This document shows positions 1 to 64,000 of a DNA stretch of 64,000 bases, piece after piece. Under the pieces are notes generated by a model. The model ran no database searches. It was not told the DNA's origin and saw only the letters and a program-made list of their open reading frames with translations. The stretch lies in NCBI RefSeq assembly GCF_001705235.1, contig NZ_MCGV01000001.1, positions 4,282,181 to 4,346,180 on the forward strand. Reading direction: 5' to 3'. Both the position numbers and the translations under genes were made by a program. This DNA comes from Clostridium pasteurianum. GTDB taxonomy: Bacteria; Bacillota; Clostridia; Clostridiales; Clostridiaceae. Numbering within the stretch: the first letter of the stretch is position 1; each line of letters starts with the position of its first letter.

Positions 1-1288
1 GAATTTCGCCATTGGTTACATCATAAAATCTTGTGAGTAAGTTTACTATGGTGGTTTTTCCGGCACCTGTAGGTCCAACAAGTGCTATAGTTTCACCTTT
101 TTTTGCTTCAAAGTTAATAGCTTTAAGTATGTTTACATCTTTTCTATATCCAAAATAAACATTGTGAAATTCAACATTACCTTGTACTTTGTCAATTTTC
201 GCAGCATCTGGTTTATCTTTTACTTCTTCATTTTGATCCAATATTTCAAATACTCTTTCAGCGCCAGCTACAGCCGATTGAAAGGTATTAAATACGTTGG
301 CTAAATTATTGAGAGGTCTTACAAATTGCCTTGAATAGCTTAAAAAGCTTGCAATAATACCTACAGTAATCATATTTTCTACAGCTAAGATGCCTCCAAC
401 ACCGGCAACTGCAGCAAAGCCTATGTTGTTTATTACGTTCATAAGTGGCATTAAAAAGCCAGAAAATATTTGAGCTTTTAATCCAACAGAGCATAATCTA
501 TCATTTATATTATCAAATTCTTTAATAGTCTTTTCTTCATGGTTAAATGCTTTTACAATATGTATACCTGATATATTTTCTTCTATATGTCCATTAAGCT
601 TTCCAAGTTCTGCTTGCTGCTCTTTAAAAAGTTTTCCTGTTTTTTTGGCAATATTCTTTGTAAGTATAAAAACTAGGGGTACAGTTATTAAACTTGCAGC
701 TGTAAGTATTGGGCTTAATATTATCATCATAATTAAGGAACCAATTAAAGTTATAACTCCAGACATAAGCTGAATTGAAGATTGAGATATAGTGGTACTT
801 ACGTTGTCTATATCATTTGATAATCTACTCATAATGTCGCCGTTGGAATTTGTATCAAAGAACATTACAGGAAGTTTTTGAAGTTTTAAAAATAAATTGT
901 TTCTCATATTTTTTACAATTCTTTGACTTGAGGTTGATACTAAAAAGCCTTGAATTAAGGTTAAAATTGCATCAATAATATATGATGTAAGTAAAGCTAG
1001 TATCATTAAAGTCAAAAGATTGAAATTTACTTTTCCACTTTTTAGGGACATGGCATCAACAGCACGGCCTATAAAATAGGGAACTATAAGAGTTACTCCT
1101 GCATCTATTACAACTAATATAAACACTATAATAAGGTTTTTTCTTTCATATCCAAAGTAATTCCACAATCTTTTTAAGGTATTTTTAAAGTTCTTAGGCT
1201 TTTCTACAGGACCCATATGACGCCGTTTTCCGCCATTAAAACCTGGAATGGGTACATTTACATTAGTGGAATGTTGCGCTTCAGTCAT
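1..1288 (-). CDS. ABC exporter half-transporter (partial, C-terminus off window)
   Basis: Second subunit of a heterodimeric ABC exporter, with a fused membrane domain followed by an ATPase domain. On the minus strand the start is ATG at 1288, directly after the TAA of the upstream partner, with GGAGATG inside the partner's end as ribosome-binding site. The frame is open to the window edge. The Walker A motif (GPTGAGKTT) lies near position 60-90, so the Q-loop, signature, Walker B and H-loop fall outside. The partner has a degenerate ATP site, so in this family this subunit should carry the catalytically competent Walker B glutamate; that cannot be checked here. Substrate unknown; the YheH/YheI, BmrCD and LmrCD drug exporters are the nearest comparison. 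Confidence 0.85.
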   Translation of the reverse strand, partial: MTEAQHSTNVNVPIPGFNGGKRRHMGPVEKPKNFKNTLKRLWNYFGYERKNLIIVFILVVIDAGVTLIVPYFIGRAVDAMSLKSGKVNFNLLTLMILALLTSYIIDAILTLIQGFLVSTSSQRIVKNMRNNLFLKLQKLPVMFFDTNSNGDIMSRLSNDIDNVSTTISQSSIQLMSGVITLIGSLIMMIILSPILTAASLITVPLVFILTKNIAKKTGKLFKEQQAELGKLNGHIEENISGIHIVKAFNHEEKTIKEFDNINDRLCSVGLKAQIFSGFLMPLMNVINNIGFAAVAGVGGILAVENMITVGIIASFLSYSRQFVRPLNNLANVFNTFQSAVAGAERVFEILDQNEEVKDKPDAAKIDKVQGNVEFHNVYFGYRKDVNILKAINFEAKKGETIALVGPTGAGKTTIVNLLTRFYDVTNGEI

Positions 1289-3013
1289 TTACATCATCTC
1301 CTTTCCAATTTGAGAGAGGAAAATGTCTTTGTATATGCTGCAATTTTTTAGAAGTTCTTCATGTTTTCCTATGCCTTTAATTTCCCCGTCATCTAAAACT
1401 ATGATTTTATCTGCATCCATTACAGAAGTTATTCTTTGCGCTATTAAAATACAAGTTAAATCCTCTTCATATTTTTTTAAGTTTTCTCTTATTTTAACTT
1501 CTGTATCAGTATCTACTGCACTTGTAGAATCATCGAGAATAAGAAATTCTGATTTTCTGAGTAATGCTCTTGCAATGGATATACGTTGTTTTTGGCCGCC
1601 AGAAAGATTGACACCACCTTGACCAATTTTAACATCATAGCCTTCTGGAAGTTTTTCTATAAAATTATGTGCTGCAGCTACTTTTGAAGCTTCTATAACT
1701 TCATTAGAGCTAGCGTTGTCATTGCCCCATTTCAGGTTATCCAGTATGGTACCTGAAAATAATAGTGCTTTTTGTGGTACTAAGGCAACTTTGTTTCTCA
1801 AGTATTTAAAATTTAGATTTCTTATATCTATTCCATTAATTTTTATTTTACCTTTTGTACAGTCATAGAATCTTGGAATTAAATTTACAAGGGTACTTTT
1901 TCCTGAACCAGTTGAACCTATTATTCCTAGAGTTTCACCTTTGTTTAAATTAAAAGATATATCCTTTAAAACAGGTTCTTTTTCCTTATTGTAAGAAAAA
2001 AATACGTGCTCAAAACAAATTGTTCCTTTTTCTAAAGATGTATTGCTAATTTCTTTTCCATCTATCATTGAATTTTTTTCTGAAAACACTTCTCCTATAC
2101 GGTCACTTGATGCTTTAGCGCGTACAAGCATAGTGAATACATTTGTAACCATCATTAGAGAAAATAAAATTTGAGTCATATAGTTTGTAAAAGCTATTAT
2201 TTCTCCAACATGCATACTTCTGTTATTTACTTTTATACCGCCTATCCATAAAACTAATACTATTCCTAAATTCACAACAAGTGCAATAGCAGGAGTGAAT
2301 ACTGATGTTACTTTCATGGCTGTGGTTGAGCTCACTGTAAATTCTTCATTCTTTAACCGGAATTTTTCTACTTCGTAATCGAACCTATTGAAAGCTTTTA
2401 CAACCCTTACACCAGATAAATATTCACGCATAGCTGAATTTATGCTGTCAAGAGTTTTTTGCACTTTGGTAAAGTACGGATATGCAAATTTCATGTTTAT
2501 GTAAATTAATCCACCAACAATAGGTACAATAACAAATAGAATTATTGAGAGTTTAAAATTAAGTTTTGCAGCCATTATTATACTACCAAGGCCTACAAGT
2601 GGTGCTTTAAAAAATATTCTCATGAGCCCATTTACAAAATTCTGAACCTGGGTTATATCGTTTGTAAGCCTAGTTACTAGAGAAGAAGTTTGAAATTTAT
2701 CTATGTTTTCAAAGGAAAGACTCTGAATCTTCTTAAATAAGTCACTCCTAAGTTCTGTACCAAATTTTTGAGAAACATTGCTTGAGATTATATTTCGAAT
2801 GGAAGCTGCAGCGGCACCTATAGCTGTAATGAGAAGCATAATTCCTCCCATAGTTAAAACGTAGTTGATATTTTTATTTGTAACACCATTATCTACAATT
2901 TGAGACATTATTGTAGGCTGCATTAAATCGCATAATGCTTCTAAGGATACAAATAAAATTGCCGTAATAAATCCTTTCCAGTATTTTTTTATATATACTT
3001 TTAAATAAGACAC
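1289..3013 (-). CDS. ABC exporter half-transporter with degenerate ATPase site
   Basis: Exporter-type ABC subunit of about 574 residues: six-helix membrane domain in the first 320 residues, ATPase domain after. Visible motifs are Walker A GSTGSGKST, signature LSGGQKQR, and Walker B LILDDS, where the usual catalytic Glu is Asp; the H-loop reads IAQR with Gln for His. That combination is the known non-catalytic half of heterodimeric exporters such as TM287/288 and BmrCD. The frame stays open to 3058, but GTG at 3013 has a well spaced AGAGGTG, so I place the start there. It is contiguous with the downstream partner (stop codon abuts its ATG), giving a two-gene operon. Substrate unknown. Confidence 0.9.
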   Translation of the reverse strand: MSYLKVYIKKYWKGFITAILFVSLEALCDLMQPTIMSQIVDNGVTNKNINYVLTMGGIMLLITAIGAAAASIRNIISSNVSQKFGTELRSDLFKKIQSLSFENIDKFQTSSLVTRLTNDITQVQNFVNGLMRIFFKAPLVGLGSIIMAAKLNFKLSIILFVIVPIVGGLIYINMKFAYPYFTKVQKTLDSINSAMREYLSGVRVVKAFNRFDYEVEKFRLKNEEFTVSSTTAMKVTSVFTPAIALVVNLGIVLVLWIGGIKVNNRSMHVGEIIAFTNYMTQILFSLMMVTNVFTMLVRAKASSDRIGEVFSEKNSMIDGKEISNTSLEKGTICFEHVFFSYNKEKEPVLKDISFNLNKGETLGIIGSTGSGKSTLVNLIPRFYDCTKGKIKINGIDIRNLNFKYLRNKVALVPQKALLFSGTILDNLKWGNDNASSNEVIEASKVAAAHNFIEKLPEGYDVKIGQGGVNLSGGQKQRISIARALLRKSEFLILDDSTSAVDTDTEVKIRENLKKYEEDLTCILIAQRITSVMDADKIIVLDDGEIKGIGKHEELLKNCSIYKDIFLSQIGKEMM

Positions 3014-3277
3014 AAGTTTGCACACCTCTTTCCTTAGCAAACGTGAACAATTAATCAATGTACATTTTGCCGAACAAATTTTATAAATAATATTATATCA
3101 TGGTAGCTTGTATTTGTTATAGCTTGGATTACTGATTTTATATAATGTTTATAAATGAGGAATTTAGTACCTATTATGGATTTGACCTTAATTAAAGAAA
3201 AATATATACTATAGTAGTATTTTTTTAAACCTTGCAAAAATGTTAAAATAAATTACAGTACAAAGGAGAAATTTTTT

Positions 3278-4135
3278 ATGTATTCATGGATTTGGATGGT
3301 AATATTATCTGGAATTTTATTGGGATTTTGGGATATAACTAAGAAAAAAGCATTTGAGAAAAATTCAGTGCTAACGGTGCTTGCTTTCTATTCTCTTTGT
3401 TCCTTTATTTTAGTGTCTTTTGAATTTAATAATGCCTCAAAAATAAGTACAAGTAGTATTTTAATATTATTATTTAAAACTTTTGTGGTATTTATAGCAT
3501 GGCTGCTTAGTTTTACAGCTATTAAGCATCTTCCTATAAGTGTCATAACTCCATTCGACACACTAAACCCGATGTTTTCTGTGATTTTTGGTATACTCAT
3601 ATTAAATGAAAGACTATATTTATTTCAATATGTAGGAATAGCTATTATGCTTGTATCTTATTATTTCATTGGTAGGGTAGGTTCAAATGAAGTAGTAAAT
3701 ATATTTAAGAATAAATACTTTTATTTTATGATATGTGCAGCGATTTTGAATGCTATAAGTGCAACTATTGATAAAATAGCTCTTAAGTCTATTAACCCTG
3801 GGCAAATGCAGTTTTGGTTCTGCTTCTTTATGTTTTTATTTAATATGTCAGCAATGTTATACTGTAGAATAACTTCAAGAGATAAAAGCCCATTTAAACT
3901 CGATTTTTATATACCACTTATGAGTGTAATACTTATTACGGCCGACAGAATATATTTTATGGCATTAAATATTCCATCAAGTGAAATTTCAATAGTTATG
4001 CCTCTTAGAAAAATATCTATTTTAGTATCAGCAATAGTTGGAGGTATCATATTTAAGGAAAAAAATATAAAAAGAAAGTTTGGATATATTTGTCTTCTAA
4101 TTCTGGGAATTGCATTTTTATTTTTACAAAAGTAG
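3278..4135 (+). CDS. EamA/DMT-family transporter
   Basis: Integral membrane protein of 285 residues with about ten hydrophobic segments arranged as two repeats, the layout of the drug/metabolite transporter superfamily. The typical internal motif before the end of each half is present (PISVITPFDTLNPMFSVIFG and, in the second half, a SSEISIVMPLRK segment). ATG at 3278 follows AAAGGAG with good spacing. It is divergent from the ABC pair upstream and convergent with the hydrolase downstream. Substrate cannot be inferred from sequence; relatives export metabolites or take up sugars and amino acids. Confidence 0.8.
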   Translation: MYSWIWMVILSGILLGFWDITKKKAFEKNSVLTVLAFYSLCSFILVSFEFNNASKISTSSILILLFKTFVVFIAWLLSFTAIKHLPISVITPFDTLNPMFSVIFGILILNERLYLFQYVGIAIMLVSYYFIGRVGSNEVVNIFKNKYFYFMICAAILNAISATIDKIALKSINPGQMQFWFCFFMFLFNMSAMLYCRITSRDKSPFKLDFYIPLMSVILITADRIYFMALNIPSSEISIVMPLRKISILVSAIVGGIIFKEKNIKRKFGYICLLILGIAFLFLQK

Positions 4136-4238
4136 GGCATAATGCAGTGGTAGCAATAATATTTGCAATAGTGCACAAGATTTAGTAAATATTTTACTTA
4201 AGCAATCGCAAAATTATATTTTATAAACTTAGTAGATA

Positions 4239-4835
4239 TTAGTTATTGTAGTGATTTAAAAACCTATATGCTAAGAGCTCTGCTTTTTTTGATGATGGCT
4301 TAAAATAATTAGATGAAAATGGATCACTAAAGCCGTGTTTGCCATTTAATATGTGAACATCGACATTTAAGGCTTTTAAGGTTTTGGCTAATTCAGTTGG
4401 ACTAAAAGAAGGTTCATCATCAGCAAAAATCAATAGAACCGGGCAATTAGGAGTGATTTTTACATAGTATCTAATTCGTGAACCGTAGTAAGCTATGATT
4501 CCGCTAATTTCGTAATAATCACTACATAACCATGCAATTGTTGCTCCTATGCTAAAGCCCAATATAAATATATGCTTATATTGCGTTTTAACCTTATCTA
4601 TTAATTTCTTTACTTTTTTTGCAGCTAAATCAAATCCAATTTCATTAATAAAATGATCATAAGCTTCATTTTGCAAATCATAACTAAAAGGATTTTCTAC
4701 TTCAATTAAGTTTGGACAAATAATATCATAGTTAAGCTTAGAAAATTTCATGCAAATCTCATCTATATATTTATTAATCCCATATATCTCATGTAGTACT
4801 ATAATTACTGAGTCAGAATTATTTATGATTTTCAT
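4239..4835 (-). CDS. Dienelactone-hydrolase-like alpha/beta hydrolase
   Basis: Cytoplasmic protein of 198 residues with an alpha/beta hydrolase fold. The nucleophile elbow is GFSIG with Ser95; an acid is available at Asp139/140 (FADDEPS) and the histidine at His167 (GKHGFSD). Classical dienelactone hydrolases have Cys as nucleophile, so Ser here suggests a general esterase or peptidase of the DLH family. No signal peptide. Monocistronic on the minus strand, convergent with the EamA gene; I see no strong terminator in the 100 bases between them. Substrate unknown. Confidence 0.75.
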   Translation of the reverse strand: MKIINNSDSVIIVLHEIYGINKYIDEICMKFSKLNYDIICPNLIEVENPFSYDLQNEAYDHFINEIGFDLAAKKVKKLIDKVKTQYKHIFILGFSIGATIAWLCSDYYEISGIIAYYGSRIRYYVKITPNCPVLLIFADDEPSFSPTELAKTLKALNVDVHILNGKHGFSDPFSSNYFKPSSKKAELLAYRFLNHYNN

Positions 4836-5039
4836 ATGATTGAATCTCCTTATATAAATTTCTTAATATTGTATTACAAATAAAAGTATTAGTAAAGGTG
4901 TGATACATGAAAAAATGAATCTTAATTATTAATTCAACAGCCCTTAAGTTTCTTTGCCACATATAGTTTACATGATTGTTACGTTCAGGTGGTAGATAGT
5001 TTTTAATTTAATAAGTATACTTAATTTGAGGTGATGAAA

Positions 5040-5720
5040 ATGCAGTTTAATGAAAGATTACAGAAGCTTCGTAAGGATAGAGGATTATCTCAGGAGAAGT
5101 TAAGTGAAATTCTAGGTGTTTCAAGGCAGGCAGTGGCAAAATGGGAAAGTGCAAAGTCTTATCCTGAAATTGATAAATTAATTTTACTAAGTGAATTATT
5201 TAAGGTTACTATAGATAAATTAATTAAGGATTGTGATAGTAATTGTTGCACAAATGAAGAAAAATTTATTGATTACAGTTTTGAGAATATAGTGAATTTT
5301 TTATGTAGAGCTAAAAAGGTTACATATGCAGGAAGTGGAGAAGAAGAACAACCATCTTCAAGACCTAGTTCTCATGATTTGCATTATGAAGAGGAAAATT
5401 TAAAGTATATTGATACATATTTAGGAGGAGAAAAGTTCTTAGGAGAGGAAGCTTTATGGCAGGATAATACTCCAATTTGGTCAATGAATTATATGGGAAG
5501 AGTTATTGATGAAAATTTTTCTGGAAAATTCCTTAAAGAAGCACTGCTTTTAGTTTCAAAAGATTATCCATACAGGGGACCAATGATATATAAAAATGGA
5601 GACTATATTTATCATTGTAGCGTTAATGGAGAGTTTAATTGGTTTAATGGAAATGAGGAAATTTATTGTAATAATAAAAAAGTTTATGAATGTGTATTTC
5701 ATGGAGGAAGAGTTAAATAG
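5040..5720 (+). CDS. XRE-family regulator with DUF5680-type C-terminal domain
   Basis: The N-terminal 65 residues form a Cro/CI-type helix-turn-helix (QEKLSEILGVSRQAVAKWES). Residues about 85-225 resemble DUF5680, a domain fused to XRE regulators in clostridia whose ligand is unknown; it contains a conserved YAGSGEE motif and a Tyr/Trp-rich C-terminal half. GTG at 5031 and ATG at 5034 are in frame, but GAGGTGAT at 5028-5035 serves the ATG at 5040 best. Monocistronic. Targets unknown; the neighbouring peptide gene may only be adjacent by chance, since its paralogue at 32.5 kb has no such neighbour. Confidence 0.8.
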   Translation: MQFNERLQKLRKDRGLSQEKLSEILGVSRQAVAKWESAKSYPEIDKLILLSELFKVTIDKLIKDCDSNCCTNEEKFIDYSFENIVNFLCRAKKVTYAGSGEEEQPSSRPSSHDLHYEEENLKYIDTYLGGEKFLGEEALWQDNTPIWSMNYMGRVIDENFSGKFLKEALLLVSKDYPYRGPMIYKNGDYIYHCSVNGEFNWFNGNEEIYCNNKKVYECVFHGGRVK

Positions 5721-5822
5721 ATAGTTAAAAATATATTTATTTTTAAGATGAGGAATCATGTTGAATAGATAACATACAAATATGGAATAATATAGATATA
5801 GGAAAACAGTATAAGATATTTA

Positions 5823-5891
5823 TATCGCCTCCAGGGAGTTTTCTTGAGCCAAAGGAAAGTCATGGACAATTTTGACAGCAGGGAGGTGGTA
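5823..5891 (+). promoter_or_regulatory. Structured leader masking the ribosome-binding site (copy A)
   Basis: TATCGCCTCC at 5823-5832 can pair along all ten bases (two wobbles) with GGAGGTGGTA at 5882-5891, which is the Shine-Dalgarno region of the 59-residue peptide gene. The loop contains GGAAAGTC. The same arrangement with different bases occurs at 32463-32528, so the pairing rather than the sequence is conserved. No known riboswitch consensus was recognised. Confidence 0.55.
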
Positions 5892-5895
5892 TCTT

Positions 5896-6075
5896 TTGAG
5901 TGATAAAGTAATTTTTACAGCGATAATTTGTATAACGATTTTAGCAATGACTTCAATTGTCTTTATTGCTACTTATATGAAAGACAGTTTAACTTTTAAA
6001 AATAAAATGAAAATTAAGGATATTGCAAAGACTGAAATAGAAGTCACGGCAAAAAATAGAAAATCAAAAAAATAA
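5896..6075 (+). CDS. 59-residue membrane peptide, candidate type I toxin (copy A)
   Basis: Small protein: three or four polar residues, one hydrophobic helix (about residues 5-27), then a Lys-rich tail. It is a paralogue of the gene at 32531-32710: same length, about 33 of 59 residues identical, strongest in the TYxKDxLTxKNK stretch after the helix. The frame opens at 5872, but TTG at 5896 (start MSDK) is the start shared by both copies and lies six bases past a GGGAGG-containing site. The topology resembles Gram-positive type I toxins such as TxpA (also 59 residues); no sequence homology to a named toxin is claimed. The leader can hide the ribosome-binding site and a two-way terminator follows. 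Function is inferred only. Confidence 0.6.
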   Translation: MSDKVIFTAIICITILAMTSIVFIATYMKDSLTFKNKMKIKDIAKTEIEVTAKNRKSKK

Positions 6076-6150
6076 AAGCGCACTCATTCCACTAAGTGCG
6101 TTTTAAAAAATATCGTATACTTAAACAATTAAGCCCAATGGCTTTCTTTA
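6064..6150 (-). ncRNA. Candidate antisense RNA overlapping the 3' end of peptide gene A
   Basis: Minus strand: a TATAAT (6162-6157) precedes GAAAGCCATTGGGCTTA, then a hairpin (6100-6079) followed by a T-rich run. This would give an RNA of roughly 75-90 bases ending inside the peptide gene's 3' end. The same order of elements is found at copy B (32700-32792). No clear -35 box. Inference from conservation between two copies. Confidence 0.35.
6079..6104. terminator. Two-way terminator after peptide gene A
   Basis: CGCACT (6079-6084) pairs with AGTGCG (6095-6100). A TTTT run follows on the plus strand and a longer T-rich run follows on the minus strand, so it could end both the peptide mRNA and an opposing RNA. 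Confidence 0.65.
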
Positions 6151-6260
6151 TTAATTATTATAACACAATTATCAATATAATAAACATATGAATTTTGCTT
6201 ATCTTAAATTTATAATCTAAAAATAGTCGAAGTAGAACGGAGAAAAAGTTACAATCATTC

Positions 6261-7721
6261 TTAATTTTTAATTCTTAATTTCTTTAAAGTAATATGCATA
6301 ATCCAAAGTAAAGCTATACCAAACATAATATCGTAAGATAAATTGAGTAAAAAAAGATGTTTTGAGAAGTCACCATGGCCGGCGCCTATAACAGGAAGAA
6401 TAAATTGAGAAGAACCTGTTATGAGTATGAAAATAAGCATTAAATTTAAAAGTTTTATAGAAACATCTTTACTTTTTATTAAATATATTGTTGATATTAT
6501 AAAGTATATTAAGGAGAAAATGATAAAACCATACACATTATGATGTACAGCAGGAAATTTTTTTATTAAAAAGCTTCTAAAAGTATTAACCTTTTTATTT
6601 GGAGAATACTCACCCTTAACAAAGTTGCATGTATAAGGTTTGTCTAATTCATAGTTTGAATTTGCAGCATCAACAATTTTTTGCCACATTCTAGACGGAT
6701 GCTTTAAATAGAAAAATAATATTTTCCAATTAGATATATGAGGATAAAAATTTTTAAGCATGTCCGATCCAAGAGGATCAAGTCCCTTATCTGTATTATA
6801 AAAGGAATGTCCTATGAATACTTTAAACTTTTTATTGAGTCCTAATTCATTTAGGTCTTTTTCTGGTGTTTTAGAACCACGTAGAACTCCAGAAAAAACT
6901 GATTGATATATGTTATTTTCATTAATGGTTTCTGTTAGTGAAATAAGGGAAACAGAGCACATTAAAGTTACTATTATTGATCCTATAATTATAGTTCTTC
7001 TAAAACTTAAGTTCTTATATGAAATAAATAGAGCAATATATATTATTAGCATAAATGGCATCATAGGTATATTTTGTGACTTTGCAGTCAAAAAACATCC
7101 AGAAGCAATGAAAAAGTATATAAAATCTCTTTTCTTAACATCTTCTTTTTCAATTAAATGTAAATATGTTCCTATGGTTAACAAGAAGAATACAAAAGTG
7201 CCAGGTTCACCGAAAAAGGAGTTAAAATACTCAACATAACATGTACTTGTGAAAAATAAAAGTATATATATTGCAGCAGATATTTTTAAAGGCTTAGAAA
7301 ATTTCTTATAATTAATTATTAGGAATGTTCCAATTAAAAATATGATGCTGTACATAAAAGCTAAATACCTTATATCAAATAATTTTGCTGCAAAACTGCG
7401 TGTGATTAAAAAAATAATCGTTGATATTTTTAGGACTAAAGAGCATGAAACCCAATCCGCGTCAAATATTAAAAATATGTGATTAGGTGATATTGAATAC
7501 TTTAGATGTAAGAAACCATCATAAATTTTATCATAGTTACTAGATAAATTATTTATTCCACCATATAACATGAGCCTACCAAAATCACCATTATCATGCT
7601 TTCCGATAACAGGATTTATAAAAAGTGTATTTAATAATATTATTCCGGCCGCAAGTATAAATAATAATTCGATGAAATAATTTTTCCTAATATAATTAAG
7701 TTTATTCGTTAAAAGCCTCAT
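6261..7721 (-). CDS. Polytopic membrane protein, GT-C glycosyltransferase-like
   Basis: Protein of 486 residues with about ten to eleven hydrophobic segments. Just after the first one is an extracytoplasmic loop with an acidic motif (HDNGDFGR), and a long second loop lies at residues about 290-385. This resembles GT-C glycosyltransferases, which use an acidic motif in the first loop and a lipid-phosphate sugar donor, but no specific family was recognised. ATG at 7721 has AAAGGA upstream. Monocistronic and divergent from the tad locus. Likely acts on envelope glycans or surface proteins; glycosylation of the neighbouring pilus is possible but unproven. Confidence 0.55.
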   Translation of the reverse strand: MRLLTNKLNYIRKNYFIELLFILAAGIILLNTLFINPVIGKHDNGDFGRLMLYGGINNLSSNYDKIYDGFLHLKYSISPNHIFLIFDADWVSCSLVLKISTIIFLITRSFAAKLFDIRYLAFMYSIIFLIGTFLIINYKKFSKPLKISAAIYILLFFTSTCYVEYFNSFFGEPGTFVFFLLTIGTYLHLIEKEDVKKRDFIYFFIASGCFLTAKSQNIPMMPFMLIIYIALFISYKNLSFRRTIIIGSIIVTLMCSVSLISLTETINENNIYQSVFSGVLRGSKTPEKDLNELGLNKKFKVFIGHSFYNTDKGLDPLGSDMLKNFYPHISNWKILFFYLKHPSRMWQKIVDAANSNYELDKPYTCNFVKGEYSPNKKVNTFRSFLIKKFPAVHHNVYGFIIFSLIYFIISTIYLIKSKDVSIKLLNLMLIFILITGSSQFILPVIGAGHGDFSKHLFLLNLSYDIMFGIALLWIMHITLKKLRIKN

Positions 7722-7842
7722 TAATACAGTCCTTTCTTTTAAATAAAAATTTTGACAGCTCCATAATATATTTTATGCCATAAAAGTTATGAGAATTATT
7801 ACAAATTATTAAAATTGTGTTAAGTTTAAATTTGTATGTAAA

Positions 7843-7908
7843 GTGCATATGTGGAAACTGGCATATAAATGTAGCAAATTAGATAAGTTTTAAAACTTAA
7901 ATATGCAC
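7843..7908. promoter_or_regulatory. Palindromes upstream of the tad locus
   Basis: TAAGTTTTAAAACTTA at 7884-7899 is a perfect 16-base palindrome. It lies between GTGCATAT (7843-7850) and its inverted copy ATATGCAC (7901-7908). The block sits about 110-175 bases upstream of the first tad gene and may be an operator. No regulator identified. Confidence 0.35.
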
Positions 7909-8018
7909 TAAAATATATTTGTATTGGGAAGGATATGTATAAAAAATGTAAGTGAAAATTTTATCAGTGTAAACTATCGAGAATTTATGCGTTGCATATA
8001 AGTAAGGAGGGAAAATTT

Positions 8019-9326
8019 ATGAAAATAGGTGTGGCAACGGGGATGACTGAATTGGATGAAAAGGTAAGCAAAATGCTAGAAAATACTAAAGATATGAAAG
8101 TAGTTGTAGTAAACTATAGAGAATTTTTTTTAAAGGAGAATTTCGATGTAGTAGTTTTATCGCGCAGGCTTACGGGTGAAATGGACATAAATGATGTGCT
8201 TTTTTTAGTAAAATCGAAGAATACAAGAATAGTTTACCTTACAAATGAGGATGATACAGCTGGAGTTAAGAGATGTTTTAATTATTCTATAAATGATATA
8301 CTGTTTGATCCTGTAAAGCCAGAGGATGTCATTAAATTAATATTAAAACCAAATTCATTTTCTGATATATCCAGTATTTATTTAAAGTATAGCAATCTAG
8401 AAAATGATGAAAAAGCATCTCAATTAAAAAAGCAGAAAGTAATTGAAAAAAAGGTTAAAGTTCCAGTAAAAGAAATAATATACAAAACTAAAATATTAAG
8501 GAAGAATGTAATTGCTGTATATTCGGTAGAAGATTCACTACTTACAGCAGATTTTATAACTCAAATAGGAGTCATTTTATCTAAAAAGAGCAATCAGAAA
8601 ATATTAATTTTAGATTTCAATACTTTATTTCCAACTGTAGATGATTTCTTTGGGATTAAAAAGGAAATAAGCATACAAAGTAAGTATGATATAAAAAATA
8701 GTACAAGCATTGAGCTAATGTATAATGCTATAGAAAGAAAAATATTTAATGAAGATAATTTTACTAAATTTGTAAATAAACATAATAAATACAAGAATAT
8801 AGATATAGCAACAGGGCTATATGACCTAATGCTTTTTGAAAAAATGCCGCCTGAGTATTTTGAGAACATAATAAATATTGCTTCACAAATTTATGACACC
8901 GTACTAATAAACACAAACCCCGATATAAGTCTTGGAAGCACTTTTGTGCCTATAAAGCTTTCTACCAAAATTATTTGTATTGTAAGACCTAATTATACCA
9001 GTATACGAAATATGCTTTTTGTAATTGATAATTTAAAAAAGGCAGTAAGTTTAAGCAAATTTAATATTGTTATTTCTGAGCTTTCTAATAATAGTTTAGA
9101 TATAGAGACCATTGAAAAACTTTTTGAAAAATACAAAATCATAGGGTATTTACCTCACGATTCTAGAAAGGAGGAGGCATTAAATAACCAAAAACCTTTT
9201 ATAGATACTTTAGGTTTAAAAAGCCAATGTATTAAACCATATATGGAAGTGCTAAAAAACTTAGGATATATACCTAAAGCTTCTATTTTAGATAGGTTTT
9301 TTATTGGAAAGAAAGGTGTGATTTAA
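8019..9326 (+). CDS. TadZ/CpaE-like pilus localisation protein
   Basis: About 435 residues. Residues 1-115 look like a receiver-like domain without a clear phosphorylation pocket; residues about 165-430 look like a MinD/ParA-type P-loop fold (KILILDFNTLFPTVDDFFG, later TVLINTNPD). The Walker A position reads YSVEDSLLTAD, with no GKT, so ATP binding is doubtful; TadZ proteins are known to have atypical Walker A motifs. TTG at 7992 is in frame, but ATG at 8019 follows AAGGAGG and is preferred. First gene of the tad cluster; its stop overlaps the next ATG by one base. TadZ proteins place the pilus machine at the cell pole. Confidence 0.75.
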   Translation: MKIGVATGMTELDEKVSKMLENTKDMKVVVVNYREFFLKENFDVVVLSRRLTGEMDINDVLFLVKSKNTRIVYLTNEDDTAGVKRCFNYSINDILFDPVKPEDVIKLILKPNSFSDISSIYLKYSNLENDEKASQLKKQKVIEKKVKVPVKEIIYKTKILRKNVIAVYSVEDSLLTADFITQIGVILSKKSNQKILILDFNTLFPTVDDFFGIKKEISIQSKYDIKNSTSIELMYNAIERKIFNEDNFTKFVNKHNKYKNIDIATGLYDLMLFEKMPPEYFENIINIASQIYDTVLINTNPDISLGSTFVPIKLSTKIICIVRPNYTSIRNMLFVIDNLKKAVSLSKFNIVISELSNNSLDIETIEKLFEKYKIIGYLPHDSRKEEALNNQKPFIDTLGLKSQCIKPYMEVLKNLGYIPKASILDRFFIGKKGVI

Positions 9327-10624
9327 TGAACAGAGTCAATTTAGTAGAAGAGCTTAATTACAAAAGTGAAGCTTTAATAAAAAATACTAAAGATGAAGGT
9401 CAAGATGGACTTATAGTTTTAGTTGACAATATAGTAAAAGAATTTACAGAGAAAAGGCCATATCTCATAAACGATACCGAGAATGGTAAAATTCCAGAAC
9501 AATCGCTTAAAAGTGAAATCATGAATTATGTAGATGAAAATGGTATAAAAATTAATGAAACAAATAGAAATAAGCTCATAAAAGGTGTGAAGGATTATCT
9601 TTTTGGATATTACATTCTCCAGGATTTAATAGATGATGATGAAATCTCTGATATAAGGGTGCTTTCATATGATAATGTACAGGTAAAAATACGTGGAAAG
9701 AGATTTCCGTCAAAGGTGAAATTCCCATCTAAAGAGTCTTTTGATATATTTTTTAACTATATTGTTATAAAACTTGAAGGAACTCTTGATAAGAAGAATG
9801 CTATACAGGTCTTATCAGATAGTACAGATAAGTTTTATTTAAGGATAAGTTTAAGTTCATCCTTTGTAAATTCTGTTGATAATTCATATATATCTATAAG
9901 AAAAATACCTAAGAATAAACTTCAATTGGAAGAACTAATGATTAAAAAAAATATGTTTGATAGAAAAATATATGATTATCTTATGGAACGTGTTAAAGCA
10001 GGTGTTAATATACTTTTATGTGGTAAAGGAGGCAGCGGAAAAACTACAATTATAAATGCTCTTTTAGAAAAGGTGCCTTATGATAAAGCTGTACTTATTA
10101 TTCAAGAGTCTGAAGAACTTCACTCAAGGCATCCTAATATGATGTTTCAAAAGAAGAGAGCTAAAGTTGGGGAAAATGATGCTGAATATTCTCTTGGCGA
10201 TTTAACAAGATTTGCCATGACAGAGGACCTTGACATGATCGTTATAGGAGAAATTAAAGGGCAGGAAGCTCTAAGTCTTTTTAAGGTTATAGGTACAGGA
10301 CATGATGGCTGGAGCTCTGTTCATGCCAATAGTGCAGAGGAAGCTGTAAACAAGCTTGTGGATTACATGCAGGAGGGAAATGCTAAACTAAGTAGATTGT
10401 CACTTCTAAAACTTTTAGCAGCTATTGATATAATAATATTTATGAAAGATTTTAGAGTTATGGAAGTAACAGAAGTGGCCGGATTTAATGAAGAGGAGGG
10501 TGAACTTATTTTTAATCCCATTTTTTATTTCAATAAAGGGGATTTTATAAAAAGAAATGATAGCTGTATTAAGGTAAAAAGAAAAATTGAATATGCAAAC
10601 TTCATGAATGCTGGAGGTGTATAG
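9326..10624 (+). CDS. TadA/CpaF-type secretion ATPase
   Basis: Cytoplasmic hexameric ATPase of 432 residues that powers Flp/Tad pilus assembly; family of VirB11/GspE ATPases. Visible: an N-terminal domain (about 1-200), Walker A GKGGSGKTT, an Asp-box region (IIQESEELHSRHPN), Walker B-like DMIVIGEIKGQEAL, and the His box GTGHDGWSSVHANSAEEA. Length and motif order are normal for CpaF. The start overlaps the tadZ stop by one base, implying translational coupling. Expected to work with the two TadB/TadC proteins that follow. Confidence 0.92.
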   Translation: MNRVNLVEELNYKSEALIKNTKDEGQDGLIVLVDNIVKEFTEKRPYLINDTENGKIPEQSLKSEIMNYVDENGIKINETNRNKLIKGVKDYLFGYYILQDLIDDDEISDIRVLSYDNVQVKIRGKRFPSKVKFPSKESFDIFFNYIVIKLEGTLDKKNAIQVLSDSTDKFYLRISLSSSFVNSVDNSYISIRKIPKNKLQLEELMIKKNMFDRKIYDYLMERVKAGVNILLCGKGGSGKTTIINALLEKVPYDKAVLIIQESEELHSRHPNMMFQKKRAKVGENDAEYSLGDLTRFAMTEDLDMIVIGEIKGQEALSLFKVIGTGHDGWSSVHANSAEEAVNKLVDYMQEGNAKLSRLSLLKLLAAIDIIIFMKDFRVMEVTEVAGFNEEEGELIFNPIFYFNKGDFIKRNDSCIKVKRKIEYANFMNAGGV

Positions 10625-10625
10625 T

Positions 10626-11582
10626 TTGAAAAATTTAGTTGCTATTTTAAATTTAGTTTTAGTTTTTTTTGCTATTCTTACAGCGTATTTTTTAGCATCC
10701 CAATTATTTAAAGGCAGTAGAGGAAAAATAGAAGAAATACTTTGTTACTTTGATGACAAATACCGGAAAAGATTTTTTAATAGAAGACTTAACAGCATAT
10801 ATAAAGAAAAGACTAAAAGCAAAGTTTTGGACAAATTAGATGAGATTATGTATTTATCAGGGATAAGGAACCATTTTAAATGCATGACTTCTGAAATATT
10901 TGTCTTTTTTATTTTGATTGTATCTTTAATTCTTTCCTTTGTAGTTTTCAAAATCTATAAGAGTTTTATATTTTCGTTAATAGCTTTTTTTTCTGTACAA
11001 ATTATTTCTTATGCTGTTTTAAAGGAAATGATGAGAATTAATTTTGACAGAATAGATAACAGTATTATGTTCTTTATAAGTTCTTTAAAAAATAACGCCG
11101 CCATAAAAAACAATATTATTTTTATGATGGAAGAAAGTACATCAAGGCTTAAAGAACCACTTAAAACATATAACATGGATTTTATAAGGGATGTTAAAAT
11201 GGGTATTCCAATGAAGAAAGCTTTTGATAACTATATAAATAAGATTGAAAATATAAGACTTAAAAATATATTAAAAAATTTGTATATATGTTCTTTAAAT
11301 AATGCCAATTATTCTAAACTTCTCGATAAAACTAGAATAGTTATAAAAAATTATTACGAAGGTAAAGAGAAACGTAGAAGGAAGGTAATAGGTGCTCAAA
11401 TAAGTATTGCTGTTATTATTTTTGTGGCGGGTATCATATTGAATGCGCTATCTGGAATTACAAATAATTTTTATGCACTTTTGATGAAAACAACTGTGGG
11501 ACAAATTATAGTTGCGTATATGGTTTGTGTATTAGTATTTGCAGCGTATGAGTGCATAACTCTTAAAAAATTTAATTACTGA
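10626..11582 (+). CDS. TadB-like inner-membrane platform protein
   Basis: Integral membrane protein of about 318 residues with a T2SS-F-like core. Hydrophobic segments lie near the N-terminus, in the middle (about 95-135) and at the C-terminus, separated by helical cytoplasmic domains. Frame opens at ATG 10608 inside the ATPase gene, but TTG at 10626 has GGAGGTG at the right distance and follows the ATPase stop by one base, so it is the likely start. Pairs with the next gene as platform of the pilus machine. Confidence 0.75.
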   Translation: MKNLVAILNLVLVFFAILTAYFLASQLFKGSRGKIEEILCYFDDKYRKRFFNRRLNSIYKEKTKSKVLDKLDEIMYLSGIRNHFKCMTSEIFVFFILIVSLILSFVVFKIYKSFIFSLIAFFSVQIISYAVLKEMMRINFDRIDNSIMFFISSLKNNAAIKNNIIFMMEESTSRLKEPLKTYNMDFIRDVKMGIPMKKAFDNYINKIENIRLKNILKNLYICSLNNANYSKLLDKTRIVIKNYYEGKEKRRRKVIGAQISIAVIIFVAGIILNALSGITNNFYALLMKTTVGQIIVAYMVCVLVFAAYECITLKKFNY

Positions 11583-11596
11583 AGGAGGGAAGAAGG

Positions 11597-12445
11597 GTGG
11601 TGATAATTTTTATATTAAGGGGAATTTTAATATTGTGTATATTAATAATTTCTTATATTGTTAGATACATTGTTAAGTTTAAATTAAATAAAAAGTACAG
11701 AAGGGTAAAGAAAGATAGTTCTTATGGTAGCGATAAAAAAATTCATTTTATAAAAAAACTTTTTGATGAAAAACGTATAGAAAAGAAGCTCATGAGATGT
11801 GGTAATCCCCTTAAACTAAATGTTTCAAGCTATGTATTTATAAAAGTTTCTATTGCAGTAATAATGTTAATAGCATTACTACTGCAAATTGGAGTATCCA
11901 TAAAGAATTCTGTCTTTAGTGGCGCAATTTCTATATTGGGCTTTTTTTTAGTGGATATTATAAATTATATAAGTAATGAAGATGATAAGAATAAAATAAG
12001 GATGGATTTAGCAGATGTATATGATTTAGTAACACTTCAGACAGTTGCAGGAGTAAGTATAGGACATGCACTTCTTGAAGCTTATACAGTTTGTAAAAAT
12101 GGTAGATTTAAAAAAAGTCTCATAAGATTGGCGGCTAGAATAAATCTATCTAAAAATATAGAAAAGGCACTGGATGACTTTAATGATGAATATGATATGC
12201 CTGAAATAGATTCCTTTGTCGCACTTATTAAGGAAAGTGTATCAAGTGGTGTGTCTGAAGATGCTCTTGATGATCAAAGCACCTCATTAAAGGCTGTTAA
12301 TTCAATTTATACAGCAAGTCAAACAGAAAAAATTGATATGTATGTGCTCGCTATTTCTATGATGCTTTTAGGAGGCATAGTTATACTCGTTTATTATGTT
12401 ATAGGAAGTAATATGATGCAGAGTGTACACGGGATATTTAATTAA
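11597..12445 (+). CDS. TadC-like inner-membrane platform protein
   Basis: About 282 residues: N-terminal membrane segment, Lys-rich loop, two central membrane helices (about residues 75-115), a cytoplasmic T2SS-F-like helical domain with an ADVYDLVTLQTVAGVSIGHAL stretch, and a C-terminal helix. This is the TadC layout. Start is GTG at 11597 or 11600, after GGAGGGAAGAAGG. It follows the TadB gene by 14 bases in the same operon. Confidence 0.75.
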   Translation: MVIIFILRGILILCILIISYIVRYIVKFKLNKKYRRVKKDSSYGSDKKIHFIKKLFDEKRIEKKLMRCGNPLKLNVSSYVFIKVSIAVIMLIALLLQIGVSIKNSVFSGAISILGFFLVDIINYISNEDDKNKIRMDLADVYDLVTLQTVAGVSIGHALLEAYTVCKNGRFKKSLIRLAARINLSKNIEKALDDFNDEYDMPEIDSFVALIKESVSSGVSEDALDDQSTSLKAVNSIYTASQTEKIDMYVLAISMMLLGGIVILVYYVIGSNMMQSVHGIFN

Positions 12446-12471
12446 TAATTAAAAAAGATAGGAGAGATATT

Positions 12472-12666
12472 ATGAATCAAATAATTTTAAATTCTTTAAA
12501 GAAAATTTCAAGAAACAAAAAAGGAGAGGTTAATACTGTTGCGGTTCTAGTTATAATAGCAGTTTTTTTAGTAATAACTTATCCAGTGTATAAAAATCTT
12601 ATAAATGGCTTTATGACAAGTGTACAAACTTGGTTTAATAATACTATTAAAACTATATTTGTTTAG
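12472..12666 (+). CDS. Flp-like prepilin
   Basis: Peptide of 64 residues: positively charged leader ending KKG, then EVNTVAVLVIIAVFLVI, a hydrophobic helix, and a short C-terminal tail. This is the pattern of class IVb (Flp) prepilins, cleaved after the Gly by the locus's prepilin peptidase. The usual Glu-Tyr pair of Flp pilins is not obvious. ATG follows AGGAGAG. Position directly after tadC supports a role as major pilus subunit. Confidence 0.65.
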   Translation: MNQIILNSLKKISRNKKGEVNTVAVLVIIAVFLVITYPVYKNLINGFMTSVQTWFNNTIKTIFV

Positions 12667-12709
12667 TGAAAGTATTTTGAGTCATGCTTGAATTAAAGGA
12701 AGTGGTAGG

Positions 12710-13141
12710 TTGCATTTAAAGTTTAAAAGGAAAAAAGATGGAGCAATTGAGGTTGTGGCTGCTGTTTTAATTGGAACTGCTATTATAAGTACGCTGTTTG
12801 TATATTTTGTTTCAAACATTCCTCCAGTCAATACAACGTATAAAGCTGAAGCTATAGCTAGAAAATATATGCTTAAAATGGAGGAAACAGGTTATTTAAA
12901 TATAGATAATTTAAATCAGATGACTCATGCTTTTAAGAGTATAGGAGTGAATAATATTGATACCGCAGGAACTACTTTAAATAAAGTACAATATGGAGAT
13001 GATGTATATCTTACTATAAAGTATAAGATTACATTCAAGAAATTAACAGTGAAAAGTGGTATAATACCTGCTTTTTCAAATAAGGATGAGACAGTGACAA
13101 TTAAAAAAAGTTCTACGAGCAAAAATACAGTAGAACCGTAA
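12710..13141 (+). CDS. TadE/DUF4320-like pseudopilin
   Basis: Protein of 143 residues beginning with a basic patch and KKDGAIEVVAAVLIGTAIISTLFVYF, a membrane helix preceded by a Gly that could be a prepilin cleavage site. The rest is a predicted extracytoplasmic domain. The ARKYMLKMEETGYL stretch recalls DUF4320 proteins, found with tad-like and conjugative gene sets in clostridia. Start is TTG at 12710 after GGAAGTGGTAGG. Likely minor pilin. Confidence 0.6.
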   Translation: MHLKFKRKKDGAIEVVAAVLIGTAIISTLFVYFVSNIPPVNTTYKAEAIARKYMLKMEETGYLNIDNLNQMTHAFKSIGVNNIDTAGTTLNKVQYGDDVYLTIKYKITFKKLTVKSGIIPAFSNKDETVTIKKSSTSKNTVEP

Positions 13142-13158
13142 ATTAAAGGAGAAGGGCT

Positions 13159-13728
13159 ATGATTAAAATAAAACATAACGGTGATGCATCCATAGTTGTG
13201 CTCAGTTTATTTGTTATTGTTCTCATAATTTTATGTGCAGAGTTTGTTATATTTCATGCTGTAATGGTAAATAGAGCTGAGGAAATTCAGGATGATGTTA
13301 TGCTGTCAAATCTTGCAGTTTATAAAAATGTAGATGTTAATGCATTGTCAGTGGATGAAAAAAATTTAAGAATAAGTGATGCAGCAGCTGCACTTGAAAC
13401 TTTTATACAGCATTTGAAGACAAATATGAAGCTTAATGATGATTTTACTACTTCAAAGGGCAGCTTAGTAATTGGTAAGACTCATATAGAAGAATTTACA
13501 ATATATAATGTAAACAAAAATCATGTGGAAATATTAAGTTATAGTGGAAATAGTAATTCCTTTACAAGAAGAGACGTTATGGATAAAAGCGTGAATCCTG
13601 TAACAACTTCAAATGGCAGCATAGTTAAAAATACAAGTGTTCATGTAGCTATAAGTTATAATGTAAAACTTTTATTTGGACAAACTAAGAAGGTTACAAC
13701 TTCTGTTGATACGGATATAGTTAAATAG
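13159..13728 (+). CDS. TadE/TadF-like minor pilin
   Basis: Protein of 189 residues: short basic leader, KHNGDASIVVLSLFVIVLIILCAEFVIF as first helix, then a soluble domain of about 150 residues rich in Ser, Thr and Asn. Fits a TadE/F minor pseudopilin by position and topology rather than by recognised sequence. Starts 17 bases after the previous stop with AAAGGAGAAGG as ribosome-binding site. Confidence 0.55.
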   Translation: MIKIKHNGDASIVVLSLFVIVLIILCAEFVIFHAVMVNRAEEIQDDVMLSNLAVYKNVDVNALSVDEKNLRISDAAAALETFIQHLKTNMKLNDDFTTSKGSLVIGKTHIEEFTIYNVNKNHVEILSYSGNSNSFTRRDVMDKSVNPVTTSNGSIVKNTSVHVAISYNVKLLFGQTKKVTTSVDTDIVK

Positions 13729-13744
13729 AGAAAGGGTGATTAAT

Positions 13745-14398
13745 ATGAAATTTAGTAAAATTAGAATAAAGATACTAATAGGCACAGCAGTAATTGCATG
13801 TGCTCTTTTTAGTACTTTAATTATACTTGAAAAAAATATGACAAAACCTTTGCCTAAAAAGGAGATTATAGCTGCTGCAAAAGATATAGAGTGTGGTGAA
13901 GAAATCAAAAACTGTGATTTAAAAATAATAAAGTGTGATGTTAAATATGTTAGTTCTGATATGATTGAAAGTACATCTATGATGAAAAGTAAATATGCTT
14001 TAAAAGATATTTATAAAGGTGAAATTTTGAATAGACGAAAAATTTCAGATAAAAGTGATAATTCAAGAATATTTTTAAAGAAAGATGAAAAGGAAATTTC
14101 AATACCTGTTAATAAAATCAATAATGATGCTTTTGCCGGAACTCTGCGCAAGGGTGATGTTATCGATATAACACATACTAGTGTATTGCAGGGTGAAAAT
14201 AGCACTACAGAGCTCGATATGAAAAAAGCAGAAGTTGTTGGAGCTGTTGATTCTGAGGGAAGATTTTTAGAGAGTAGTGATAAAAATGTTTTAGCTTCAT
14301 CAATCATGGTTAGAGGATCACAGGATGAATTTTTAAAAATATCTAGAGATTTATCAGTGGGCTATTTTAGTGTGGCTAAATGTTCTATTATGAGATAA
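13745..14398 (+). CDS. CpaB/RcpC-like SAF-domain pilus protein
   Basis: About 217 residues: N-terminal membrane anchor (residues about 8-27), then a SAF domain (EIIAAAKDIECGEEI ... SDMIESTSMMKSKYALKDIYKGEIL) and an RcpC-like domain (KEISIPVNKINNDAFAGTLRKGDVIDI). CpaB proteins stabilise the pilus assembly at the outer face and may bind peptidoglycan through SAF. GTG at 13736 is in frame, but ATG at 13745 fits AAAGGGTG better. Last gene of the first tad segment; a gap of 141 bases follows. Confidence 0.8.
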   Translation: MKFSKIRIKILIGTAVIACALFSTLIILEKNMTKPLPKKEIIAAAKDIECGEEIKNCDLKIIKCDVKYVSSDMIESTSMMKSKYALKDIYKGEILNRRKISDKSDNSRIFLKKDEKEISIPVNKINNDAFAGTLRKGDVIDITHTSVLQGENSTTELDMKKAEVVGAVDSEGRFLESSDKNVLASSIMVRGSQDEFLKISRDLSVGYFSVAKCSIMR

Positions 14399-14539
14399 AA
14401 TTACAGTAATAATTAATTCCATAATGCATATACAAATTATAGTAATAATGTTTTTTTTGTGATTTTATTTGCAATATAGGTTCATAGATTGTAAAATATA
14501 AGTATAATATTCGATTTTATTGGTAATGGGGGATCTACG

Positions 14540-15175
14540 ATGAGAAAAATGAGAAGACTTAAAAGAACTAAGCCGATGAAAGAATTTAAAAGGCCAAATA
14601 AATCTAAAAGAACTAAGATAATTGTATTAGTTATGGGATTGATTTTACTTGGTGAAGCAGCATTTGGAGTATTATATAGAATACATGATAATAAAGTAGT
14701 TCAAGATAAACAGCTTGCAGCTCAAAAAATTGCACAAAGCAAGGCTAAGAAGAAAGCAACTAAAAAGAAAAGCACTAAAACTGCGGACAAGCCTAAGAAT
14801 GATAATTCAAATAAAGCTGCTGCAAGTAGTCAGCCTGCGAATGTAAATACGCAAAATACAGCTAAAAATTCTAATGCAGCTTCAAATGACAATAGTAAAA
14901 ATAACAGTAATAAAAATGGTAGTAGCAAAAAAGATACTGCATCTAATAATGATCAAACAAATTCACCTAGAAGAACAACTTCGCCTACTTCACCTAAATC
15001 AACAGTATCACCTAGCAAGCCAACTTCGCCGGCTCCAACACAAGAACCAACACCAACGCACACAGTACAACCAACTCAACCAACACCATCTCAGGATGAA
15101 CAAAAAGTTGGTAACTGGCAGCCAGGTCAACAAGATACTAACGGGCAAGATATTACTGCTGCTAGTGATCATTAA
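14540..15175 (+). CDS. Membrane-anchored, low-complexity surface protein
   Basis: Protein of 211 residues: very basic N-terminus (1-30), one membrane helix (about 30-47), a Lys/Ala/Asn-rich stretch (to about 135) and a Thr/Ser/Pro-rich stretch (about 140-185). The C-terminal part resembles a wall-spanning linker. No domain recognised. ATG follows GGGGGAT, and a TATAAT-like box lies about 35 bases before it, so it may have its own promoter. Followed by a strong terminator. Probably a wall-associated accessory of the pilus by position only. Confidence 0.6.
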   Translation: MRKMRRLKRTKPMKEFKRPNKSKRTKIIVLVMGLILLGEAAFGVLYRIHDNKVVQDKQLAAQKIAQSKAKKKATKKKSTKTADKPKNDNSNKAAASSQPANVNTQNTAKNSNAASNDNSKNNSNKNGSSKKDTASNNDQTNSPRRTTSPTSPKSTVSPSKPTSPAPTQEPTPTHTVQPTQPTPSQDEQKVGNWQPGQQDTNGQDITAASDH

Positions 15176-15205
15176 TGATTATAATAAAAATTTGGATTTA
15201 TGTTT

Positions 15206-15240
15206 TATAGCGAACAGATATTATCTGTTCGCTGTTTTAA
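15206..15240 (+). terminator. Intrinsic terminator
   Basis: GCGAACAGA pairs with TCTGTTCGC around a short loop, followed by GTTTT. It sits between the low-complexity protein gene and the prepilin peptidase gene and would split the locus into two transcription units. Confidence 0.75.
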
Positions 15241-15263
15241 TATGCAAGAAGGTGATAAATATA

Positions 15264-15851
15264 TTGATTTTAATATTTATGTTTGCCCCAATTATGAGTG
15301 AGCTTATTCAAATTGGAGTTTCAAAACTTTGCAAAAAAAATGAGAAAAATTTAAAAGAATTTATAACTATATGTATTGTTCTTGAAATATCTTATATTCT
15401 CTTTTATTCAAAATATAGAGTGAACTTACAGTTTTTTAAGTACTCGTCTGTAATAACTTTTATGGTATTCATATCATTAATTGACATTAAAACTAGGAGC
15501 GTATATTTCTTTACCTCAGTCAGTTTATTTTTTGTAAATCTTTTGTTTATTATATTAGGTTATTTAAATGGAGGAGAAATTAAGATTTATTTGTATGGTG
15601 GAATAGTTATGGCAGGCATTTCTTTAACTTTGACTCTTTTTAAAGTTTTTGGCTGTGGAGATGTAGAAATGCTTACAATTTGCGGTATGTTCGTTGGAAT
15701 ATATAAAAGCTTTTTTGTATTAATCTTATCTTCTGTTCTTTGTGGAATTTATGGCATTTATAAGTTATTAAAAAATAGAAGTTTAAAAAATGATAGAGTA
15801 GCTTTTGTGCCATATATAACCGCTGCTTTAATAATGATAATTGCATATTGA
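15264..15851 (+). CDS. A24-family prepilin peptidase (TadV/CpaA-like)
   Basis: Membrane aspartic protease of about 195 residues. The two expected catalytic aspartates are visible: one in LIDIKTR and one in the GxGD-type motif FGCGDVEM. It lacks the N-methylating domain of full-length PilD, as is usual for TadV/CpaA. The frame extends upstream to 14874, but that part is a shadow of the preceding gene; TTG at 15264 with AGAAGGTG nine bases before it is the likely start. Expected to process the Flp-like and TadE-like prepilins of this locus. Confidence 0.8.
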   Translation: MILIFMFAPIMSELIQIGVSKLCKKNEKNLKEFITICIVLEISYILFYSKYRVNLQFFKYSSVITFMVFISLIDIKTRSVYFFTSVSLFFVNLLFIILGYLNGGEIKIYLYGGIVMAGISLTLTLFKVFGCGDVEMLTICGMFVGIYKSFFVLILSSVLCGIYGIYKLLKNRSLKNDRVAFVPYITAALIMIIAY

Positions 15852-15865
15852 AGGGAGAAAATAGT

Positions 15866-16384
15866 ATGTATTATATAAATACAAGGCAGGAAAAGATACT
15901 TGAGCTTATTAGTAAATTTGGCTGCATGAGGTATAAGAACATAAATAAATTAGCTCATATAAAAGATCTTAAAAGACAATTTAAAAACCTTATAAGACAA
16001 AATAGAATTGAGTTAGTTTGTGATGATATATATGTTTTAAAAGGTAAAAAAGAGTTAGATAAAAAAATGATAAAAGCATTGGATTTGTATGTTTATTTGA
16101 TTAATGATATGAAAATGCAAATTAAATGTTGTATGATTGAAAAGTTTCCTTTTAAATTAGCTTTGTTTAAAGAAAATAGGGCTTTTGATATAGCCGTAAT
16201 AGATGAGGGAGAGGAGGTAATTTATTCGGGAGCAGTAAATAGAAGTTTTGGTGAGAGAGTAATAATAATCTTAGACAATAAAAAACAGGCAGAAAAAATA
16301 AAAATAAATAAGATGGTGAAGTACTGCACAGTTAAACATGGTGCAGTTAATTTTTTTGAAAAGGTGAGTGAAGTAGATGAATAA
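15866..16384 (+). CDS. Winged-helix protein, DUF5697/replication-relaxation-like
   Basis: About 172 residues. Residues 1-60 look like a winged helix (RQEKILELISKFGCMRYKNINKLAH); the C-terminal half alternates beta strands and helices (FDIAVIDEGEEVIYSGAV). Similar proteins occur beside conjugation or tad-like genes in clostridia, though I assign the family only by resemblance. ATG at 15866 has AAGGGAG upstream; an in-frame TTG lies at 15848. Its end overlaps the next gene by eight bases. Could be a local regulator. Confidence 0.5.
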   Translation: MYYINTRQEKILELISKFGCMRYKNINKLAHIKDLKRQFKNLIRQNRIELVCDDIYVLKGKKELDKKMIKALDLYVYLINDMKMQIKCCMIEKFPFKLALFKENRAFDIAVIDEGEEVIYSGAVNRSFGERVIIILDNKKQAEKIKINKMVKYCTVKHGAVNFFEKVSEVDE

Positions 16385-16631
16385 ATTTTATGATACTCCA
16401 AAAGCTTCTTTGAAAATGCCCCAAATTGGTGATAATGTCATTAAAACTAAGGGGGAGATTAAAGATAGATTTACAATAACAAGGGAATATACGTATTATT
16501 ATTTAGCTATTTCAGCAAGACTTGGTTTTAAAGAGTGCTTTATTAAGGCAGGATTTTTTACGGGTGAATATGAAGTAGAAAAACAATGTAGTTATAAAAA
16601 TTGTAAACTTGTAAATAATATTAACTATTAG
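16377..16631 (+). CDS. Small protein of unknown function in tad locus
   Basis: Peptide of 84 residues, no membrane segment or signal peptide, basic and aromatic-rich with three Cys near the C-terminus (CSYKNCK). It overlaps the preceding winged-helix gene by eight bases, which supports translation and co-expression. No family recognised. Confidence 0.5.
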   Translation: MNKFYDTPKASLKMPQIGDNVIKTKGEIKDRFTITREYTYYYLAISARLGFKECFIKAGFFTGEYEVEKQCSYKNCKLVNNINY

Positions 16632-16676
16632 GAAAAATAATTAAATTGCAGTAAAATTATATGAGGTATTGAAAAT

Positions 16677-17783
16677 ATGCGAATAGAGAACGGTGTAATA
16701 TCAGGTTCACAACTAACATTTTTAATTGCTGGTTTACTTCAGGCATCTGCACTTACAGTAACTTTTGTAAGTGGGATAACAAAGCAAAATACTTGGATAG
16801 TTTTGACGGGTGGATTTATTATAGCTTTATTTTTATTACAAATTTATACAGCTTTAAGTAAAAAATTTCCGGGAAAAAATTTAATAGAAATAAATGATGT
16901 AATATATGGAAGCTATTTTGGTAAGGCCATATCTATATTATATATTTCCTATTTTGGATATATAGTTGCTGCTAATTTTAGATTTACTGCCGATTTTCTT
17001 TCTGCATATCTTTTTAATAGAACATATACTATTGTATTTATAATAATAATTTCAATGGTTTCTATGTATGCAATAAAAAAAGGTATAGAAACTATTGCTA
17101 GGGCCGCTTTTATTCTGAGTATATTGGCATTTATCGTAAGTGCGATAATTACAATAAGCGTTATTAAAGATGCGCACTTATCAAATTTTTTACCTTTTTT
17201 TCAAATGAATTTTAACGATTTTATTCAAGGAACAAATATTATGGTATCTATTCCATTTGGTGAAATGATATCATTTTTGATGATTTTTCCATATGTTAAT
17301 AATATAGAAAAAGTAAAAAAATCTGCATTTGCAGGATTAATTATAGGAGGGACATATTTTTTTATTGTTGTTTTTAGAGACACATCTGTACTTGGGAGAT
17401 TAGGATATATTAATGCTTTATCACCATTTGAGACAACAAGAGTTATAAATATAGGACAAATTATTACAAGGATGGAAGCATTAATTTCTCTGATGCTGCT
17501 ATTTAATGAATTTATGAAAATATGTATTATGTACTATTCAACAGTACTATCAATAGCACAGTTTTTCAAATTACAATCCTATAAGCCTTTAGTAGTTCCT
17601 GTTGGGATTATAGGTGCCATATTTTCAATTATTATGTTTGATTCACCTGTAGAACATATGTATTTTGCTTCTAATATATATGTTATATTAGTTATACCAA
17701 TAGTAGTTATACTTCCTATTATTTCTTTAATTGTAGCTTCAATTAGAAAATTAAATCAGAACGCTTTAAGAGATAATACATAA
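16677..17783 (+). CDS. GerAB-family spore germination permease
   Basis: Membrane protein of 368 residues with about ten helices, APC superfamily, GerAB/ArcD/ProY type. The N-terminal ISGSQLTFLIAGLLQAS and the loop PFFQMNFNDFIQGTN with the following PFGEM are typical. GerAB normally binds a germinant together with GerAA and GerAC, but neither gene is present beside it. ATG at 16677 has only a weak AGGTATTG upstream. It lies inside the tad cluster, with a terminator right after it. Orphan receptor subunit or a transporter with another role. Confidence 0.8.
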   Translation: MRIENGVISGSQLTFLIAGLLQASALTVTFVSGITKQNTWIVLTGGFIIALFLLQIYTALSKKFPGKNLIEINDVIYGSYFGKAISILYISYFGYIVAANFRFTADFLSAYLFNRTYTIVFIIIISMVSMYAIKKGIETIARAAFILSILAFIVSAIITISVIKDAHLSNFLPFFQMNFNDFIQGTNIMVSIPFGEMISFLMIFPYVNNIEKVKKSAFAGLIIGGTYFFIVVFRDTSVLGRLGYINALSPFETTRVINIGQIITRMEALISLMLLFNEFMKICIMYYSTVLSIAQFFKLQSYKPLVVPVGIIGAIFSIIMFDSPVEHMYFASNIYVILVIPIVVILPIISLIVASIRKLNQNALRDNT

Positions 17784-17847
17784 ATAAGATATATTTTCAT
17801 AGTATTATGGAATCGAAAGGTAGTTAAAAATACAATAATATACTTAA

Positions 17848-17873
17848 GATCGCTTATTTAGGCGATCTTTTTT
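17848..17873 (+). terminator. Intrinsic terminator
   Basis: AAGATCGC pairs with GCGATCTT over a short loop and is followed by a T-run. It ends the GerAB unit just before the VirD4-like gene. Confidence 0.8.
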
Positions 17874-17889
17874 ACATGAGGTGATTAAA

Positions 17890-19800
17890 TTGATTGTTGT
17901 GCATTCAAAGAAACATAATTATAAAGTTATTTTATATGTATTTCTGTTGTATTTTATTGTTTGTATATATCTATTAACTCCTTTGGTTGTATTAACGGAG
18001 CAGCTAAATAGAGCAGGATTAATGAGAAAATATATAGTCGATTTATCTAAAATAGGAGATATGTATAAAAATCCACTGCGAAGTTTTAGTATGCTTGCAT
18101 GTGATAACACAGTACGTAAAGGCTTTTTATTGGAATTTTTACTTTTTACGATTAGCCTTGTTGTAATATATTTCTTTTTTAGAAATATGGAAATAGGAGG
18201 GGAGCAGAGTGGTGTCAATTATCTTAAGGATAATGGAACCCAAGGAACAGCAAACTGGATGAGTGCAAAAGAGGCAGATATGGTACTAGGTATTGGGACT
18301 GAAAAAGGTCTGGTATTTGGAAGTATAAAGGATGGTATTAGAAGTAAAATGGTTACTCTATCGCCGGACACTTTCTTCAATAAAAATATAGCTGTGTTTG
18401 GAGCTTCTGGCAGTATGAAAAGCAGAAGTTTTGTAAGGCCTAATATAATGCAGATAGCTGAACTTGGTGAGTCTATGATTTTAACAGATCCAAAGGCTGA
18501 AATTTTTGAATCTATGTCTCAGTTTCTAAAGAATAAAGGTTATAATGTTAAGGCCTTAAACCTAGTTAATATGGTTAATTCCGATAGATGGAATCCATTA
18601 AATGAAGTAACAGACGATATTTCAGCTCAAAGTTTTGCCGAGACTGTCATGGCAAATACAAAAGCACCAGGGGCAAGGCAGGATGAATTTTGGGACAAAA
18701 CCGAAATGAATTTACTTAAAGCCTTAGTTTTATATGTAGTTAAGGAAAATCCAAAAGAAGAGAGAAACTTATCAGCAGTTTATTCAATGCTTGCTTTAAA
18801 TGATCCTTCAACCATAGATGCAGTATTCGGAGCTTTATCTCCATCACATGCAGCTAAAATGCCTTATAATATATATTCGCAGGCCAGTGAAAATGTAAGG
18901 ACAGGAGTTGTCATAGGATTAGGTTCCAAGCTTCAGGTATTTCAGAATAAATTAGTACAGGATTTAACTTGTAAAAGTGATATAAATTTAACACTTCCTA
19001 AAAAAGAAAAGTGTGCATACTTCTGCATAACATCTGATATGGAGTCGACTTTTGATTTTATAGCAGGGTTATTTTTTTCGTTCCTTTTTATAAAGCTTGT
19101 TAAATACGCTGATTATGCAGTAAAGGAAGGACAGAAGGATGTATATTTTATCTTGGACGAGTTCCCCAATATTGGTGCTATTCCTGACTTTACAAAGAAA
19201 ATATCAACCATGCGTTCAAGGGGGATTTCAAGCTGTGTAATATTTCAGAATATAGCACAGCTTAAGAATAGATACCCTAATGATGGGTGGTCCGAAATTA
19301 TAGGAAATTGCGATAGCAGATTATTTTTAGGAGCTACTGATATAATCACAGCGGAATTTGTATCAAAACTTTTAGGGACTGCTACAGTAAATGATGTTAG
19401 TTTGAGTAAATCAGCAGGTTTTGAGGGTATGATGGATTTTGGAAAGATAACAAATAGAACTGTTAAGAGAAATCTTATGAATCCAGATGAGATATTAAGA
19501 CTTCCAAATGAAAAGGAAATACTTATTTTAAGAGGGCAGAAGCCTCTAATACTTGATAAGATGGATTATACAAAACACAGGCTTTCAAAGTTTATGCGAC
19601 CTATAAAGGTGAGTGATTATAAACCTGAATGGACACAGAAATATTTTGAGGAAATAGATAAAAAATCAGTTCGAGATACTGTTAGCGAAAGTAGTAATAA
19701 TTTAGAAAGTGACAACCCCGATGATGAAGAACTTCCAATAGAAGAATATCAAAGCACAGAACCTAAAAATAAAACAAATAGAAAATCTAATTTTTGGTAA
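17890..19800 (+). CDS. VirD4/TraG-type coupling ATPase
   Basis: About 636 residues. Two membrane helices (about residues 12-37 and 80-100) are followed by a large cytoplasmic ATPase domain. Walker A is GASGSMKSR, where a Met replaces the usual Gly before Lys; Walker B is VYFILDEFPNIGAIPDF; MRSRGISSCVIFQNIAQL is the coupling-protein arginine/Gln motif region. A charged disordered tail follows (about 600-639). GTG at 17881 is in frame, but TTG at 17890 suits TGAGGTGA. Coupling proteins feed DNA or proteins into type IV secretion systems. No relaxase or VirB4 is visible here, so its partner may be the adjacent tad machine. Confidence 0.85.
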   Translation: MIVVHSKKHNYKVILYVFLLYFIVCIYLLTPLVVLTEQLNRAGLMRKYIVDLSKIGDMYKNPLRSFSMLACDNTVRKGFLLEFLLFTISLVVIYFFFRNMEIGGEQSGVNYLKDNGTQGTANWMSAKEADMVLGIGTEKGLVFGSIKDGIRSKMVTLSPDTFFNKNIAVFGASGSMKSRSFVRPNIMQIAELGESMILTDPKAEIFESMSQFLKNKGYNVKALNLVNMVNSDRWNPLNEVTDDISAQSFAETVMANTKAPGARQDEFWDKTEMNLLKALVLYVVKENPKEERNLSAVYSMLALNDPSTIDAVFGALSPSHAAKMPYNIYSQASENVRTGVVIGLGSKLQVFQNKLVQDLTCKSDINLTLPKKEKCAYFCITSDMESTFDFIAGLFFSFLFIKLVKYADYAVKEGQKDVYFILDEFPNIGAIPDFTKKISTMRSRGISSCVIFQNIAQLKNRYPNDGWSEIIGNCDSRLFLGATDIITAEFVSKLLGTATVNDVSLSKSAGFEGMMDFGKITNRTVKRNLMNPDEILRLPNEKEILILRGQKPLILDKMDYTKHRLSKFMRPIKVSDYKPEWTQKYFEEIDKKSVRDTVSESSNNLESDNPDDEELPIEEYQSTEPKNKTNRKSNFW

Positions 19801-19916
19801 AAATGATTCAATTAGAATGAATATGATTGTGCTGTTATTTTTATGATATATTTAAGAAAAATTTATGTCAATATAATAAGAATTATATAATAAAAAACTA
19901 TCTAGGTAAAAGTTAG

Positions 19917-19953
19917 AGTCTGTTTCAAGTTCATACAAAACTTAAAACAGACT
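19917..19953. terminator. Long hairpin between convergent genes
   Basis: AGTCTGTTTcAAGTT pairs with AACTTaAAACAGACT around a small loop. It lies between the VirD4-like gene and the convergent Ig-like protein gene; T-runs are weak on both sides. Confidence 0.55.
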
Positions 19954-19993
19954 GATACTATATTGAAAATATACAATATAAATTGGTTACTAA

Positions 19994-20761
19994 TTATTTT
20001 AAGTTATTGAAACTATAGTAACTCATGTCATTAGTTGTTCTGAATCTTAATACTGTTTCTTTTGAAAAAACACTTCCAGATGTAGATTTTATTCCTGGCA
20101 ATACATGTAAAGTATAGTCTGTTAATATGCGAAAAGGATTATAGCAGTGAACATTAATGCAGCAAGGATCATCAGAAGAAACATATGAATTATAAGTAGT
20201 ATACTTATCACCATATTGGTTTAATATTGATATATAATTATTTAAATTACCATCATCTTTTACAGGTTTATTGAATCTGATTTTAAAATCTTTTTCAATT
20301 GGAGTATTTATTAATTCTGGCATAACTACAACATCTGGTTTGACATTAATGTATATATAATCATTTTTAGAACCGTCGTACGTCGGTGTTGTGCTGTTTG
20401 TATTAAAAGATATACAGTGTATACCTTTTGGTATATTATCAAGCTCATAAACAGTAGTATTTCCTGAAATACTAGTTTTAAATGGCCAATCTTTTTGGTC
20501 ATCATCTAGAGTTATTTCTGTTACTTTTGAATTTAATTCAATAACACTAAGATAAATTGTAGAGCTGTAAACTTCGTAAAAAACTATGTTTTTATTATTA
20601 TTAACTATCGAACTTGTAACACTAATTGTTCTATTAGCTGTGTATATATCACCATATCCTATAATACCAATTCCGTTTATTGATTCTGCATTTATGTTAA
20701 TTGGTAAACTTAGTATAGATAAAATAAGTAAAGGAAAGATTTTAATTATAATTTTTTTCAT
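19994..20761 (-). CDS. Secreted protein with Big_5 (SbsA Ig-like) domain
   Basis: Protein of 255 residues with a typical signal peptide (basic KKIIIK, hydrophobic core, cleavage near NINA-ES). The C-terminal third looks like a bacterial Ig-like domain of the Big_5 type (PIEKDFKIRFNKPV ... DYTLHVLPGIKSTSGSVFSKETVLRFRT). The N-terminal half is beta-rich and unrecognised. No wall anchor motif. ATG at 20761 with AAGGAG upstream. Divergent from the protease-like gene. Probably an extracellular adhesin or matrix protein. Confidence 0.65.
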   Translation of the reverse strand: MKKIIIKIFPLLILSILSLPININAESINGIGIIGYGDIYTANRTISVTSSIVNNNKNIVFYEVYSSTIYLSVIELNSKVTEITLDDDQKDWPFKTSISGNTTVYELDNIPKGIHCISFNTNSTTPTYDGSKNDYIYINVKPDVVVMPELINTPIEKDFKIRFNKPVKDDGNLNNYISILNQYGDKYTTYNSYVSSDDPCCINVHCYNPFRILTDYTLHVLPGIKSTSGSVFSKETVLRFRTTNDMSYYSFNNLK

Positions 20762-20886
20762 AATAAGCTCCTTTTAATATTAATTATATTTTTCATTATT
20801 GATACAACATTTTAATTGATGTATTATTATAGTAATTATGGGCTATATTACAATTATATCATATATCAATATAAGGGGGAGTTATT

Positions 20887-21918
20887 TTGAAAATCAAATT
20901 TTATATGATAAAGATTTTTTCTGCTGTTATGTTACTAAGTATAATTTTAACATTTAATGTCAAAGCGTATTCAAATAAGGAGAATTATCCGGATTTTAAA
21001 AATTATGCTGAAAGTTTTATGAAGAAATTCAATTCAAACTGTAAGCTGAATAATAGTATTGTTTTATATAGTTTTCAAGGAGATAAGCAAGCTCTATTTT
21101 TTTCATCAAATAGTAGTGGATATATAATAATAAACTTAAGTAATCGTAAAGTTATAGAATTTTCACCTAAAAAAAATAATAAATTTATTTTGGATAGAGA
21201 TAAAAAATATTTTTATAATGGACCATTGGCTTATTTCGAAGAGGACAATAATGAGATTATTGATTGTAAAACAAAACAAAGGATAGGTTTATTAAAAGAT
21301 TTAAAGAAAGTATATTATCAAAATATGCCTAATAAAGATTCAATTAAAAGTTTTAAATCAAATTTGGGCTCCGATAATGAAACATATACATTGAAAAATA
21401 AATTGCCACATTATGAGTATAATCCAGATGGTAGATGCGTTATTACTGCTGCTACTATGTTATTGGCATATTATGCAAAGTATTGGAATGCTTATAATGA
21501 TTATGTTTCCGTGGATAATCTTACGCATGAATGTAATTTTTCTGATGAGTTGCTATATTATGTAACAGGAGTAACAAGGCTTGAAAACAATAAAGGAATA
21601 TATATAGGTTCACTTTTGGATGGTATAAAAAAATATTTGATAGAATGTCAGCATGCTTCTAATATTATGAACTTTACCTTTATAAGTTATTTTAATATAA
21701 ATGATTATAGAAGTCTTATTACGAGAGTTATTAAAGAAGATAAACCTATAATATTAGGACTTTCTGCAATGAAACCTTATTGTACTAAATTAGGGCATGC
21801 AGTTACAGCTTGGGGATATTGCAATATAAATAGCAATGAATTTTTTATGATAGATGATGGTTGGGGAAATGATTTTACATATGCTGATCCTACATATGTA
21901 GACTCAATTTTCTTCTAA
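20887..21918 (+). CDS. Secreted papain-like (C10/C39-type) cysteine peptidase
   Basis: Protein of 343 residues with a signal peptide (hydrophobic core about 8-25, ending VKA). A papain-like triad is visible: Cys in PDGRCVITAATML, His in KLGHAVTAWGY, and Asp/Asn in MIDDGWGN. The region before the Cys could be a propeptide. Start is TTG at 20887 after AAGGGGGAG. Families C10 (streptopain) and C39 are the closest by motif spacing. Monocistronic, ended by a strong hairpin at 21991-22030. Confidence 0.65.
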   Translation: MKIKFYMIKIFSAVMLLSIILTFNVKAYSNKENYPDFKNYAESFMKKFNSNCKLNNSIVLYSFQGDKQALFFSSNSSGYIIINLSNRKVIEFSPKKNNKFILDRDKKYFYNGPLAYFEEDNNEIIDCKTKQRIGLLKDLKKVYYQNMPNKDSIKSFKSNLGSDNETYTLKNKLPHYEYNPDGRCVITAATMLLAYYAKYWNAYNDYVSVDNLTHECNFSDELLYYVTGVTRLENNKGIYIGSLLDGIKKYLIECQHASNIMNFTFISYFNINDYRSLITRVIKEDKPIILGLSAMKPYCTKLGHAVTAWGYCNINSNEFFMIDDGWGNDFTYADPTYVDSIFF

Positions 21919-21990
21919 AGTCAATAGTGTGAAATTTTATTTCTATTATTGTTATTCATGAAAACCACTGGATTAGTAAAATTATAAGAT

Positions 21991-22034
21991 AAAAGTAGAC
22001 ATTGGATTTAGCCACCAATTGTCTACTTTTTTAA
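21991..22034 (+). terminator. Intrinsic terminator
   Basis: AAAAGTAGACATTGG pairs with CCAATTGTCTACTTTT, with one slip, followed by TTTT. It ends the cysteine peptidase gene. Confidence 0.8.
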
Positions 22035-22059
22035 TATAAAATATAAGAGAGATATATAA

Positions 22060-22266
22060 ATGATTAACAAAAAAGAATTATTAAATAGATTGAATATTGA
22101 CCAGATGGCAGTCGTAACAGCACCATTAAATGAACATGCCTGTGTAAGAGTAAATGCAGGAAGCTGAAAAACTAGAATGCTTTCATCAAGAGTTGCATAT
22201 TTGATATTAGAAGATGTAGGTGGAATTATGCTTTTGACATTTACAAATAAGGCAGCTGTGGAAATT
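22060..22266 (+). pseudogene. Remnant of a UvrD/PcrA-type helicase N-terminus
   Basis: The frame from ATG 22060 reads LLNRLNIDQMAVVTAP, then VRVNAGS, a TGA stop, KTRMLSSRVAYLILEDVG and MLLTFTNKAAVEIT. These are the Q motif, the Walker A (AGSGKT with the Gly codon GGA changed to TGA) and motif Ia (LTFTNKAA) of superfamily 1 helicases. About 70 codons of a protein that is normally over 700 residues remain, with a stop in the active site, so it is dead. It lies directly upstream of the SpoIISA-like gene and its end holds that gene's likely promoter. Confidence 0.8.
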
Positions 22267-22303
22267 ACAATTAAAAATTCTATCAAAAAGATAATAACCT
22301 TAT

Positions 22304-22331
22304 TTGTTAAAAAGTGTAAAAATGATATAAT
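22304..22331 (+). promoter_or_regulatory. Likely promoter of the SpoIISAB-like pair
   Basis: TTGTTA (22304-22309), 16-base spacer, TATAAT (22326-22331), about 25 bases before the toxin ATG. Confidence 0.5.
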
Positions 22332-22355
22332 TAAATTATTAATGGGGGAAGCAAC

Positions 22356-23192
22356 ATGAAATTAGTGATTTTAATATATTATGGTGTTGTAATTATTTAT
22401 TTGATTATAAGTACTATATTTTATTGGATAGATGATTTAAAATTCTCTTTGTACTTGAATAAATTAAGAAAAACATTCTATTTAATTGCTATATTAGGCG
22501 TTATATTGTGTATTTTAAGTGGTTATATCAACACTTACGATTGGAAAAATTTAATATATTATATGGCAGCAGTGGTTGTAGTTGATATAGCTGTATTTGA
22601 AACGCCTAGTATATCTAAATTTGCAAATGCAGAATTTAAGAGTAATGAAATAATGAGTAAAATCACAAGTGAAAATGAAAGAACATTTGATATTATTGAG
22701 AATAAACAGAAAGTATTTTTAAGTATAATTCAAGATGCTGAATGTTATTTTGAACAGCGAAACATTGGTTCAATTAAAATTTTTGATGAATATAAAAAAG
22801 AATTATTAGAGTATTTAAATAAGTATACAAATATTTTTGAAATTGAAGTTTATATGTATGAAGTGAAATATTCTAATGATACTGATTTGATAAACAGCAT
22901 AAAAGAAGTACTTGAAAATATAATAATTAAAAATAGTTTGAAAATAAGAAAAGGGGTACTAGAGAGGATAAGTAAAAACATCAGTATGGGACAAATACAA
23001 AAATTAGATAGCAAAATACATTTAATACCTATATTTAGTGGAGAATATTCATATATTATTCTAATATCCAGTGAAGATATTATTGACACTGATATAATGA
23101 ATGTACTTTACATGGTAAATATTTTTTTGATATACAGAAATAGTTACTTTATTTTGAAAAATAATAATATTAATGATAAAATTAATATATAA
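22356..23192 (+). CDS. spoIISA: SpoIISA-family toxin
   Basis: Protein of 278 residues with three N-terminal membrane helices (about 4-24, 38-57, 65-82) and a cytoplasmic domain (about 90-270). This matches the SpoIISA architecture, in which the soluble GAF-like domain is bound by a small antitoxin and the membrane part permeabilises the cell membrane. Somewhat longer than the Bacillus subtilis protein (248). ATG at 22356 has GGGGGAAG upstream. The antitoxin-like gene follows 26 bases after. In B. subtilis the pair acts during sporulation; the role here is not known. Confidence 0.75.
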   Translation: MKLVILIYYGVVIIYLIISTIFYWIDDLKFSLYLNKLRKTFYLIAILGVILCILSGYINTYDWKNLIYYMAAVVVVDIAVFETPSISKFANAEFKSNEIMSKITSENERTFDIIENKQKVFLSIIQDAECYFEQRNIGSIKIFDEYKKELLEYLNKYTNIFEIEVYMYEVKYSNDTDLINSIKEVLENIIIKNSLKIRKGVLERISKNISMGQIQKLDSKIHLIPIFSGEYSYIILISSEDIIDTDIMNVLYMVNIFLIYRNSYFILKNNNINDKINI

Positions 23193-23218
23193 TAGTAAGT
23201 GAGGAGGTAGTTAAATTT

Positions 23219-23368
23219 ATGCTAGCAAAATTAAAATTAAAAAAGAATAATAATGTAAATAAAGATATGAAGTGTAAAAGAAAGAAAACTACCTTGCCAA
23301 AAGGTGTGTGTATATCAGAAACTAGAAAACTAAATAGGAATGTTCTTAGATTGCTTCATATTATATAA
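23219..23368 (+). CDS. spoIISB: SpoIISB-like antitoxin
   Basis: Basic peptide of 49 residues (14 Lys) that follows the toxin gene by 26 bases with GAGGAGGT as ribosome-binding site. Its centre, KKTTLPKGVCISETRKLNRN, lines up with the STTSVASYQVSPHTARIFKEN region of Bacillus SpoIISB in position and character. Small basic disordered antitoxins of this type wrap around the SpoIISA cytoplasmic domain. Assignment rests mostly on gene order plus this weak motif. Confidence 0.65.
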   Translation: MLAKLKLKKNNNVNKDMKCKRKKTTLPKGVCISETRKLNRNVLRLLHII

Positions 23369-23375
23369 ATTTATG

Positions 23376-23404
23376 GCTATCACTTAATTGTGATGGCTTT
23401 TTTG
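23376..23404 (+). terminator. Intrinsic terminator
   Basis: GCTATCAC pairs with GTGATGGC, followed by seven T. Ends the SpoIISAB-like operon. Confidence 0.8.
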
Positions 23405-23409
23405 CTTTA

Positions 23410-23468
23410 AAACTGTGTATAGGCAGATTCTGCTTGTATGCAGTTTGTTTTATATTTAAAATCAAAAA
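23410..23468 (+). repeat. Hairpin repeat, copy 1 (upstream of glycosyltransferase)
   Basis: Starts AAACTGTGTAT, has an ATTCTG centre, then TATGCAGTTTG, TTTTATAT and TAAAAT. It matches 24928-24985 over most of its length. Each copy forms a CTG...CAG hairpin with T-rich tail, so it can act as terminator. Confidence 0.6.
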
Positions 23469-23590
23469 TTTGGAAGGTGAAAAATTTTTATTGAAAACTA
23501 AGACAGGAGACTTATATGTGCATTGTAATTATTGACAAAATAAACAATTGTAGTAATGTAATGGTATAAACAATGTAAGGATGTGATAAT

Positions 23591-24808
23591 ATGTCAAAAG
23601 TACTTTTCTTAAATATGCCTGCCCATGGGCATGTTAATCCGACCCTAGGAATTGTGTCTGAATTAGTGAAACACGGTGAAAATGTGACCTATTTCTGCAC
23701 TAATGAATTTAAAAGCAAAATTGAACAAGCCGGTGCCAATTTTAAAAGCTATAACGAAAAAACAAATCCATTGACAAAAAAACAAAACATTAATATTAAA
23801 CCCAATCTTAAGTATTATTTAAATCATTTATCTGAAATAATAAAATCAATTGATGTTATTATTTCAGATATTTTGGAGCAGATTAATGGTATAAAATATG
23901 ATTATATTGTTTATGGATCTATGTTTCCAGTTGGGAAAATTATTGCCCAAATATTAAAAGTACCGTCTGTTGCTTCTTTTGCTGTATTTGCTACAGCTAA
24001 AGAACTAATGGAGCAAAGAAGAGAGTTTATAAATGTAAATGAATTAAAAAATCATCCAGTTAATAATGTCTATAAAGATGTTTCGCAACAATTAAAAATA
24101 AAATATGATGTAGAGCTTCCAGATAATATGTTTGAGTTATTTTTCAATAAAGGTGATATAAATATTGCGTATACTTCTAAATATTTTGTTGCGCATACAG
24201 AATATTATGATGATAGTTTCAAATTTATAGGACCACCTATATATGACAGAAAGGAAAATATAGATTTTCCATTTGAAAAATTAAAAGGTAAAAAAGTTGC
24301 TTATATTTCATTAGGCACAGTTTTTAATAATACTGACAATAAACTTTATGATGTTTTCTTTAAAACCTTCGCTAATACAGATTTCACTGTAGTTATGTCA
24401 GCATATAATTTAGAGCTGTCTAAGTTTGATATACCAGATAATTTTATTGTAAGAAATTATGTACCGCAATCAAAAATTTTAAAATATACTGATGTAGCAA
24501 TAACTCATGCTGGTATGAATAGTACTAGTGACTTAATATATAACAATGTACCTTTTGTAGCAATACCTATTGGAGCAGATCAACCATATATGGCAGGTAG
24601 GGCTGCAGAGCTTAAAGCTACCATTTCTCTTGACAAAGATAAGCTTACACCTAAAATACTAAAAAGTTCGGTTGAAAAAGTTTTATATGATTCTAGTTAT
24701 CTTAAAAACATAAAAAAAATAAGTAATTCTTTTAAGCAGACGGGTGGTTATAAAAAAGCAATTGAAGAAATTTTTAAATTAAAAAAATTAAAACATATTT
24801 TAAATTAG
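23591..24808 (+). CDS. Macrolide-type (MGT/YjiC) glycosyltransferase, GT1
   Basis: Cytoplasmic GT-B enzyme of 405 residues that transfers a sugar from a nucleotide donor to a small hydrophobic acceptor. N-terminal MSKVLFLNMPAHGHVNPTLGI is the acceptor-domain signature with the catalytic His (PAHGHVNP). The donor-binding motif is ITHAGMNSTSDLIYNNVPFVAIP with QP at ADQPYMAGR. Close to the macrolide/flavonoid glucosyltransferases YjiC and YojK of Bacillus. ATG at 23591 follows AAGGATGTG. Monocistronic, flanked by matching hairpin repeats. A resistance or detoxification role is common in the family. Confidence 0.85.
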   Translation: MSKVLFLNMPAHGHVNPTLGIVSELVKHGENVTYFCTNEFKSKIEQAGANFKSYNEKTNPLTKKQNINIKPNLKYYLNHLSEIIKSIDVIISDILEQINGIKYDYIVYGSMFPVGKIIAQILKVPSVASFAVFATAKELMEQRREFINVNELKNHPVNNVYKDVSQQLKIKYDVELPDNMFELFFNKGDINIAYTSKYFVAHTEYYDDSFKFIGPPIYDRKENIDFPFEKLKGKKVAYISLGTVFNNTDNKLYDVFFKTFANTDFTVVMSAYNLELSKFDIPDNFIVRNYVPQSKILKYTDVAITHAGMNSTSDLIYNNVPFVAIPIGADQPYMAGRAAELKATISLDKDKLTPKILKSSVEKVLYDSSYLKNIKKISNSFKQTGGYKKAIEEIFKLKKLKHILN

Positions 24809-24927
24809 TAATAAGCATTGAAAATATGCTTTAAATTATTGCAAGACCTATGTCCCATAAAAAAACAACTACAGAATACTATTTAACTTTTATCATTTTA
24901 TGTTTTATTAGATGAATTTTAATTAAT

Positions 24928-24985
24928 AAACTGTGTATGAGTATAATTCTGTACTTATATACAGTTTTTTTATATCTAATTTTAA
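24928..24985 (+). repeat. Hairpin repeat, copy 2 (downstream of glycosyltransferase)
   Basis: AAACTGTGTAT, ATTCTG centre, TATACAGTTTTTTT, TATATCTAA. Direct copy of 23410-23468; the perfect T-run makes this one the better terminator. Confidence 0.65.
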
Positions 24986-25734
24986 AAAGAGAAAATAGAT
25001 ATGAGGATTTAGCAGATGAAAAGAAAATAAGTATATCTGATAATTATTGAAGATATGGAAATGAAGATGCATCAACAAAATTTGTAGCTGGTTAAATCAA
25101 TTAGCAACTTGTATATGAATGTTTTACTAATTTGCATTGTATACAAAATTTTATCAAACTAATTATTAAGAAAATTTAAAACATTCGTATTTTTATAAAT
25201 ATGATGATAACTATGCAATATATTTTATTAACATAAAATAAAAGGACAACCTTCCGTAAAAAGTGTTACTTACTATAAAATACATATATGTTAAAATTTT
25301 GACATAGCGTTTTCACTGATATATAATTGAATTGTAAAATAAATAATAAATCAATTCGTTATACTAGTTAATTTAGTAAGAATAATTTATAAATAAAAAA
25401 CTTCAGTGTTTTTATAAATTAATATTACTATGGATTTTGAGAAGAATTGATTTGTTTTCTAAAATAAAAATTTATTTTGTCAATTCTGCATAAGAATAAG
25501 ATTTTACAAAATTACTATTCAAGAATATAAACCAAATTCGTAATGGGTATAACTTAATTTATTAAATATATTTATGAATAACGTAAAATTGTATATAGTA
25601 TGATTGTGTATTTGCATGAAATTTTGGTATAGTATATTTTTTAATAAGCTTTCAAGAATAATATCTATACTGACAATTTAATATAGACATTATTTTTAAA
25701 ATATAATAAATATTTTAGAAAGAAGTGTATATGT
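24986..25734 (+). other. Long intergenic region before adhE
   Basis: About 750 bases of very AT-rich DNA with no convincing gene. A promoter-like pair TTGTGT (25604-25609), 18 bases, TATAGT (25628-25633) lies about 100 bases before adhE. TTCGTTA near 25354 and TTCGTAA near 25534 each differ by one base from a Spo0A box (TTCGWCA); solvent genes are Spo0A-controlled in C. acetobutylicum, but these matches are weak. I see no counterpart of solR in the window. Confidence 0.35.
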
Positions 25735-28317
25735 ATGAAAGTCTCAACAACAAAAGAATTGGACGAAACATTCGAATTAGTCCAAAAAGCTCAAAAAGAA
25801 TTCTCTTATTATTCTCAAGAAAAGGTTGATGAAATTTTTAGAAATGCAGCTATGGCAGCTATTGATGCAAGAATAGAATTAGCAAAAGCAGCTGTCAAAG
25901 AAACAGGTATGGGATTAGTTGAAGATAAGGTAATTAAAAATCATTTTGCTGGGGAATACATCTATAATAGGTATAAGGATGAAAAAACCTGTGGAGTGAT
26001 AGAAAAAAATGAACCATATGGCATTACTAAAATAGCAGAACCCATAGGTGTTGTAGCAGCTATAATTCCTGTGACAAACCCCACATCTACAGCAATATTT
26101 AAATCTTTAATATCACTTAAAACAAGAAATGGAATTTTATTTTCACCACATCCTCGAGCCAAAAAATCAACAATACTAGCAGCTAAAATAATACTTGATG
26201 CAGCAGTTAAAAGTGGTGCACCAGAAAATATAATAGGATGGATAGATAATCCCACAATTGAATTAACTCAATATTTAATGCAGAAGGCAGACATAACTCT
26301 TGCAACTGGTGGACCTTCACTAGTTAAATCTGCCTATTCATCTGGAAAACCAGCAATAGGTGTTGGACCAGGTAATACTCCAGTAATAATAGATGATTCA
26401 GCTAATATAAAGATGGCTGTAAGTTCGATAATATTGTCTAAAACTTATGATAATGGAGTTATATGTGCTTCAGAACAATCAGTAATAGTTTTAAAATCAA
26501 TATATAATAGCGTAAGAGCTGAGTTTGAAAAAAGAGGTGCTTATATAATAAAAAAGGATGAAATGGATAATATGCGCCAACTAATATTTAAAGATGGAAG
26601 AATTAATCCTAAAATAGTAGGACAATCAGCGTATACTATAGCATCCATGGCAGGTATAATAGTTCCTAAAACTACAAGGATATTAGTAGGTGAAGTTACT
26701 TCTTTAAGTGAAGAAGAACCTTTTGCACATGAAAAATTATCTCCTATTTTAGCTATGTATAAGGCAGAGGATTTCGATGATGCTTTAAATAAAGCAGTAA
26801 CTCTTGTAAACTTGGGTGGACTTGGTCATACTTCAGGCATATATGCAGATGTAATAAAGTCACAAGATAAAATAGATAAATTTAGCAATGCCATGAAAAC
26901 TGTAAGAACCTTTGTTAATATCCCGACAGCTCAAGGTGCAAGTGGAGATTTATATAATTTTAAGATACCGCCTTCTTTTACTTTAGGTTGTGGATTTTGG
27001 GGTGGAAATTCAATATCTGAAAATGTTGGCCCTAAACATCTTCTAAATATAAAAACTGTAGCTGAAAGGAGAGAAAATATGCTTTGGTTCAGGGTACCAG
27101 AAAAAATATATTTTAAATTTGGTTGTCTCCAATTTGCTTTAAGAGACCTAAAGGAGTTAAATAAAAAAAGAGCGTATATAGTTACAAATAAAGATCTTTA
27201 TAATCAAAATTATGTTGAACCAATAATAAAAATACTTGAAAGTATAGGTATAGAATTTAAAGTATTTAGTCAGTTAGAAAAAGAAGCTGATCTAAAGACT
27301 ATTAGCAAGGGTGCTTCTGAGATGCTATCTTTTATGCCAGATACTATAATAGCATTGGGTGGAACTTCTGCAATGAGTGCAGCCAAGCTAATGTGGGTAA
27401 TGTATGAGCATCCTGAAGTAAAATTTGAAGATCTTGCAATAAAATTTATGGATATAAGAAAGAGAATATATACTTTTCCAAAACTTGGTGAGAAAGCTAT
27501 GTTAGTTGCTGTTACAACATCAGCAGGAAGTGGTTCAGAGGTTACCCCATTTGCAGTAGTGACTGATGATAAAACAGGAAACAAGTATACTTTAGCAGAT
27601 TATGAGATGACACCAAATATGGCAATTATAGATGCCGAATTAATGATGAATATGTCTCAAAAATTAACTGCCTATTCAGGTATGGATGCACTAGTTAATG
27701 CTATAGAAGCATACACATCTGTATATGCTTCAGAATACACAAATGGACTAGCATTAGAAGCTATAAGATTAATCTTAAAGTATTTGCCAGAAGCTTATCA
27801 TAATGGAAAATCAAATGAAAAGGCAAGAGAAAAAATGGCACATGCGTCTACCATGGCAGGTATGGCATCTGCTAATGCATTTTTAGGGTTATGTCATTCT
27901 ATGGCAATAAAATTAAGTTCCGAGCATAACATAGCTCGAGGCGTTGCTAATGCATTATTAATTGAAGAAGTAATAAAATTTAATGCAGTTAACAATCCAG
28001 TAAAACAGGCACCTTGTCCTCAATATAAGTATCCCAATACAATATTCAGATATGCTAGAATTGCAGATTATATAAATTTAGGAGGAAGTACTGACGATGA
28101 AAAAGTCACCCTTTTAATAAAGAAAATACATGAATTAAAAGAAGAATTAAATATACCAAAATCAATAAGTGATGCAGGTGTTTCACAAAAAAGTTTCTAT
28201 GATTCACTTGATAAGATATCAGAACGAGCTTTAGATGATCAATGTACAGGTACTAATCCTAGATTCCCACTTACAAGCGAGATAAAAGATATGTATGTAA
28301 ATTGTTTTAAAGGTTAG
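25735..28317 (+). CDS. adhE: Bifunctional aldehyde/alcohol dehydrogenase AdhE
   Basis: Cytoplasmic, spirosome-forming enzyme of 860 residues that reduces butyryl- or acetyl-CoA to aldehyde and then to butanol or ethanol with NADH. N-terminal aldehyde dehydrogenase domain (1-440) has the catalytic Cys244 in NGVICASEQ; the iron-dependent alcohol dehydrogenase domain (about 450-860) has GSGSEVTPFAV and the metal His pair in LGLCHSMAIKLSSEHNI. Length and sequence match C. acetobutylicum AdhE1 (862). The ribosome-binding site is weak (AGAAAG). First gene of a sol-type operon with ctfA and ctfB. An out-of-frame ATG overlaps four bases upstream. Confidence 0.97.
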   Translation: MKVSTTKELDETFELVQKAQKEFSYYSQEKVDEIFRNAAMAAIDARIELAKAAVKETGMGLVEDKVIKNHFAGEYIYNRYKDEKTCGVIEKNEPYGITKIAEPIGVVAAIIPVTNPTSTAIFKSLISLKTRNGILFSPHPRAKKSTILAAKIILDAAVKSGAPENIIGWIDNPTIELTQYLMQKADITLATGGPSLVKSAYSSGKPAIGVGPGNTPVIIDDSANIKMAVSSIILSKTYDNGVICASEQSVIVLKSIYNSVRAEFEKRGAYIIKKDEMDNMRQLIFKDGRINPKIVGQSAYTIASMAGIIVPKTTRILVGEVTSLSEEEPFAHEKLSPILAMYKAEDFDDALNKAVTLVNLGGLGHTSGIYADVIKSQDKIDKFSNAMKTVRTFVNIPTAQGASGDLYNFKIPPSFTLGCGFWGGNSISENVGPKHLLNIKTVAERRENMLWFRVPEKIYFKFGCLQFALRDLKELNKKRAYIVTNKDLYNQNYVEPIIKILESIGIEFKVFSQLEKEADLKTISKGASEMLSFMPDTIIALGGTSAMSAAKLMWVMYEHPEVKFEDLAIKFMDIRKRIYTFPKLGEKAMLVAVTTSAGSGSEVTPFAVVTDDKTGNKYTLADYEMTPNMAIIDAELMMNMSQKLTAYSGMDALVNAIEAYTSVYASEYTNGLALEAIRLILKYLPEAYHNGKSNEKAREKMAHASTMAGMASANAFLGLCHSMAIKLSSEHNIARGVANALLIEEVIKFNAVNNPVKQAPCPQYKYPNTIFRYARIADYINLGGSTDDEKVTLLIKKIHELKEELNIPKSISDAGVSQKSFYDSLDKISERALDDQCTGTNPRFPLTSEIKDMYVNCFKG

Positions 28318-28383
28318 TGTTTTATAATTTATCTATCTTTTTATTAATATTATTCTAAAAAGGATAAAGGGAAGTGTATTAAA

Positions 28384-29040
28384 ATGAATAATAAGATAGT
28401 TGAATTAAAGAAAGTAAAGTCGCTTTTTAAGGATGGTATGACAATTATGATTGGCGGTTTTTGTAATTGTGGTACACCAGGTAGATTAATTGATTTATTA
28501 GTCCGTTTGAATGTTAAAAACTTAACGATAATTAGCAACGATACCGGTTACCCTAATAAAGGTGTAGGTAAATTAATAGTAAATAATCAAGTAAAAAAGG
28601 TTATAGCATCTCATATAGGTACTAATCCTGAAACAGGAAAAAAATTTTTTAATAAGGAACTTGAATTAGAATTATCACCTCAAGGAACGTTAGTAGAAAG
28701 AATACGTGCAGGTGGCTCAGGTTTAGGTGGAGTACTTACTCAAACAGGATTAGGAACTTTAGTTGAAAGAGGAAAAAAGAAAATTCTTATAGGTGGAAAA
28801 GAATATTTATTAGAGCTTCCATTGAAGGCTGATATAGCTTTGGTTAAAGGCAGCATTGTGGATGAAGAGGGAAATATTTTTTATAAGGGGACTACAAAAA
28901 ATTTTAATCCTTACATGGCAATGGCTGCTAAAACAGTAATAGTTGAAGCAGAAAATTTAGTTAAATGCAATGAATTGGAAAAGGAAGAAACTGCAACTCC
29001 AGGAGTTGTTGTAAGTTATATAGTAAAGGGGGCTGCTTAG
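28384..29040 (+). CDS. ctfA: Acetoacetyl-CoA:acetate/butyrate CoA-transferase, subunit A
   Basis: Subunit of 218 residues. The heterodimer moves CoA from acetoacetyl-CoA to acetate or butyrate, recycling acids and giving acetoacetate for acetone. The N-terminal GGFCNCGTPGRLIDLL is the glycine-rich family-I CoA-transferase signature, and GLGGVLTQTGLGTLVE is typical for the alpha subunit. ATG 28384 follows GGGAAGTG, 66 bases after adhE. Its TAG directly abuts the ctfB ATG. Confidence 0.96.
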   Translation: MNNKIVELKKVKSLFKDGMTIMIGGFCNCGTPGRLIDLLVRLNVKNLTIISNDTGYPNKGVGKLIVNNQVKKVIASHIGTNPETGKKFFNKELELELSPQGTLVERIRAGGSGLGGVLTQTGLGTLVERGKKKILIGGKEYLLELPLKADIALVKGSIVDEEGNIFYKGTTKNFNPYMAMAAKTVIVEAENLVKCNELEKEETATPGVVVSYIVKGAA

Positions 29041-29706
29041 ATGATTATGGAAAAGAATACAGCAAAGAAGATTATAGCTAAAAGAGTTAGTAAAGAATTA
29101 AAAGATGGACAACTTGTAAATTTAGGTATAGGTATTCCTTCTATGGTTGCAAATTATATTCCTAAGAATTTTAAAATTGTATTTCAATCGGAAAATGGAA
29201 TAGTAGGCATGGGTGCAAAACCCAATCCAGGTAAGGAAGATAAGGATGTTATAAATGCTGGTGGACAGTATACAACGGTATCTAAAGATGGTGCTTTCAC
29301 TGATAGTTCTGTATCTTTTTCCTTAATTAGAGGTGGACATGTAGATGTTAGTGTGTTAGGCGCACTTCAAGTAGACCAAGAGGGCAATATAGCAAATTGG
29401 ATTGTGCCTGGGAAAATGCTTGCAGGTATGGGTGGAGCAATGGATTTAGTTAATGGAGCTAAAAAAGTAATTATAGCAATGACTCATACAAATAAAGGAA
29501 ACCCTAAAATCTTAAAAAAATGTACTTTACCACTTACAGCTAAAGCTCGAGCAAATTTAATTGTTACAGAACTTGGAGTGATAAAGATTGTCCCTGAAGG
29601 ATTATTGCTTACGGAGATTAATAAAAATACAAGTATAGATGAGATTAAGAAACTTACAGATGCAGATTTAATTATTTCAAATAAACTTAAAATTATGGAT
29701 AATTAA
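29041..29706 (+). CDS. ctfB: Acetoacetyl-CoA:acetate/butyrate CoA-transferase, subunit B
   Basis: Subunit of 221 residues carrying the catalytic Glu in [11 protein letters not shown], which forms the glutamyl-CoA thioester. [15 protein letters not shown] and [12 protein letters not shown] are typical of the beta subunit. ATG at 29041 has GGGGG eight bases upstream; ATG 29047 is an alternative. Last gene of the adhE-ctfAB operon. The product acetoacetate is used by the convergent adc gene. Confidence 0.96.
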
Positions 29707-29732
29707 TAGTCTTAATTGCAGTGTTTAAAGTT

Positions 29733-29791
29733 GAAGAAGAACACCTTACTAGCAATTTTTTAAATTACTAATAAGATGTTCTTTTATATAA
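29733..29791. terminator. Two-way terminator between ctfB and adc
   Basis: AAGAACACCTTACTAGCAATT pairs with AATTACTAATAAGATGTTCTT with a few mismatches, followed by TTTT on the plus strand and preceded by the A-rich complement for minus-strand termination. It ends both convergent solvent units, as in C. acetobutylicum. Confidence 0.85.
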
Positions 29792-29803
29792 AACAAGTAA
29801 AAG

Positions 29804-30535
29804 TTATAGATAATTATATATAACTTTAGGCTTAGGAAGTGTTATATCTGCTATTATATGTGAACTAGAAATGATTTTTTTTACAGGTAAATCATTAAGT
29901 GGTGCCATAGCATGGTCAAATAATTGTAATCGTGCGGGACCTGTCCATGCTTCATGTACTGTTATGTCAGTGATTGTTGCACTTACAAGTTCACAAATTC
30001 TTGGACTGCCATCATAATTGGGTATTATTTTAAGCATATAGTTAGGTCGACAAATTTCATCTTTTGCTGCTTTAATATCTAATGCTTTATGTTTATATCC
30101 CATAGTAGCTGTTGCTACTCGTAATTTACCATATTCTAGTGTACCAACAAGAGTATCTGAGTCTACAAATAGTTTTGGATATCCTAATTTTTTAGGATAA
30201 GCACTAAGTTCCCTTCCAACAGCGATAGCAGGTTCATTATCTAAATACATCATATGGAGATAATCACCTTTAGTACCATTAAAACTTACGGGAATGCTCT
30301 GCCCGCTTTCTGTATAACAACCTAATCCGCTAGTATCATGCATTGCCATGATTTCAAATCTAACCAATGGTTTATCAACTTTTAATGGTTCTGGAACAAT
30401 TTTGCATAATGCATTTTTATCAGTAAGGTATATGATATTAAAATATTCACGATTATGAAATCTATATGGACCTCTAGGATATGCTGGTGAGTCTAATGGT
30501 GTGGTAAGTTGTTTAATTACTTCGCTTTTTAACAC
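29804..30535 (-). CDS. adc: Acetoacetate decarboxylase
   Basis: Enzyme of 243 residues that decarboxylates acetoacetate to acetone and CO2 through a Schiff base. The active-site Lys115 with neighbour Lys116 is seen in GRELSAYPKKLGYP, at exactly the position known for the C. acetobutylicum enzyme (244 residues). Start is GTG at 30535 with AGAGGCGA upstream. Its own transcription unit, convergent with adhE-ctfAB. The rest of the sequence is nearly that of C. acetobutylicum Adc from memory. Confidence 0.97.
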   Translation of the reverse strand: MLKSEVIKQLTTPLDSPAYPRGPYRFHNREYFNIIYLTDKNALCKIVPEPLKVDKPLVRFEIMAMHDTSGLGCYTESGQSIPVSFNGTKGDYLHMMYLDNEPAIAVGRELSAYPKKLGYPKLFVDSDTLVGTLEYGKLRVATATMGYKHKALDIKAAKDEICRPNYMLKIIPNYDGSPRICELVSATITDITVHEAWTGPARLQLFDHAMAPLNDLPVKKIISSSHIIADITLPKPKVIYNYL

Positions 30536-30981
30536 AAAAGTCGCCTCTTTAAAATTTTATATAATGACCTATCTTCACATTATAAATTACTTCAATACTA
30601 GTATTTAATTATAATATAACATATTTTTAATTATAAGTAAAATAATAGAATTAGTATTAGCAAGTGATTATTACTATACTTATTTTTAAAAATTATAATG
30701 GTTGAAAATACGGGGATTACAGAAAGGGTACAAAGGATAGTATTGAATAATATTTATGGTATTTAGTGGATCTTATTTGTATGAATAGAAAAGAGACATT
30801 ATCTGTTTTAAATTTGAAGGATTTTGTAGAAAGGGATGTATTGTTGAAGGAAGATTTAAACCAGAAGAAATGTGCAAGCATTAAAAATAGTTTTTGATGA
30901 TTTTATAGAAAGAATCATTAAAGGTGAAATTAAAAACTCATATAAAAAATAATTGAAATATACTCACATGGGGGAAACGCA
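30536..30981. other. Intergenic region between adc and the ABC-like gene
   Basis: About 445 bases. The left part must hold the adc promoter (minus strand) but no consensus is clear. The right part has short open stretches, such as 22 codons from 30698 and 26 codons ending at 30950, with Lys/Glu-rich translations. These may be remains of a decayed gene; I cannot name it. Confidence 0.3.
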
Positions 30982-32367
30982 ATGTTAAAAAAATTTGTTA
31001 ATCATTACTTTGTATTTGCAGTAATATGTGTGTTTATAGAGCAATCATTGGTAGCATTTTCTACATATTGCACAACTAATTTAGGAAAAACGGCGGGCAG
31101 TTATGCAGTTTTTATGTCTTGGCTAGTTTTATTTTTTATCTCGCTTATTTTAGTATTAATACCTAGATTAGTGATTAATGTTTTATTAAATAAATCAAAA
31201 TATAAAGTATTCAATGGTTTTATTAATGAATATAATGTTAATTTATATAATCATCCATATTTAAGAAACAATTCCGCATTTAATGAATCCCGTTCTGCAT
31301 TTTTTACGAATCAAACATGGATAACAGTTAATGACTCTTATAATTTTTTTCGTGACTTTTTAACAATTATTTTAAACTTAATATTAAATGCTTTTGTTAT
31401 TTGTTTGACATTAAGCTCAGTGTTCCTTATAGGATATTTTTGTGCATTTGCAATAGTTCTATTCTGTATTATTTGTTCTAGGAAGAAAGTAAAAAAGTAT
31501 AATATAGGTGTTCAAAATTCACAGGCTGCAATGAATGGTACATTATCAAGTGGCTGGAGCAGTATTTTAATTGGTAATAAATATAATTGGTGTAAGTGGC
31601 AGAAAAATTTTTACACTAAGTTAATAGCAGCTCAAAAATATAGTGTAAAGTCTGCAAAATTAACAGGTGAAATTTCAGTTATATCAATGCTTTTGAGTGT
31701 TTTACCAATAGTATTTGTGATTATTTTTATTCTTAGTACAAATCGAAATAATATGGCTATACTTACTACATTAATTGTAACTCTTCCACGTCAGGTTAAT
31801 ATGCTGCAAAATATGAGTATTTTAATTGAATATGGTATGTTGCTTACTGGAATTATGGCAAGCTTAAATAATATTGTAGAGAATATGGTTTTGCCAGAAA
31901 AGCTAAATCAGTATCAGGGAAATATTAATTGGCATAAGCTTTATATATTTTACCAAGGTACAAAAAAAAGCGCAGATTCTGTTAATAGCATTCAAAAGTT
32001 AACTAATAATTTTGAAAATGGGCGGTATACGATACGTGGGGAGAATGGCAGTGGAAAATCAACTTTACTTATGAAATTAAAAGAAATGTATGGTGATTAT
32101 GCTTTTTATCTTCCGTCATCATCAGAATTGTATTTTGAGAGATCTGAAGGTTCAACTGGTGAGAGAATGTTATCAAATTTACAAGAATTTTTGATGAGTA
32201 AAAATGCAAAATACATAAAAGTGATATTATTAGATGAATGGGATGCAAATTTAGATACAAACAATATTAAATATATTTCAAAAAAATTAGATAATATAGC
32301 CAAAGAGAAATGCATTATTGAAGTTAGGCATAGAGATAATGAGGAGAATACTATACTAAGATGTTAA
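30982..32367 (+). CDS. Divergent ABC exporter-like protein
   Basis: Protein of 461 residues: membrane domain with about six helices (1-285) fused to a short ATPase domain (about 310-461). Walker A is GENGSGKST and Walker B ILLDEWDANLDT, with an H-loop His in EVRHRD. The signature motif position reads STGERM rather than LSGGQ, and the domain is about 60 residues shorter than usual. ATG 30982 follows GGGGGAA. Peptide or bacteriocin exporters come to mind, but no substrate gene is adjacent. Monocistronic. Confidence 0.7.
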   Translation: MLKKFVNHYFVFAVICVFIEQSLVAFSTYCTTNLGKTAGSYAVFMSWLVLFFISLILVLIPRLVINVLLNKSKYKVFNGFINEYNVNLYNHPYLRNNSAFNESRSAFFTNQTWITVNDSYNFFRDFLTIILNLILNAFVICLTLSSVFLIGYFCAFAIVLFCIICSRKKVKKYNIGVQNSQAAMNGTLSSGWSSILIGNKYNWCKWQKNFYTKLIAAQKYSVKSAKLTGEISVISMLLSVLPIVFVIIFILSTNRNNMAILTTLIVTLPRQVNMLQNMSILIEYGMLLTGIMASLNNIVENMVLPEKLNQYQGNINWHKLYIFYQGTKKSADSVNSIQKLTNNFENGRYTIRGENGSGKSTLLMKLKEMYGDYAFYLPSSSELYFERSEGSTGERMLSNLQEFLMSKNAKYIKVILLDEWDANLDTNNIKYISKKLDNIAKEKCIIEVRHRDNEENTILRC

Positions 32368-32425
32368 AGTGAATCTATTTTTAAATGAGTTTACAAGAAG
32401 TTAATTACAAAATTTACAAATATGT

Positions 32426-32431
32426 TATAAT
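32426..32431 (+). promoter_or_regulatory. -10 box of peptide gene B
   Basis: Perfect TATAAT about 100 bases before the TTG start. A TTACAA 15 bases upstream is a poor -35 candidate. Confidence 0.4.
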
Positions 32432-32462
32432 ATATATATGAGAAAGCGATATAAGATATCTC

Positions 32463-32528
32463 TATTATCCCCATTGTAGGTTTTCTCAAACCATGGAAAG
32501 CTGTTGGGCGATTAACTAGGGGGTGATA
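32463..32528 (+). promoter_or_regulatory. Structured leader masking the ribosome-binding site (copy B)
   Basis: TATTATCCCC (32463-32472) can pair along all ten bases, two of them wobbles, with GGGGGTGATA (32519-32528), the ribosome-binding region of the peptide gene. Several positions differ from copy A on both strands of the helix, yet pairing is kept. The loop has a GGTTT/AAACC hairpin and GGAAAGCTGTTGGGC. Confidence 0.55.
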
Positions 32529-32530
32529 CT

Positions 32531-32710
32531 TTGAGTGATAAAATTGTTCTTGTAGCAATGTTTTGTATTACGACTCTAGGAATGGCTGCTATAGTATTTA
32601 TATCAACATATCTAAAAGATAAATTAACAATAAAAAATAAGACAAGCATAAAAGATGATGTAAAAAGTGAAACGGAAATTACTGCTGAAAAGAAAGATTC
32701 AAAAGATTAA
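32531..32710 (+). CDS. 59-residue membrane peptide, candidate type I toxin (copy B)
   Basis: Same length as the gene at 5896-6075, with MSDK start, one hydrophobic helix (about 5-27), TYLKDKLTIKNK after it and a charged Lys/Glu tail. About 33 of 59 residues match copy A. Start is TTG with GGGGGTGAT four bases upstream. It sits alone between the ABC-like gene and a SanA-like gene, so the unit of conservation is leader, peptide and trailer rather than neighbours. Toxin role inferred from size, topology and antisense layout only; an alternative is a small membrane regulator under RNA control. Confidence 0.6.
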   Translation: MSDKIVLVAMFCITTLGMAAIVFISTYLKDKLTIKNKTSIKDDVKSETEITAEKKDSKD

Positions 32711-32792
32711 AAATGCACCTAAGCTAAGACCAATAAGTGCATTTTTGATAATATCTTATATATCTATTGTTTCATAAGCCCAATAGACTTTC
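32700..32792 (-). ncRNA. Candidate antisense RNA overlapping the 3' end of peptide gene B
   Basis: Minus strand: two overlapping TATAAT boxes (32808-32798), then GGAAAGTCTATTGGGCTTA near 32794-32776, and a hairpin (32744-32711) with T-rich run that ends inside the peptide gene tail. Same order as at copy A. No clear -35 box. Confidence 0.35.
32711..32745. terminator. Two-way terminator after peptide gene B
   Basis: AAATGCAC (32711-32718) pairs with GTGCATTT (32737-32744), T-runs on both sides. Confidence 0.7.
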
Positions 32793-32880
32793 CTTTCATT
32801 ATATTATAATTGGTAATTAAATAGACATAGAAATTTTGATTTAGTTAATTTTGAAGATGAAGCAAATCTAAATTAACATA

Positions 32881-33003
32881 TTGTACTTATTATTGTAACT
32901 TAACTGTCACAATAATAAGGTACTATATAAACATAGATAGAAAAAGATAAATCGAATTACTAATATGCAAGCAGCCAGTTTGTCCCCCCTTACTGGCTGC
33001 TTT
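32881..33003 (+). other. Two strong hairpins, possible small RNA
   Basis: CTTATTATTGT and ACAATAATAAG form an 11-base stem around 32886-32921. About 45 bases later GCAGCCAGT pairs with ACTGGCTGC (about 32969-33001) around a loop with six C. T-run after the second is weak. The 376-base gap from 32711 to 33086 has no gene; this pair of hairpins could be a short RNA with its terminator, or just terminators. Confidence 0.3.
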
Positions 33004-33086
33004 GTTTGTTTAGTGAATTATATCATGGATTATTTACATGTTGAAAAATATTAGTGATAATGAAAATATAGGAGGATATACGTTAG

Positions 33087-33692
33087 ATGATATTATTATA
33101 TATTTTATGCTCAATAATATTGTGCTTTATGATTGAGTATGTTATCATATGCCACTATTTTAAAAAGGCAGCATATAATAATGGACGAAAAAGAGATGTA
33201 ATAATTGTACTTGGTTATCCAGCAAAACGAGATGGAAAAGTATCACCAATTTTGCGAGAACGGATAAATAAAGCGGCAGCGTTGTATCATAAAGGAATTG
33301 CAAAAATCATAATTTGCTCTGGGGCAGCGGTAGCTAATTGTTATGTTGAGGCTGATGTTATGGCAGAAGCATTGATTAAATTAGGAGTGCCTAATGGCAA
33401 TATAGTCCGTGAAAAACTTGCCCAAAATACATATGAGAATTTAGTAAATTCAAAGAAAATTATGCACGAGAGAAAGCTTAATACAGCAGTTATTGTATCT
33501 TCACCCTGGCATTTAAGAAAAGCCAGCACTTATGCAAGTAGGCTTGAAATTGATCATACAGTGGAGAAATCTAAATTTCCATGTGAATACATAATAATAG
33601 GTGTGGCAATGATTTATCTTTATTTATACACACAGACGTTTATAAATATTTTATGTTATAAGTATAAAAGAATTTTCAATCATCTACGATAA
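33087..33692 (+). CDS. SanA/YdcF-like DUF218 membrane protein
   Basis: Protein of 201 residues with an N-terminal membrane helix (1-20), a DUF218 domain (about 32-180) and a C-terminal hydrophobic segment (170-190). Typical motifs: VIIVLGYPAKRDGKVSPILRER, CSGAAVANCYVEADVMAEAL, ENLVNSKKIM and SSPWHLRKA. SanA/ElyC-type proteins affect envelope integrity; YdcF binds nucleotides. ATG 33087 follows TAGGAGGA. Monocistronic with terminator after it. Confidence 0.8.
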   Translation: MILLYILCSIILCFMIEYVIICHYFKKAAYNNGRKRDVIIVLGYPAKRDGKVSPILRERINKAAALYHKGIAKIIICSGAAVANCYVEADVMAEALIKLGVPNGNIVREKLAQNTYENLVNSKKIMHERKLNTAVIVSSPWHLRKASTYASRLEIDHTVEKSKFPCEYIIIGVAMIYLYLYTQTFINILCYKYKRIFNHLR

Positions 33693-33717
33693 AGTCAAAA
33701 AAATAGTATATAAGATA

Positions 33718-33752
33718 AGAATGGTAGAGACATTAGTCCTTGCTATTTTTTT
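33718..33752 (+). terminator. Intrinsic terminator
   Basis: AATGGTAGAGAC pairs imperfectly with GTCCTTGCTATT, followed by eight T. Confidence 0.65.
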
Positions 33753-33873
33753 TGACAATATTTATTTTTTTATTAAGTCCTGTGAGTAATAAAAGGTAAT
33801 TGTCATATATGGTATAATATACATAAAAATTTAAGCAGTACATATGTAAATAGCAATTTGGAGGTGAAGCTGT

Positions 33874-34284
33874 ATGAAAAAATATTTAATATCTGCTGTT
33901 GTAGTAAGTATGTTGATATTTTCTGCATGTGGCAGGCAAGAAGAAGGATATAGTAAATATGGTATCAAAAATGTTAGTAAAAATGATACTATTACTTATA
34001 GTCTTAAAGATAATGTAAATACAGATAGATTGCAAAAGTTTATAGATAATGTTAGTAAAGGTATAAAAGATAGGATTAATTTAGTCAGGTATACTACAGA
34101 AGGAGACCCTATAATTACGCAGTTATACTTTAATGGAAAATACATTCAAATATACATAGACAACTCTAAAGATAAATTTGGTGGAGCAAATAAAAATGAG
34201 ATTTTATATAATAAAATTAAGGGTGGAAAACAATTAAAAGATAATTTGTTAAAATATCTAAAAGATAATAACATCACAAATTAG
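33874..34284 (+). CDS. DUF4362-type lipoprotein
   Basis: Lipoprotein of 136 residues: signal peptide with lipobox LIFSAC (Cys about 19), then a small domain with GIKDRINLVRYTTEGDPIITQLYFNGKYIQIYID, the DUF4362 pattern. Function of the domain is unknown. It precedes an ABC ATPase/permease pair by 50 bases in the same direction and may be its accessory surface protein. ATG follows GGAGGTGAAG. Confidence 0.65.
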   Translation: MKKYLISAVVVSMLIFSACGRQEEGYSKYGIKNVSKNDTITYSLKDNVNTDRLQKFIDNVSKGIKDRINLVRYTTEGDPIITQLYFNGKYIQIYIDNSKDKFGGANKNEILYNKIKGGKQLKDNLLKYLKDNNITN

Positions 34285-34334
34285 TATTTATTATAAGAAG
34301 TAATTTGCAATATTTAGTGTTTGGAGGAAAAAAC

Positions 34335-35024
34335 ATGCTGCATTGTATAGTAGAAGCTAAAAATGTTTGTAAATCTGTAGGTGATGTAAATAAAAAATTT
34401 GAAATTTTAAAAAATGTTAACTTATGTGTTAAAAATGGTGAATATGTTGCTATAATGGGTCCTAGTGGTAGTGGTAAAAGTACGTTCCTTAGCATACTAT
34501 CATGTATAGACAAGCCAACATCAGGGATAGTTAATATAAATTATGTTGATGTTGCAAAATTAAGCAAAAATAAATTAACGGAATTCAGAAATGAAAATAT
34601 AGGAATTGTATTTCAATCTTTTAATTTAATTCCTACTTTAAATGCTGAGGAAAATATTGAAGTTCCATTGTTTTTCTCTAAGAAAAAAATTAATATGATA
34701 AATAAAGTTGATGAACTAATAAATATTGTAGGATTAAAAGATAAAAAAAAGGCTTTTCCTAAACAATTATCTGGCGGTGAACAGCAAAGGATTGCTATAG
34801 CTAGAGCCTTAGCAGGTGAACCTAAAATCTTACTTGCAGATGAGCCAACAGGTGCACTAGATAGTAAAAACAGTAAGACTATTTTAGATATTTTTGATGA
34901 GTTTAGAAAAAAGTATAACATGACAATTATAATGATAACTCATGATAGGCAGGTTGCTGAAAGATCAGACAGAATATTATATATGAAGGATGGCACTTTA
35001 ATGGAAGCGAGTGAACAGGCATGA
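34335..35024 (+). CDS. ABC transporter ATPase (LolD/MacB/BceA type)
   Basis: ATPase of 229 residues. Walker A GPSGSGKST, Q-loop FQSFN, signature LSGGEQQR, Walker B LLADEPTGALD and H-loop ITHDR are all intact; ADEPTGALD is the hallmark of the LolD/MacB/BceA family. Frame opens at 34305, but ATG 34335 follows TTGGAGG with seven-base spacing. Ends with an ATGA overlap with the permease, so the two are translated together. Confidence 0.92.
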   Translation: MLHCIVEAKNVCKSVGDVNKKFEILKNVNLCVKNGEYVAIMGPSGSGKSTFLSILSCIDKPTSGIVNINYVDVAKLSKNKLTEFRNENIGIVFQSFNLIPTLNAEENIEVPLFFSKKKINMINKVDELINIVGLKDKKKAFPKQLSGGEQQRIAIARALAGEPKILLADEPTGALDSKNSKTILDIFDEFRKKYNMTIIMITHDRQVAERSDRILYMKDGTLMEASEQA

Positions 35025-37591
35025 TAACTACAAAACAACTATTTAAAACTTATAACTTAAAAAACTGGAAGCAAGCAAAATTTCAAATTTTCTTAAGCAT
35101 TTTTTCTGTAGTTATTGCAGCAGCAATATTAGTATCGCTTAAAATTATAATTGCTTTAAATAATTATTATATTGTAAGTAATGCTAAAAGTATTAATGAA
35201 GGTGATATTAATATAGAAGTGCCAAACTCTATTATTAGTAATAAACAGCTAAATGTATTGGATAAATTAACACGTGAAGGCAAGATTCAATATGCTACTA
35301 CATATAAAATTGAGAATAACTTTACTCATGGAGAAATAGCCAATATAGCAGAAGTAAAATTTATTGATCCAAAATATTGCTATATAAACAAAAGAGTTAC
35401 AAACTATTTAAAAAAATTAGGAAATCACAAAGTAGTCATTAACAGAGCTGCGGCAGATAAATTTCATTTAAAAATGGGAGACATTATTTCTCTTAAACTT
35501 AAAGGACTTTCTAATGACTATAATAAATTTAAAATTGCAGATATTGTAGAAAATACGGATGTATCAAAGGAAGATATTTTGGGCGCAATTATTTTGAGTA
35601 AATCCGATTTAAAACTGCAACTTAGTAAAGGAATAAAAATAGAAAATTTAGTAACAAACGCTAATGTAATTGTTAATAAAAACTATAACTTAAATGATAT
35701 AAAGAGTGAACTACACAAAAGTTTTGGATCAGGAACTAATATAGTTACATATGAAGAAGGTATTAAGTCAAATAAAAATACTATGGATAAAGAGGAAAAA
35801 GCATTAGATTTTATTCAAATATTAGTCACTACTATAACAGTAATAAGTATATCTTTTACCACATGGTTACTTATACTAAAAAGAAAAAAAGATTATGTCC
35901 TGTTAGCTATATATGGAATGAAAAATGATATTCTTAGAAACTTAATTTTATATGAAACTTTCATAATCTGCGTTATTGGCACTATTATAGGAATTTTTTT
36001 TAGTTTCGCAATTACTGGTTTTGTAGAAAAAAATATTTTAACTGATATGGATATGTTTTCAATAATAAAAGTATCAATTTTGCCTATATTGTCAACAGCA
36101 TTATTTATTATTATTCAAATGATGATATCTACCATATTGCCAATTATTATAAGTAAGAAAATAAATCCTAACTTTATTTTACGTAAGGAGACACAAAAAA
36201 TCTTATTTAGCAGAGAAGATTATGGAACGCATGTAATTGAAATGTTTTTACTTATGACCTTAAGTTTTTCAATCTATATTGGTTCGTTAAAAAATGGAGT
36301 AGTATGTGTTAGTATAATATTAATTTCAATAATAATTATATATGGATTATCAAAGGTTAGTATTAATTTAATTATAAAATTAAACAACGTACGAAATAAA
36401 TTTGTTTTGTTAGCACTAAGGAATATAGAGAGATATAAAACCAGATTCTCTTTTTGTGTTACTGCGTTAATTGTTACCTTGGTTGTCTGTGGGTTTATTG
36501 TTAATTTAAGAAATGAGTTAATTCCAGGGATAATAAATAAAATTAATTATGATATGGGATATACCTTATCTGTAAGTACAAATTTTAATAAAAAAAATAT
36601 AAATAATATAGAGAAAATATTAAGCAGGGAAAAAGATGTAAAAGGGTATGTAAAAACTATAGATGTTACAGGAAATTTTGAATCAATAAGGGGAAAGAAC
36701 TTCGACAATTTTATTAAAGGACAAAAATTTGAGGAGGGGAGTAAAAAACAACTTAGAGACTTTTTTTATGATAATAGAAGCATAAATATACAAGCTATTG
36801 ATATAAGTAAAGATATTGTAAATTATAATACCTTACAAGGAAGATGGTTTAATAAAAATGATGTGAATAGAAAATATATAGTGTTAGGTGAAAGATTTTA
36901 TCATTTTGGCATTAATGTTAACGATAAAATTGATTTAAATATACAAGGGAAAAACTACAAATTTACAGTTATAGGTATTTGCACAGAAAGTAATTTTAGA
37001 GATAATTCAGGTATTTATATAGATATAAATGACATTAAGAATAATAATTCTATAGGAGATAATAATAGCAAAATTAAATATTTAGTTAAAGATGATGCAG
37101 GACATGAAAAAAAATTATATTTAAATTTAACTAAAAGTTTAAATAATTCTCTTATAATAGATGAAAAAGATAAATATAATCAGGTTAATAAATATATACA
37201 GAAGATTACTTATGCTTTCATATATATTTGTATTATAAGTATATTTTCAGCTGTTTGCCTAATAGGTAATGTTTTAATGATAATAAATTTTGACCGATTA
37301 AATGAATTTGTAATGTTTAACATATTAGGCGCTAAAAACAAAGATATTATAAAAATTGCAGTTAGTGAAGGAATTATAATTGGTTTACTTTCTGGAATAT
37401 TAAGTAGTTTAATATGTGAAGTATTGAGCTATAATGTATTGGTAGGTTCATTTTCAGTTAAGTACACAGCTAATTTAAAAGTTGATGCAATTATAATTAT
37501 AATAGCCGTATTTCTTAATATATTAGTGTCTATAACAGTAATAAATAGTTTAAAAATTGAAAAATATACTGAACTTTTAAGGGCTGATTAA
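35021..37591 (+). CDS. FtsX-like ABC permease
   Basis: Permease of 856 residues. A membrane helix near the N-terminus (about 22-45) is followed by a large extracytoplasmic domain (about 50-255), three helices (about 258-385), two more (about 400-440), a helix at about 480, a second extracytoplasmic domain (about 510-720) and a final three-helix FtsX bundle (about 725-850). This is the two-FtsX-domain layout of lipoprotein or antimicrobial-peptide permeases. No two-component regulators lie next to it, so a Bce-type resistance role is not supported by context. Four-base overlap with the ATPase. Confidence 0.85.
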   Translation: MITTKQLFKTYNLKNWKQAKFQIFLSIFSVVIAAAILVSLKIIIALNNYYIVSNAKSINEGDINIEVPNSIISNKQLNVLDKLTREGKIQYATTYKIENNFTHGEIANIAEVKFIDPKYCYINKRVTNYLKKLGNHKVVINRAAADKFHLKMGDIISLKLKGLSNDYNKFKIADIVENTDVSKEDILGAIILSKSDLKLQLSKGIKIENLVTNANVIVNKNYNLNDIKSELHKSFGSGTNIVTYEEGIKSNKNTMDKEEKALDFIQILVTTITVISISFTTWLLILKRKKDYVLLAIYGMKNDILRNLILYETFIICVIGTIIGIFFSFAITGFVEKNILTDMDMFSIIKVSILPILSTALFIIIQMMISTILPIIISKKINPNFILRKETQKILFSREDYGTHVIEMFLLMTLSFSIYIGSLKNGVVCVSIILISIIIIYGLSKVSINLIIKLNNVRNKFVLLALRNIERYKTRFSFCVTALIVTLVVCGFIVNLRNELIPGIINKINYDMGYTLSVSTNFNKKNINNIEKILSREKDVKGYVKTIDVTGNFESIRGKNFDNFIKGQKFEEGSKKQLRDFFYDNRSINIQAIDISKDIVNYNTLQGRWFNKNDVNRKYIVLGERFYHFGINVNDKIDLNIQGKNYKFTVIGICTESNFRDNSGIYIDINDIKNNNSIGDNNSKIKYLVKDDAGHEKKLYLNLTKSLNNSLIIDEKDKYNQVNKYIQKITYAFIYICIISIFSAVCLIGNVLMIINFDRLNEFVMFNILGAKNKDIIKIAVSEGIIIGLLSGILSSLICEVLSYNVLVGSFSVKYTANLKVDAIIIIIAVFLNILVSITVINSLKIEKYTELLRAD

Positions 37592-37648
37592 GAATACAAA
37601 TGGTATAATGATTTTATAAGTTTATATTATTAAGAGGTGTTATGCATA

Positions 37649-38125
37649 ATGTCTAGAATGCTTACGAAAAGCGATTATAAAAAATTGAAAGAGGAATATG
37701 ATTATAGAAATACGGTTAAGCGGCATGAAATAGCTAGAAAGAAGATGGAGGCAGCAGCCTTTGGCGATCGTTCAGAAAATGCTGAGTATAAAGCTGCAAA
37801 GGAAGATTATTACCACAATAATAGAAGACTTGGACAGATATCAAGGCTGTTAAAAAATGCCGTGATTGTAGATGAAAATCATGATAATAATGAAGTTAAC
37901 ATAGATTCAGAAGTGACTCTTAAAATAGGAGAGGAAGAAGAGTTTAAAGCTAAACTTGTTACTACGCTTAATATAAATGTGGATGGTGAAGACGATATAG
38001 AATACATAAGTGCAGATTCACCGTTTGGAAAAGCTTTATATAAAAAACATGTAGGTGATACTTTTGATGTTAATCTTCCTGATAATAGAAGCATGAACGG
38101 AGTAACAATATTATCAATAAACTAA
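37649..38125 (+). CDS. GreA/GreB-family transcript cleavage factor
   Basis: About 158 residues. N-terminal coiled coil (to about 75) with the catalytic tip GDRSENAEYKAAKE, which inserts acidic residues into the RNA polymerase secondary channel, and a C-terminal FKBP-like domain (SPFGKALYKKHVGDTFDVNLP). Length normal for GreA. Upstream in-frame GTG at 37637 is unlikely; ATG at 37649 follows AGAGGTG. Clostridia usually have another greA near dus/lysS, so this may be a paralogue. Confidence 0.85.
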   Translation: MSRMLTKSDYKKLKEEYDYRNTVKRHEIARKKMEAAAFGDRSENAEYKAAKEDYYHNNRRLGQISRLLKNAVIVDENHDNNEVNIDSEVTLKIGEEEEFKAKLVTTLNINVDGEDDIEYISADSPFGKALYKKHVGDTFDVNLPDNRSMNGVTILSIN

Positions 38126-38146
38126 TTAAAAATAAATTAATTAAAA

Positions 38147-38194
38147 ATAAAAAATACCTTTGTAATGAAAAAATTCATTGCAAGGGTATTTTTT
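38147..38194 (+). terminator. Intrinsic terminator
   Basis: AAATACCTTTGTAATGAA pairs with TTCATTGCAAGGGTATTT, followed by T-run. Ends the Gre-factor gene. Confidence 0.85.
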
Positions 38195-38329
38195 ATAAAG
38201 GTGGCATAAATAGCGTAAGTTTTAAATACAATTTATAAACTAGAATATAAATAGAATTTGTGATCGCTGCATTACTTTTATTTAGTGCAGCAACGAGCTG
38301 TTATATAATTTAAGGAGGAAGGTAATTTT

Positions 38330-39145
38330 ATGAGAAATGAATTAAATAGTAAAGAGTATGATTTAATGGCTTCACGTCAAAGTAGAAAAATACTAACAGG
38401 TACTTTATCTGCTGTAGAAACTGTTGATATTAAAGATGGACAAGAAGTCGATTGTGGAATTGTGTTCTATGATGAATTTAAAGTATTTATACCAATTAAA
38501 GAAATGAACATATCAAGGGAAGACAAAAGGGTTATAAGAAGCATGATAGGCTGTGAAATTGATTTTATTGTATCTAATTTTAATGAAGAGGATAAAACGG
38601 CTGTAGCATCAAGGAAGGAAGCTATGGAACTCAGAAAAAATTTAGAGCTAAAAAAACATAAAGTAGGAGATAGGATTTCTGTAAGGGTTACTTCTGTTGG
38701 TAGAAATAATTGTAGAGTGGATTGTTACGGAATAGAATATAGAGTACCTATAAATGAAATAGATTATGGATATATAGATAGAGTTGATAAATATGTACAA
38801 GTTGGTGACGTAGTTGATGCTGTGATAAAGGAGCTTGATGTAGATAAAAGTCATATAGTAGTTTCATTAAAAGATGCTAAAAAAGATCCATACCTTACTT
38901 TTGTAAAGGCGCTTAATAAAGGTGGAGAATATTTAGCCACAGTAACTGGAATTAAGGATTATGGAATATTTTTAAACATAAGGAAGGGTGTAAATTGTCT
39001 ATGTCCTTTCCCTAATTGGTCAAATTTTTCACCATCCATAGGAGAAAGATTTGTAGTGAGGATAAAAAACATTAATTATGAAGATAAAAAAATAAATGCA
39101 AATTTAATGAGACCGATAAATCAAAATAATAAATGTAATGTGTAG
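38330..39145 (+). CDS. S1-domain RNA-binding protein
   Basis: Protein of 271 residues with three S1-like OB folds in tandem. The first (about 18-95) is diverged, the second is near 108-180 (GDRISVRVTSVGRNNCRVDCYG ... DVVDAVIKELDVDKSHIVVSLK), the third near 195-262 (GGEYLATVTGIKDYGIFLNI ... RFVVRIKNINYEDKKINANL). Resembles short ribosomal-protein-S1-like proteins of Firmicutes. ATG follows AAGGAGGAAG. A hairpin (GCTGCA/TGCAGC, 38264-38290) sits in the leader. Confidence 0.8.
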   Translation: MRNELNSKEYDLMASRQSRKILTGTLSAVETVDIKDGQEVDCGIVFYDEFKVFIPIKEMNISREDKRVIRSMIGCEIDFIVSNFNEEDKTAVASRKEAMELRKNLELKKHKVGDRISVRVTSVGRNNCRVDCYGIEYRVPINEIDYGYIDRVDKYVQVGDVVDAVIKELDVDKSHIVVSLKDAKKDPYLTFVKALNKGGEYLATVTGIKDYGIFLNIRKGVNCLCPFPNWSNFSPSIGERFVVRIKNINYEDKKINANLMRPINQNNKCNV

Positions 39146-39167
39146 CATAGTTTCTCTTTAGTGAATT

Positions 39168-39236
39168 GTAATATGCAGCAGAACTATTTTTAAAAATATA
39201 AATGTTAAAAATAACATTAACTGCTGCGTATTTTGA
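39168..39236 (+). terminator. Long hairpin terminator
   Basis: AATATGCAGCAG pairs with CTGCTGCGTATT around an AT-rich loop of about 38 bases, followed by TTTG. Ends the S1 gene. Confidence 0.5.
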
Positions 39237-39364
39237 AGTAAAAAAACTTCTTTAAAATATAATTATAAGTGTGTTTAGTAGGGATAAGTATTCGTTTAAT
39301 TGCTATTGATTGTGCAGTAATAAGATGGTAAAATATAGTTAATTTACGAATGGAGTTGTTGTGC

Positions 39365-40945
39365 GTGAGTAGTAAAATTAAACATATAGTTATACTCGAA
39401 ACTAGTGATATACATGGAAATGTATTTCCAATAAATTACCTTGATAATAGTAAAGAACAGTTTGGCCTAACCAAGTTATCTAGCATAGTTAAAGATGAAA
39501 GAAAAAAGAACGATGATTTGATTTTAATTGATAATGGCGATATTATTCAAGGGACTCCACTTACGTATTATTATGCAAAAGTAAGTAAAAATGGTAATAA
39601 TCCTATAATATCCATTTTGAATTATATGAAATATAATGCTGCAGTTATTGGAAATCATGAATTTAATTATGGAACTAAAATACTCAATGATTCAGTAAAT
39701 CAATCTAATTTTCCATGGCTTTCTGCGAATATTGTAGATAAAAAAAGTAAAAAGCCTGCTTTTGGTGTGCCATATATTACAAAACAAATAGATACGGATT
39801 TAAAGTTAGCAGTATTAGGTCTTACCACAAAATTCATTCCCAATTGGGAAAATCCCAATATAATAAAAGAATTTGAGTTTCTAGATGTTGTAGAAACAGC
39901 GCAAAAATGGATTAACATGCTTAAACGAGAAAAAAAGGTAGATATAATTATAGTTTCGTATCATGGCGGATTTGAAAGAGATATTGATACGGGTTATGGG
40001 ACTGAAATTCAAAATGGAGAAAATCAGGCTTATGAGCTTTGCAAGAAAGTTACTGGAATGGATGTACTTTTAACTGGTCATCAGCACAGGAAAATTTGGG
40101 GTAAAGCAATTAATGGGGTAACAGTAGTTCAGCCAGGTTATGGTGCTAAGAATATTGGCAAAGTGGATATTGTATTAGAGAAAACTTCACTAGGTTGGAA
40201 AATAGTTAAAAAGGAATCATCGCTGCTCCCAACGCTGAATGTTAAAGATGACAGCGAAGTAATAGAAATAGGCAAAAAATTTGAAGAGGATACTCAAAAA
40301 TGGCTGGATACACCTATTGGTAAAGTAAAGGGAGATATGACAATAAAGGATCCCAAGGAAGCAAGGCTTAGAGACAATGCTTTAATTGAATTTATAAATA
40401 AGATTCAAATGATAAATGGCAATGTAGACATTTCTGCAACTGCGCTATTTGACAATAATGGTAAAGGATTTCCAGCCAATGTTACTATGAGGGATATTGT
40501 TTCTAATTATGTGTATCCAAATACTTTGAAAGTTATAAGAGTTAAAGGTAAGGATATTAAAGATGCACTTGAGGTATCAGCAGCTTACTTTGAAACCTTT
40601 ACTGGAAAAGTAAAAGTTTCTTCGAAATTTACAGTATTAAAGCCTCATCATTATAATTATGATATGTGGGAAGGAATTGAATACGAAATAAATATATCTA
40701 GAAAAATAGGAGACAGAATTACAAAATTGAATTACAGGGGAGCACCTATGGAAATGGATAAAGAATACGATATTGCAGTTAATAATTATCGTGCATCCGG
40801 CGGTGGGAATTACGACATGTTTAAAAACAAAAGGGTAATTAAAGATATTCCAATTGATATTTCAGAATTAATTGCAGATTATTTTTTGAAAAATGGAGAG
40901 GTAACTGCAAAGGTAAACGGAAATTGGAAAGTAGTTCATGATTAA
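39365..40945 (+). CDS. 5'-nucleotidase / 2',3'-cyclic phosphodiesterase family enzyme
   Basis: Two-domain metallophosphoesterase of about 526 residues. N-terminal calcineurin-like domain shows all metal motifs: ETSDIHGN, DNGDIIQGTP, GNHEFNYG, YHGGFERD and TGHQHRKIWG. The C-terminal nucleotidase domain (about 330-520) includes NNYRASGGGNYDMF. ATG at 39350 lacks a ribosome-binding site; GTG 39365 follows GGAG and is preferred. Unusually for this mostly secreted family there is no signal peptide or wall anchor, so it should be cytoplasmic unless released otherwise. Monocistronic. Confidence 0.85.
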   Translation: MSSKIKHIVILETSDIHGNVFPINYLDNSKEQFGLTKLSSIVKDERKKNDDLILIDNGDIIQGTPLTYYYAKVSKNGNNPIISILNYMKYNAAVIGNHEFNYGTKILNDSVNQSNFPWLSANIVDKKSKKPAFGVPYITKQIDTDLKLAVLGLTTKFIPNWENPNIIKEFEFLDVVETAQKWINMLKREKKVDIIIVSYHGGFERDIDTGYGTEIQNGENQAYELCKKVTGMDVLLTGHQHRKIWGKAINGVTVVQPGYGAKNIGKVDIVLEKTSLGWKIVKKESSLLPTLNVKDDSEVIEIGKKFEEDTQKWLDTPIGKVKGDMTIKDPKEARLRDNALIEFINKIQMINGNVDISATALFDNNGKGFPANVTMRDIVSNYVYPNTLKVIRVKGKDIKDALEVSAAYFETFTGKVKVSSKFTVLKPHHYNYDMWEGIEYEINISRKIGDRITKLNYRGAPMEMDKEYDIAVNNYRASGGGNYDMFKNKRVIKDIPIDISELIADYFLKNGEVTAKVNGNWKVVHD

Positions 40946-40983
40946 GATGTAAAATAGGTATAGCTTAAAATAGAAAATACATA

Positions 40984-41021
40984 AAAAAAGCGATTAATGC
41001 AAATTAGTCGCTTTTTTCTAT
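40984..41021 (+). terminator. Intrinsic terminator
   Basis: AAAAAGCGATTAAT pairs with ATTAGTCGCTTTTT with a T-run. Ends the nucleotidase gene. Confidence 0.85.
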
Positions 41022-41214
41022 GTAAATATTTAATTGTGACAAATTACAAAATATTCATCTATAAGCAATATACAGTAATAATTTAATAACAATAACACAA
41101 ATACGTTGATAATTTGTTAATAAAATATTGATTTTGTAAACAAACTGTGATAATATAATAAAAAACATAGTTGCAATTGTTAATAATAAAAAATACTAAT
41201 AGGAGGACTTATAT

Positions 41215-42348
41215 ATGTTAAAAAAGAAAATTTCAATAGGTATAATTTTAGCTTTAACTGTAGGAATGTTTTCCGGATGTGCTTCTAGCGGTGGAAGTGG
41301 CTCAGATAAGATTAAAATCGGAGCAGTATTACCGCTTACAGGTTCAATAGCCGCATATGGAAAATCAGCACGTAATGGTCTTACACTTTTAGAAAATGAA
41401 GTTAATAAAGGCGGCGGAATCAATGGTAAAAAGGTAGAATTTGTTTATGGTGATGATGAAAATAAACCAGCTTCAGCTGTAAATGTAGGCCAAAAATTAA
41501 TAAATGATGACAAAGTAGTAGCAGTAGTTGGCCCACTTACAAGTACATGTGCAAATTCATTAGCTCCTATTGCACAGAGAAACAAAATACCAATGGTAAC
41601 AGGAACAGGTACTAACCCTAAAATCACACAAGCTGGTGATTATATTTATAGAACATGCTTTATAGACCCATTTCAAGGAACTGTCATAGCTAAATTTGCA
41701 GCTTCTGATTTAAAAGCTAAGACAGCAGCAATACTTTATGATAATGGAAATGATTATTCAAAGGGACTCGCGGAGTACTTCCAAAAATCTTTTAAAGGAA
41801 AGGTAGTAGAAACAGAAACTTATAATACTGGAGATCAAGATTTCAATGCACAGCTTACTAAAATAAAAGCAACGAACCCGGATGTTATTTTACTTCCAGA
41901 TTACTATTCAACTGTTGGAATGATAGCTAAACAGGCTAGATCACAGGGAATAAAGTCAACTTTCCTTGGCGGTGATGGATGGGATTCAGATGATCTCTTT
42001 AAAGTTGGAGGAGATGCTGTAAATGGAGCATATTTTTCAGATCATTACTCTTCACAAGATACATCAAGTGAGGTTGTTAAATTTGTAGATAGTTACAAGA
42101 AAAAATATGGCAGTGTACCTGATTCAATGGCAGCATTAAATTATGATGCTGGTAAAGTTTTAATTGAAAGCATAAAGAAAGCAGGAAAAACTGATCCTGA
42201 TGCTATAAAAGCAGCTCTTAAGAGCTATAATGGTACAGTTGTTTCTGGTAAAATTACTTTTGATAAAGACAGAAATGCTATTAAATCAGCTGTAATACTA
42301 AATGCTAAAGACAATAAATTTGATTTTGTTAAAAAGGTGCAGCCATAA
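41215..42348 (+). CDS. livK: Branched-chain amino-acid ABC transporter, binding lipoprotein
   Basis: Lipoprotein of 377 residues that captures Leu, Ile or Val at the cell surface. Signal peptide with lipobox FSGC (Cys about 22), then a type I periplasmic-binding fold of the LivJ/K family: KIKIGAVLPLTGSIAAYGKSARNG, GVDVDENKP-type region near 85, VVGPLTSTCANSLAPIA. ATG follows ATAGGAGG. First gene of the liv set. Two hairpins separate it from livH, which would let the binding protein be made in excess. Confidence 0.93.
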   Translation: MLKKKISIGIILALTVGMFSGCASSGGSGSDKIKIGAVLPLTGSIAAYGKSARNGLTLLENEVNKGGGINGKKVEFVYGDDENKPASAVNVGQKLINDDKVVAVVGPLTSTCANSLAPIAQRNKIPMVTGTGTNPKITQAGDYIYRTCFIDPFQGTVIAKFAASDLKAKTAAILYDNGNDYSKGLAEYFQKSFKGKVVETETYNTGDQDFNAQLTKIKATNPDVILLPDYYSTVGMIAKQARSQGIKSTFLGGDGWDSDDLFKVGGDAVNGAYFSDHYSSQDTSSEVVKFVDSYKKKYGSVPDSMAALNYDAGKVLIESIKKAGKTDPDAIKAALKSYNGTVVSGKITFDKDRNAIKSAVILNAKDNKFDFVKKVQP

Positions 42349-42365
42349 AGCAAATTTAAGGATAT

Positions 42366-42494
42366 GTCTCAAAATAATTAAAAATGTTTTCTTGTAATTT
42401 TAAGCATTTTGAGACGATTCGTTTATAATATGATTTTAAATTATATGATTAACTTATAAGATCGAAAGGATTTATGTCTTTTCGATTTTATAAG
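42366..42494 (+). terminator. Two hairpins between livK and livH
   Basis: First: GTCTCAAAAT pairs with ATTTTGAGAC (about 42367-42415). Second: CTTATAAGATCGAAAGGA pairs imperfectly with TCTTTTCGATTTTATAAG (about 42451-42494). The second lies 30 bases before livH. They may be partial terminators or RNA-stabilising structures that set livK above livHMGF. Confidence 0.6.
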
Positions 42495-42523
42495 TATATA
42501 TCATAAGAAACGGAGGAACGCAT

Positions 42524-43408
42524 ATGGAATTTTTACAACAACTTATAAATGGTCTTGCACTGGGAAGCGTTTATGCGCTTATTGCAATAGGATATACAAT
42601 GGTATATGGAATAATAGGTCTTATAAACTTTGCACATGGTGATATATATATGATGGGAGCGTTTTTTGGTTTCTTTGCAGCAACAAGTTTTAAATTGCCA
42701 TTTATACCTACGCTTATAATTGCTATGTTAGGCTCAGCACTTTTAGGCATTATAATTGAAAAGATTGCCTATAAGCCTCTTAGAAATTCTCCTAAACTCT
42801 CACTTCTCATAACAGCTATTGGAATGTCTCTTTTACTTGAAAATGGAAGTAGATTGGATTTTATTTTTGGACCTGATTATAGAACATATCCGTCAAATCT
42901 TCTTCCTTCAAAAGTTATTAACTTTGGTTCTTTAAGATTGGATTCTCTTCATATAATCATTATACTAATATCGATTTTACTAGCACTTGTTCTTCAATTT
43001 GTAGTGTATAAGACTAAAGTTGGAAAAGCTATGAGAGCAACTTCTTTTGATAAAGATGCTGCTGCCCTTATGGGGATAAACATTAACAACATTATTTCAA
43101 TTACCTTTGCAATAGGCTCTGCTCTTGCAGGTGCTGCTGGAGTTTTAGTTGGAATACTTTATTCAAGAATTGATCCTTATATGGGTATAATGCCTGGTCT
43201 TAAAGCATTCATAGCGGCTGTACTTGGAGGTATAGGAATAATTCCAGGAGCCGTTTTAGGTGGAGTAATAATGGGAATTGCGGAGACATTCACGAAGGTC
43301 TATATATCTTCTAAACTCTCTGATGCCATTGCATTTGCAATACTGATTTTAATACTTTTAATTAAACCTTCAGGTCTTCTAGGTAAAAAGCCAAATGTGA
43401 AAGTGTAG
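42524..43408 (+). CDS. livH: Branched-chain amino-acid ABC permease LivH
   Basis: Membrane permease of 294 residues, about eight helices. N-terminal INGLALGSVYALIAIGYTMVYGIIGLINFAHGD is the classic LivH signature; GVLVGILYSRIDPYMG and AFIAAVLGGIG near residues 205-240 match the cytoplasmic loop that contacts the ATPase. ATG follows ACGGAGG. Heterodimer partner of LivM. Confidence 0.95.
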   Translation: MEFLQQLINGLALGSVYALIAIGYTMVYGIIGLINFAHGDIYMMGAFFGFFAATSFKLPFIPTLIIAMLGSALLGIIIEKIAYKPLRNSPKLSLLITAIGMSLLLENGSRLDFIFGPDYRTYPSNLLPSKVINFGSLRLDSLHIIIILISILLALVLQFVVYKTKVGKAMRATSFDKDAAALMGININNIISITFAIGSALAGAAGVLVGILYSRIDPYMGIMPGLKAFIAAVLGGIGIIPGAVLGGVIMGIAETFTKVYISSKLSDAIAFAILILILLIKPSGLLGKKPNVKV

Positions 43409-43418
43409 GTGACAGATT

Positions 43419-44369
43419 ATGATAAAAAGTAGTTACAAAAAATTAGGTTTGCTTGTTGTGATTTCAGCTGTAGTATTTTTGATTCTTTCGTTTGCTATAA
43501 ATAAAAACATAATTAGTCAATATTATGCGAGAATTCTTGTGTTAATATGTATAAATATTATAATGGCTTTAAGTTTAAATTTAATAGTTGGTTTTACGGG
43601 TCAGCTTGCACTAGGACATTCAGGTTTTATGTCTATAGGTGCATATACTGCGGCAATGCTTACAATGAAACTTCAAATGCCCTTTATAGCATCACTTGCT
43701 TTAGGAGGAGTTTTTGCTGCTTTTATTGGATTTTTAATAGGGGTTCCTACATTAAAGCTTAAAGGTGATTATCTTGCAATAACAACCTTAGGCTTCTGCC
43801 AGATAATTGTTGTTGTAATGCAAAATATACCTGCTGTAGGTGGAGCACAGGGACTTACGGGAATCCCAGCAAAAACAACCTTTGGTGCTGCATTTATAGG
43901 CATGATTATAACTCTTATTGTTATTTACAATATAGTTCATTCATCTCAAGGTAGAGCTATGATTTCAGTAAGAGAAGATGAAATTGCAGCTGAGGCAATG
44001 GGAATCAACACCACAAAGTACAAAATCATGGCATTTGTAGTTGGAGCCTTTTTTGCAGGGCTTGCAGGAGGTTTGTATTCGCATTATATGATGTATATAG
44101 AACCTAATCAGTCTTTTAACTTCTTGAAAGCCACAGATATAGTTGTTTATGTAGTTCTTGGAGGTATGACTATTCCAGGTTGTATGATTTCAACTGCTAT
44201 ATTAACTTATCTCCCAGAGGGACTTAGGGGATTTGGTGATTTCAGAATGGTAATTTATCCTATTCTTTTAATATTAATAATGATTTTAGGTGCTAAGGGA
44301 ATTACTCCTTCTAAAATATTTAAAAGAAAAAGTCTAGCTAAAGGAGGAGAGAATAATGCCACTGCTTGA
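43419..44369 (+). CDS. livM: Branched-chain amino-acid ABC permease LivM
   Basis: Membrane permease of 316 residues. ALSLNLIVGFTGQLALGHSGFMSIGAYTAA is the LivM signature; the later AEAMGINTTKYKIMAFVVGAFFAGLAGG loop contacts the ATPase. Starts 11 bases after livH with GTAGGTGA. Its last 14 bases overlap livG. Confidence 0.95.
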   Translation: MIKSSYKKLGLLVVISAVVFLILSFAINKNIISQYYARILVLICINIIMALSLNLIVGFTGQLALGHSGFMSIGAYTAAMLTMKLQMPFIASLALGGVFAAFIGFLIGVPTLKLKGDYLAITTLGFCQIIVVVMQNIPAVGGAQGLTGIPAKTTFGAAFIGMIITLIVIYNIVHSSQGRAMISVREDEIAAEAMGINTTKYKIMAFVVGAFFAGLAGGLYSHYMMYIEPNQSFNFLKATDIVVYVVLGGMTIPGCMISTAILTYLPEGLRGFGDFRMVIYPILLILIMILGAKGITPSKIFKRKSLAKGGENNATA

Positions 44370-45138
44370 TGTGAAAGATTTAAGCATACACTTTGGAGGA
44401 CTTAAGGCCGTAACAGATTTTTCACTTACTATGGGTGATAATGATTTATATGGGCTTATAGGACCTAATGGTGCCGGTAAAACCACTATTTTTAATATGT
44501 TAACAGGCGTAAAACATGCAACTAGTGGTGTTATACAATTTAATGGAGAAGATATTACTTATGTTAAGCCATATGATATAACTAAAAAGAGAATTGCAAG
44601 AACATTTCAGAATATAAGACTTTTTAAGGGTATTTCTGTGCTAGATAATGTTAAAATATCTTATAATTATCAAGTTAAATATAATTTGTTTGATTCAATA
44701 TTAAGACTTCCTAGATATTTTAATGAGGAAGAGAAAATAGAAAAAAATGCTATTGAACTTTTAAAAATATTTCATCTTGATGATAAAAAAGATGAGATGG
44801 CAGATAACCTACCATATGGTGAGCAGAGAAGACTTGAAATAGTGCGAGCACTTGCAGCAAGTCCTAAACTTTTACTTTTAGATGAGCCTGCTGCGGGAAT
44901 GAACCCTCAGGAAACTCAAGAACTTACAGAACTTATAAAGTGGGTTAAAGATCATTTTAAAATTTCAATACTTTTAATAGAGCATGATATGAAACTTGTT
45001 ATGAATCTATGTGAAAGAATAGCTGTGCTTGATTATGGTAAGAAAATAGCTGAAGGCGTTCCGGAAGAAATAAAAAATAATCCCCAGGTTATAAAGGCAT
45101 ACTTAGGAGGGGAGGATACAGACGATGCTGAAAATTAA
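44356..45138 (+). CDS. livG: Branched-chain amino-acid ABC ATPase LivG
   Basis: ATPase of 260 residues with Walker A GPNGAGKTT, Q-loop FQNIRLF, signature LPYGEQRRLE (the normal LivG variant), Walker B LLLDEPAAGMNPQET and H-loop IEHDM. The family's insert after the Q-loop is present. Start inside livM with AAAGGAGGAGA; it overlaps livF by 14 bases at its end. Confidence 0.95.
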   Translation: MPLLDVKDLSIHFGGLKAVTDFSLTMGDNDLYGLIGPNGAGKTTIFNMLTGVKHATSGVIQFNGEDITYVKPYDITKKRIARTFQNIRLFKGISVLDNVKISYNYQVKYNLFDSILRLPRYFNEEEKIEKNAIELLKIFHLDDKKDEMADNLPYGEQRRLEIVRALAASPKLLLLDEPAAGMNPQETQELTELIKWVKDHFKISILLIEHDMKLVMNLCERIAVLDYGKKIAEGVPEEIKNNPQVIKAYLGGEDTDDAEN

Positions 45139-45829
45139 AGATTTAAATGTATATTATGGTGCAATACATGCACTTAAGAATGTAAATATGGAAATAGACG
45201 AAGGACAAATTGTTACCCTCATAGGTTCCAATGGAGCCGGAAAGACTTCTACACTTAGAGCTATATCAGGGTTAGTACCTGTAAAGTCTGGAGAGATAAA
45301 TTTTGATGGTGAAAAATTAAATACTCTTCCAAGTTATAAAATGCCGTATTTAGGTATATCACATGTTCCTGAGGGAAGAAGAATATTTGCTAATCTTACT
45401 GTTATGGAAAACCTTGAATTAGGTGCGTATATAAGAAAAGATAAAAGCAAAATATCGGAAGATTATGAAAAAGTATTTGATAAATTTCCAAGACTTAAAG
45501 AAAGAAGTAAGCAGCTCGCTGGAACCTTAAGTGGTGGAGAACAGCAGATGCTTGCTATGGGTAGAGCTCTTATGATAAATCCTAAGATAATACTTCTGGA
45601 TGAACCATCAATGGGACTTGCACCTATAGTTGTTAATAATATTTTCTCAATAATTAAAGAGATAAATAAAGCTGGAACTACGGTGCTTCTTGTTGAACAA
45701 AATGCTAAGATGGCTCTTTCTATAGCAGATAAAGCATATGTAATTGAAACGGGAAATATAGTTACGCAGGGTAATGCTAAAGAACTTTTAAATAGTGATT
45801 CTATAAGAAAAGCATATTTAGGAGAATAA
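45125..45829 (+). CDS. livF: Branched-chain amino-acid ABC ATPase LivF
   Basis: ATPase of 234 residues: Walker A GSNGAGKTS, VPEGRRIFANLTVMENL (a LivF hallmark), signature LSGGEQQMLAMGRAL, Walker B LLDEPSMGLAP, H-loop replaced by VEQN, which is normal in LivF. Last gene of the operon; strong terminator follows. Confidence 0.95.
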   Translation: MLKIKDLNVYYGAIHALKNVNMEIDEGQIVTLIGSNGAGKTSTLRAISGLVPVKSGEINFDGEKLNTLPSYKMPYLGISHVPEGRRIFANLTVMENLELGAYIRKDKSKISEDYEKVFDKFPRLKERSKQLAGTLSGGEQQMLAMGRALMINPKIILLDEPSMGLAPIVVNNIFSIIKEINKAGTTVLLVEQNAKMALSIADKAYVIETGNIVTQGNAKELLNSDSIRKAYLGE

Positions 45830-45848
45830 AATAAAAGAAATTGATTTT

Positions 45849-45912
45849 AGAAAAATTAAGAAAGAAGAATAAAGGATGATTTTCCTAATTCTTTTTTCTT
45901 AATTTTATTTTT
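45849..45912 (+). terminator. Intrinsic terminator of liv operon
   Basis: AAAATTAAGAAAGAAGAAT pairs with ATTCTTTTTTCTTAATTTT, followed by ATTTTTT. The rest of the gap to 46134 is AT-rich with nothing recognisable. Confidence 0.85.
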
Positions 45913-46134
45913 TGGGAGGCATTAATTACAGTAAAACTTTTATAAGTTTACATAATATAAATTATGTATATGTTATAAAAAGTAAACCCAAATAAAATAT
46001 AATTTTATCTGGAAATAGTGAACAAGTAAGTGTATTATATACTTTATAAGTTTAATTATTAAAATAAAGTTAAATAATGAAATTAAAAATAGAGTTTAAT
46101 TTAAAGGTCAATGATATAAAGGGGTGAATTTTAA

Positions 46135-46170
46135 TGAAAAATTTTGATGATATAGTGATTTTTCATTAAA
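46135..46170 (+). CDS. Eleven-codon leader ORF before the macrodomain gene
   Basis: ATG with a good AAAGGGGTGA ribosome-binding site, encoding MKNFDDIVIFH and stop. It ends six bases before the macrodomain ATG, which has no ribosome-binding site of its own. May couple or tune translation of the next gene. Confidence 0.4.
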
Positions 46171-46176
46171 TAAGTT

Positions 46177-46716
46177 ATGAACGAGAAAATAAAATTGATT
46201 AAGGGAGACATAACAAAGATAAAGATTGATGCTATTGTAAATGCTGCAAATTCAAGCCTTCTTGGTGGCGGTGGAGTAGATGGTGCAATTCATAGAGCAG
46301 GTGGAAAAGATATACTTGAAGAGTGTATTAAAATAAGAAATAAAATAGGAAAATGTAAAACAGGTCAAGCTGTTATTACAGCTGGAGGACTACTTAAAGT
46401 AAAATATGTAATTCATACAGTTGGTCCAATTTGGAGAGATGGAAGTAATAATGAGGATGAACTTTTGAAACTTTGTTATATAAATAGTATTAAGCTTGCA
46501 GAAGAATATAAGCTTAGTACTATAGCCTTCCCCAATATAAGTACAGGGGTGTATGGTTTTCCTAAAGAGAGAGCATGCAAAATAGCAATAAATACTGTAC
46601 GTGAGTGCTTGAATAGAAAGTCAAGTATGAAAGAAATTTTGTTTGTATGTTTTGATGAAAAAAACTATGAACTTTACTATGAGTTACTTAATAATAAAAG
46701 ATGTAAGTCACACTAA
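46177..46716 (+). CDS. Macrodomain protein (O-acetyl-ADP-ribose deacetylase type)
   Basis: Single-domain protein of 179 residues that would bind ADP-ribose and remove O-acetyl or ADP-ribosyl groups. Motifs: [53 protein letters not shown] and [12 protein letters not shown], all characteristic of the YmdB/AF1521-type macrodomain. N-terminus is the usual one for the family, so ATG 46177 is right although only the mini-ORF upstream has a ribosome-binding site. Confidence 0.9.
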
Positions 46717-46920
46717 TTTTAAAGCATAAATAGTTTGTTAAAATATAGCAAATAAAAGTATAATAAGAATATTCATAATTTCAATTAGTTTTTTATGTAA
46801 ATATAAATTTTGATTTTTAGTTATGAAATTTTTTAAAAATATATCTGTGAAACTGCTATAAAACTCAATGTTTTATTGTTTCTCAAAAGACTAAAATATA
46901 TAATTTTAAGGGGGATTATT

Positions 46921-47448
46921 ATGCCTACATTAGAGCAAATAAAGGAACAAATGAAGAAAGCAAATGTTACTAATACTTTTTGTATTAAAGATGAGATTAA
47001 TACTTTACCAAAAGTTTTAATGGAAGATGAAGAAATTAAATATCTGACTTCATGTGTTCTAGATGGTCATTATTGGTTGGCAGCATGTACCAATAAAAGA
47101 GTTTTATTTTTATATAGAACTGGGTTCTTTGAACTTAAACAAAAGGAAATACAATTAGAGCAAATTAATTCAATATCCCAGCAAAGCGGATACGCTTCAG
47201 GCGATTTAGAAATAGGTTATGGAGTATCAAAGATCATTATGGAAGGTGTAAGTGAAAAGGCTATAAAGCTATTTATTGATGCTGTTAATATTGCTAAAGA
47301 GGAATTAAAAAATAAATCGGGACATGCTGAGGTTAAGCAAGAAAGCATTCCTCAACAAATAAAGGAACTTGCAGAACTTAAGGATAGTGGCATTTTAACA
47401 GAGGAAGAATTTAGTCAAAAGAAGAGTGAATTATTAGCGAGAATGTAG
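46921..47448 (+). CDS. PH-domain plus SHOCT protein
   Basis: Cytoplasmic protein of 175 residues. Residues about 30-130 form a bacterial PH-like domain (KYLTSCVLDGHYWLAACTNKRVLFLYRTGFF), and the last 35 residues form a SHOCT motif (IKELAELKDSGILTEEEFSQKKSELLARM), an oligomerisation element. Frame opens at 46876, but ATG 46921 follows AAGGGGGA. Exact role unknown. Strong terminator after it. Confidence 0.8.
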   Translation: MPTLEQIKEQMKKANVTNTFCIKDEINTLPKVLMEDEEIKYLTSCVLDGHYWLAACTNKRVLFLYRTGFFELKQKEIQLEQINSISQQSGYASGDLEIGYGVSKIIMEGVSEKAIKLFIDAVNIAKEELKNKSGHAEVKQESIPQQIKELAELKDSGILTEEEFSQKKSELLARM

Positions 47449-47530
47449 AAAATTATGATTGTTTTAAGTTTGGTATTTATAATTTCATCATACCAAAAAT
47501 TCACAGAATGAAAACAAAATAATTTAAAAT

Positions 47531-47577
47531 AAAAACAGGCACAATAAAAATGTAAGTTTTATTGTGCCTGTTTTTAT
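47531..47577 (+). terminator. Intrinsic terminator
   Basis: AACAGGCACAATAAAA pairs with TTTTATTGTGCCTGTT, then T-run. Very strong. Confidence 0.9.
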
Positions 47578-47598
47578 TTTAAATTATGGAGGTAAAAA

Positions 47599-48567
47599 AT
47601 GAAAAATAAAAAGTATATGTTTAGAAATAATGTTATTTTAGTTTTTGAATTTGTATTCCTCATAAATATGATTAATGGAAATGATTTTTTTTGCACTAAT
47701 AAATTAAAGTTTAATAATAATGGTAAGTTTAAGATAGTACAATTTACTGATTTGCATCAAACGGACTGCATAAATTTAAAGACAGTAGCTTTTATGGAAA
47801 GAGTTCTTGATTATGAAAAGCCTGATTTTGTTGTATTAACAGGAGATAACATAGATGGACGATATTGCATGAGTATGACTTATGAGGGTGCAATTAAAAG
47901 TATAGCGGAACCTATGGAAAAAAGAAAAATTCCTTGGACAGTAGTACTTGGAAATCATGATACTGAAGCTATTAATGTTGAAAGAAAAACCATGATAAAA
48001 AAGTATATGAAGTATAAATATAATATGAATAAAATAAATGATGATAACTGTGCTTTTAACCTGATCGTTAACGATTCAAAAAATAAAGCACCTATTTTTA
48101 ATATGTATATGATGGATTCAGGAAGTTATGACAATAAAGGAGGCTATGGATGTATTAAACCTTCCGAAGTTCAATGGTACAGAAAGACATCATCAGAAAT
48201 AAAAAATAAATATGGACATTTAATTCCAGCAGTTATGTTTTTTCACATACCATTATCGCAGTATTGTAAAGCATGGAATAATCAAAAAATAGACGGTGAA
48301 AAAAATGAATCAATATGTTCCCAAAGTAGTGATAGTGGACTTTTTAAAGCCATAATTAATGGAGGAGATGTTAAAGCTATATTTGTAGGGCATGATCATA
48401 CTAATGATTATATAGGAAAAAGTGATGGAATAATTATGGGATATGGAAGATGCAGTGGGTATGATGCATATGCACAATCAGGTTATAGAAGAGGGGCAAG
48501 AGTTTTCTTTATAGATGAAGATAACGTAACTAAATTTAAATCGTGGGAAAGGTTAGAAGAAAATTAA
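47599..48567 (+). CDS. Exported calcineurin-like metallophosphoesterase
   Basis: Protein of 322 residues with an N-terminal hydrophobic anchor or signal peptide (about 10-28). Metal-binding motifs in order: QFTDLHQTD, LTGDNIDGR, LGNHDTEA, FFHIPLSQY and GHDHTNDY. Similar to purple-acid/DUF-type phosphoesterases such as YkuE-like or plant PAP28-like enzymes. ATG follows TGGAGGT. Substrate unknown; likely acts outside the membrane. Confidence 0.75.
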   Translation: MKNKKYMFRNNVILVFEFVFLINMINGNDFFCTNKLKFNNNGKFKIVQFTDLHQTDCINLKTVAFMERVLDYEKPDFVVLTGDNIDGRYCMSMTYEGAIKSIAEPMEKRKIPWTVVLGNHDTEAINVERKTMIKKYMKYKYNMNKINDDNCAFNLIVNDSKNKAPIFNMYMMDSGSYDNKGGYGCIKPSEVQWYRKTSSEIKNKYGHLIPAVMFFHIPLSQYCKAWNNQKIDGEKNESICSQSSDSGLFKAIINGGDVKAIFVGHDHTNDYIGKSDGIIMGYGRCSGYDAYAQSGYRRGARVFFIDEDNVTKFKSWERLEEN

Positions 48568-48683
48568 AATAAATATTTAGAGAATTTTTTTAAATGACAT
48601 ATAAATACTAATGTAAGTAAATTTTATTTGCTGGTAAGTATAAGTTCTTATTGGCGACATATATGATTTTGGTTTATACCGAC

Positions 48684-48724
48684 AAGCTGTTTGCAATCTT
48701 TAATTGCAGCCAGCTTTAATTTTT
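48684..48724 (+). terminator. Hairpin with T-run before yyaC
   Basis: AGCTGTTTGCAAT pairs with ATTGCAGCCAGCT, followed by TTTAATTTTTT. Lies 25 bases before the YyaC-like ATG, so it is either a terminator of upstream transcripts or an attenuator. Confidence 0.6.
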
Positions 48725-48747
48725 TGTGTTTAAGGGGGAATAGTTAA

Positions 48748-49335
48748 ATGAAAAGTTGTAATGAATTATTATGTAGAAAGGAAGATGATTTTTATTTCAG
48801 TTTTAATGTGGACAACCATGGTATTGTAAAGTGTGTTTCTGAAATTTTATTTAACATGATTAAGGAGAAAAGAGAAGTAGTAATTTTGTGTTTAGGTGTA
48901 GATTCTTTAATAGGAGATTCTTTAGGACCATTAGCAGGAAGTATACTTAAAAAAAATGGTATTGATAATGTATATGGTACTTTAGATAAAACAGTTAATA
49001 CTCATAATGTTTTACAAGTATTAAGCGAAATCTATGGTGAATTTCAAAATCCATATATTATAGTTGTTGATGCGGCTATAACAGCAAGTGATTATAGTAG
49101 TGATATTGTTTTAAAGAATAGAGGATTTGAACCTGGCGAATGCCTTCATAGTAGATTACCTAAAATTGGTGATGTTTCTTTAGTTGGTGTTGTAAACCAT
49201 GAAGACGAATATGAGAACAATTTTATAAGTCTATTAAAGCACTGTGATTTTGAAATAGTTCGGAAAATGGCTAAGGTGATTTCAAAAATATTAATTTTAA
49301 CATTTGAAAAATTAAAAAACAAGGAGAATTATTAA
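48748..49335 (+). CDS. yyaC: YyaC-family spore protein (DUF1256, GPR-like)
   Basis: Protein of 195 residues of the YyaC family, distant relatives of the germination protease GPR. Conserved parts: VVILCLGVDSLIGDSLGPLAGS, YGTLDKTVNTHNV, IIVVDAAIT and PKIGDVSLVGVVN. YyaC proteins are made during sporulation; their activity is not firmly established. ATG follows AAGGGGGA. Followed after one base by a degraded paralogue. Confidence 0.85.
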   Translation: MKSCNELLCRKEDDFYFSFNVDNHGIVKCVSEILFNMIKEKREVVILCLGVDSLIGDSLGPLAGSILKKNGIDNVYGTLDKTVNTHNVLQVLSEIYGEFQNPYIIVVDAAITASDYSSDIVLKNRGFEPGECLHSRLPKIGDVSLVGVVNHEDEYENNFISLLKHCDFEIVRKMAKVISKILILTFEKLKNKENY

Positions 49336-49336
49336 A

Positions 49337-49882
49337 ATGGAAAAGAATAAATATTTACAAAAATATTATTATGAAATAGGAATAGAAAAAGAGTTTTCAA
49401 AACTTTTATGCAATATGACACAACAAGATAGAGATGTGATTTTGCTGTGTATAGGAAATCCGACTATAAATGGTGATATACTTGCACCACTTGTAGGGAC
49501 ATTATTAGAAGAAAAAGGACTTAATAACATCTATGGAACCATAAAAAAGCCTATAGATAGAAATAATATAAAGATTGCTTATAATTATATACTTAATAAA
49601 TATAAAGCTCCATATGTAATTGTAATTGGGACATCATTTCCTTTAGATTTTCATGATGATAAGGAAGTCATAATATTGAGTGATACACCATATGAATTAT
49701 GGACCTCATATGGTAATTTGAAATTTGGAAATGTTAGTTTTAAGGCGATTTTTAATTTACTAGATGATTATTGTGGAATAGATATTATAAAAGAAGTTGG
49801 ATTAGGGATGATATATAAGTATGCAAGAGTTATTTTTAAATCTATAGAATTATATTTACATAATCAATATTATGTAAAGTAA
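49337..49882 (+). CDS. Diverged YyaC paralogue
   Basis: Protein of 181 residues aligned over its length with the previous one: VILLCIGNPTINGDILAPLVGTLLEEKGLNNIYGTIKKPI matches the YyaC core, but GDSLGP has become GDILAP and VVDAA has become VIGTS. The residues most conserved in YyaC/GPR are therefore changed, so it is probably inactive or has a structural role with its neighbour. Starts one base after it with AAGGAGA, so both are co-expressed. Confidence 0.7.
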   Translation: MEKNKYLQKYYYEIGIEKEFSKLLCNMTQQDRDVILLCIGNPTINGDILAPLVGTLLEEKGLNNIYGTIKKPIDRNNIKIAYNYILNKYKAPYVIVIGTSFPLDFHDDKEVIILSDTPYELWTSYGNLKFGNVSFKAIFNLLDDYCGIDIIKEVGLGMIYKYARVIFKSIELYLHNQYYVK

Positions 49883-49955
49883 AATAAAAAGTAAACTTAA
49901 ACCTCAAATCAAATATAACTTAATATACATTTTAATATTATAATAAAAGTTTCTA

Positions 49956-49992
49956 GGAACTGCATATCATTAATGATGTGCAGTTCTTTTGT
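49956..49992. terminator. Two-way terminator
   Basis: GAACTGCATATCATT pairs with AATGATGTGCAGTTC, followed by TTTT. Confidence 0.85.
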
Positions 49993-50030
49993 GATATAAT
50001 AAATTTAGAAATTACAGGGAGGTAATAAAA

Positions 50031-50855
50031 ATGTTAGATATAAATAGCTGTACAGTTTTAAACAATGGAGTTAAGATGCCTTGGCTCGGATTTGGAACTT
50101 ATAAAATAGAATATAAGGATACTTCAACTCAATATATTAAAATGGCATTAGAAGCTGGATATAGACATATTGATACTGCTGCTGTGTATGGAAATGAGCC
50201 TATTGTTGGAAAAGCTTTAAACGAATATGGTATTCCAAGAGATAAAGTTTTCATAACTAGTAAGGTTTGGAACAATAAACATGGATATGATAAGACTTTA
50301 AAAGCATTTCAGGACACTTTAAGAAGGCTTGATACTGATTATTTAGATCTTTATTTAATTCATTGGCCTAAAAAATTAAATAAGGATACATGGAGAGCCA
50401 TGGAAAAATTATATAAGGACGGATACATTAGAGCAATAGGAGTAAGTAATTTTAAAATTCACCATCTTGAAGAAATAATGGAGGATAGTGAAATAGTACC
50501 AATGGTTAACCAAGTTGAATATCATCCTGAGTTTCCACAAACTGAGCTGCATGATTTTTGCAAGAAGAATAACATACAACTTGAAGCATGGGGACCTTTG
50601 ATGCAGGGAAAAATATTTGAGATACCTTTAATGAAATCTCTTTCAGAAAAATACGGAAAAACTATATCACAAATTGCACTTAGATGGGACTTACAGATGA
50701 ATGTAGTTACAATACCAAAGTCAATAAATGAAAATAGAATAAAAGAAAACTCTAACATATATGATTTTGAGATATCCAAGGAAGATATGAAAAAGATAGA
50801 AAGTCTTAATACAGGGGAAAGAATAGGGCATGATCCAGATACTATAACATTCTAA
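50031..50855 (+). CDS. Aldo-keto reductase
   Basis: Cytoplasmic NADPH-type reductase of 274 residues, AKR5-like. Catalytic tetrad visible: Asp and Tyr in GYRHIDTAAVYGNE, Lys in ITSKVWN, His in LIHWPKK. Cofactor-binding IPKSINENRIKEN is near the C-terminus. Similar to Bacillus YvgN/YtbE glyoxal reductases. ATG follows GGGAGGT. Monocistronic. Confidence 0.9.
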   Translation: MLDINSCTVLNNGVKMPWLGFGTYKIEYKDTSTQYIKMALEAGYRHIDTAAVYGNEPIVGKALNEYGIPRDKVFITSKVWNNKHGYDKTLKAFQDTLRRLDTDYLDLYLIHWPKKLNKDTWRAMEKLYKDGYIRAIGVSNFKIHHLEEIMEDSEIVPMVNQVEYHPEFPQTELHDFCKKNNIQLEAWGPLMQGKIFEIPLMKSLSEKYGKTISQIALRWDLQMNVVTIPKSINENRIKENSNIYDFEISKEDMKKIESLNTGERIGHDPDTITF

Positions 50856-50868
50856 TAATGTGTATAAA

Positions 50869-50888
50869 AAAAAGTTCCCGAAGGAACC
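50869..50888 (-). terminator. Hairpin oriented for minus-strand termination
   Basis: AGTTCC-CGAA-GGAACCT with eight A before it: only the minus strand has a T-run. The remaining gap to 51156 is AT-rich, with a small GAGAG/CTCTT hairpin plus T-run near 51065-51083. Confidence 0.5.
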
Positions 50889-51156
50889 TAAATAATAATA
50901 AAGTAAGTAAATAACTATTCAATAAAATTTTATATTATATTAAAAAAAAAATCAAATGAATGTTTAGGCTTATATGTAAAAATGTGTGAATATATTTTAA
51001 ATTTTTTGTGTTTATTTAGTTAAATATTATAGTTATTTAAAACTTTATAATGAATTGTACTTATGAGAGTTTCTCTTTTTTAAATAATATTTTAAATCAA
51101 TCTGGGTATACTATGACTGATTTAAAGATTTGTAAATAAAAAGGAGAGATGTTTAA

Positions 51157-51543
51157 ATGGGAGAAAGTCATAATGAAGATCATAAAGGAGATGTACGTAG
51201 TAATAATAACAATAGTCTCATGCGATGGTTAGGAAGATTGGCTCTTTTTGCAATAGTTTTAGCAATAACATCCTTTTTTACACCGGGTTTTTCAATAAGA
51301 GGCTTTTGGACATTTATATTAGCAGCAATCGTAATAACTGCATTAGATTATTTGGTAGAATCTTTTATGAAGGTTGATGCTTCACCATTTGGTAAAGGGT
51401 TTAAGGGATTTATTATTTCAGTTATAATAATATACCTTGCTCAATTCTTAGTACCTAATATGCATGTTTCAATAATAGGAGCTGTATTAGCAGCTATAGT
51501 TATAGGTGTAATAGATGCTATAATACCAACGAGGACTATGTAA
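51157..51543 (+). CDS. Small polytopic membrane protein (phage-holin-4_2-like)
   Basis: Protein of 128 residues: hydrophilic N-terminus rich in His/Asp/Asn (1-22), then four hydrophobic segments (about 26-45, 50-68, 84-102, 105-122). It resembles the family named after mycobacteriophage holins, which in Firmicutes are mostly ordinary membrane proteins such as YvlD. No lysis genes are adjacent. ATG follows AAGGAGAG. Confidence 0.65.
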   Translation: MGESHNEDHKGDVRSNNNNSLMRWLGRLALFAIVLAITSFFTPGFSIRGFWTFILAAIVITALDYLVESFMKVDASPFGKGFKGFIISVIIIYLAQFLVPNMHVSIIGAVLAAIVIGVIDAIIPTRTM

Positions 51544-51557
51544 CGATTAAAGTTTTT

Positions 51558-51583
51558 TAGCGGCGCTTTTTTCGCCGCTAAAA
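51558..51583. terminator. GC-rich hairpin between convergent genes
   Basis: AGCGGCG pairs with CGCCGCT around a T-rich loop; A/T tails on both sides. It stands between the holin-like gene and the 3' end of the split oxidoreductase gene. Confidence 0.65.
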
Positions 51584-51605
51584 TTTTATCATTATTTGTA
51601 AAGCA

Positions 51606-52107
51606 TTATTTCACCAATTGAGTATTGAAAATATTAGTTAAATTTAAAGAAGAAATTCTTTTTTCAATTTTTTCTCTATCTATTGTATATAGCCCCATTT
51701 CCTTCATTCTCGCAAAGTATTCCGCCCCAGCAAAAGTATATCTATTTCTACGGCCTTTTGTTGTACTCAATTTATAATTAGCATAAGAAATAATGTCTCC
51801 TATAGCAGTCTCATTAGGGAGTATTAAAGGTGGCATATTTAAAAATTTTCTTACAGCGTTATTACCGGCAAGACTTCCAGTACAGATAGCTTCAGTATGA
51901 CCTACAAACAAGCCACTCTTCTCTCCGCCGCAAAATAAATTATCAATACCCTTTACTTTCATATCGTTTGTTCTTGGAGCTACAGATAAATATCTTATGG
52001 AATTTCCTTTGCCTCCTGCATATGGATCTACAAATTTTGCATTTTCTAGTCCTTTAATTTTTCTTAATTTTTCAAGGGGGTAGAAGCATGTCATTAGCTT
52101 TGCATGT
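51606..52107 (-). pseudogene. FAD-dependent oxidoreductase, C-terminal exon-like piece 3 of 3
   Basis: The last 164 codons of the split oxidoreductase gene, starting after the His-Ala codons at 52106-52101. Visible: KGIDNLFCGGEKSGLFVGHTEAICTGSLAGNNAVR, the FAD-binding C-terminal motif of GidA/TrmFO-like oxidoreductases, and YTFAGAEYFARMKEMGLYT. In frame with piece 2 if the 3.9-kb element is removed. A nominal start (ATG 52121) lies in element DNA and has no ribosome-binding site. Not a true pseudogene if the element excises; sequence shows no decay. Confidence 0.85.
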
Positions 52108-53805
52108 GCGAGGTGAACCAAACTGCGGTGTGTTTTTGTCTAAGCCTACATTTTCAAATTCCAATATTTTACTCTTTTTATCAGATCCAATAAAGTTGAT
52201 TATGACTTTTTCCTTGTCTTTGTTAGAATTTCCAAACCAATAAATATTATCTATTAATGCATTTATAATAATTTTTTTCTTTTCGTGTGGCAGTGTATCG
52301 ATTATATTACAGTCATTTAATATATTTTCTATTATATTTAAATTTAGTTTAGCTGTTTTAGATTCTGAATGATTAAATCTAATATTAGTTAATTTATTTT
52401 CTATTTCAGTACATTCTTTTTTTATAGTCTTAATTTTATCAATAATTATGTTTTCAATTCCTGTGCCATTTGCAAGTGCATTTGTTAGTCTATCAATTTG
52501 CTTTTCCTTATTTGAAAGTACTGCATTTAATTCTAATTTTATATCTGATTCACTATTTTTCATCTGAGAACAATATTTTTGATTGAGATTATTTATGAAT
52601 TTTTTCTTAGATTTAGATAGTTTCTTTAAACTAAGAATCACTAAATAATCTATTTTATCAACTCTAACATTTGTATTTTTACAAAGTTTTTTGTGTGATT
52701 TTTGCTTCAAAGAACAAACATAATAAAATAATTTTTTGCCTGATTTAGAAACTTTGCCGTGTTGGACTACCATGTATTTTTTGCAATAACCGCATTTTAT
52801 TTTACCAGTTAATAAAGCATTATTTGTTTTACCTAATCTAGGGAAGGTATTTCTATTTTTATCAAACTGTTTTTGAACATTAAGCCAAAGCTCTGGATCA
52901 ATGAAACCTTTAATTTTTCCTACGGCAGCAAAGCGTTCATTTTTAGGATTTTTGATTTTAATATGTTTCCCATTTCTTACAACTTGCTTGGTTTTATTAT
53001 ATGTGAGAAGCGAATGAATGCCATCAGCTTCACCGTAAACTTTCCAATCATTAGCCCTTAAATAGTCTATAATATCATTATTTGCCTTTACGTAGACAGG
53101 ATTTTGAAGTATAAGTTTTAAACTTGATTTTTCAAACATGATATCATTTTTAGAGGTTAACTGATTTTCTGTAATATATACTTCTAATTTGTGTAGACTT
53201 CCAAGCTCTAAATATTTTTGATATAAAAATTTTACAAATTCACTCTCGTTTTTATTTATTTCAAGGGTGTGTACTTCACGTGTAAGTCCTCTATTATCAA
53301 TATAAGTTTTACTTTTAGAACTAAATCCAAATGGGATTTTTCCGCCGGTCCAGCGCCCATTTTTGGCCATCTCAATCATATTATCTTTTACACGCTCTGC
53401 TATAGTCTCGCGCTCAAGTTGAGCAAATACGGAAGCTATATAAATCATTGCTTTTCCAATAGGAGTTGAAGTATCAAATTGTTCTTTAATACTTATAAAG
53501 CTAACCTTATGTTCCTGCAATATTTCAAGTGTACTAGAAAAATCAGCTACATTTCTGCTTATTCTATCTAATCTATAACATACTAGAATATCAAATTTAT
53601 TTAGTTTTATGTCTTTAATCATTTTTTGAAATTTAGGTCTGTTTATTGTCCCTCCTGAAAAGCCTTCATCCTCGTAGATAGTAAACTCTATGTTATCTTT
53701 GTGTTTATTATTATTTATATAATCTTTACACATTTCAATTTGATTTTCTATAGAATCTCCTTTACCGGTAAATTTACTTTTTCTACTATATATTGCTACT
53801 CTCAT
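52072..53805 (-). CDS. Large serine recombinase (element 2)
   Basis: Site-specific recombinase of 577 residues. Resolvase domain (1-140) has the nucleophile Ser7 in AIYSRKS and the YRLDRISRNVADF active-site stretch. Recombinase domain about 165-300. Zinc ribbon: CGYCKK near 335 and YYVCSLKQKSHKKLC near 365. Coiled coil about 400-480. The last roughly ten codons run over the attachment core into the host gene, so the stop codon is supplied by integration. ATG 53805 follows GGGGG. Closely related to the recombinase of element 1 (both begin MRVAIYSRKSKFTGKG). Presumed to integrate and excise element 2. Confidence 0.92.
   Translation of the reverse strand: MRVAIYSRKSKFTGKGDSIENQIEMCKDYINNNKHKDNIEFTIYEDEGFSGGTINRPKFQKMIKDIKLNKFDILVCYRLDRISRNVADFSSTLEILQEHKVSFISIKEQFDTSTPIGKAMIYIASVFAQLERETIAERVKDNMIEMAKNGRWTGGKIPFGFSSKSKTYIDNRGLTREVHTLEINKNESEFVKFLYQKYLELGSLHKLEVYITENQLTSKNDIMFEKSSLKLILQNPVYVKANNDIIDYLRANDWKVYGEADGIHSLLTYNKTKQVVRNGKHIKIKNPKNERFAAVGKIKGFIDPELWLNVQKQFDKNRNTFPRLGKTNNALLTGKIKCGYCKKYMVVQHGKVSKSGKKLFYYVCSLKQKSHKKLCKNTNVRVDKIDYLVILSLKKLSKSKKKFINNLNQKYCSQMKNSESDIKLELNAVLSNKEKQIDRLTNALANGTGIENIIIDKIKTIKKECTEIENKLTNIRFNHSESKTAKLNLNIIENILNDCNIIDTLPHEKKKIIINALIDNIYWFGNSNKDKEKVIINFIGSDKKSKILEFENVGLDKNTPQFGSPRTCKANDMLLPP
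52100..52107. other. Attachment core of element 2, left copy
   Basis: TTGCATGT, identical to 55986-55993. On the gene strand it covers His-Ala codons (cat gca). Also lies inside the recombinase reading frame. Confidence 0.65.
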
Positions 53806-53951
53806 TTAGCTGCCCCCAGCAAGATATAAATAATGTTTACTATTTATTTTATTTATAAATTATCTAAATATATGATTATGTATTGAAATAATGGTAGCAA
53901 TTTTTTTTATGATACATAACATAAAGTAGATAACTATATGGAGGATTATGT

Positions 53952-54098
53952 ATGAAGGTTGTTATGGTATTACCCCAAAACATAAAAATGCTTGAGGATA
54001 AATATACTGAGGTGCTTGCATATGCTACTGCTGATACCTTGACTCATGATGAACTGGGATATTTGATTAAGAAATTAGAAGAGAAAAATAAAAAGTAA
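53952..54098 (+). CDS. 48-residue peptide, candidate directionality factor (element 2)
   Basis: Divergent from the recombinase, 146 bases away, with GGAGG ribosome-binding site. Helical, charged sequence ending TLTHDELGYLIKKLEEKNKK. Element 1 has a peptide of 52 residues in the same position whose end has the same pattern (LTxxExxxLIxxL). Small proteins beside large serine recombinases often control excision direction, as SprB does for SPbeta. No family recognised. Confidence 0.5.
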   Translation: MKVVMVLPQNIKMLEDKYTEVLAYATADTLTHDELGYLIKKLEEKNKK

Positions 54099-54115
54099 TC
54101 ACTATAGTACATGAT

Positions 54116-54185
54116 AAATGTAAAAAACTATTTACATTTTTTCTGACGAGTACTAGAATAAATAATGTAAAGAAGTTTTTACATT
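54116..54185 (+). promoter_or_regulatory. Promoter with twin palindromic operators
   Basis: TTTACA (54131-54136), 17-base spacer, TAGAAT (54154-54159). Two inverted repeats with the same half-site and same six-base spacer, AATGTAAA-N6-TTTACATT: one at 54116-54139 (extended by one base each side) covers the -35 box, the other at 54164-54185 lies just after the -10. Most likely the binding sites of the XRE protein encoded downstream, giving autorepression. Confidence 0.65.
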
Positions 54186-54221
54186 TATATTTCTTTAAGA
54201 ATTAAAATGGAGATGGTTACT

Positions 54222-54437
54222 ATGAGGAAAATGGATGAAATGGAAATGAGCATTAGCTTAAAATCAATAAAATCAGCATGGACTTATACAATATTATTTT
54301 TAACAGTTTGGCTTATATATAACGTTATTCATGCAGGAAACATTGGAATGGCGGGGTTTTTATTGATAACACAAAATCTTGTTATGATATTGGTGCAGTT
54401 TTTTTTGAAATGGAAGCTTGGTAGATATGAAAAATAA
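54222..54437 (+). CDS. Small membrane protein paired with XRE regulator
   Basis: About 71 residues: charged N-terminus (MRKMDEMEM), two hydrophobic segments (about 20-38 and 43-62), basic C-terminus. ATG 54207 is in frame, but ATG 54222 fits the GGAGATGG site. Overlaps the XRE gene by eleven bases, so translation is coupled. Such membrane-protein/XRE pairs are common in Firmicutes; the membrane protein may sense a signal and control the regulator. Confidence 0.6.
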   Translation: MRKMDEMEMSISLKSIKSAWTYTILFLTVWLIYNVIHAGNIGMAGFLLITQNLVMILVQFFLKWKLGRYEK

Positions 54438-54621
54438 TATAAGAATTTTAAGGAAACAACTTGGACTCAGACAGGAAGATGTAGCCAATACTTTGAAGGT
54501 AACAAGACAAACTATAAATGCTATTGAGAATAATAAGTACAATCCAACACTGGAGCTGGCAATGAAACTGGCTAGATTGTTACATACTACGGTAGATGAA
54601 TTATTTATACTTGATGAGTAA
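54427..54621 (+). CDS. XRE-family repressor (element 2)
   Basis: About 64 residues made up almost wholly of a Cro/CI helix-turn-helix: RILRKQLGLRQEDVANTLKVTRQTINAIENNKYNPTLELAMKLARLLHTTVDELF. ATG 54427 lies inside the previous gene; TTG 54418 is an unlikely alternative. Similar short regulators (YozG/YgzD type) are single-domain repressors. Probable ligand of the twin operators upstream. Confidence 0.8.
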   Translation: MKNNIRILRKQLGLRQEDVANTLKVTRQTINAIENNKYNPTLELAMKLARLLHTTVDELFILDE

Positions 54622-54957
54622 AGTGATTTTTATATGTCGTAGTTTTCAGAGGAATTTATGGTATTTTGAGTGCGAAAACAATATAAAAAGAAGCCTTTGT
54701 TTTTTGTGTGTGAGTTTTTAATTACGTAATGTACTTATTTGCGTAAGGCATTACTATTTTTTTTTGAGTTTTTTTGAACTGTCATCAGTAGTAATAGACA
54801 GCTCATTTGTGTTATTTAAGTTAATCTTATATGTTAGAGTGGATTTTCCTTTGAGATACACTAAATAAGTACATATTTATATAATTATTTACAATTTTAT
54901 TGAATAATTATGGACATTTTGTTAATATAATAGTGGACAAAAAAGGAGATGTTTTAA
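54622..54957 (+). other. Intergenic region in element 2
   Basis: Contains a terminator-like stem GTAATG/CATTAC (about 54727-54749) with a nine-T run, and, before the next gene, two copies of TGGACA around a TATAAT (about 54910-54940). No gene seen. Confidence 0.45.
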
Positions 54958-55311
54958 TTGAAAAAAGTAATAGGTATAGTTAGTATTGTTTTATTTGCAT
55001 TAATTTCATTTCAAAGTTGTGCTGCCGGAGTAGGAAATGCTTTGGAAAATAATAAAACTGCAAGTGGCTCAGCAGGCTTTATTCTCGCAGTATGTATGTT
55101 AATTGCAGGTATAATTGCAATAGTATCAAAATATAGCAAAGGTATGACTATTACATCTATAGTATTTTATGCTATTGGTGGTTTGATTGGAATTTGCAAT
55201 ATAGGTATTTTTAAGGATTTACAGATATGGTCTATATTAAGCTTTATATTTGCAGCACTATTAATATTCCATATAGTTAAAAATAAAGAACTATATAATG
55301 GTACAAAATAA
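54958..55311 (+). CDS. Membrane protein of unknown function (element 2)
   Basis: Protein of 117 residues with an N-terminal signal-like segment that ends in SFQSCAAG, possibly a lipobox, and three further hydrophobic segments. Start is TTG after AAAAGGAGA. Family not recognised; small proteins of this kind are frequent in clostridial elements. Terminator at 55315-55340. Confidence 0.55.
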   Translation: MKKVIGIVSIVLFALISFQSCAAGVGNALENNKTASGSAGFILAVCMLIAGIIAIVSKYSKGMTITSIVFYAIGGLIGICNIGIFKDLQIWSILSFIFAALLIFHIVKNKELYNGTK

Positions 55312-55314
55312 GAA

Positions 55315-55340
55315 AGGGAGCATTATTGCTCCTTTTATTT
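55315..55340 (+). terminator. Intrinsic terminator
   Basis: AAGGGAGCA pairs with TGCTCCTTT, then T-rich run. Confidence 0.8.
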
Positions 55341-55430
55341 TTTGACACAAATACGTAGCGAGGTATGCAATCTATGATTGGAAACTAAGTGGCATAATAT
55401 AAGAAAAATATATTGGGGGGAGGATTCTAA

Positions 55431-55895
55431 TTGGAAAAAATAATTTTAATAATAGTTGTCATCTTAATTGTATTAAAAGTTTGTATTGCAATATTTAGAG
55501 CCATAGGGGTAATTGGATGCATTGCCTTAGTACTTGCCATAGTTATTGCCTTAAATATGTTATATAGATATCTCAAAAAATTATCTGAACGAGAAAGTAT
55601 ATATGAAATTGCTAATGAAGAAATAACACATATAATAAATGACTATAAAGAATCTGATAGATTTTTTGAAAGAAATTTAAAAATGAATTTAGATGAAGAA
55701 CTACTATTTATATATAATATACAGCAATTTTTAAAATCTAAGAAGCAGGATTCTACTTTTAAATTTTTAAATGATGAAATCACTTTAAATATGGTAAATA
55801 GGAGTGAAGAAAGCGCAGAAATACTTGTTAACTCTAAACATAATTATACGCATGCAAAACGTTATCCTGTATCTATAAAGAAAATTGATAAATAA
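55431..55895 (+). CDS. Membrane-anchored protein of unknown function (element 2)
   Basis: Protein of 154 residues: two hydrophobic stretches in the first 45 residues, then a charged cytoplasmic or surface domain with no recognised family. Start is TTG after GGGGGGAGGA. Its end lies about 90 bases from the right attachment core. Confidence 0.5.
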   Translation: MEKIILIIVVILIVLKVCIAIFRAIGVIGCIALVLAIVIALNMLYRYLKKLSERESIYEIANEEITHIINDYKESDRFFERNLKMNLDEELLFIYNIQQFLKSKKQDSTFKFLNDEITLNMVNRSEESAEILVNSKHNYTHAKRYPVSIKKIDK

Positions 55896-55985
55896 ACAGA
55901 AAATAATAGTATAGGATTAAAAAAGGAAAGGAGAATTACTACTTCTTTTCTAAATACTTTTTTAAAGGTTGCAGTTTGGAACACC

Positions 55986-55993
55986 TTGCATGT
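55986..55993. other. Attachment core of element 2, right copy
   Basis: TTGCATGT, identical to 52100-52107; covers His-Ala codons at the end of oxidoreductase piece 2. Confidence 0.65.
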
Positions 55994-56520
55994 CCTGTAT
56001 CCAATAGTATTACATTTTCCGCAAATTCCTTAAGGGCATACTGCTGGCATACTTTGAGTTTTAATTTATCAAGATTTATATCCTCAGGTGGGACAGTTAG
56101 TATAACGACACCTTTTTCATCTAATTGTTTTACTATTTCGTCTGATAAGGTCTCTTTTGCAAGCTTGCAGGAACCACTGAAAGCACCTGGCATATCTGCT
56201 TCTCTTTCACCTCTTAAATCATCAACGCCAGCTCTTTGACTTATGCTTACTCTAGGACCAAAAGAAGGGCAGCGTAGTACGCACATAGAACATCCATTTC
56301 CGTACCTTAAACAATTTCCCATTGGGCCTGTAGATCCTGTCGTTTCTATAAACATATCGCCTTCAATGTAAGTGCCATCAGATAAAAAAATTCCTTCAAT
56401 TTTATTTTCTGTTTTCTTTACGTCAATTACTCTTTTTATAAGGTGTATTTTTATACCCATATTTATTAAGTATTTTTTAACTGCTGGTTCTATTTTATTT
56501 ACATCGTATAGCCAAGCATG
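55987..56520 (-). pseudogene. FAD-dependent oxidoreductase, middle piece 2 of 3
   Basis: About 176 codons between the two elements, following the His-Ala codons at 56520-56515. Reads WLYDVNKIEPAVKKYL, then GDMFIETTGSTGPMGNC, a Cys-rich NGCSMCVLRCPSFGPRVSISQRAG, and ENVILLDTGHA. The Cys motif may hold a cofactor or disulfide. In frame with pieces 1 and 3 across both junctions. The open frame continues 16 codons into element 2 and starts (GTG/ATG) inside element 1, but those ends are junk. No internal decay. Confidence 0.85.
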
Positions 56521-58147
56521 ACCTTGATTTATTGTATTGCGATAAAGTACTTTCAGAACCCCAAAGATAGATATATGCTGTATTATTAGTTCCATTCCAT
56601 TCAATTCTACGCACGAGGGCATTTATTATATTTCGTTTATCTTCAATTGTTTGAAGTACATCAAAGGTATCTTTAAAACTATTAAGGCAATTCATCAACA
56701 AATCAGAATTAAGCCGTTTATTTGTATTTTCTGTAGAGTTTAAATTCTTTAATCTGCTTTTTATATTTGATATTTCCTTACCAAGGCTGTCTATTTTAAG
56801 TAAAATAAATTTTGATGCATTTTGACTTGCGGAATTAGAAAGTTCATCTAAAAGTGCATTCATTTCTTTGTTTTTTAATTTTAATTCATGTTTGAGGCAT
56901 GAAACAGTGGAGGTAGAAGTACTAGCTGTATTTTTTTTATATAATTGAAGTTCTTTCAATATAGCTTTTTTGTCTAGTTTTTTTAGATTTTCTAGAATGA
57001 CTTTTTCCAGTTTATCACCCCGTACATTGGGATTAGAACACTTTGATTTTCCTGAATGTGCTTTCATTGTGCAGGTGTAATAATATATTCTTTCACCTCC
57101 ATCTTTTTTAGGCCTTCCATAGCTTACACGCATTGGAGCACCACATTCAGCACATTTTAAAATACCTGACAATAGAGATTTTTTAGAAGTTCCTTGACGT
57201 GGATTAAGCTTTTTAGAATTTTTATCTAAAATTTCTTGAACATATAACCAGGTATCGGCTTCAATTATTCCACTATGGTTACTTACTGCAGCTATCCATT
57301 TTGCCATATTATTGGTTTTGGATTGACACCTTTTTTTATTATAGATTAGTATTCCATTTTGATTAGGAGTACCACAAACTTGCATACCCTTATTTTTTAA
57401 GTATATAAAAACAGATTTATTTGACTTAACGTATACTGGATTTCTAAGTACATCGTTTATAGACATAGCAGCAAAATTACCACCGTTTTTTCCTTTGATG
57501 TTGTTTGAAAGTAAATATTTTAAAGTGAGAGCTATGGAATTTGTTTCAATATATTTATTGTAAATTAATTTTACTTTTTTTAGTTCAGTATTAATAGGAG
57601 AAAGCTTATACATGCTTTTTTGCTTGAATTCATCATTCAAATATAATATTTTTTGGCTTTTGAAACCTAAAGGGGTTTGACCGCCAAGCCATCTACCCAT
57701 TTTAGCTAATTCAATCATGTTGTCCTTTACACGCTCAGCTATAGTTTCTCGTTCAAGCTGGGCAAAAACAGAGGCTATATACATCATAGCTCTTCCCATT
57801 GGTGTGTTGGTATCAAATTGTTCTCTTATGCTTATAAAATCAATTTCCCATTCCACAAGTTTTCTTATTAGAGTTGAAAAATCTGCTATGTTCCTACTTA
57901 TACGATCAAGTCTATAGCATATTAAAATATCAAATTTTTTAGCTTTTGCAGCCTTAAGCATTTTTTGGAAATTAGGCCTATGAGTATTTTTACCTGAAAA
58001 GCCTTCATCTTCGTATATTAAAAAGTCAGTTATGTTTTTATGCTTTAGATTAACAGTACAATAGTTTTTGCATAATTCTACCTGGTTACCAATAGATTCA
58101 CCTTTACCTGTAAACTTTGATTTGCGGCTGTATATTGCAACTCTCAT
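56495..58147 (-). CDS. Large serine recombinase (element 1)
   Basis: Site-specific recombinase of 550 residues with the same domains as its paralogue in element 2: nucleophile Ser7 (AIYSRKS), YRLDRISRNIADF, recombinase domain about 160-290, zinc ribbon CAECGAPM and YYTCTMKAHSGKSKC, coiled coil about 410-470. The last seven or so codons (CLAIRCK) lie beyond the attachment core in host gene sequence. ATG 58147 follows GAGGTGATG. Expected to catalyse integration and excision of element 1. Confidence 0.92.
   Translation of the reverse strand: MRVAIYSRKSKFTGKGESIGNQVELCKNYCTVNLKHKNITDFLIYEDEGFSGKNTHRPNFQKMLKAAKAKKFDILICYRLDRISRNIADFSTLIRKLVEWEIDFISIREQFDTNTPMGRAMMYIASVFAQLERETIAERVKDNMIELAKMGRWLGGQTPLGFKSQKILYLNDEFKQKSMYKLSPINTELKKVKLIYNKYIETNSIALTLKYLLSNNIKGKNGGNFAAMSINDVLRNPVYVKSNKSVFIYLKNKGMQVCGTPNQNGILIYNKKRCQSKTNNMAKWIAAVSNHSGIIEADTWLYVQEILDKNSKKLNPRQGTSKKSLLSGILKCAECGAPMRVSYGRPKKDGGERIYYYTCTMKAHSGKSKCSNPNVRGDKLEKVILENLKKLDKKAILKELQLYKKNTASTSTSTVSCLKHELKLKNKEMNALLDELSNSASQNASKFILLKIDSLGKEISNIKSRLKNLNSTENTNKRLNSDLLMNCLNSFKDTFDVLQTIEDKRNIINALVRRIEWNGTNNTAYIYLWGSESTLSQYNKSRSCLAIRCK
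56515..56520. other. Attachment core of element 1, left copy
   Basis: AGCATG shared with 59811-59816 (gene strand cat gct, His-Ala). An alternative shared stretch is CATGACC at 56517-56523 and 59819-59825; both keep the frame. Confidence 0.5.
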
Positions 58148-58300
58148 TAGATCATCACCTCAATGAACAAGTTTTTTATTGAAAATATAGTCTGTATTAA
58201 ACTTATTCATGATGGTGGATAATATAGGACTAAAATACTATAAAAAATTAGAATAGTACAAACATCAGCTGACATAAAGAATATAGGGAGGTTATAGCAC

Positions 58301-58459
58301 ATGAAAGAAATAAAAGTAGAAGTTTATAATCCAACACAAGAGAATGAAACTGAATACTATAAAAGAGGAGCTATTTGCTTTGTTAGTGCTATAGCTAAAA
58401 AATTAACCTGCAGCGAAATTGATGAACTTATTGAAATTTTAAAAAAGGATATAGGCTAG
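58301..58459 (+). CDS. 52-residue peptide, candidate directionality factor (element 1)
   Basis: Divergent from the recombinase by 153 bases, GGGAGG ribosome-binding site. Sequence starts MKEIKVEVYNPTQENE and ends AKKLTCSEIDELIEILKKDIG, the end resembling the matching peptide of element 2. Position, size and pairing with a recombinase in both elements suggest control of excision; unproven. Confidence 0.5.
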   Translation: MKEIKVEVYNPTQENETEYYKRGAICFVSAIAKKLTCSEIDELIEILKKDIG

Positions 58460-58646
58460 AATTATACACTAATGAAATTAAGATTAGAAATTGAGCAACT
58501 TTGAAAAATATGTTTTTATAATTCAAAAGGTATAATATGTATTTGATTAAAAAATATTTTAACAATATAATAAATTTTACTTAAAAATTGACGATAATAA
58601 AGCTATAATACAAATATATTGTCGAATAGTAAAAAGGGGGAGGACA

Positions 58647-58955
58647 ATGAATAAAATAATGCTTGGAATTATGATTACAGCAGTATTAATTTTTACTGGA
58701 TGTTCAAGTAAAAGCACAAATAATACAGTTGCTACTAAAAAGAAAGTAATTAGTAATTCTGTTAGCAGTATAAAAAAGAATTCAAGCAGTACAAAAGATA
58801 CTACAGTTAAGGAAAAAAATAGTGATATTCATCCCTTATCGAAACAGCAAAAAAAAGCGGTCGACTCCAAAATTGATTCAGCTGTAAAAAATATCGACAG
58901 TATTTTGAAATCCATTCAAGATCCAAGTGATATTGATTTAAGTTCCATAAATTAA
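58647..58955 (+). CDS. Small lipoprotein (element 1 cargo)
   Basis: Protein of 102 residues with a lipobox (IFTGCSS, Cys about 19) and a Ser/Lys/Asn-rich body with a helical C-terminus. No domain recognised. ATG follows AAGGGGGAGG. Co-directional with the next secreted protein, 24 bases apart, so the two form an operon. Confidence 0.65.
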   Translation: MNKIMLGIMITAVLIFTGCSSKSTNNTVATKKKVISNSVSSIKKNSSSTKDTTVKEKNSDIHPLSKQQKKAVDSKIDSAVKNIDSILKSIQDPSDIDLSSIN

Positions 58956-58979
58956 AATATCTAAACGGAGGAAATAATT

Positions 58980-59705
58980 ATGAATAAAAAAAGAGTTTTA
59001 TCACTTGCATTATCTTTAGTAATAACGTTACCTACGGCAGCTTTAGCAAAGGATAAGAACAATACTGAACATGGACAGGGCAATAGTAATCATCAAGAAC
59101 TTAAAGTTAAGGATGAAAATGTAAAAAATGAAAATGCTAATGTGAATTCTTCAGTAAGCAAACAAAACAGCGAAAAAGGACAAGCCAATAGACAAGAAGC
59201 TGTACAGAAAGTGAATGACAAAAAACAAGCTGTAGCTGAATTTAAGACTGCAATGAAAGCAAAACATGAACAAATGAAACAGTTAAGGCAGCAGACTATA
59301 GCTTTAAGGCAGCAAATTGAGCAGAAAAGGGACAAACTTTCTTTAATTCTACAGGATCTTAAGTCAGGCAAGAAAACGTTACCTGAGGATACATTAAATT
59401 CATTAATTGCAATTTCTGAAACTATTCAAAGTGATGGTAATACGATAAAAGAAACAGCAGAGATAAACACTGAAGTTTCAGATACTCAATCGAAGGTAAG
59501 AAAAGCAGACTTTAACAATGCACTTAATTCTATGGATAAGGTAATAAGCAAAATGCAGACAAGGTTAGATGCTTTAAATAAGCTAAGTATTGATTTAGAT
59601 GAGGCGCTTAAAATTGCTAATACTGCAACTTTAGTTGAGGTTCAAAATAATGTATCTACAAATACAGAAACATCTAATTCAGCTGGAAGTACTGCTAGTG
59701 AATAG
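58980..59705 (+). CDS. Secreted coiled-coil protein (element 1 cargo)
   Basis: Protein of 241 residues with a signal peptide cleaved near AALAKD, an Asn/Lys-rich linker (about 25-65), a long coiled coil (about 70-130, many Gln and Lys) and a second helical region (about 150-215). No recognised domain. ATG follows CGGAGGAAA. Together with the lipoprotein it suggests surface-exposed cargo. Confidence 0.65.
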   Translation: MNKKRVLSLALSLVITLPTAALAKDKNNTEHGQGNSNHQELKVKDENVKNENANVNSSVSKQNSEKGQANRQEAVQKVNDKKQAVAEFKTAMKAKHEQMKQLRQQTIALRQQIEQKRDKLSLILQDLKSGKKTLPEDTLNSLIAISETIQSDGNTIKETAEINTEVSDTQSKVRKADFNNALNSMDKVISKMQTRLDALNKLSIDLDEALKIANTATLVEVQNNVSTNTETSNSAGSTASE

Positions 59706-59717
59706 TTGAAAATATAT

Positions 59718-59757
59718 TTTAGCATTTGGTATTTTTAGACCAGATGCTATTTTTTAG
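59718..59757 (+). terminator. Intrinsic terminator
   Basis: TAGCATTTGGT pairs with ACCAGATGCTA, then T-run. It ends the cargo operon 54 bases before the right attachment core, insulating the oxidoreductase piece. Confidence 0.85.
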
Positions 59758-59810
59758 TGATTTTAAAAAATTAATTTTAAATTTAGTCTATGTTGCAATA
59801 TTATAAGTGG

Positions 59811-59816
59811 AGCATG
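59811..59816. other. Attachment core of element 1, right copy
   Basis: AGCATG, shared with 56515-56520; alternative core CATGACC at 59819-59825. Confidence 0.5.
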
Positions 59817-60071
59817 TTCATGACCGGGGAAATCAACGTTTTTATGCCTTGTATTAGCATCTGTTATATTTATAAGATCACCTGCACCCATGGCAATTAG
59901 TTCTTCTGCGGCAGTATATCTACCATTGTTTCTCATTATTCCGCCAACGTTTCCAAGACCTAAAATCATGTCTGTTTTTTCATATATAGAAACTTCGTCA
60001 GCACCTGCTTTTTTTGCAGCTATTGCTGCTGCAGCACCTGACCATCCTCCACCTATAATTATAACTTTCAT
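59811..60071 (-). pseudogene. FAD-dependent oxidoreductase, N-terminal piece 1 of 3
   Basis: First 87 codons of the split gene, ATG 60071 after GGAGG. Contains the dinucleotide-binding GGGWSGAAAAIAAKKAG and the family stretch GLGNVGGIMRNNGRYTAAEELIAMGAGDLI, ending FPGHEHA at the junction. The open frame runs 16 further codons into element 1 to a stop at 59763. It follows the PyrK-like gene by 28 bases, so the two genes form one operon. Joined with pieces 2 and 3 the protein is 427 residues. Confidence 0.88.
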
Positions 60072-60099
60072 TAAAAATTACCTCCAAAATAATTAGTTA

Positions 60100-61083
60100 C
60101 TAAATATATCTTCTGCCCTTAAAAAGAAATCTTGGATCTATCTGAACTTTGCACATCCTTTTCATCTTATCATCATCATACATAATACTGCATGCACCAC
60201 AAATACCCTCTCCACAGCATAATTTTGCATTGTTGCAACAAGAAACTTTAATATTTTCATCTAGTACGTCCAAAATTTTGCTTATGAGTATATTAGGTCC
60301 TGAAACATGAACTAAATTTACCTTATTATACTTTGTAAAGTTTAGTAGAAAATCCCTAAAATCTTCTGAAAGCTCCCCATTATCAAGGGTATTTAAATTA
60401 TAAACATCTGCTGCATATTCTTCTATATATTTATTTATAAAAACATTGTTAAATTTCCCTTTATCGAGTATAAGAACTATTTTATTGCCGCTGGAATATA
60501 GTTTTTTCATAACAGGAACAGATGGAGCTTCTCCTATACCTCTCGCAATAATAAGGGATATGCCTTCTTTGCAGGAATATATATTTTTTAGACCTAAAAC
60601 GCCATTCCAGTAAGGACCTTTTAGTAAAATAGTGTCTTGCTCTTTAAGGTCATTTATACTTTTAGTTTTAATTCCTTTAATTTCAATAGCAACTTTTAGA
60701 GTATTTTCTTCGGACGAGGCCTCCATTATTGAAATTGGACAACTGTAGTATTTTGAACTTTTGGGTGGTCTTAAGAAAACATAACTTCCAGGATATAATA
60801 AGTTTTCTGCAAGTTTGTGTTTTACTAAGATTGTAAGTATAATCAAATTATTATCTATTGTTTCTTTTTTTAATATTTCACATGTATATTCTTCTCTTTC
60901 TTTTTTTGCTTTATTGAGATTCCACGTATATTCCTGATATATACAAACTCCTTTCCAATTTACGCAATCACAAAAGTTTTTACCGCTTAACTGGGAACAA
61001 AGTATGCAGTTACCAGCTTCGGCAAGGTGGCATGGGCAGTACTCCGTTCCACTGTCTATGCAGTCTATAATTTCATAATTCAA
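60100..61083 (-). CDS. PyrK-like FAD/NAD-binding, iron-sulfur reductase subunit
   Basis: About 327 residues. N-terminus is Cys-rich (YCPCHLAEAGNCILCSQLSGKNFCDCVNWKGVC). A ferredoxin-reductase-like FAD domain (about 65-165) and NAD domain (about 180-275) follow, and a C-terminal Cys cluster CCGEGICGACS near 300 fits a [2Fe-2S] site as in dihydroorotate dehydrogenase electron-transfer subunits. ATG 61116 is in frame, but TTG 61083 follows TGGAGGTG. Likely passes electrons from NAD(P)H to the oxidoreductase encoded by the interrupted gene downstream. Physiological role unknown. Confidence 0.75.
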   Translation of the reverse strand: MNYEIIDCIDSGTEYCPCHLAEAGNCILCSQLSGKNFCDCVNWKGVCIYQEYTWNLNKAKKEREEYTCEILKKETIDNNLIILTILVKHKLAENLLYPGSYVFLRPPKSSKYYSCPISIMEASSEENTLKVAIEIKGIKTKSINDLKEQDTILLKGPYWNGVLGLKNIYSCKEGISLIIARGIGEAPSVPVMKKLYSSGNKIVLILDKGKFNNVFINKYIEEYAADVYNLNTLDNGELSEDFRDFLLNFTKYNKVNLVHVSGPNILISKILDVLDENIKVSCCNNAKLCCGEGICGACSIMYDDDKMKRMCKVQIDPRFLFKGRRYI

Positions 61084-61332
61084 TATAAGCACCTCCAGTG
61101 TTTGTGAGAACATCAATAGGTCTCAATATTAGAATATTTACGTATTGACATAATTGTTACAATAATTCTTTTTCCTATGCTTTGTTGGAATTTAATACAG
61201 TGATATAATATAGGAAAACAAAATGTAACTTAAGACATTTATGTTCCAAGATGATGGCATCAAAGTGTTATGTTAGGCACATTGAATTAATTTTTAAGCG
61301 TAGAGAAATAATCTAGAGAGGTGGCATTTAGT

Positions 61333-61971
61333 TTGAATTATAATTTAAAGGATATAGAAAAAAATCCATGGCTTATAGAAAAAATTGATAATCCAGATGA
61401 GGAGCTATGCATTTTATGTGTAAAAAGAGCCTGGAATACATTAGAATTTATAAAAAATCCAACAGAAAAAACAATTAAAGCGGCTCTTAAAACTAAGGGA
61501 TGGGCTATTAAGTTTATAGATAATCCAAATGAAGAAATTCAAATTTTAGCAGTAAAAAGCGATTGGGATTCAATACAATATATAAAGGATCCATCATATA
61601 AAGCTAAGCTTATGGCAGTAAAATCAAACTGGGAGGCTATAAAATATATAGATAATCCTACTCTTGAAATTAAGAGAGCTGCGGTAAAACAAAATGAAGA
61701 AGCAATTATGTATATAGATAATATAGAAGAAAATGATAAAAAATATTTTGTAGAAGACAATGTAAAAACATTAAAATATATAAAATTTGAAGATGATAAG
61801 GAATTTAAAGATATTTTAATCAAAAAGCTCAGAGACAAAAACATTGAAAAACAATATGTAGTTGATTTTTTAAAAATAAAAGCTGTTGATTTCAATAAAA
61901 TAAGATTTATACACGAATATGGAAGTAAAAATGCTAAAATATATACAGTAGATTATAAATTGTCAATGTAA
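61333..61971 (+). CDS. DUF4116 repeat protein
   Basis: About 212 residues made of five or six repeats of 20-25 residues with the pattern (AV)K..W..I.YI.(N/D)P, e.g. AVKSDWDSIQYIKDP, AVKSNWEAIKYIDNP and AVKQNEEAIMYIDN; a helical-repeat scaffold of the DUF4116 type. GTG 61321 is in frame, but TTG 61333 follows AGAGAGGTGG. It lies 12 bases upstream of the MoxR-like ATPase and is likely in its operon. A TTGTTG/TATAAT promoter with 16-base spacer lies near 61180-61210. Confidence 0.7.
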   Translation: MNYNLKDIEKNPWLIEKIDNPDEELCILCVKRAWNTLEFIKNPTEKTIKAALKTKGWAIKFIDNPNEEIQILAVKSDWDSIQYIKDPSYKAKLMAVKSNWEAIKYIDNPTLEIKRAAVKQNEEAIMYIDNIEENDKKYFVEDNVKTLKYIKFEDDKEFKDILIKKLRDKNIEKQYVVDFLKIKAVDFNKIRFIHEYGSKNAKIYTVDYKLSM

Positions 61972-61983
61972 GGAGAACATGAA

Positions 61984-63129
61984 ATGAATTTTAAGGATGC
62001 AATGGAAGGGATAAAGCTTGTTTTAAAGTCAAATTCTGTACCTCTTTTAATAGGGAAAAGTGGTATAGGAAAGACTTCTTTAGTTAAAGAACTTGCTGAA
62101 AATGAAGGATACTATTATGTTAATATAGATGGCAATTTGTTAAAGGAAGGAGAGATTGGTGGTCTGCCGATGGTGCAGGATTATGAGAAGGACTTTAATG
62201 GCAAAAAGGTTTTTATGAAAAGAACAGTATATGCTGAGTATTATAAATTTATTGAAATAGATGAAGTTTTAAAAGAAAATCCTAGTAAAAAAATACTTTT
62301 ATTCATAGATGAAATAAATAGGTGTGAACACAGCGTACAGCAAGAACTTATGAACATAATCTTAAATAGAGAAATAAATGGATATAAACTAAAATCTAAT
62401 GTTCATGTAATTGCGGCTATGAACCCATCCAGTAAATATGATGAATTTGAAGATAGTGATTATCAGGTAAATGATATGGACCCTGCACAGGAAGATAGAT
62501 TTGTATGGATTTATCTTGATTCAGATGTTAATGCATGGATAGAATGGGGAATGGAATGTGTAAACGGTGAAAGAAGAATTCACTCAGAAATACTTGATTT
62601 TATAGCAAGTTTTCCAGAATACTTAAATACACCTAATTCCAAGGAATCCATAAAGGCTACACCTAGAAGCTGGGAAAGGGTTTCTCAAATATATAAAATT
62701 TATGTTAATGAAAAAGATTCTATATCATCAAATGTCTTTTATAATCTTATACGTGGAAATGTTGGAACTTCAATAGCTCAGGATTTTGTGAACTATATTG
62801 AAGAAAGCAAAAGACCTATTATAAAACCTGAAGATGTATTTAAGGATGATATAATAAGCCAGAAGTTAAAGGATAGAGTTAAAGGTGAAAGTCATTCTAG
62901 ATTGTTTTTGGCATCTAAAAATATTTTATTTTATCTTGAAAATAAAAATAATAGGAAAAGGGAAATTGAACTTTTTTCACAGTTTTTAAATCTTTATCCC
63001 AATGATTTAAAGATGGGAATAATGCAAAATATAAAAAAGGATTGTAGCAGTGAGTTTTATAAAGAACTTTTGGAAAATGATACTTTTTTAGAGGACTTTT
63101 TTCGTATGTATGAAGAAATAGAAGATTAA
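61984..63129 (+). CDS. MoxR-like AAA+ ATPase
   Basis: ATPase of 381 residues. Walker A GKSGIGKTS, Walker B ILLFIDEINRC, sensor 1 HVIAAMNPSSKYD and an arginine-finger region QEDRFVWIYLD. The C-terminal part (about 230-380) is helical. MoxR ATPases work as chaperones with VWA-domain partners; the next gene fits such a partner. ATG follows AAGGAGAA. Confidence 0.85.
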   Translation: MNFKDAMEGIKLVLKSNSVPLLIGKSGIGKTSLVKELAENEGYYYVNIDGNLLKEGEIGGLPMVQDYEKDFNGKKVFMKRTVYAEYYKFIEIDEVLKENPSKKILLFIDEINRCEHSVQQELMNIILNREINGYKLKSNVHVIAAMNPSSKYDEFEDSDYQVNDMDPAQEDRFVWIYLDSDVNAWIEWGMECVNGERRIHSEILDFIASFPEYLNTPNSKESIKATPRSWERVSQIYKIYVNEKDSISSNVFYNLIRGNVGTSIAQDFVNYIEESKRPIIKPEDVFKDDIISQKLKDRVKGESHSRLFLASKNILFYLENKNNRKREIELFSQFLNLYPNDLKMGIMQNIKKDCSSEFYKELLENDTFLEDFFRMYEEIED

Positions 63130-63142
63130 AGGATTGATTAAT

Positions 63143-64000
63143 TTGAATATTCAAATGGACAAACTTCATAAAGAGCTTTTTGAGCAAATGATTCAAATGA
63201 ATGAAAAAACTTTTGACAGTGAATTTAAAAGTAAGTTTTTAAATTTTATTGAAATGCTTACCTTTGACTTAATGGATGGTGAGGATAATTTCTTTGCTAT
63301 GTTTTTTATACAGATGAAAAGGGGAGTGAGAGGCGATATTGCTTCAGGCTGTGAAACGGAAATGTCGCTGTCATACTTTACAATGTATTTTAATCCGTAT
63401 ATATTTTTAAAATGCTCCATAAAAGAAATGAAGGCTTTAATAAAACACGAAATATACCATGTTATGTATAATCATATGAAAAGGGCAAAAAAGTTAAGTG
63501 AAAAGTACAGTATGCTAGCTATAAATACTGCTATGGATGTTTCTGTTAATCAGTATATTAAAGACTTACCGCCATGGTCCATTAGTCTCCAAAATACTAA
63601 ACTTCAGTATAATATAATAGATTTTGAGTATGATAAAACTCTTGAGTACTATGTGAAAAAGATACAGGAAAATATAGATAAAAAGAAGAAAGATGAAAAA
63701 AGAGGAATTGTAAATGATAAAAATTTTGGTGTATATAAGGAATTTGATGAAATGAACATCCATAAGCTCTGGAGGAATAATTCTAAAGAGTTTAGTGAGG
63801 ATCAAATAGATGAACTAAAAAATAAAATTATAAGAAATGCAGCCAAGGGAAAGCTTCCTCCTAAGGTTCAAGAATATGTTGATGATATGAATAAGAAAGC
63901 AGAAATATCGTGGCAAAGTTATTTAAAAAGAATGATAGGTACACTTCCTAAGGGATATAAAAAAACAATAACTAGGAAAGATAGAAGGCAGCCTTATAGG
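63143..64000 (+). CDS. DUF2201-type metallopeptidase/VWA-like protein (partial)
   Basis: Open from TTG 63143 to the window edge (286 codons so far). An HExxH zinc motif is visible (KHEIYHVMYNHM near residue 110), the mark of the putative metallopeptidase domain of DUF2201 proteins, which end in a VWA domain (off window). Partner of the preceding MoxR-like ATPase. Ribosome-binding site is modest (AAAGGA), 14 bases after the ATPase stop. Confidence 0.75.
   Translation, partial: MNIQMDKLHKELFEQMIQMNEKTFDSEFKSKFLNFIEMLTFDLMDGEDNFFAMFFIQMKRGVRGDIASGCETEMSLSYFTMYFNPYIFLKCSIKEMKALIKHEIYHVMYNHMKRAKKLSEKYSMLAINTAMDVSVNQYIKDLPPWSISLQNTKLQYNIIDFEYDKTLEYYVKKIQENIDKKKKDEKRGIVNDKNFGVYKEFDEMNIHKLWRNNSKEFSEDQIDELKNKIIRNAAKGKLPPKVQEYVDDMNKKAEISWQSYLKRMIGTLPKGYKKTITRKDRRQPYR

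What the first reader, a model, noticed from the sequence alone, without database searches (positions are those of the whole stretch)
51606..60071. One oxidoreductase gene split in frame by two separate serine-recombinase elements
Three minus-strand pieces (87, 176 and 164 codons) make one continuous FAD-dependent oxidoreductase of 427 residues. The pieces show no stops, frameshifts or decay, and removing the elements at their short shared cores leaves both junctions in frame at His-Ala codons. Each element is small, has no phage structural genes, and has a recombinase at the boundary. This is the layout of sporulation-controlled interruptions such as skin in sigK or SPbeta in spsM, but here one metabolic-looking gene is hit twice by two related elements. 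I know of no description of this target. If both excise in the mother cell, a flavin/iron-sulfur enzyme system would be switched on by DNA rearrangement.
Basis: partly seen in the sequence, partly recalled or inferred. Interest (0 to 1): 0.92.

Follow-up and report, generated by a model that had tools for sequence, protein, structure and literature searches.

The report
Gene split by two mobile elements
In a Clostridium, a gene for a conserved flavin enzyme is cut into three in-frame pieces by two small mobile DNA elements, and related bacteria are cut at the same few spots again and again, which suggests that the DNA is spliced back together when the cell makes a spore.

Summary
Three minus-strand pieces align end to end on intact homologues, overlapping only by the shared His-Ala codons, in 75 of 80 named loci. 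The gaps (3,296 and 3,886 bp) each hold a large serine recombinase and attL/attR-like ends in one codon register.

It is not isolated. I read boundaries of 37 elements in 28 of 188 gene-bearing genomes (12 genera). All lie at three sites of this gene, with recombinases clustering by site. Sizes run from about 3 to 80 kb.

The pieces are under strong purifying selection (dN/dS 0.05; intact pair 0.07). The gene is mostly absent where the sporulation gene spoIVA is absent. Its operon carries a conserved GTAACA box like a published SpoIIID motif. Small divergent ORFs, candidate directionality factors, are enriched for mother-cell-like promoters; the recombinases are not (patterns chosen after looking).

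Best reading: mother-cell-specific excision, as for skin, with a new target gene. Excision itself is not shown.

The parts
59811..60071 (-). Piece 1 of the split FAD-dependent oxidoreductase (codons 1-87, ending His-Ala)
   Evidence: GIDA profile positions 1-76
55987..56520 (-). Piece 2 (178 codons, His-Ala to His-Ala)
51606..52106 (-). Piece 3 (166 codons and stop, starting His-Ala)
56521..59816 (.). Element B at site 1 (3,296 bp between identical core positions)
   Evidence: orthologous element in G003
52107..55992 (.). Element A at site 2 (3,886 bp between identical core positions)
56495..58147 (-). Large serine recombinase B; its 3' end runs across the junction into piece 2
   Evidence: PF00239, PF07508, PF13408; site-1 clade
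52072..53805 (-). Large serine recombinase A; its 3' end runs across the junction into piece 3
   Evidence: site-2 clade (100/100), sister to the recombinase of the 53-kb prophage in G003
58301..58459 (+). 52-aa divergent ORF, candidate recombination directionality factor of element B
   Evidence: Homologue in G003 element (54%); seed and member of the profile; no Pfam match
53952..54098 (+). 48-aa divergent ORF, candidate recombination directionality factor of element A
   Evidence: Found by the profile without being a seed (E 2.8e-11); no Pfam match
59811..59816 (-). Core CATGCT of the 5' end of element B (attL-like); arm at 59810-59791
56515..56520 (-). Core CATGCT of the 3' end of element B (attR-like); inverted arm at 56544-56531
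55987..55992 (-). Core CATGCA of the 5' end of element A; arm at 55983-55967
52101..52106 (-). Core CATGCA of the 3' end of element A; inverted arm at 52130-52111
60100..61083 (-). Partner gene, FAD/NAD-binding electron-transfer protein, first gene of the operon (TTG start)
   Evidence: C. hydrogenum orthologue meets NF004470
61125..61161 (-). Conserved promoter region: SpoIIID-like TGTAACAAT (61161-61153) and AT-rich -10-like block (61138-61125)
   Evidence: motif letters of SpoIIID in PMC5025042
58647..58955 (+). Cargo of element B: lipoprotein-like, 102 aa
   Evidence: 39% to the G003 element
58980..59705 (+). Cargo of element B: 241-aa protein with signal-like start
   Evidence: 55% to the G003 element; no Pfam match
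54418..54621 (+). Cargo of element A: HTH repressor of phage type
54958..55311 (+). Cargo of element A: phrog_9418, unknown function

Best explanation
The gene is a sporulation gene whose coding sequence is interrupted by two independently acquired, phage-derived integrative elements now reduced to 3.3 and 3.9 kb. In the mother cell a small element-encoded directionality factor is made under a mother-cell promoter. It switches each recombinase from integration to excision, attL x attR recombination at the CATGC cores removes each element, and the flavin enzyme is rebuilt in frame beside its electron-transfer partner. The rearranged chromosome dies with the mother cell, so the elements are inherited through the spore and cost little. 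That would explain why the gene has been hit many times at three conserved sites. Shown: anatomy, register, homologous intact genes, recurrence, site-specific recombinase clades, purifying selection, co-occurrence with spoIVA. Inferred: excision, its timing in the mother cell, the role of the small ORFs.
For: Pieces meet exactly on intact homologues, 75 of 80. 37 elements with boundaries read in 28 genomes at three sites only. Recombinases group by site with the fewest possible changes, as low in 0 of 200 shuffles. L and R ends share a core in codon register and carry inverted arms. An intact attP of site-2 type lies in a viral record beside a recombinase 64% identical to A. Pieces of the window against G003, both split: dN/dS 0.049 over 416 codons, synonymous sites near saturation. 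spoIVA absent in 12 of 206 genomes, gene absent in 10 of those 12; spoIVA present in 194, gene present in 186. GTAACA-type promoter in 54 of 76 loci above the 95th percentile of 225 random segments, equal in letters to the SpoIIID box TGTAACAAT of the skinCd directionality factor (PMC5025042, passages). Candidate directionality factors in 12 of 37 elements; 6 of 12 have a GTA[AG]C[AT] box (background 6.4%) and 5 of 12 an AC-N15-17-[AC]ATANNNTA promoter (background 2.4%); the 37 recombinases show 4 and 3.
Against: No excised junction was seen; no reads or expression data were available. The promoter's -10 block starts with A in 80% of the good sites where mother-cell promoters have C, and 22 of 76 loci lack a clear motif. 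A scan of the own genome with the motif was not specific (9 hits, 6 in the reversed control, mostly not before known sporulation genes). The promoter patterns were chosen after looking, and 4 of the 12 sequences come from two close pairs. Only 12 of 37 elements yielded the small ORF. Cores differ between ends in G169 and G177 at site 1 and in G068 and G169 at site 2. 8 of 194 spoIVA-bearing genomes lack the gene.
Confidence: 0.72

Rival explanations
1. Passive prophage hotspot: serine-recombinase phages use conserved sites in this gene, the gene is simply off in lysogens, and excision happens only on phage induction. No developmental use.
For: Large serine recombinases often target conserved genes without a developmental role (PMC10083194, passages). 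Many of the 37 elements have prophage size and the G003 one carries endolysin and tail-fibre genes.
Against: The pieces are conserved as strongly as in intact pairs, although element B was probably present in the common ancestor of the window's species and G003 (same cargo, sister recombinases). Both window elements and several others are far too small to be phages yet keep recombinase, ends and small ORF.
Confidence: 0.15
2. Excision is regulated but by another programme (solvent shift, redox or DNA stress) and happens in vegetative cells.
For: The product is a redox enzyme with a flavin/iron-sulphur partner; the window species carries a solvent operon. In C. botulinum the yin element of yabG was excised in part of the population at all time points (PMC10747680, passages).
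Against: Loss of the gene with spoIVA, SpoIIID-like box, mother-cell-like promoters on the candidate factors. Excision in vegetative cells would tend to lose the elements, whereas element B has persisted.
Confidence: 0.09
3. The pieces are decaying remnants of a dead gene.
For: Pieces 2 and 3 have no start of their own; the frames run in from the recombinase genes.
Against: dN/dS 0.03 to 0.10 for each piece, no internal stops in either species.
Confidence: 0.03
4. Assembly or binning error.
For: None found.
Against: Same sites, same clades of recombinase and same arms in 28 genomes.
Confidence: 0.01

Closest known systems
skinCd in sigK of Clostridioides difficile (PMC5025042, abstract and passages seen)
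   Same: Large serine recombinase plus a small directionality factor with a SpoIIID box; recombinase not sporulation-specific; gene cut in its coding sequence.
   Different: Target is the sigma factor itself, one element, one site. Here a flavin enzyme, two elements in the window, three sites across the family.
gin in gerE of Bacillus cereus (PMC5595907, abstract and Discussion read)
   Same: Small, non-phage element with serine recombinase(s), short shared core inside an inverted repeat, coding gene restored on excision.
   Different: Three recombinase genes, Bacillus, different target. Here one recombinase each, and relatives at the same sites are full-size prophages.
SPbeta in spsM of Bacillus subtilis (PMC4191935, passages seen); vfbin in spoVFB and vrin in spoVR named there
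   Same: Prophage or remnant in a mother-cell gene, reconstitution in a terminal cell; a series from phage to remnant.
   Different: Different gene and clade; those reports describe one element per gene.
yin in yabG of Clostridium botulinum (PMC10747680, passages seen)
   Same: Prophage-like element with large serine recombinase in a late mother-cell gene of a Clostridium; 14-bp repeat at its ends.
   Different: Reported as unique; here the target is another gene and recurs in many species.
Magnesium chelatase-like and prolyl isomerase targets of serine recombinases (PMC10083194, passages seen)
   Same: Diverse recombinases converge on one conserved site of one gene.
   Different: No developmental use claimed there; here three sites in one gene, with decayed elements and a conserved split gene.

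Membership tests
Sporulation-specific gene-intervening element (skin/gin type) | Element lies in a coding gene that is intact in relatives, with both flanks in one frame | tested here: met
Sporulation-specific gene-intervening element (skin/gin type) | Element encodes a large serine recombinase and has att-type ends | tested here: met
[quoted passage not shown]
   Only indirect: co-occurrence with spoIVA, SpoIIID-like box with an atypical -10
Sporulation-specific gene-intervening element (skin/gin type) | Element-encoded directionality factor under a sporulation promoter | tested here: inconclusive
   Candidate ORFs and promoter enrichment; function untested
Sporulation-specific gene-intervening element (skin/gin type) | Excision and gene reconstitution during sporulation | not testable with these tools
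   Needs cultures or reads
Large serine recombinase (phrog_95 integrase) | Resolvase N-domain, Recombinase domain, zinc ribbon | tested here: met
SCCmec cassette recombinase CcrA/B/C | NCBIfam equivalog cut-off (700-900 bits) | tested here: not met
   Best 146.5 bits
TrmFO / MnmG (GidA) tRNA-modifying enzymes | NCBIfam equivalog cut-off | tested here: not met
   39.9 against 428.65 and 32.5 against 524.85 bits; fold similar, 3cp8 E 4.9e-17
NF004470 sulfide/dihydroorotate dehydrogenase-like protein (partner) | Equivalog cut-off 313 bits | tested here: met
   477.8 bits for the C. hydrogenum orthologue; the window copy itself was not run against NCBIfam

The most novel reading that the evidence does not exclude
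One sporulation gene of Clostridiaceae works as a three-socket safe harbour: three conserved coding sites are each served by their own clade of phage recombinases. Phages that land there are tolerated because the gene is needed only in a dying mother cell; they shrink to minimal self-excising inserts and stack up (two in the window, three in the relative identified as C. acetobutylicum), so that the enzyme is assembled only if several independent excisions all succeed.
Probability: 0.5. Interest if true: 0.86.

Novelty: new variant of a known kind. Interest (0 to 1): 0.78.

Why it matters
It would add a metabolic flavin enzyme to the short list of sporulation genes assembled by DNA rearrangement (sigK, spsM, spoVFB, spoVR, gerE, yabG in the papers seen here). 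It would be the first in this set with several elements in one gene and with dozens of natural replicates. The replicates, from 80-kb prophage to 3-kb remnant at the same three sites, make the path from phage to domesticated switch directly testable. If C. acetobutylicum is indeed the triply split relative, the test can be done in a standard industrial strain. The 37 recombinases with matched ends are also a ready set of site-specific integrases.

Tried and rejected
Motif search of the own genome for other promoters of the same type (neighbours): 9 hits against 6 in the reversed control, mostly not in front of recognisable sporulation genes; not used as evidence.

Promoter of the recombinases: recombinase A upstream resembles the operon promoter (23 of 30, 1 of 60 shuffles as good), recombinase B does not; treated as weak. 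yabG was used as a calibrator: it shares the GTAACA and spacing in the window's species but has the usual CATA -10.

I first took the operon promoter for sigma-K; after reading the SpoIIID motif in PMC5025042 I call it SpoIIID-like, with the sigma factor open.

The idea that site-3 elements bring a foreign 3' end (low identity of the last piece) was rejected: the same region is equally variable in 26 intact rows (mean 0.61).

attP search for site 1 in viral contigs gave one hit (L219) whose genes look unrelated; treated as chance. Rfam found nothing in 50500-62000. Paper searches listed no paper on this gene as a target; that is a statement about this library and these terms only. No search of the recombinases against a public bacterial protein database was made; they were compared with the phage collection (best 47% and 46%, a Terrisporobacter phage).

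Rows left out of the 37 elements: of 45 genomes searched again, 28 had boundaries read. In 11 (G065, G081, G084, G087, G088, G098, G101, G104, G113, G114, G122) the pieces are on different contigs and look split at site 2 or 3, but I did not confirm them; a fetch for G113 reached only a contig end of 172 bases. Four (G107, G108, G110, G189) are cut by contig ends; G060 and G227 show near full-length matches. The 45 were picked by eye from weak best E-values among 188, and the match list was capped, so further split genomes may have been missed.
Full report
What is there. On the minus strand, 60071-51606 holds three open pieces that belong to one FAD-dependent oxidoreductase. Piece 1 ends and piece 2 begins at CAT GCT (His-Ala); piece 2 ends and piece 3 begins at CAT GCA (His-Ala). 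Between the repeated cores lie element B (3,296 bp) and element A (3,886 bp). Each has one large serine recombinase whose frame runs out across the 3' junction into the gene. The two recombinases are 43% identical.

Check against intact genes. A scan of genome contigs with piece 2 kept the best 80 loci. In 75 of 80 the three pieces lie end to end with only the 6-nt overlap of the shared His-Ala codons; C. hydrogenum (L031) is one. Among 58 relatives, 51 have the gene.

The gene is hit again and again. With the intact C. hydrogenum protein as query, 188 of 206 family genomes have the gene. I searched again 45 that looked partial and read the boundaries of 37 elements in 28 genomes from 12 genera (window included). 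All 37 lie at three sites: His85-Ala86 (14), His261-Ala262 (11) and Thr331-Glu332-Ala333 (12), numbered on the C. hydrogenum protein. Eight genomes are hit twice or more (G000, G003, G073, G074, G146, G169, G177, G186). G003, whose main contig of 3,940,880 bases fits C. acetobutylicum ATCC 824 (length recalled), is hit three times: an orthologue of element B, a 53-kb prophage with endolysin and tail-fibre genes, and a 4-kb element. Sizes estimated run from about 3 kb (G172) to about 80 kb (G209). Other splits are likely but sit across contig ends and were not counted.

One recombinase per element, sorted by site. Each of the 37 elements has one strong recombinase match (337 bits or more) in the DNA read; in 35 it is next to a boundary and in two (G073 and G074 at site 3) it lies 1-2 kb inside. 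It may face either way: 20 with the gene, 17 against it. The tree of the 37 recombinases needs two changes of site label, the least possible for three sites, and 0 of 200 shuffles did as well; site 2 is one clade at 100/100, site 1 one side of a branch at 75/97, site 3 two groups. Recombinase A is sister to that of the G003 prophage and recombinase B to that of the G003 site-1 element. So element A and a full prophage share a recent ancestor, and A looks like a reduced prophage; it still holds a phage-type HTH gene and a phrog_9418 gene.

Ends. Laying the left and right ends on the codons of the reference shows a shared core: CATGC at site 1 (identical between ends in 12 of 14; G169 and G177 differ), ATGC-type at site 2 (9 of 11 over columns 24-27; G068 and G169 differ) and a looser GAAGC-type core at site 3 (columns 25, 27, 28 and 30 identical in 12 of 12). 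Core variants go together at both ends: GATGC in G003 site 2, AATGC in G124 site 1. Outside the core the element sides are inverted repeats, for example TGTTGCAGTTTTGTTCAC and GTGAACAAAACTGCAACA at site 2. A viral record of 112 kb holds exactly such a pair around the core as an intact attP, beside a recombinase 64% identical to A that reads through attP into an HTH gene. This is the expected unintegrated form, in a relative.

Selection. Comparing window and G003 pieces apart and summing counts over 416 codons gives dN/dS 0.049 with pS 0.68; single pieces give 0.03 to 0.10. The intact pair C. hydrogenum - C. guangxiense gives 0.074. Recombinases give 0.13 and 0.23, cargo 0.23 and 0.40. Element B is probably older than the split of the two species: same cargo order, 241-aa, 102-aa and 52-aa proteins shared, sister recombinases. 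A gene cut in both lineages and yet this well kept must be made whole at some time. Caution: synonymous sites are near saturation and the method is simple (Nei-Gojobori).

Sporulation. Of 206 family genomes, 194 have SpoIVA. The gene is in 186 of these and in 2 of the 12 without SpoIVA; those two genomes are 78% and 70% complete. Four genera without SpoIVA lack it wholly (g6, g12, g58, g60). YabG was found in 36 of 39 relatives. The operon starts with the partner gene, and in 54 of 76 loci its upstream region scores above the 95th percentile of 225 random segments for GTAACA-N15/16-AATAnnYTAATAnTA (only 7 of 76 beat the single best random segment, and random segments were drawn from the same loci). 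The window has TGTAACAAT, the very letters given for the SpoIIID site of the skinCd directionality factor (PMC5025042, passages). The block behind it resembles a mother-cell -10 but starts with A, not C, so the sigma factor is open. In C. difficile, sigma-E promoters have ATA and sigma-K promoters AC at -35 (PMC3789822, passages).

Candidate directionality factors. Divergent from recombinase B lies a 52-aa ORF (58301-58459), and from recombinase A a 48-aa ORF (53952-54098). A profile from four seeds finds such ORFs (48-58 aa, 78-319 nt upstream) in 12 of 37 elements at E below 0.01, eight of them not seeds, at all three sites. Their upstream regions carry a GTA[AG]C[AT] box in 6 of 12 (background 6.4%) and an AC-N15-17-[AC]ATANNNTA promoter in 5 of 12 (background 2.4%); the 37 recombinases show 4 and 3. 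I chose the patterns after seeing the sequences and four of the twelve are two close pairs, so the small probabilities are too favourable. The direction fits skinCd, where the recombinase is constitutive and the directionality factor is under sigma-E and SpoIIID.

The enzyme. A model of the natural C. hydrogenum protein (28 rows, mean pLDDT 81.9; residues 147-172, 196-199 and 290-299 below 50) matches GidA/MnmG and TrmFO folds best, but sequence scores are far below those families' cut-offs. The partner has FAD-binding and electron-transfer features and many invariant cysteines. The reaction is unknown; I do not propose a substrate.

Mechanism. Best supported: regulated excision of both elements, most likely in the mother cell. 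Shown: anatomy, register, recurrence, clades, ends, selection, co-occurrence. Inferred: excision, timing, role of the small ORFs. Not excluded: a passive hotspot with vegetative excision, or another trigger.

What is known. The kind is known: skin, SPbeta, vfbin, vrin, gin, yin (PMC5025042, PMC4191935, PMC5595907, PMC10747680; passages, and for PMC5595907 also the Discussion). Nine paper searches listed none on this gene. A survey of large serine recombinases shows that convergence on a conserved gene alone is common (PMC10083194, passages), so the selection and promoter evidence matter. I file it as a new variant of a known kind: new target, three sites in one gene, several elements at once, and a natural series from prophage to remnant.

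Noticed in passing
window 51157-51543 (+); L197 227-613: A PF04020 membrane protein gene lies just 3' of the split gene in the window; a 77% identical one lies inside the site-3 element of G003, so the element may have taken up, or given, this neighbour.
   Followed up: partly
G001 contig C3 and G002 contig C2: Besides a full yabG, a second fragment of the yabG 3' end (residues 215-280) lies roughly 10-15 kb away, possibly left by a yin-like element.
   Followed up: no
window 48748-49882 (+): Two tandem DUF1256 genes (PF06866; YyaC-like by recall), a family linked to sporulation by recall; the C. hydrogenum locus L031 shows a similar pair at 11333-12569 by eye.
   Followed up: partly
window 25735-30535: Bifunctional aldehyde/alcohol dehydrogenase and convergent acetoacetate decarboxylase, with two genes between that look like ctfA and ctfB by recall: a solvent operon.
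   Followed up: partly
L169-L172 (G177, G169, site 1): Left and right cores differ between the two ends in these two genomes, unlike the other 12 site-1 elements; they may be stuck or use another crossover.
   Followed up: no
L220 1474-3477: In the unintegrated form the recombinase frame runs through attP into an HTH repressor gene, giving one 667-codon frame; integration would cut this fusion.
   Followed up: no
and one search lists, e.g. G012, G013, G032, G144: Several genomes carry a second, divergent copy of the oxidoreductase (roughly 49-63% identity) that is intact.
   Followed up: no
window 61984-63129 (+) and 61321-61971 (+): AAA ATPase (PF07728) and a DUF4116 repeat protein next to the operon; by eye similar genes flank it in G003 (L111).
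   Followed up: no
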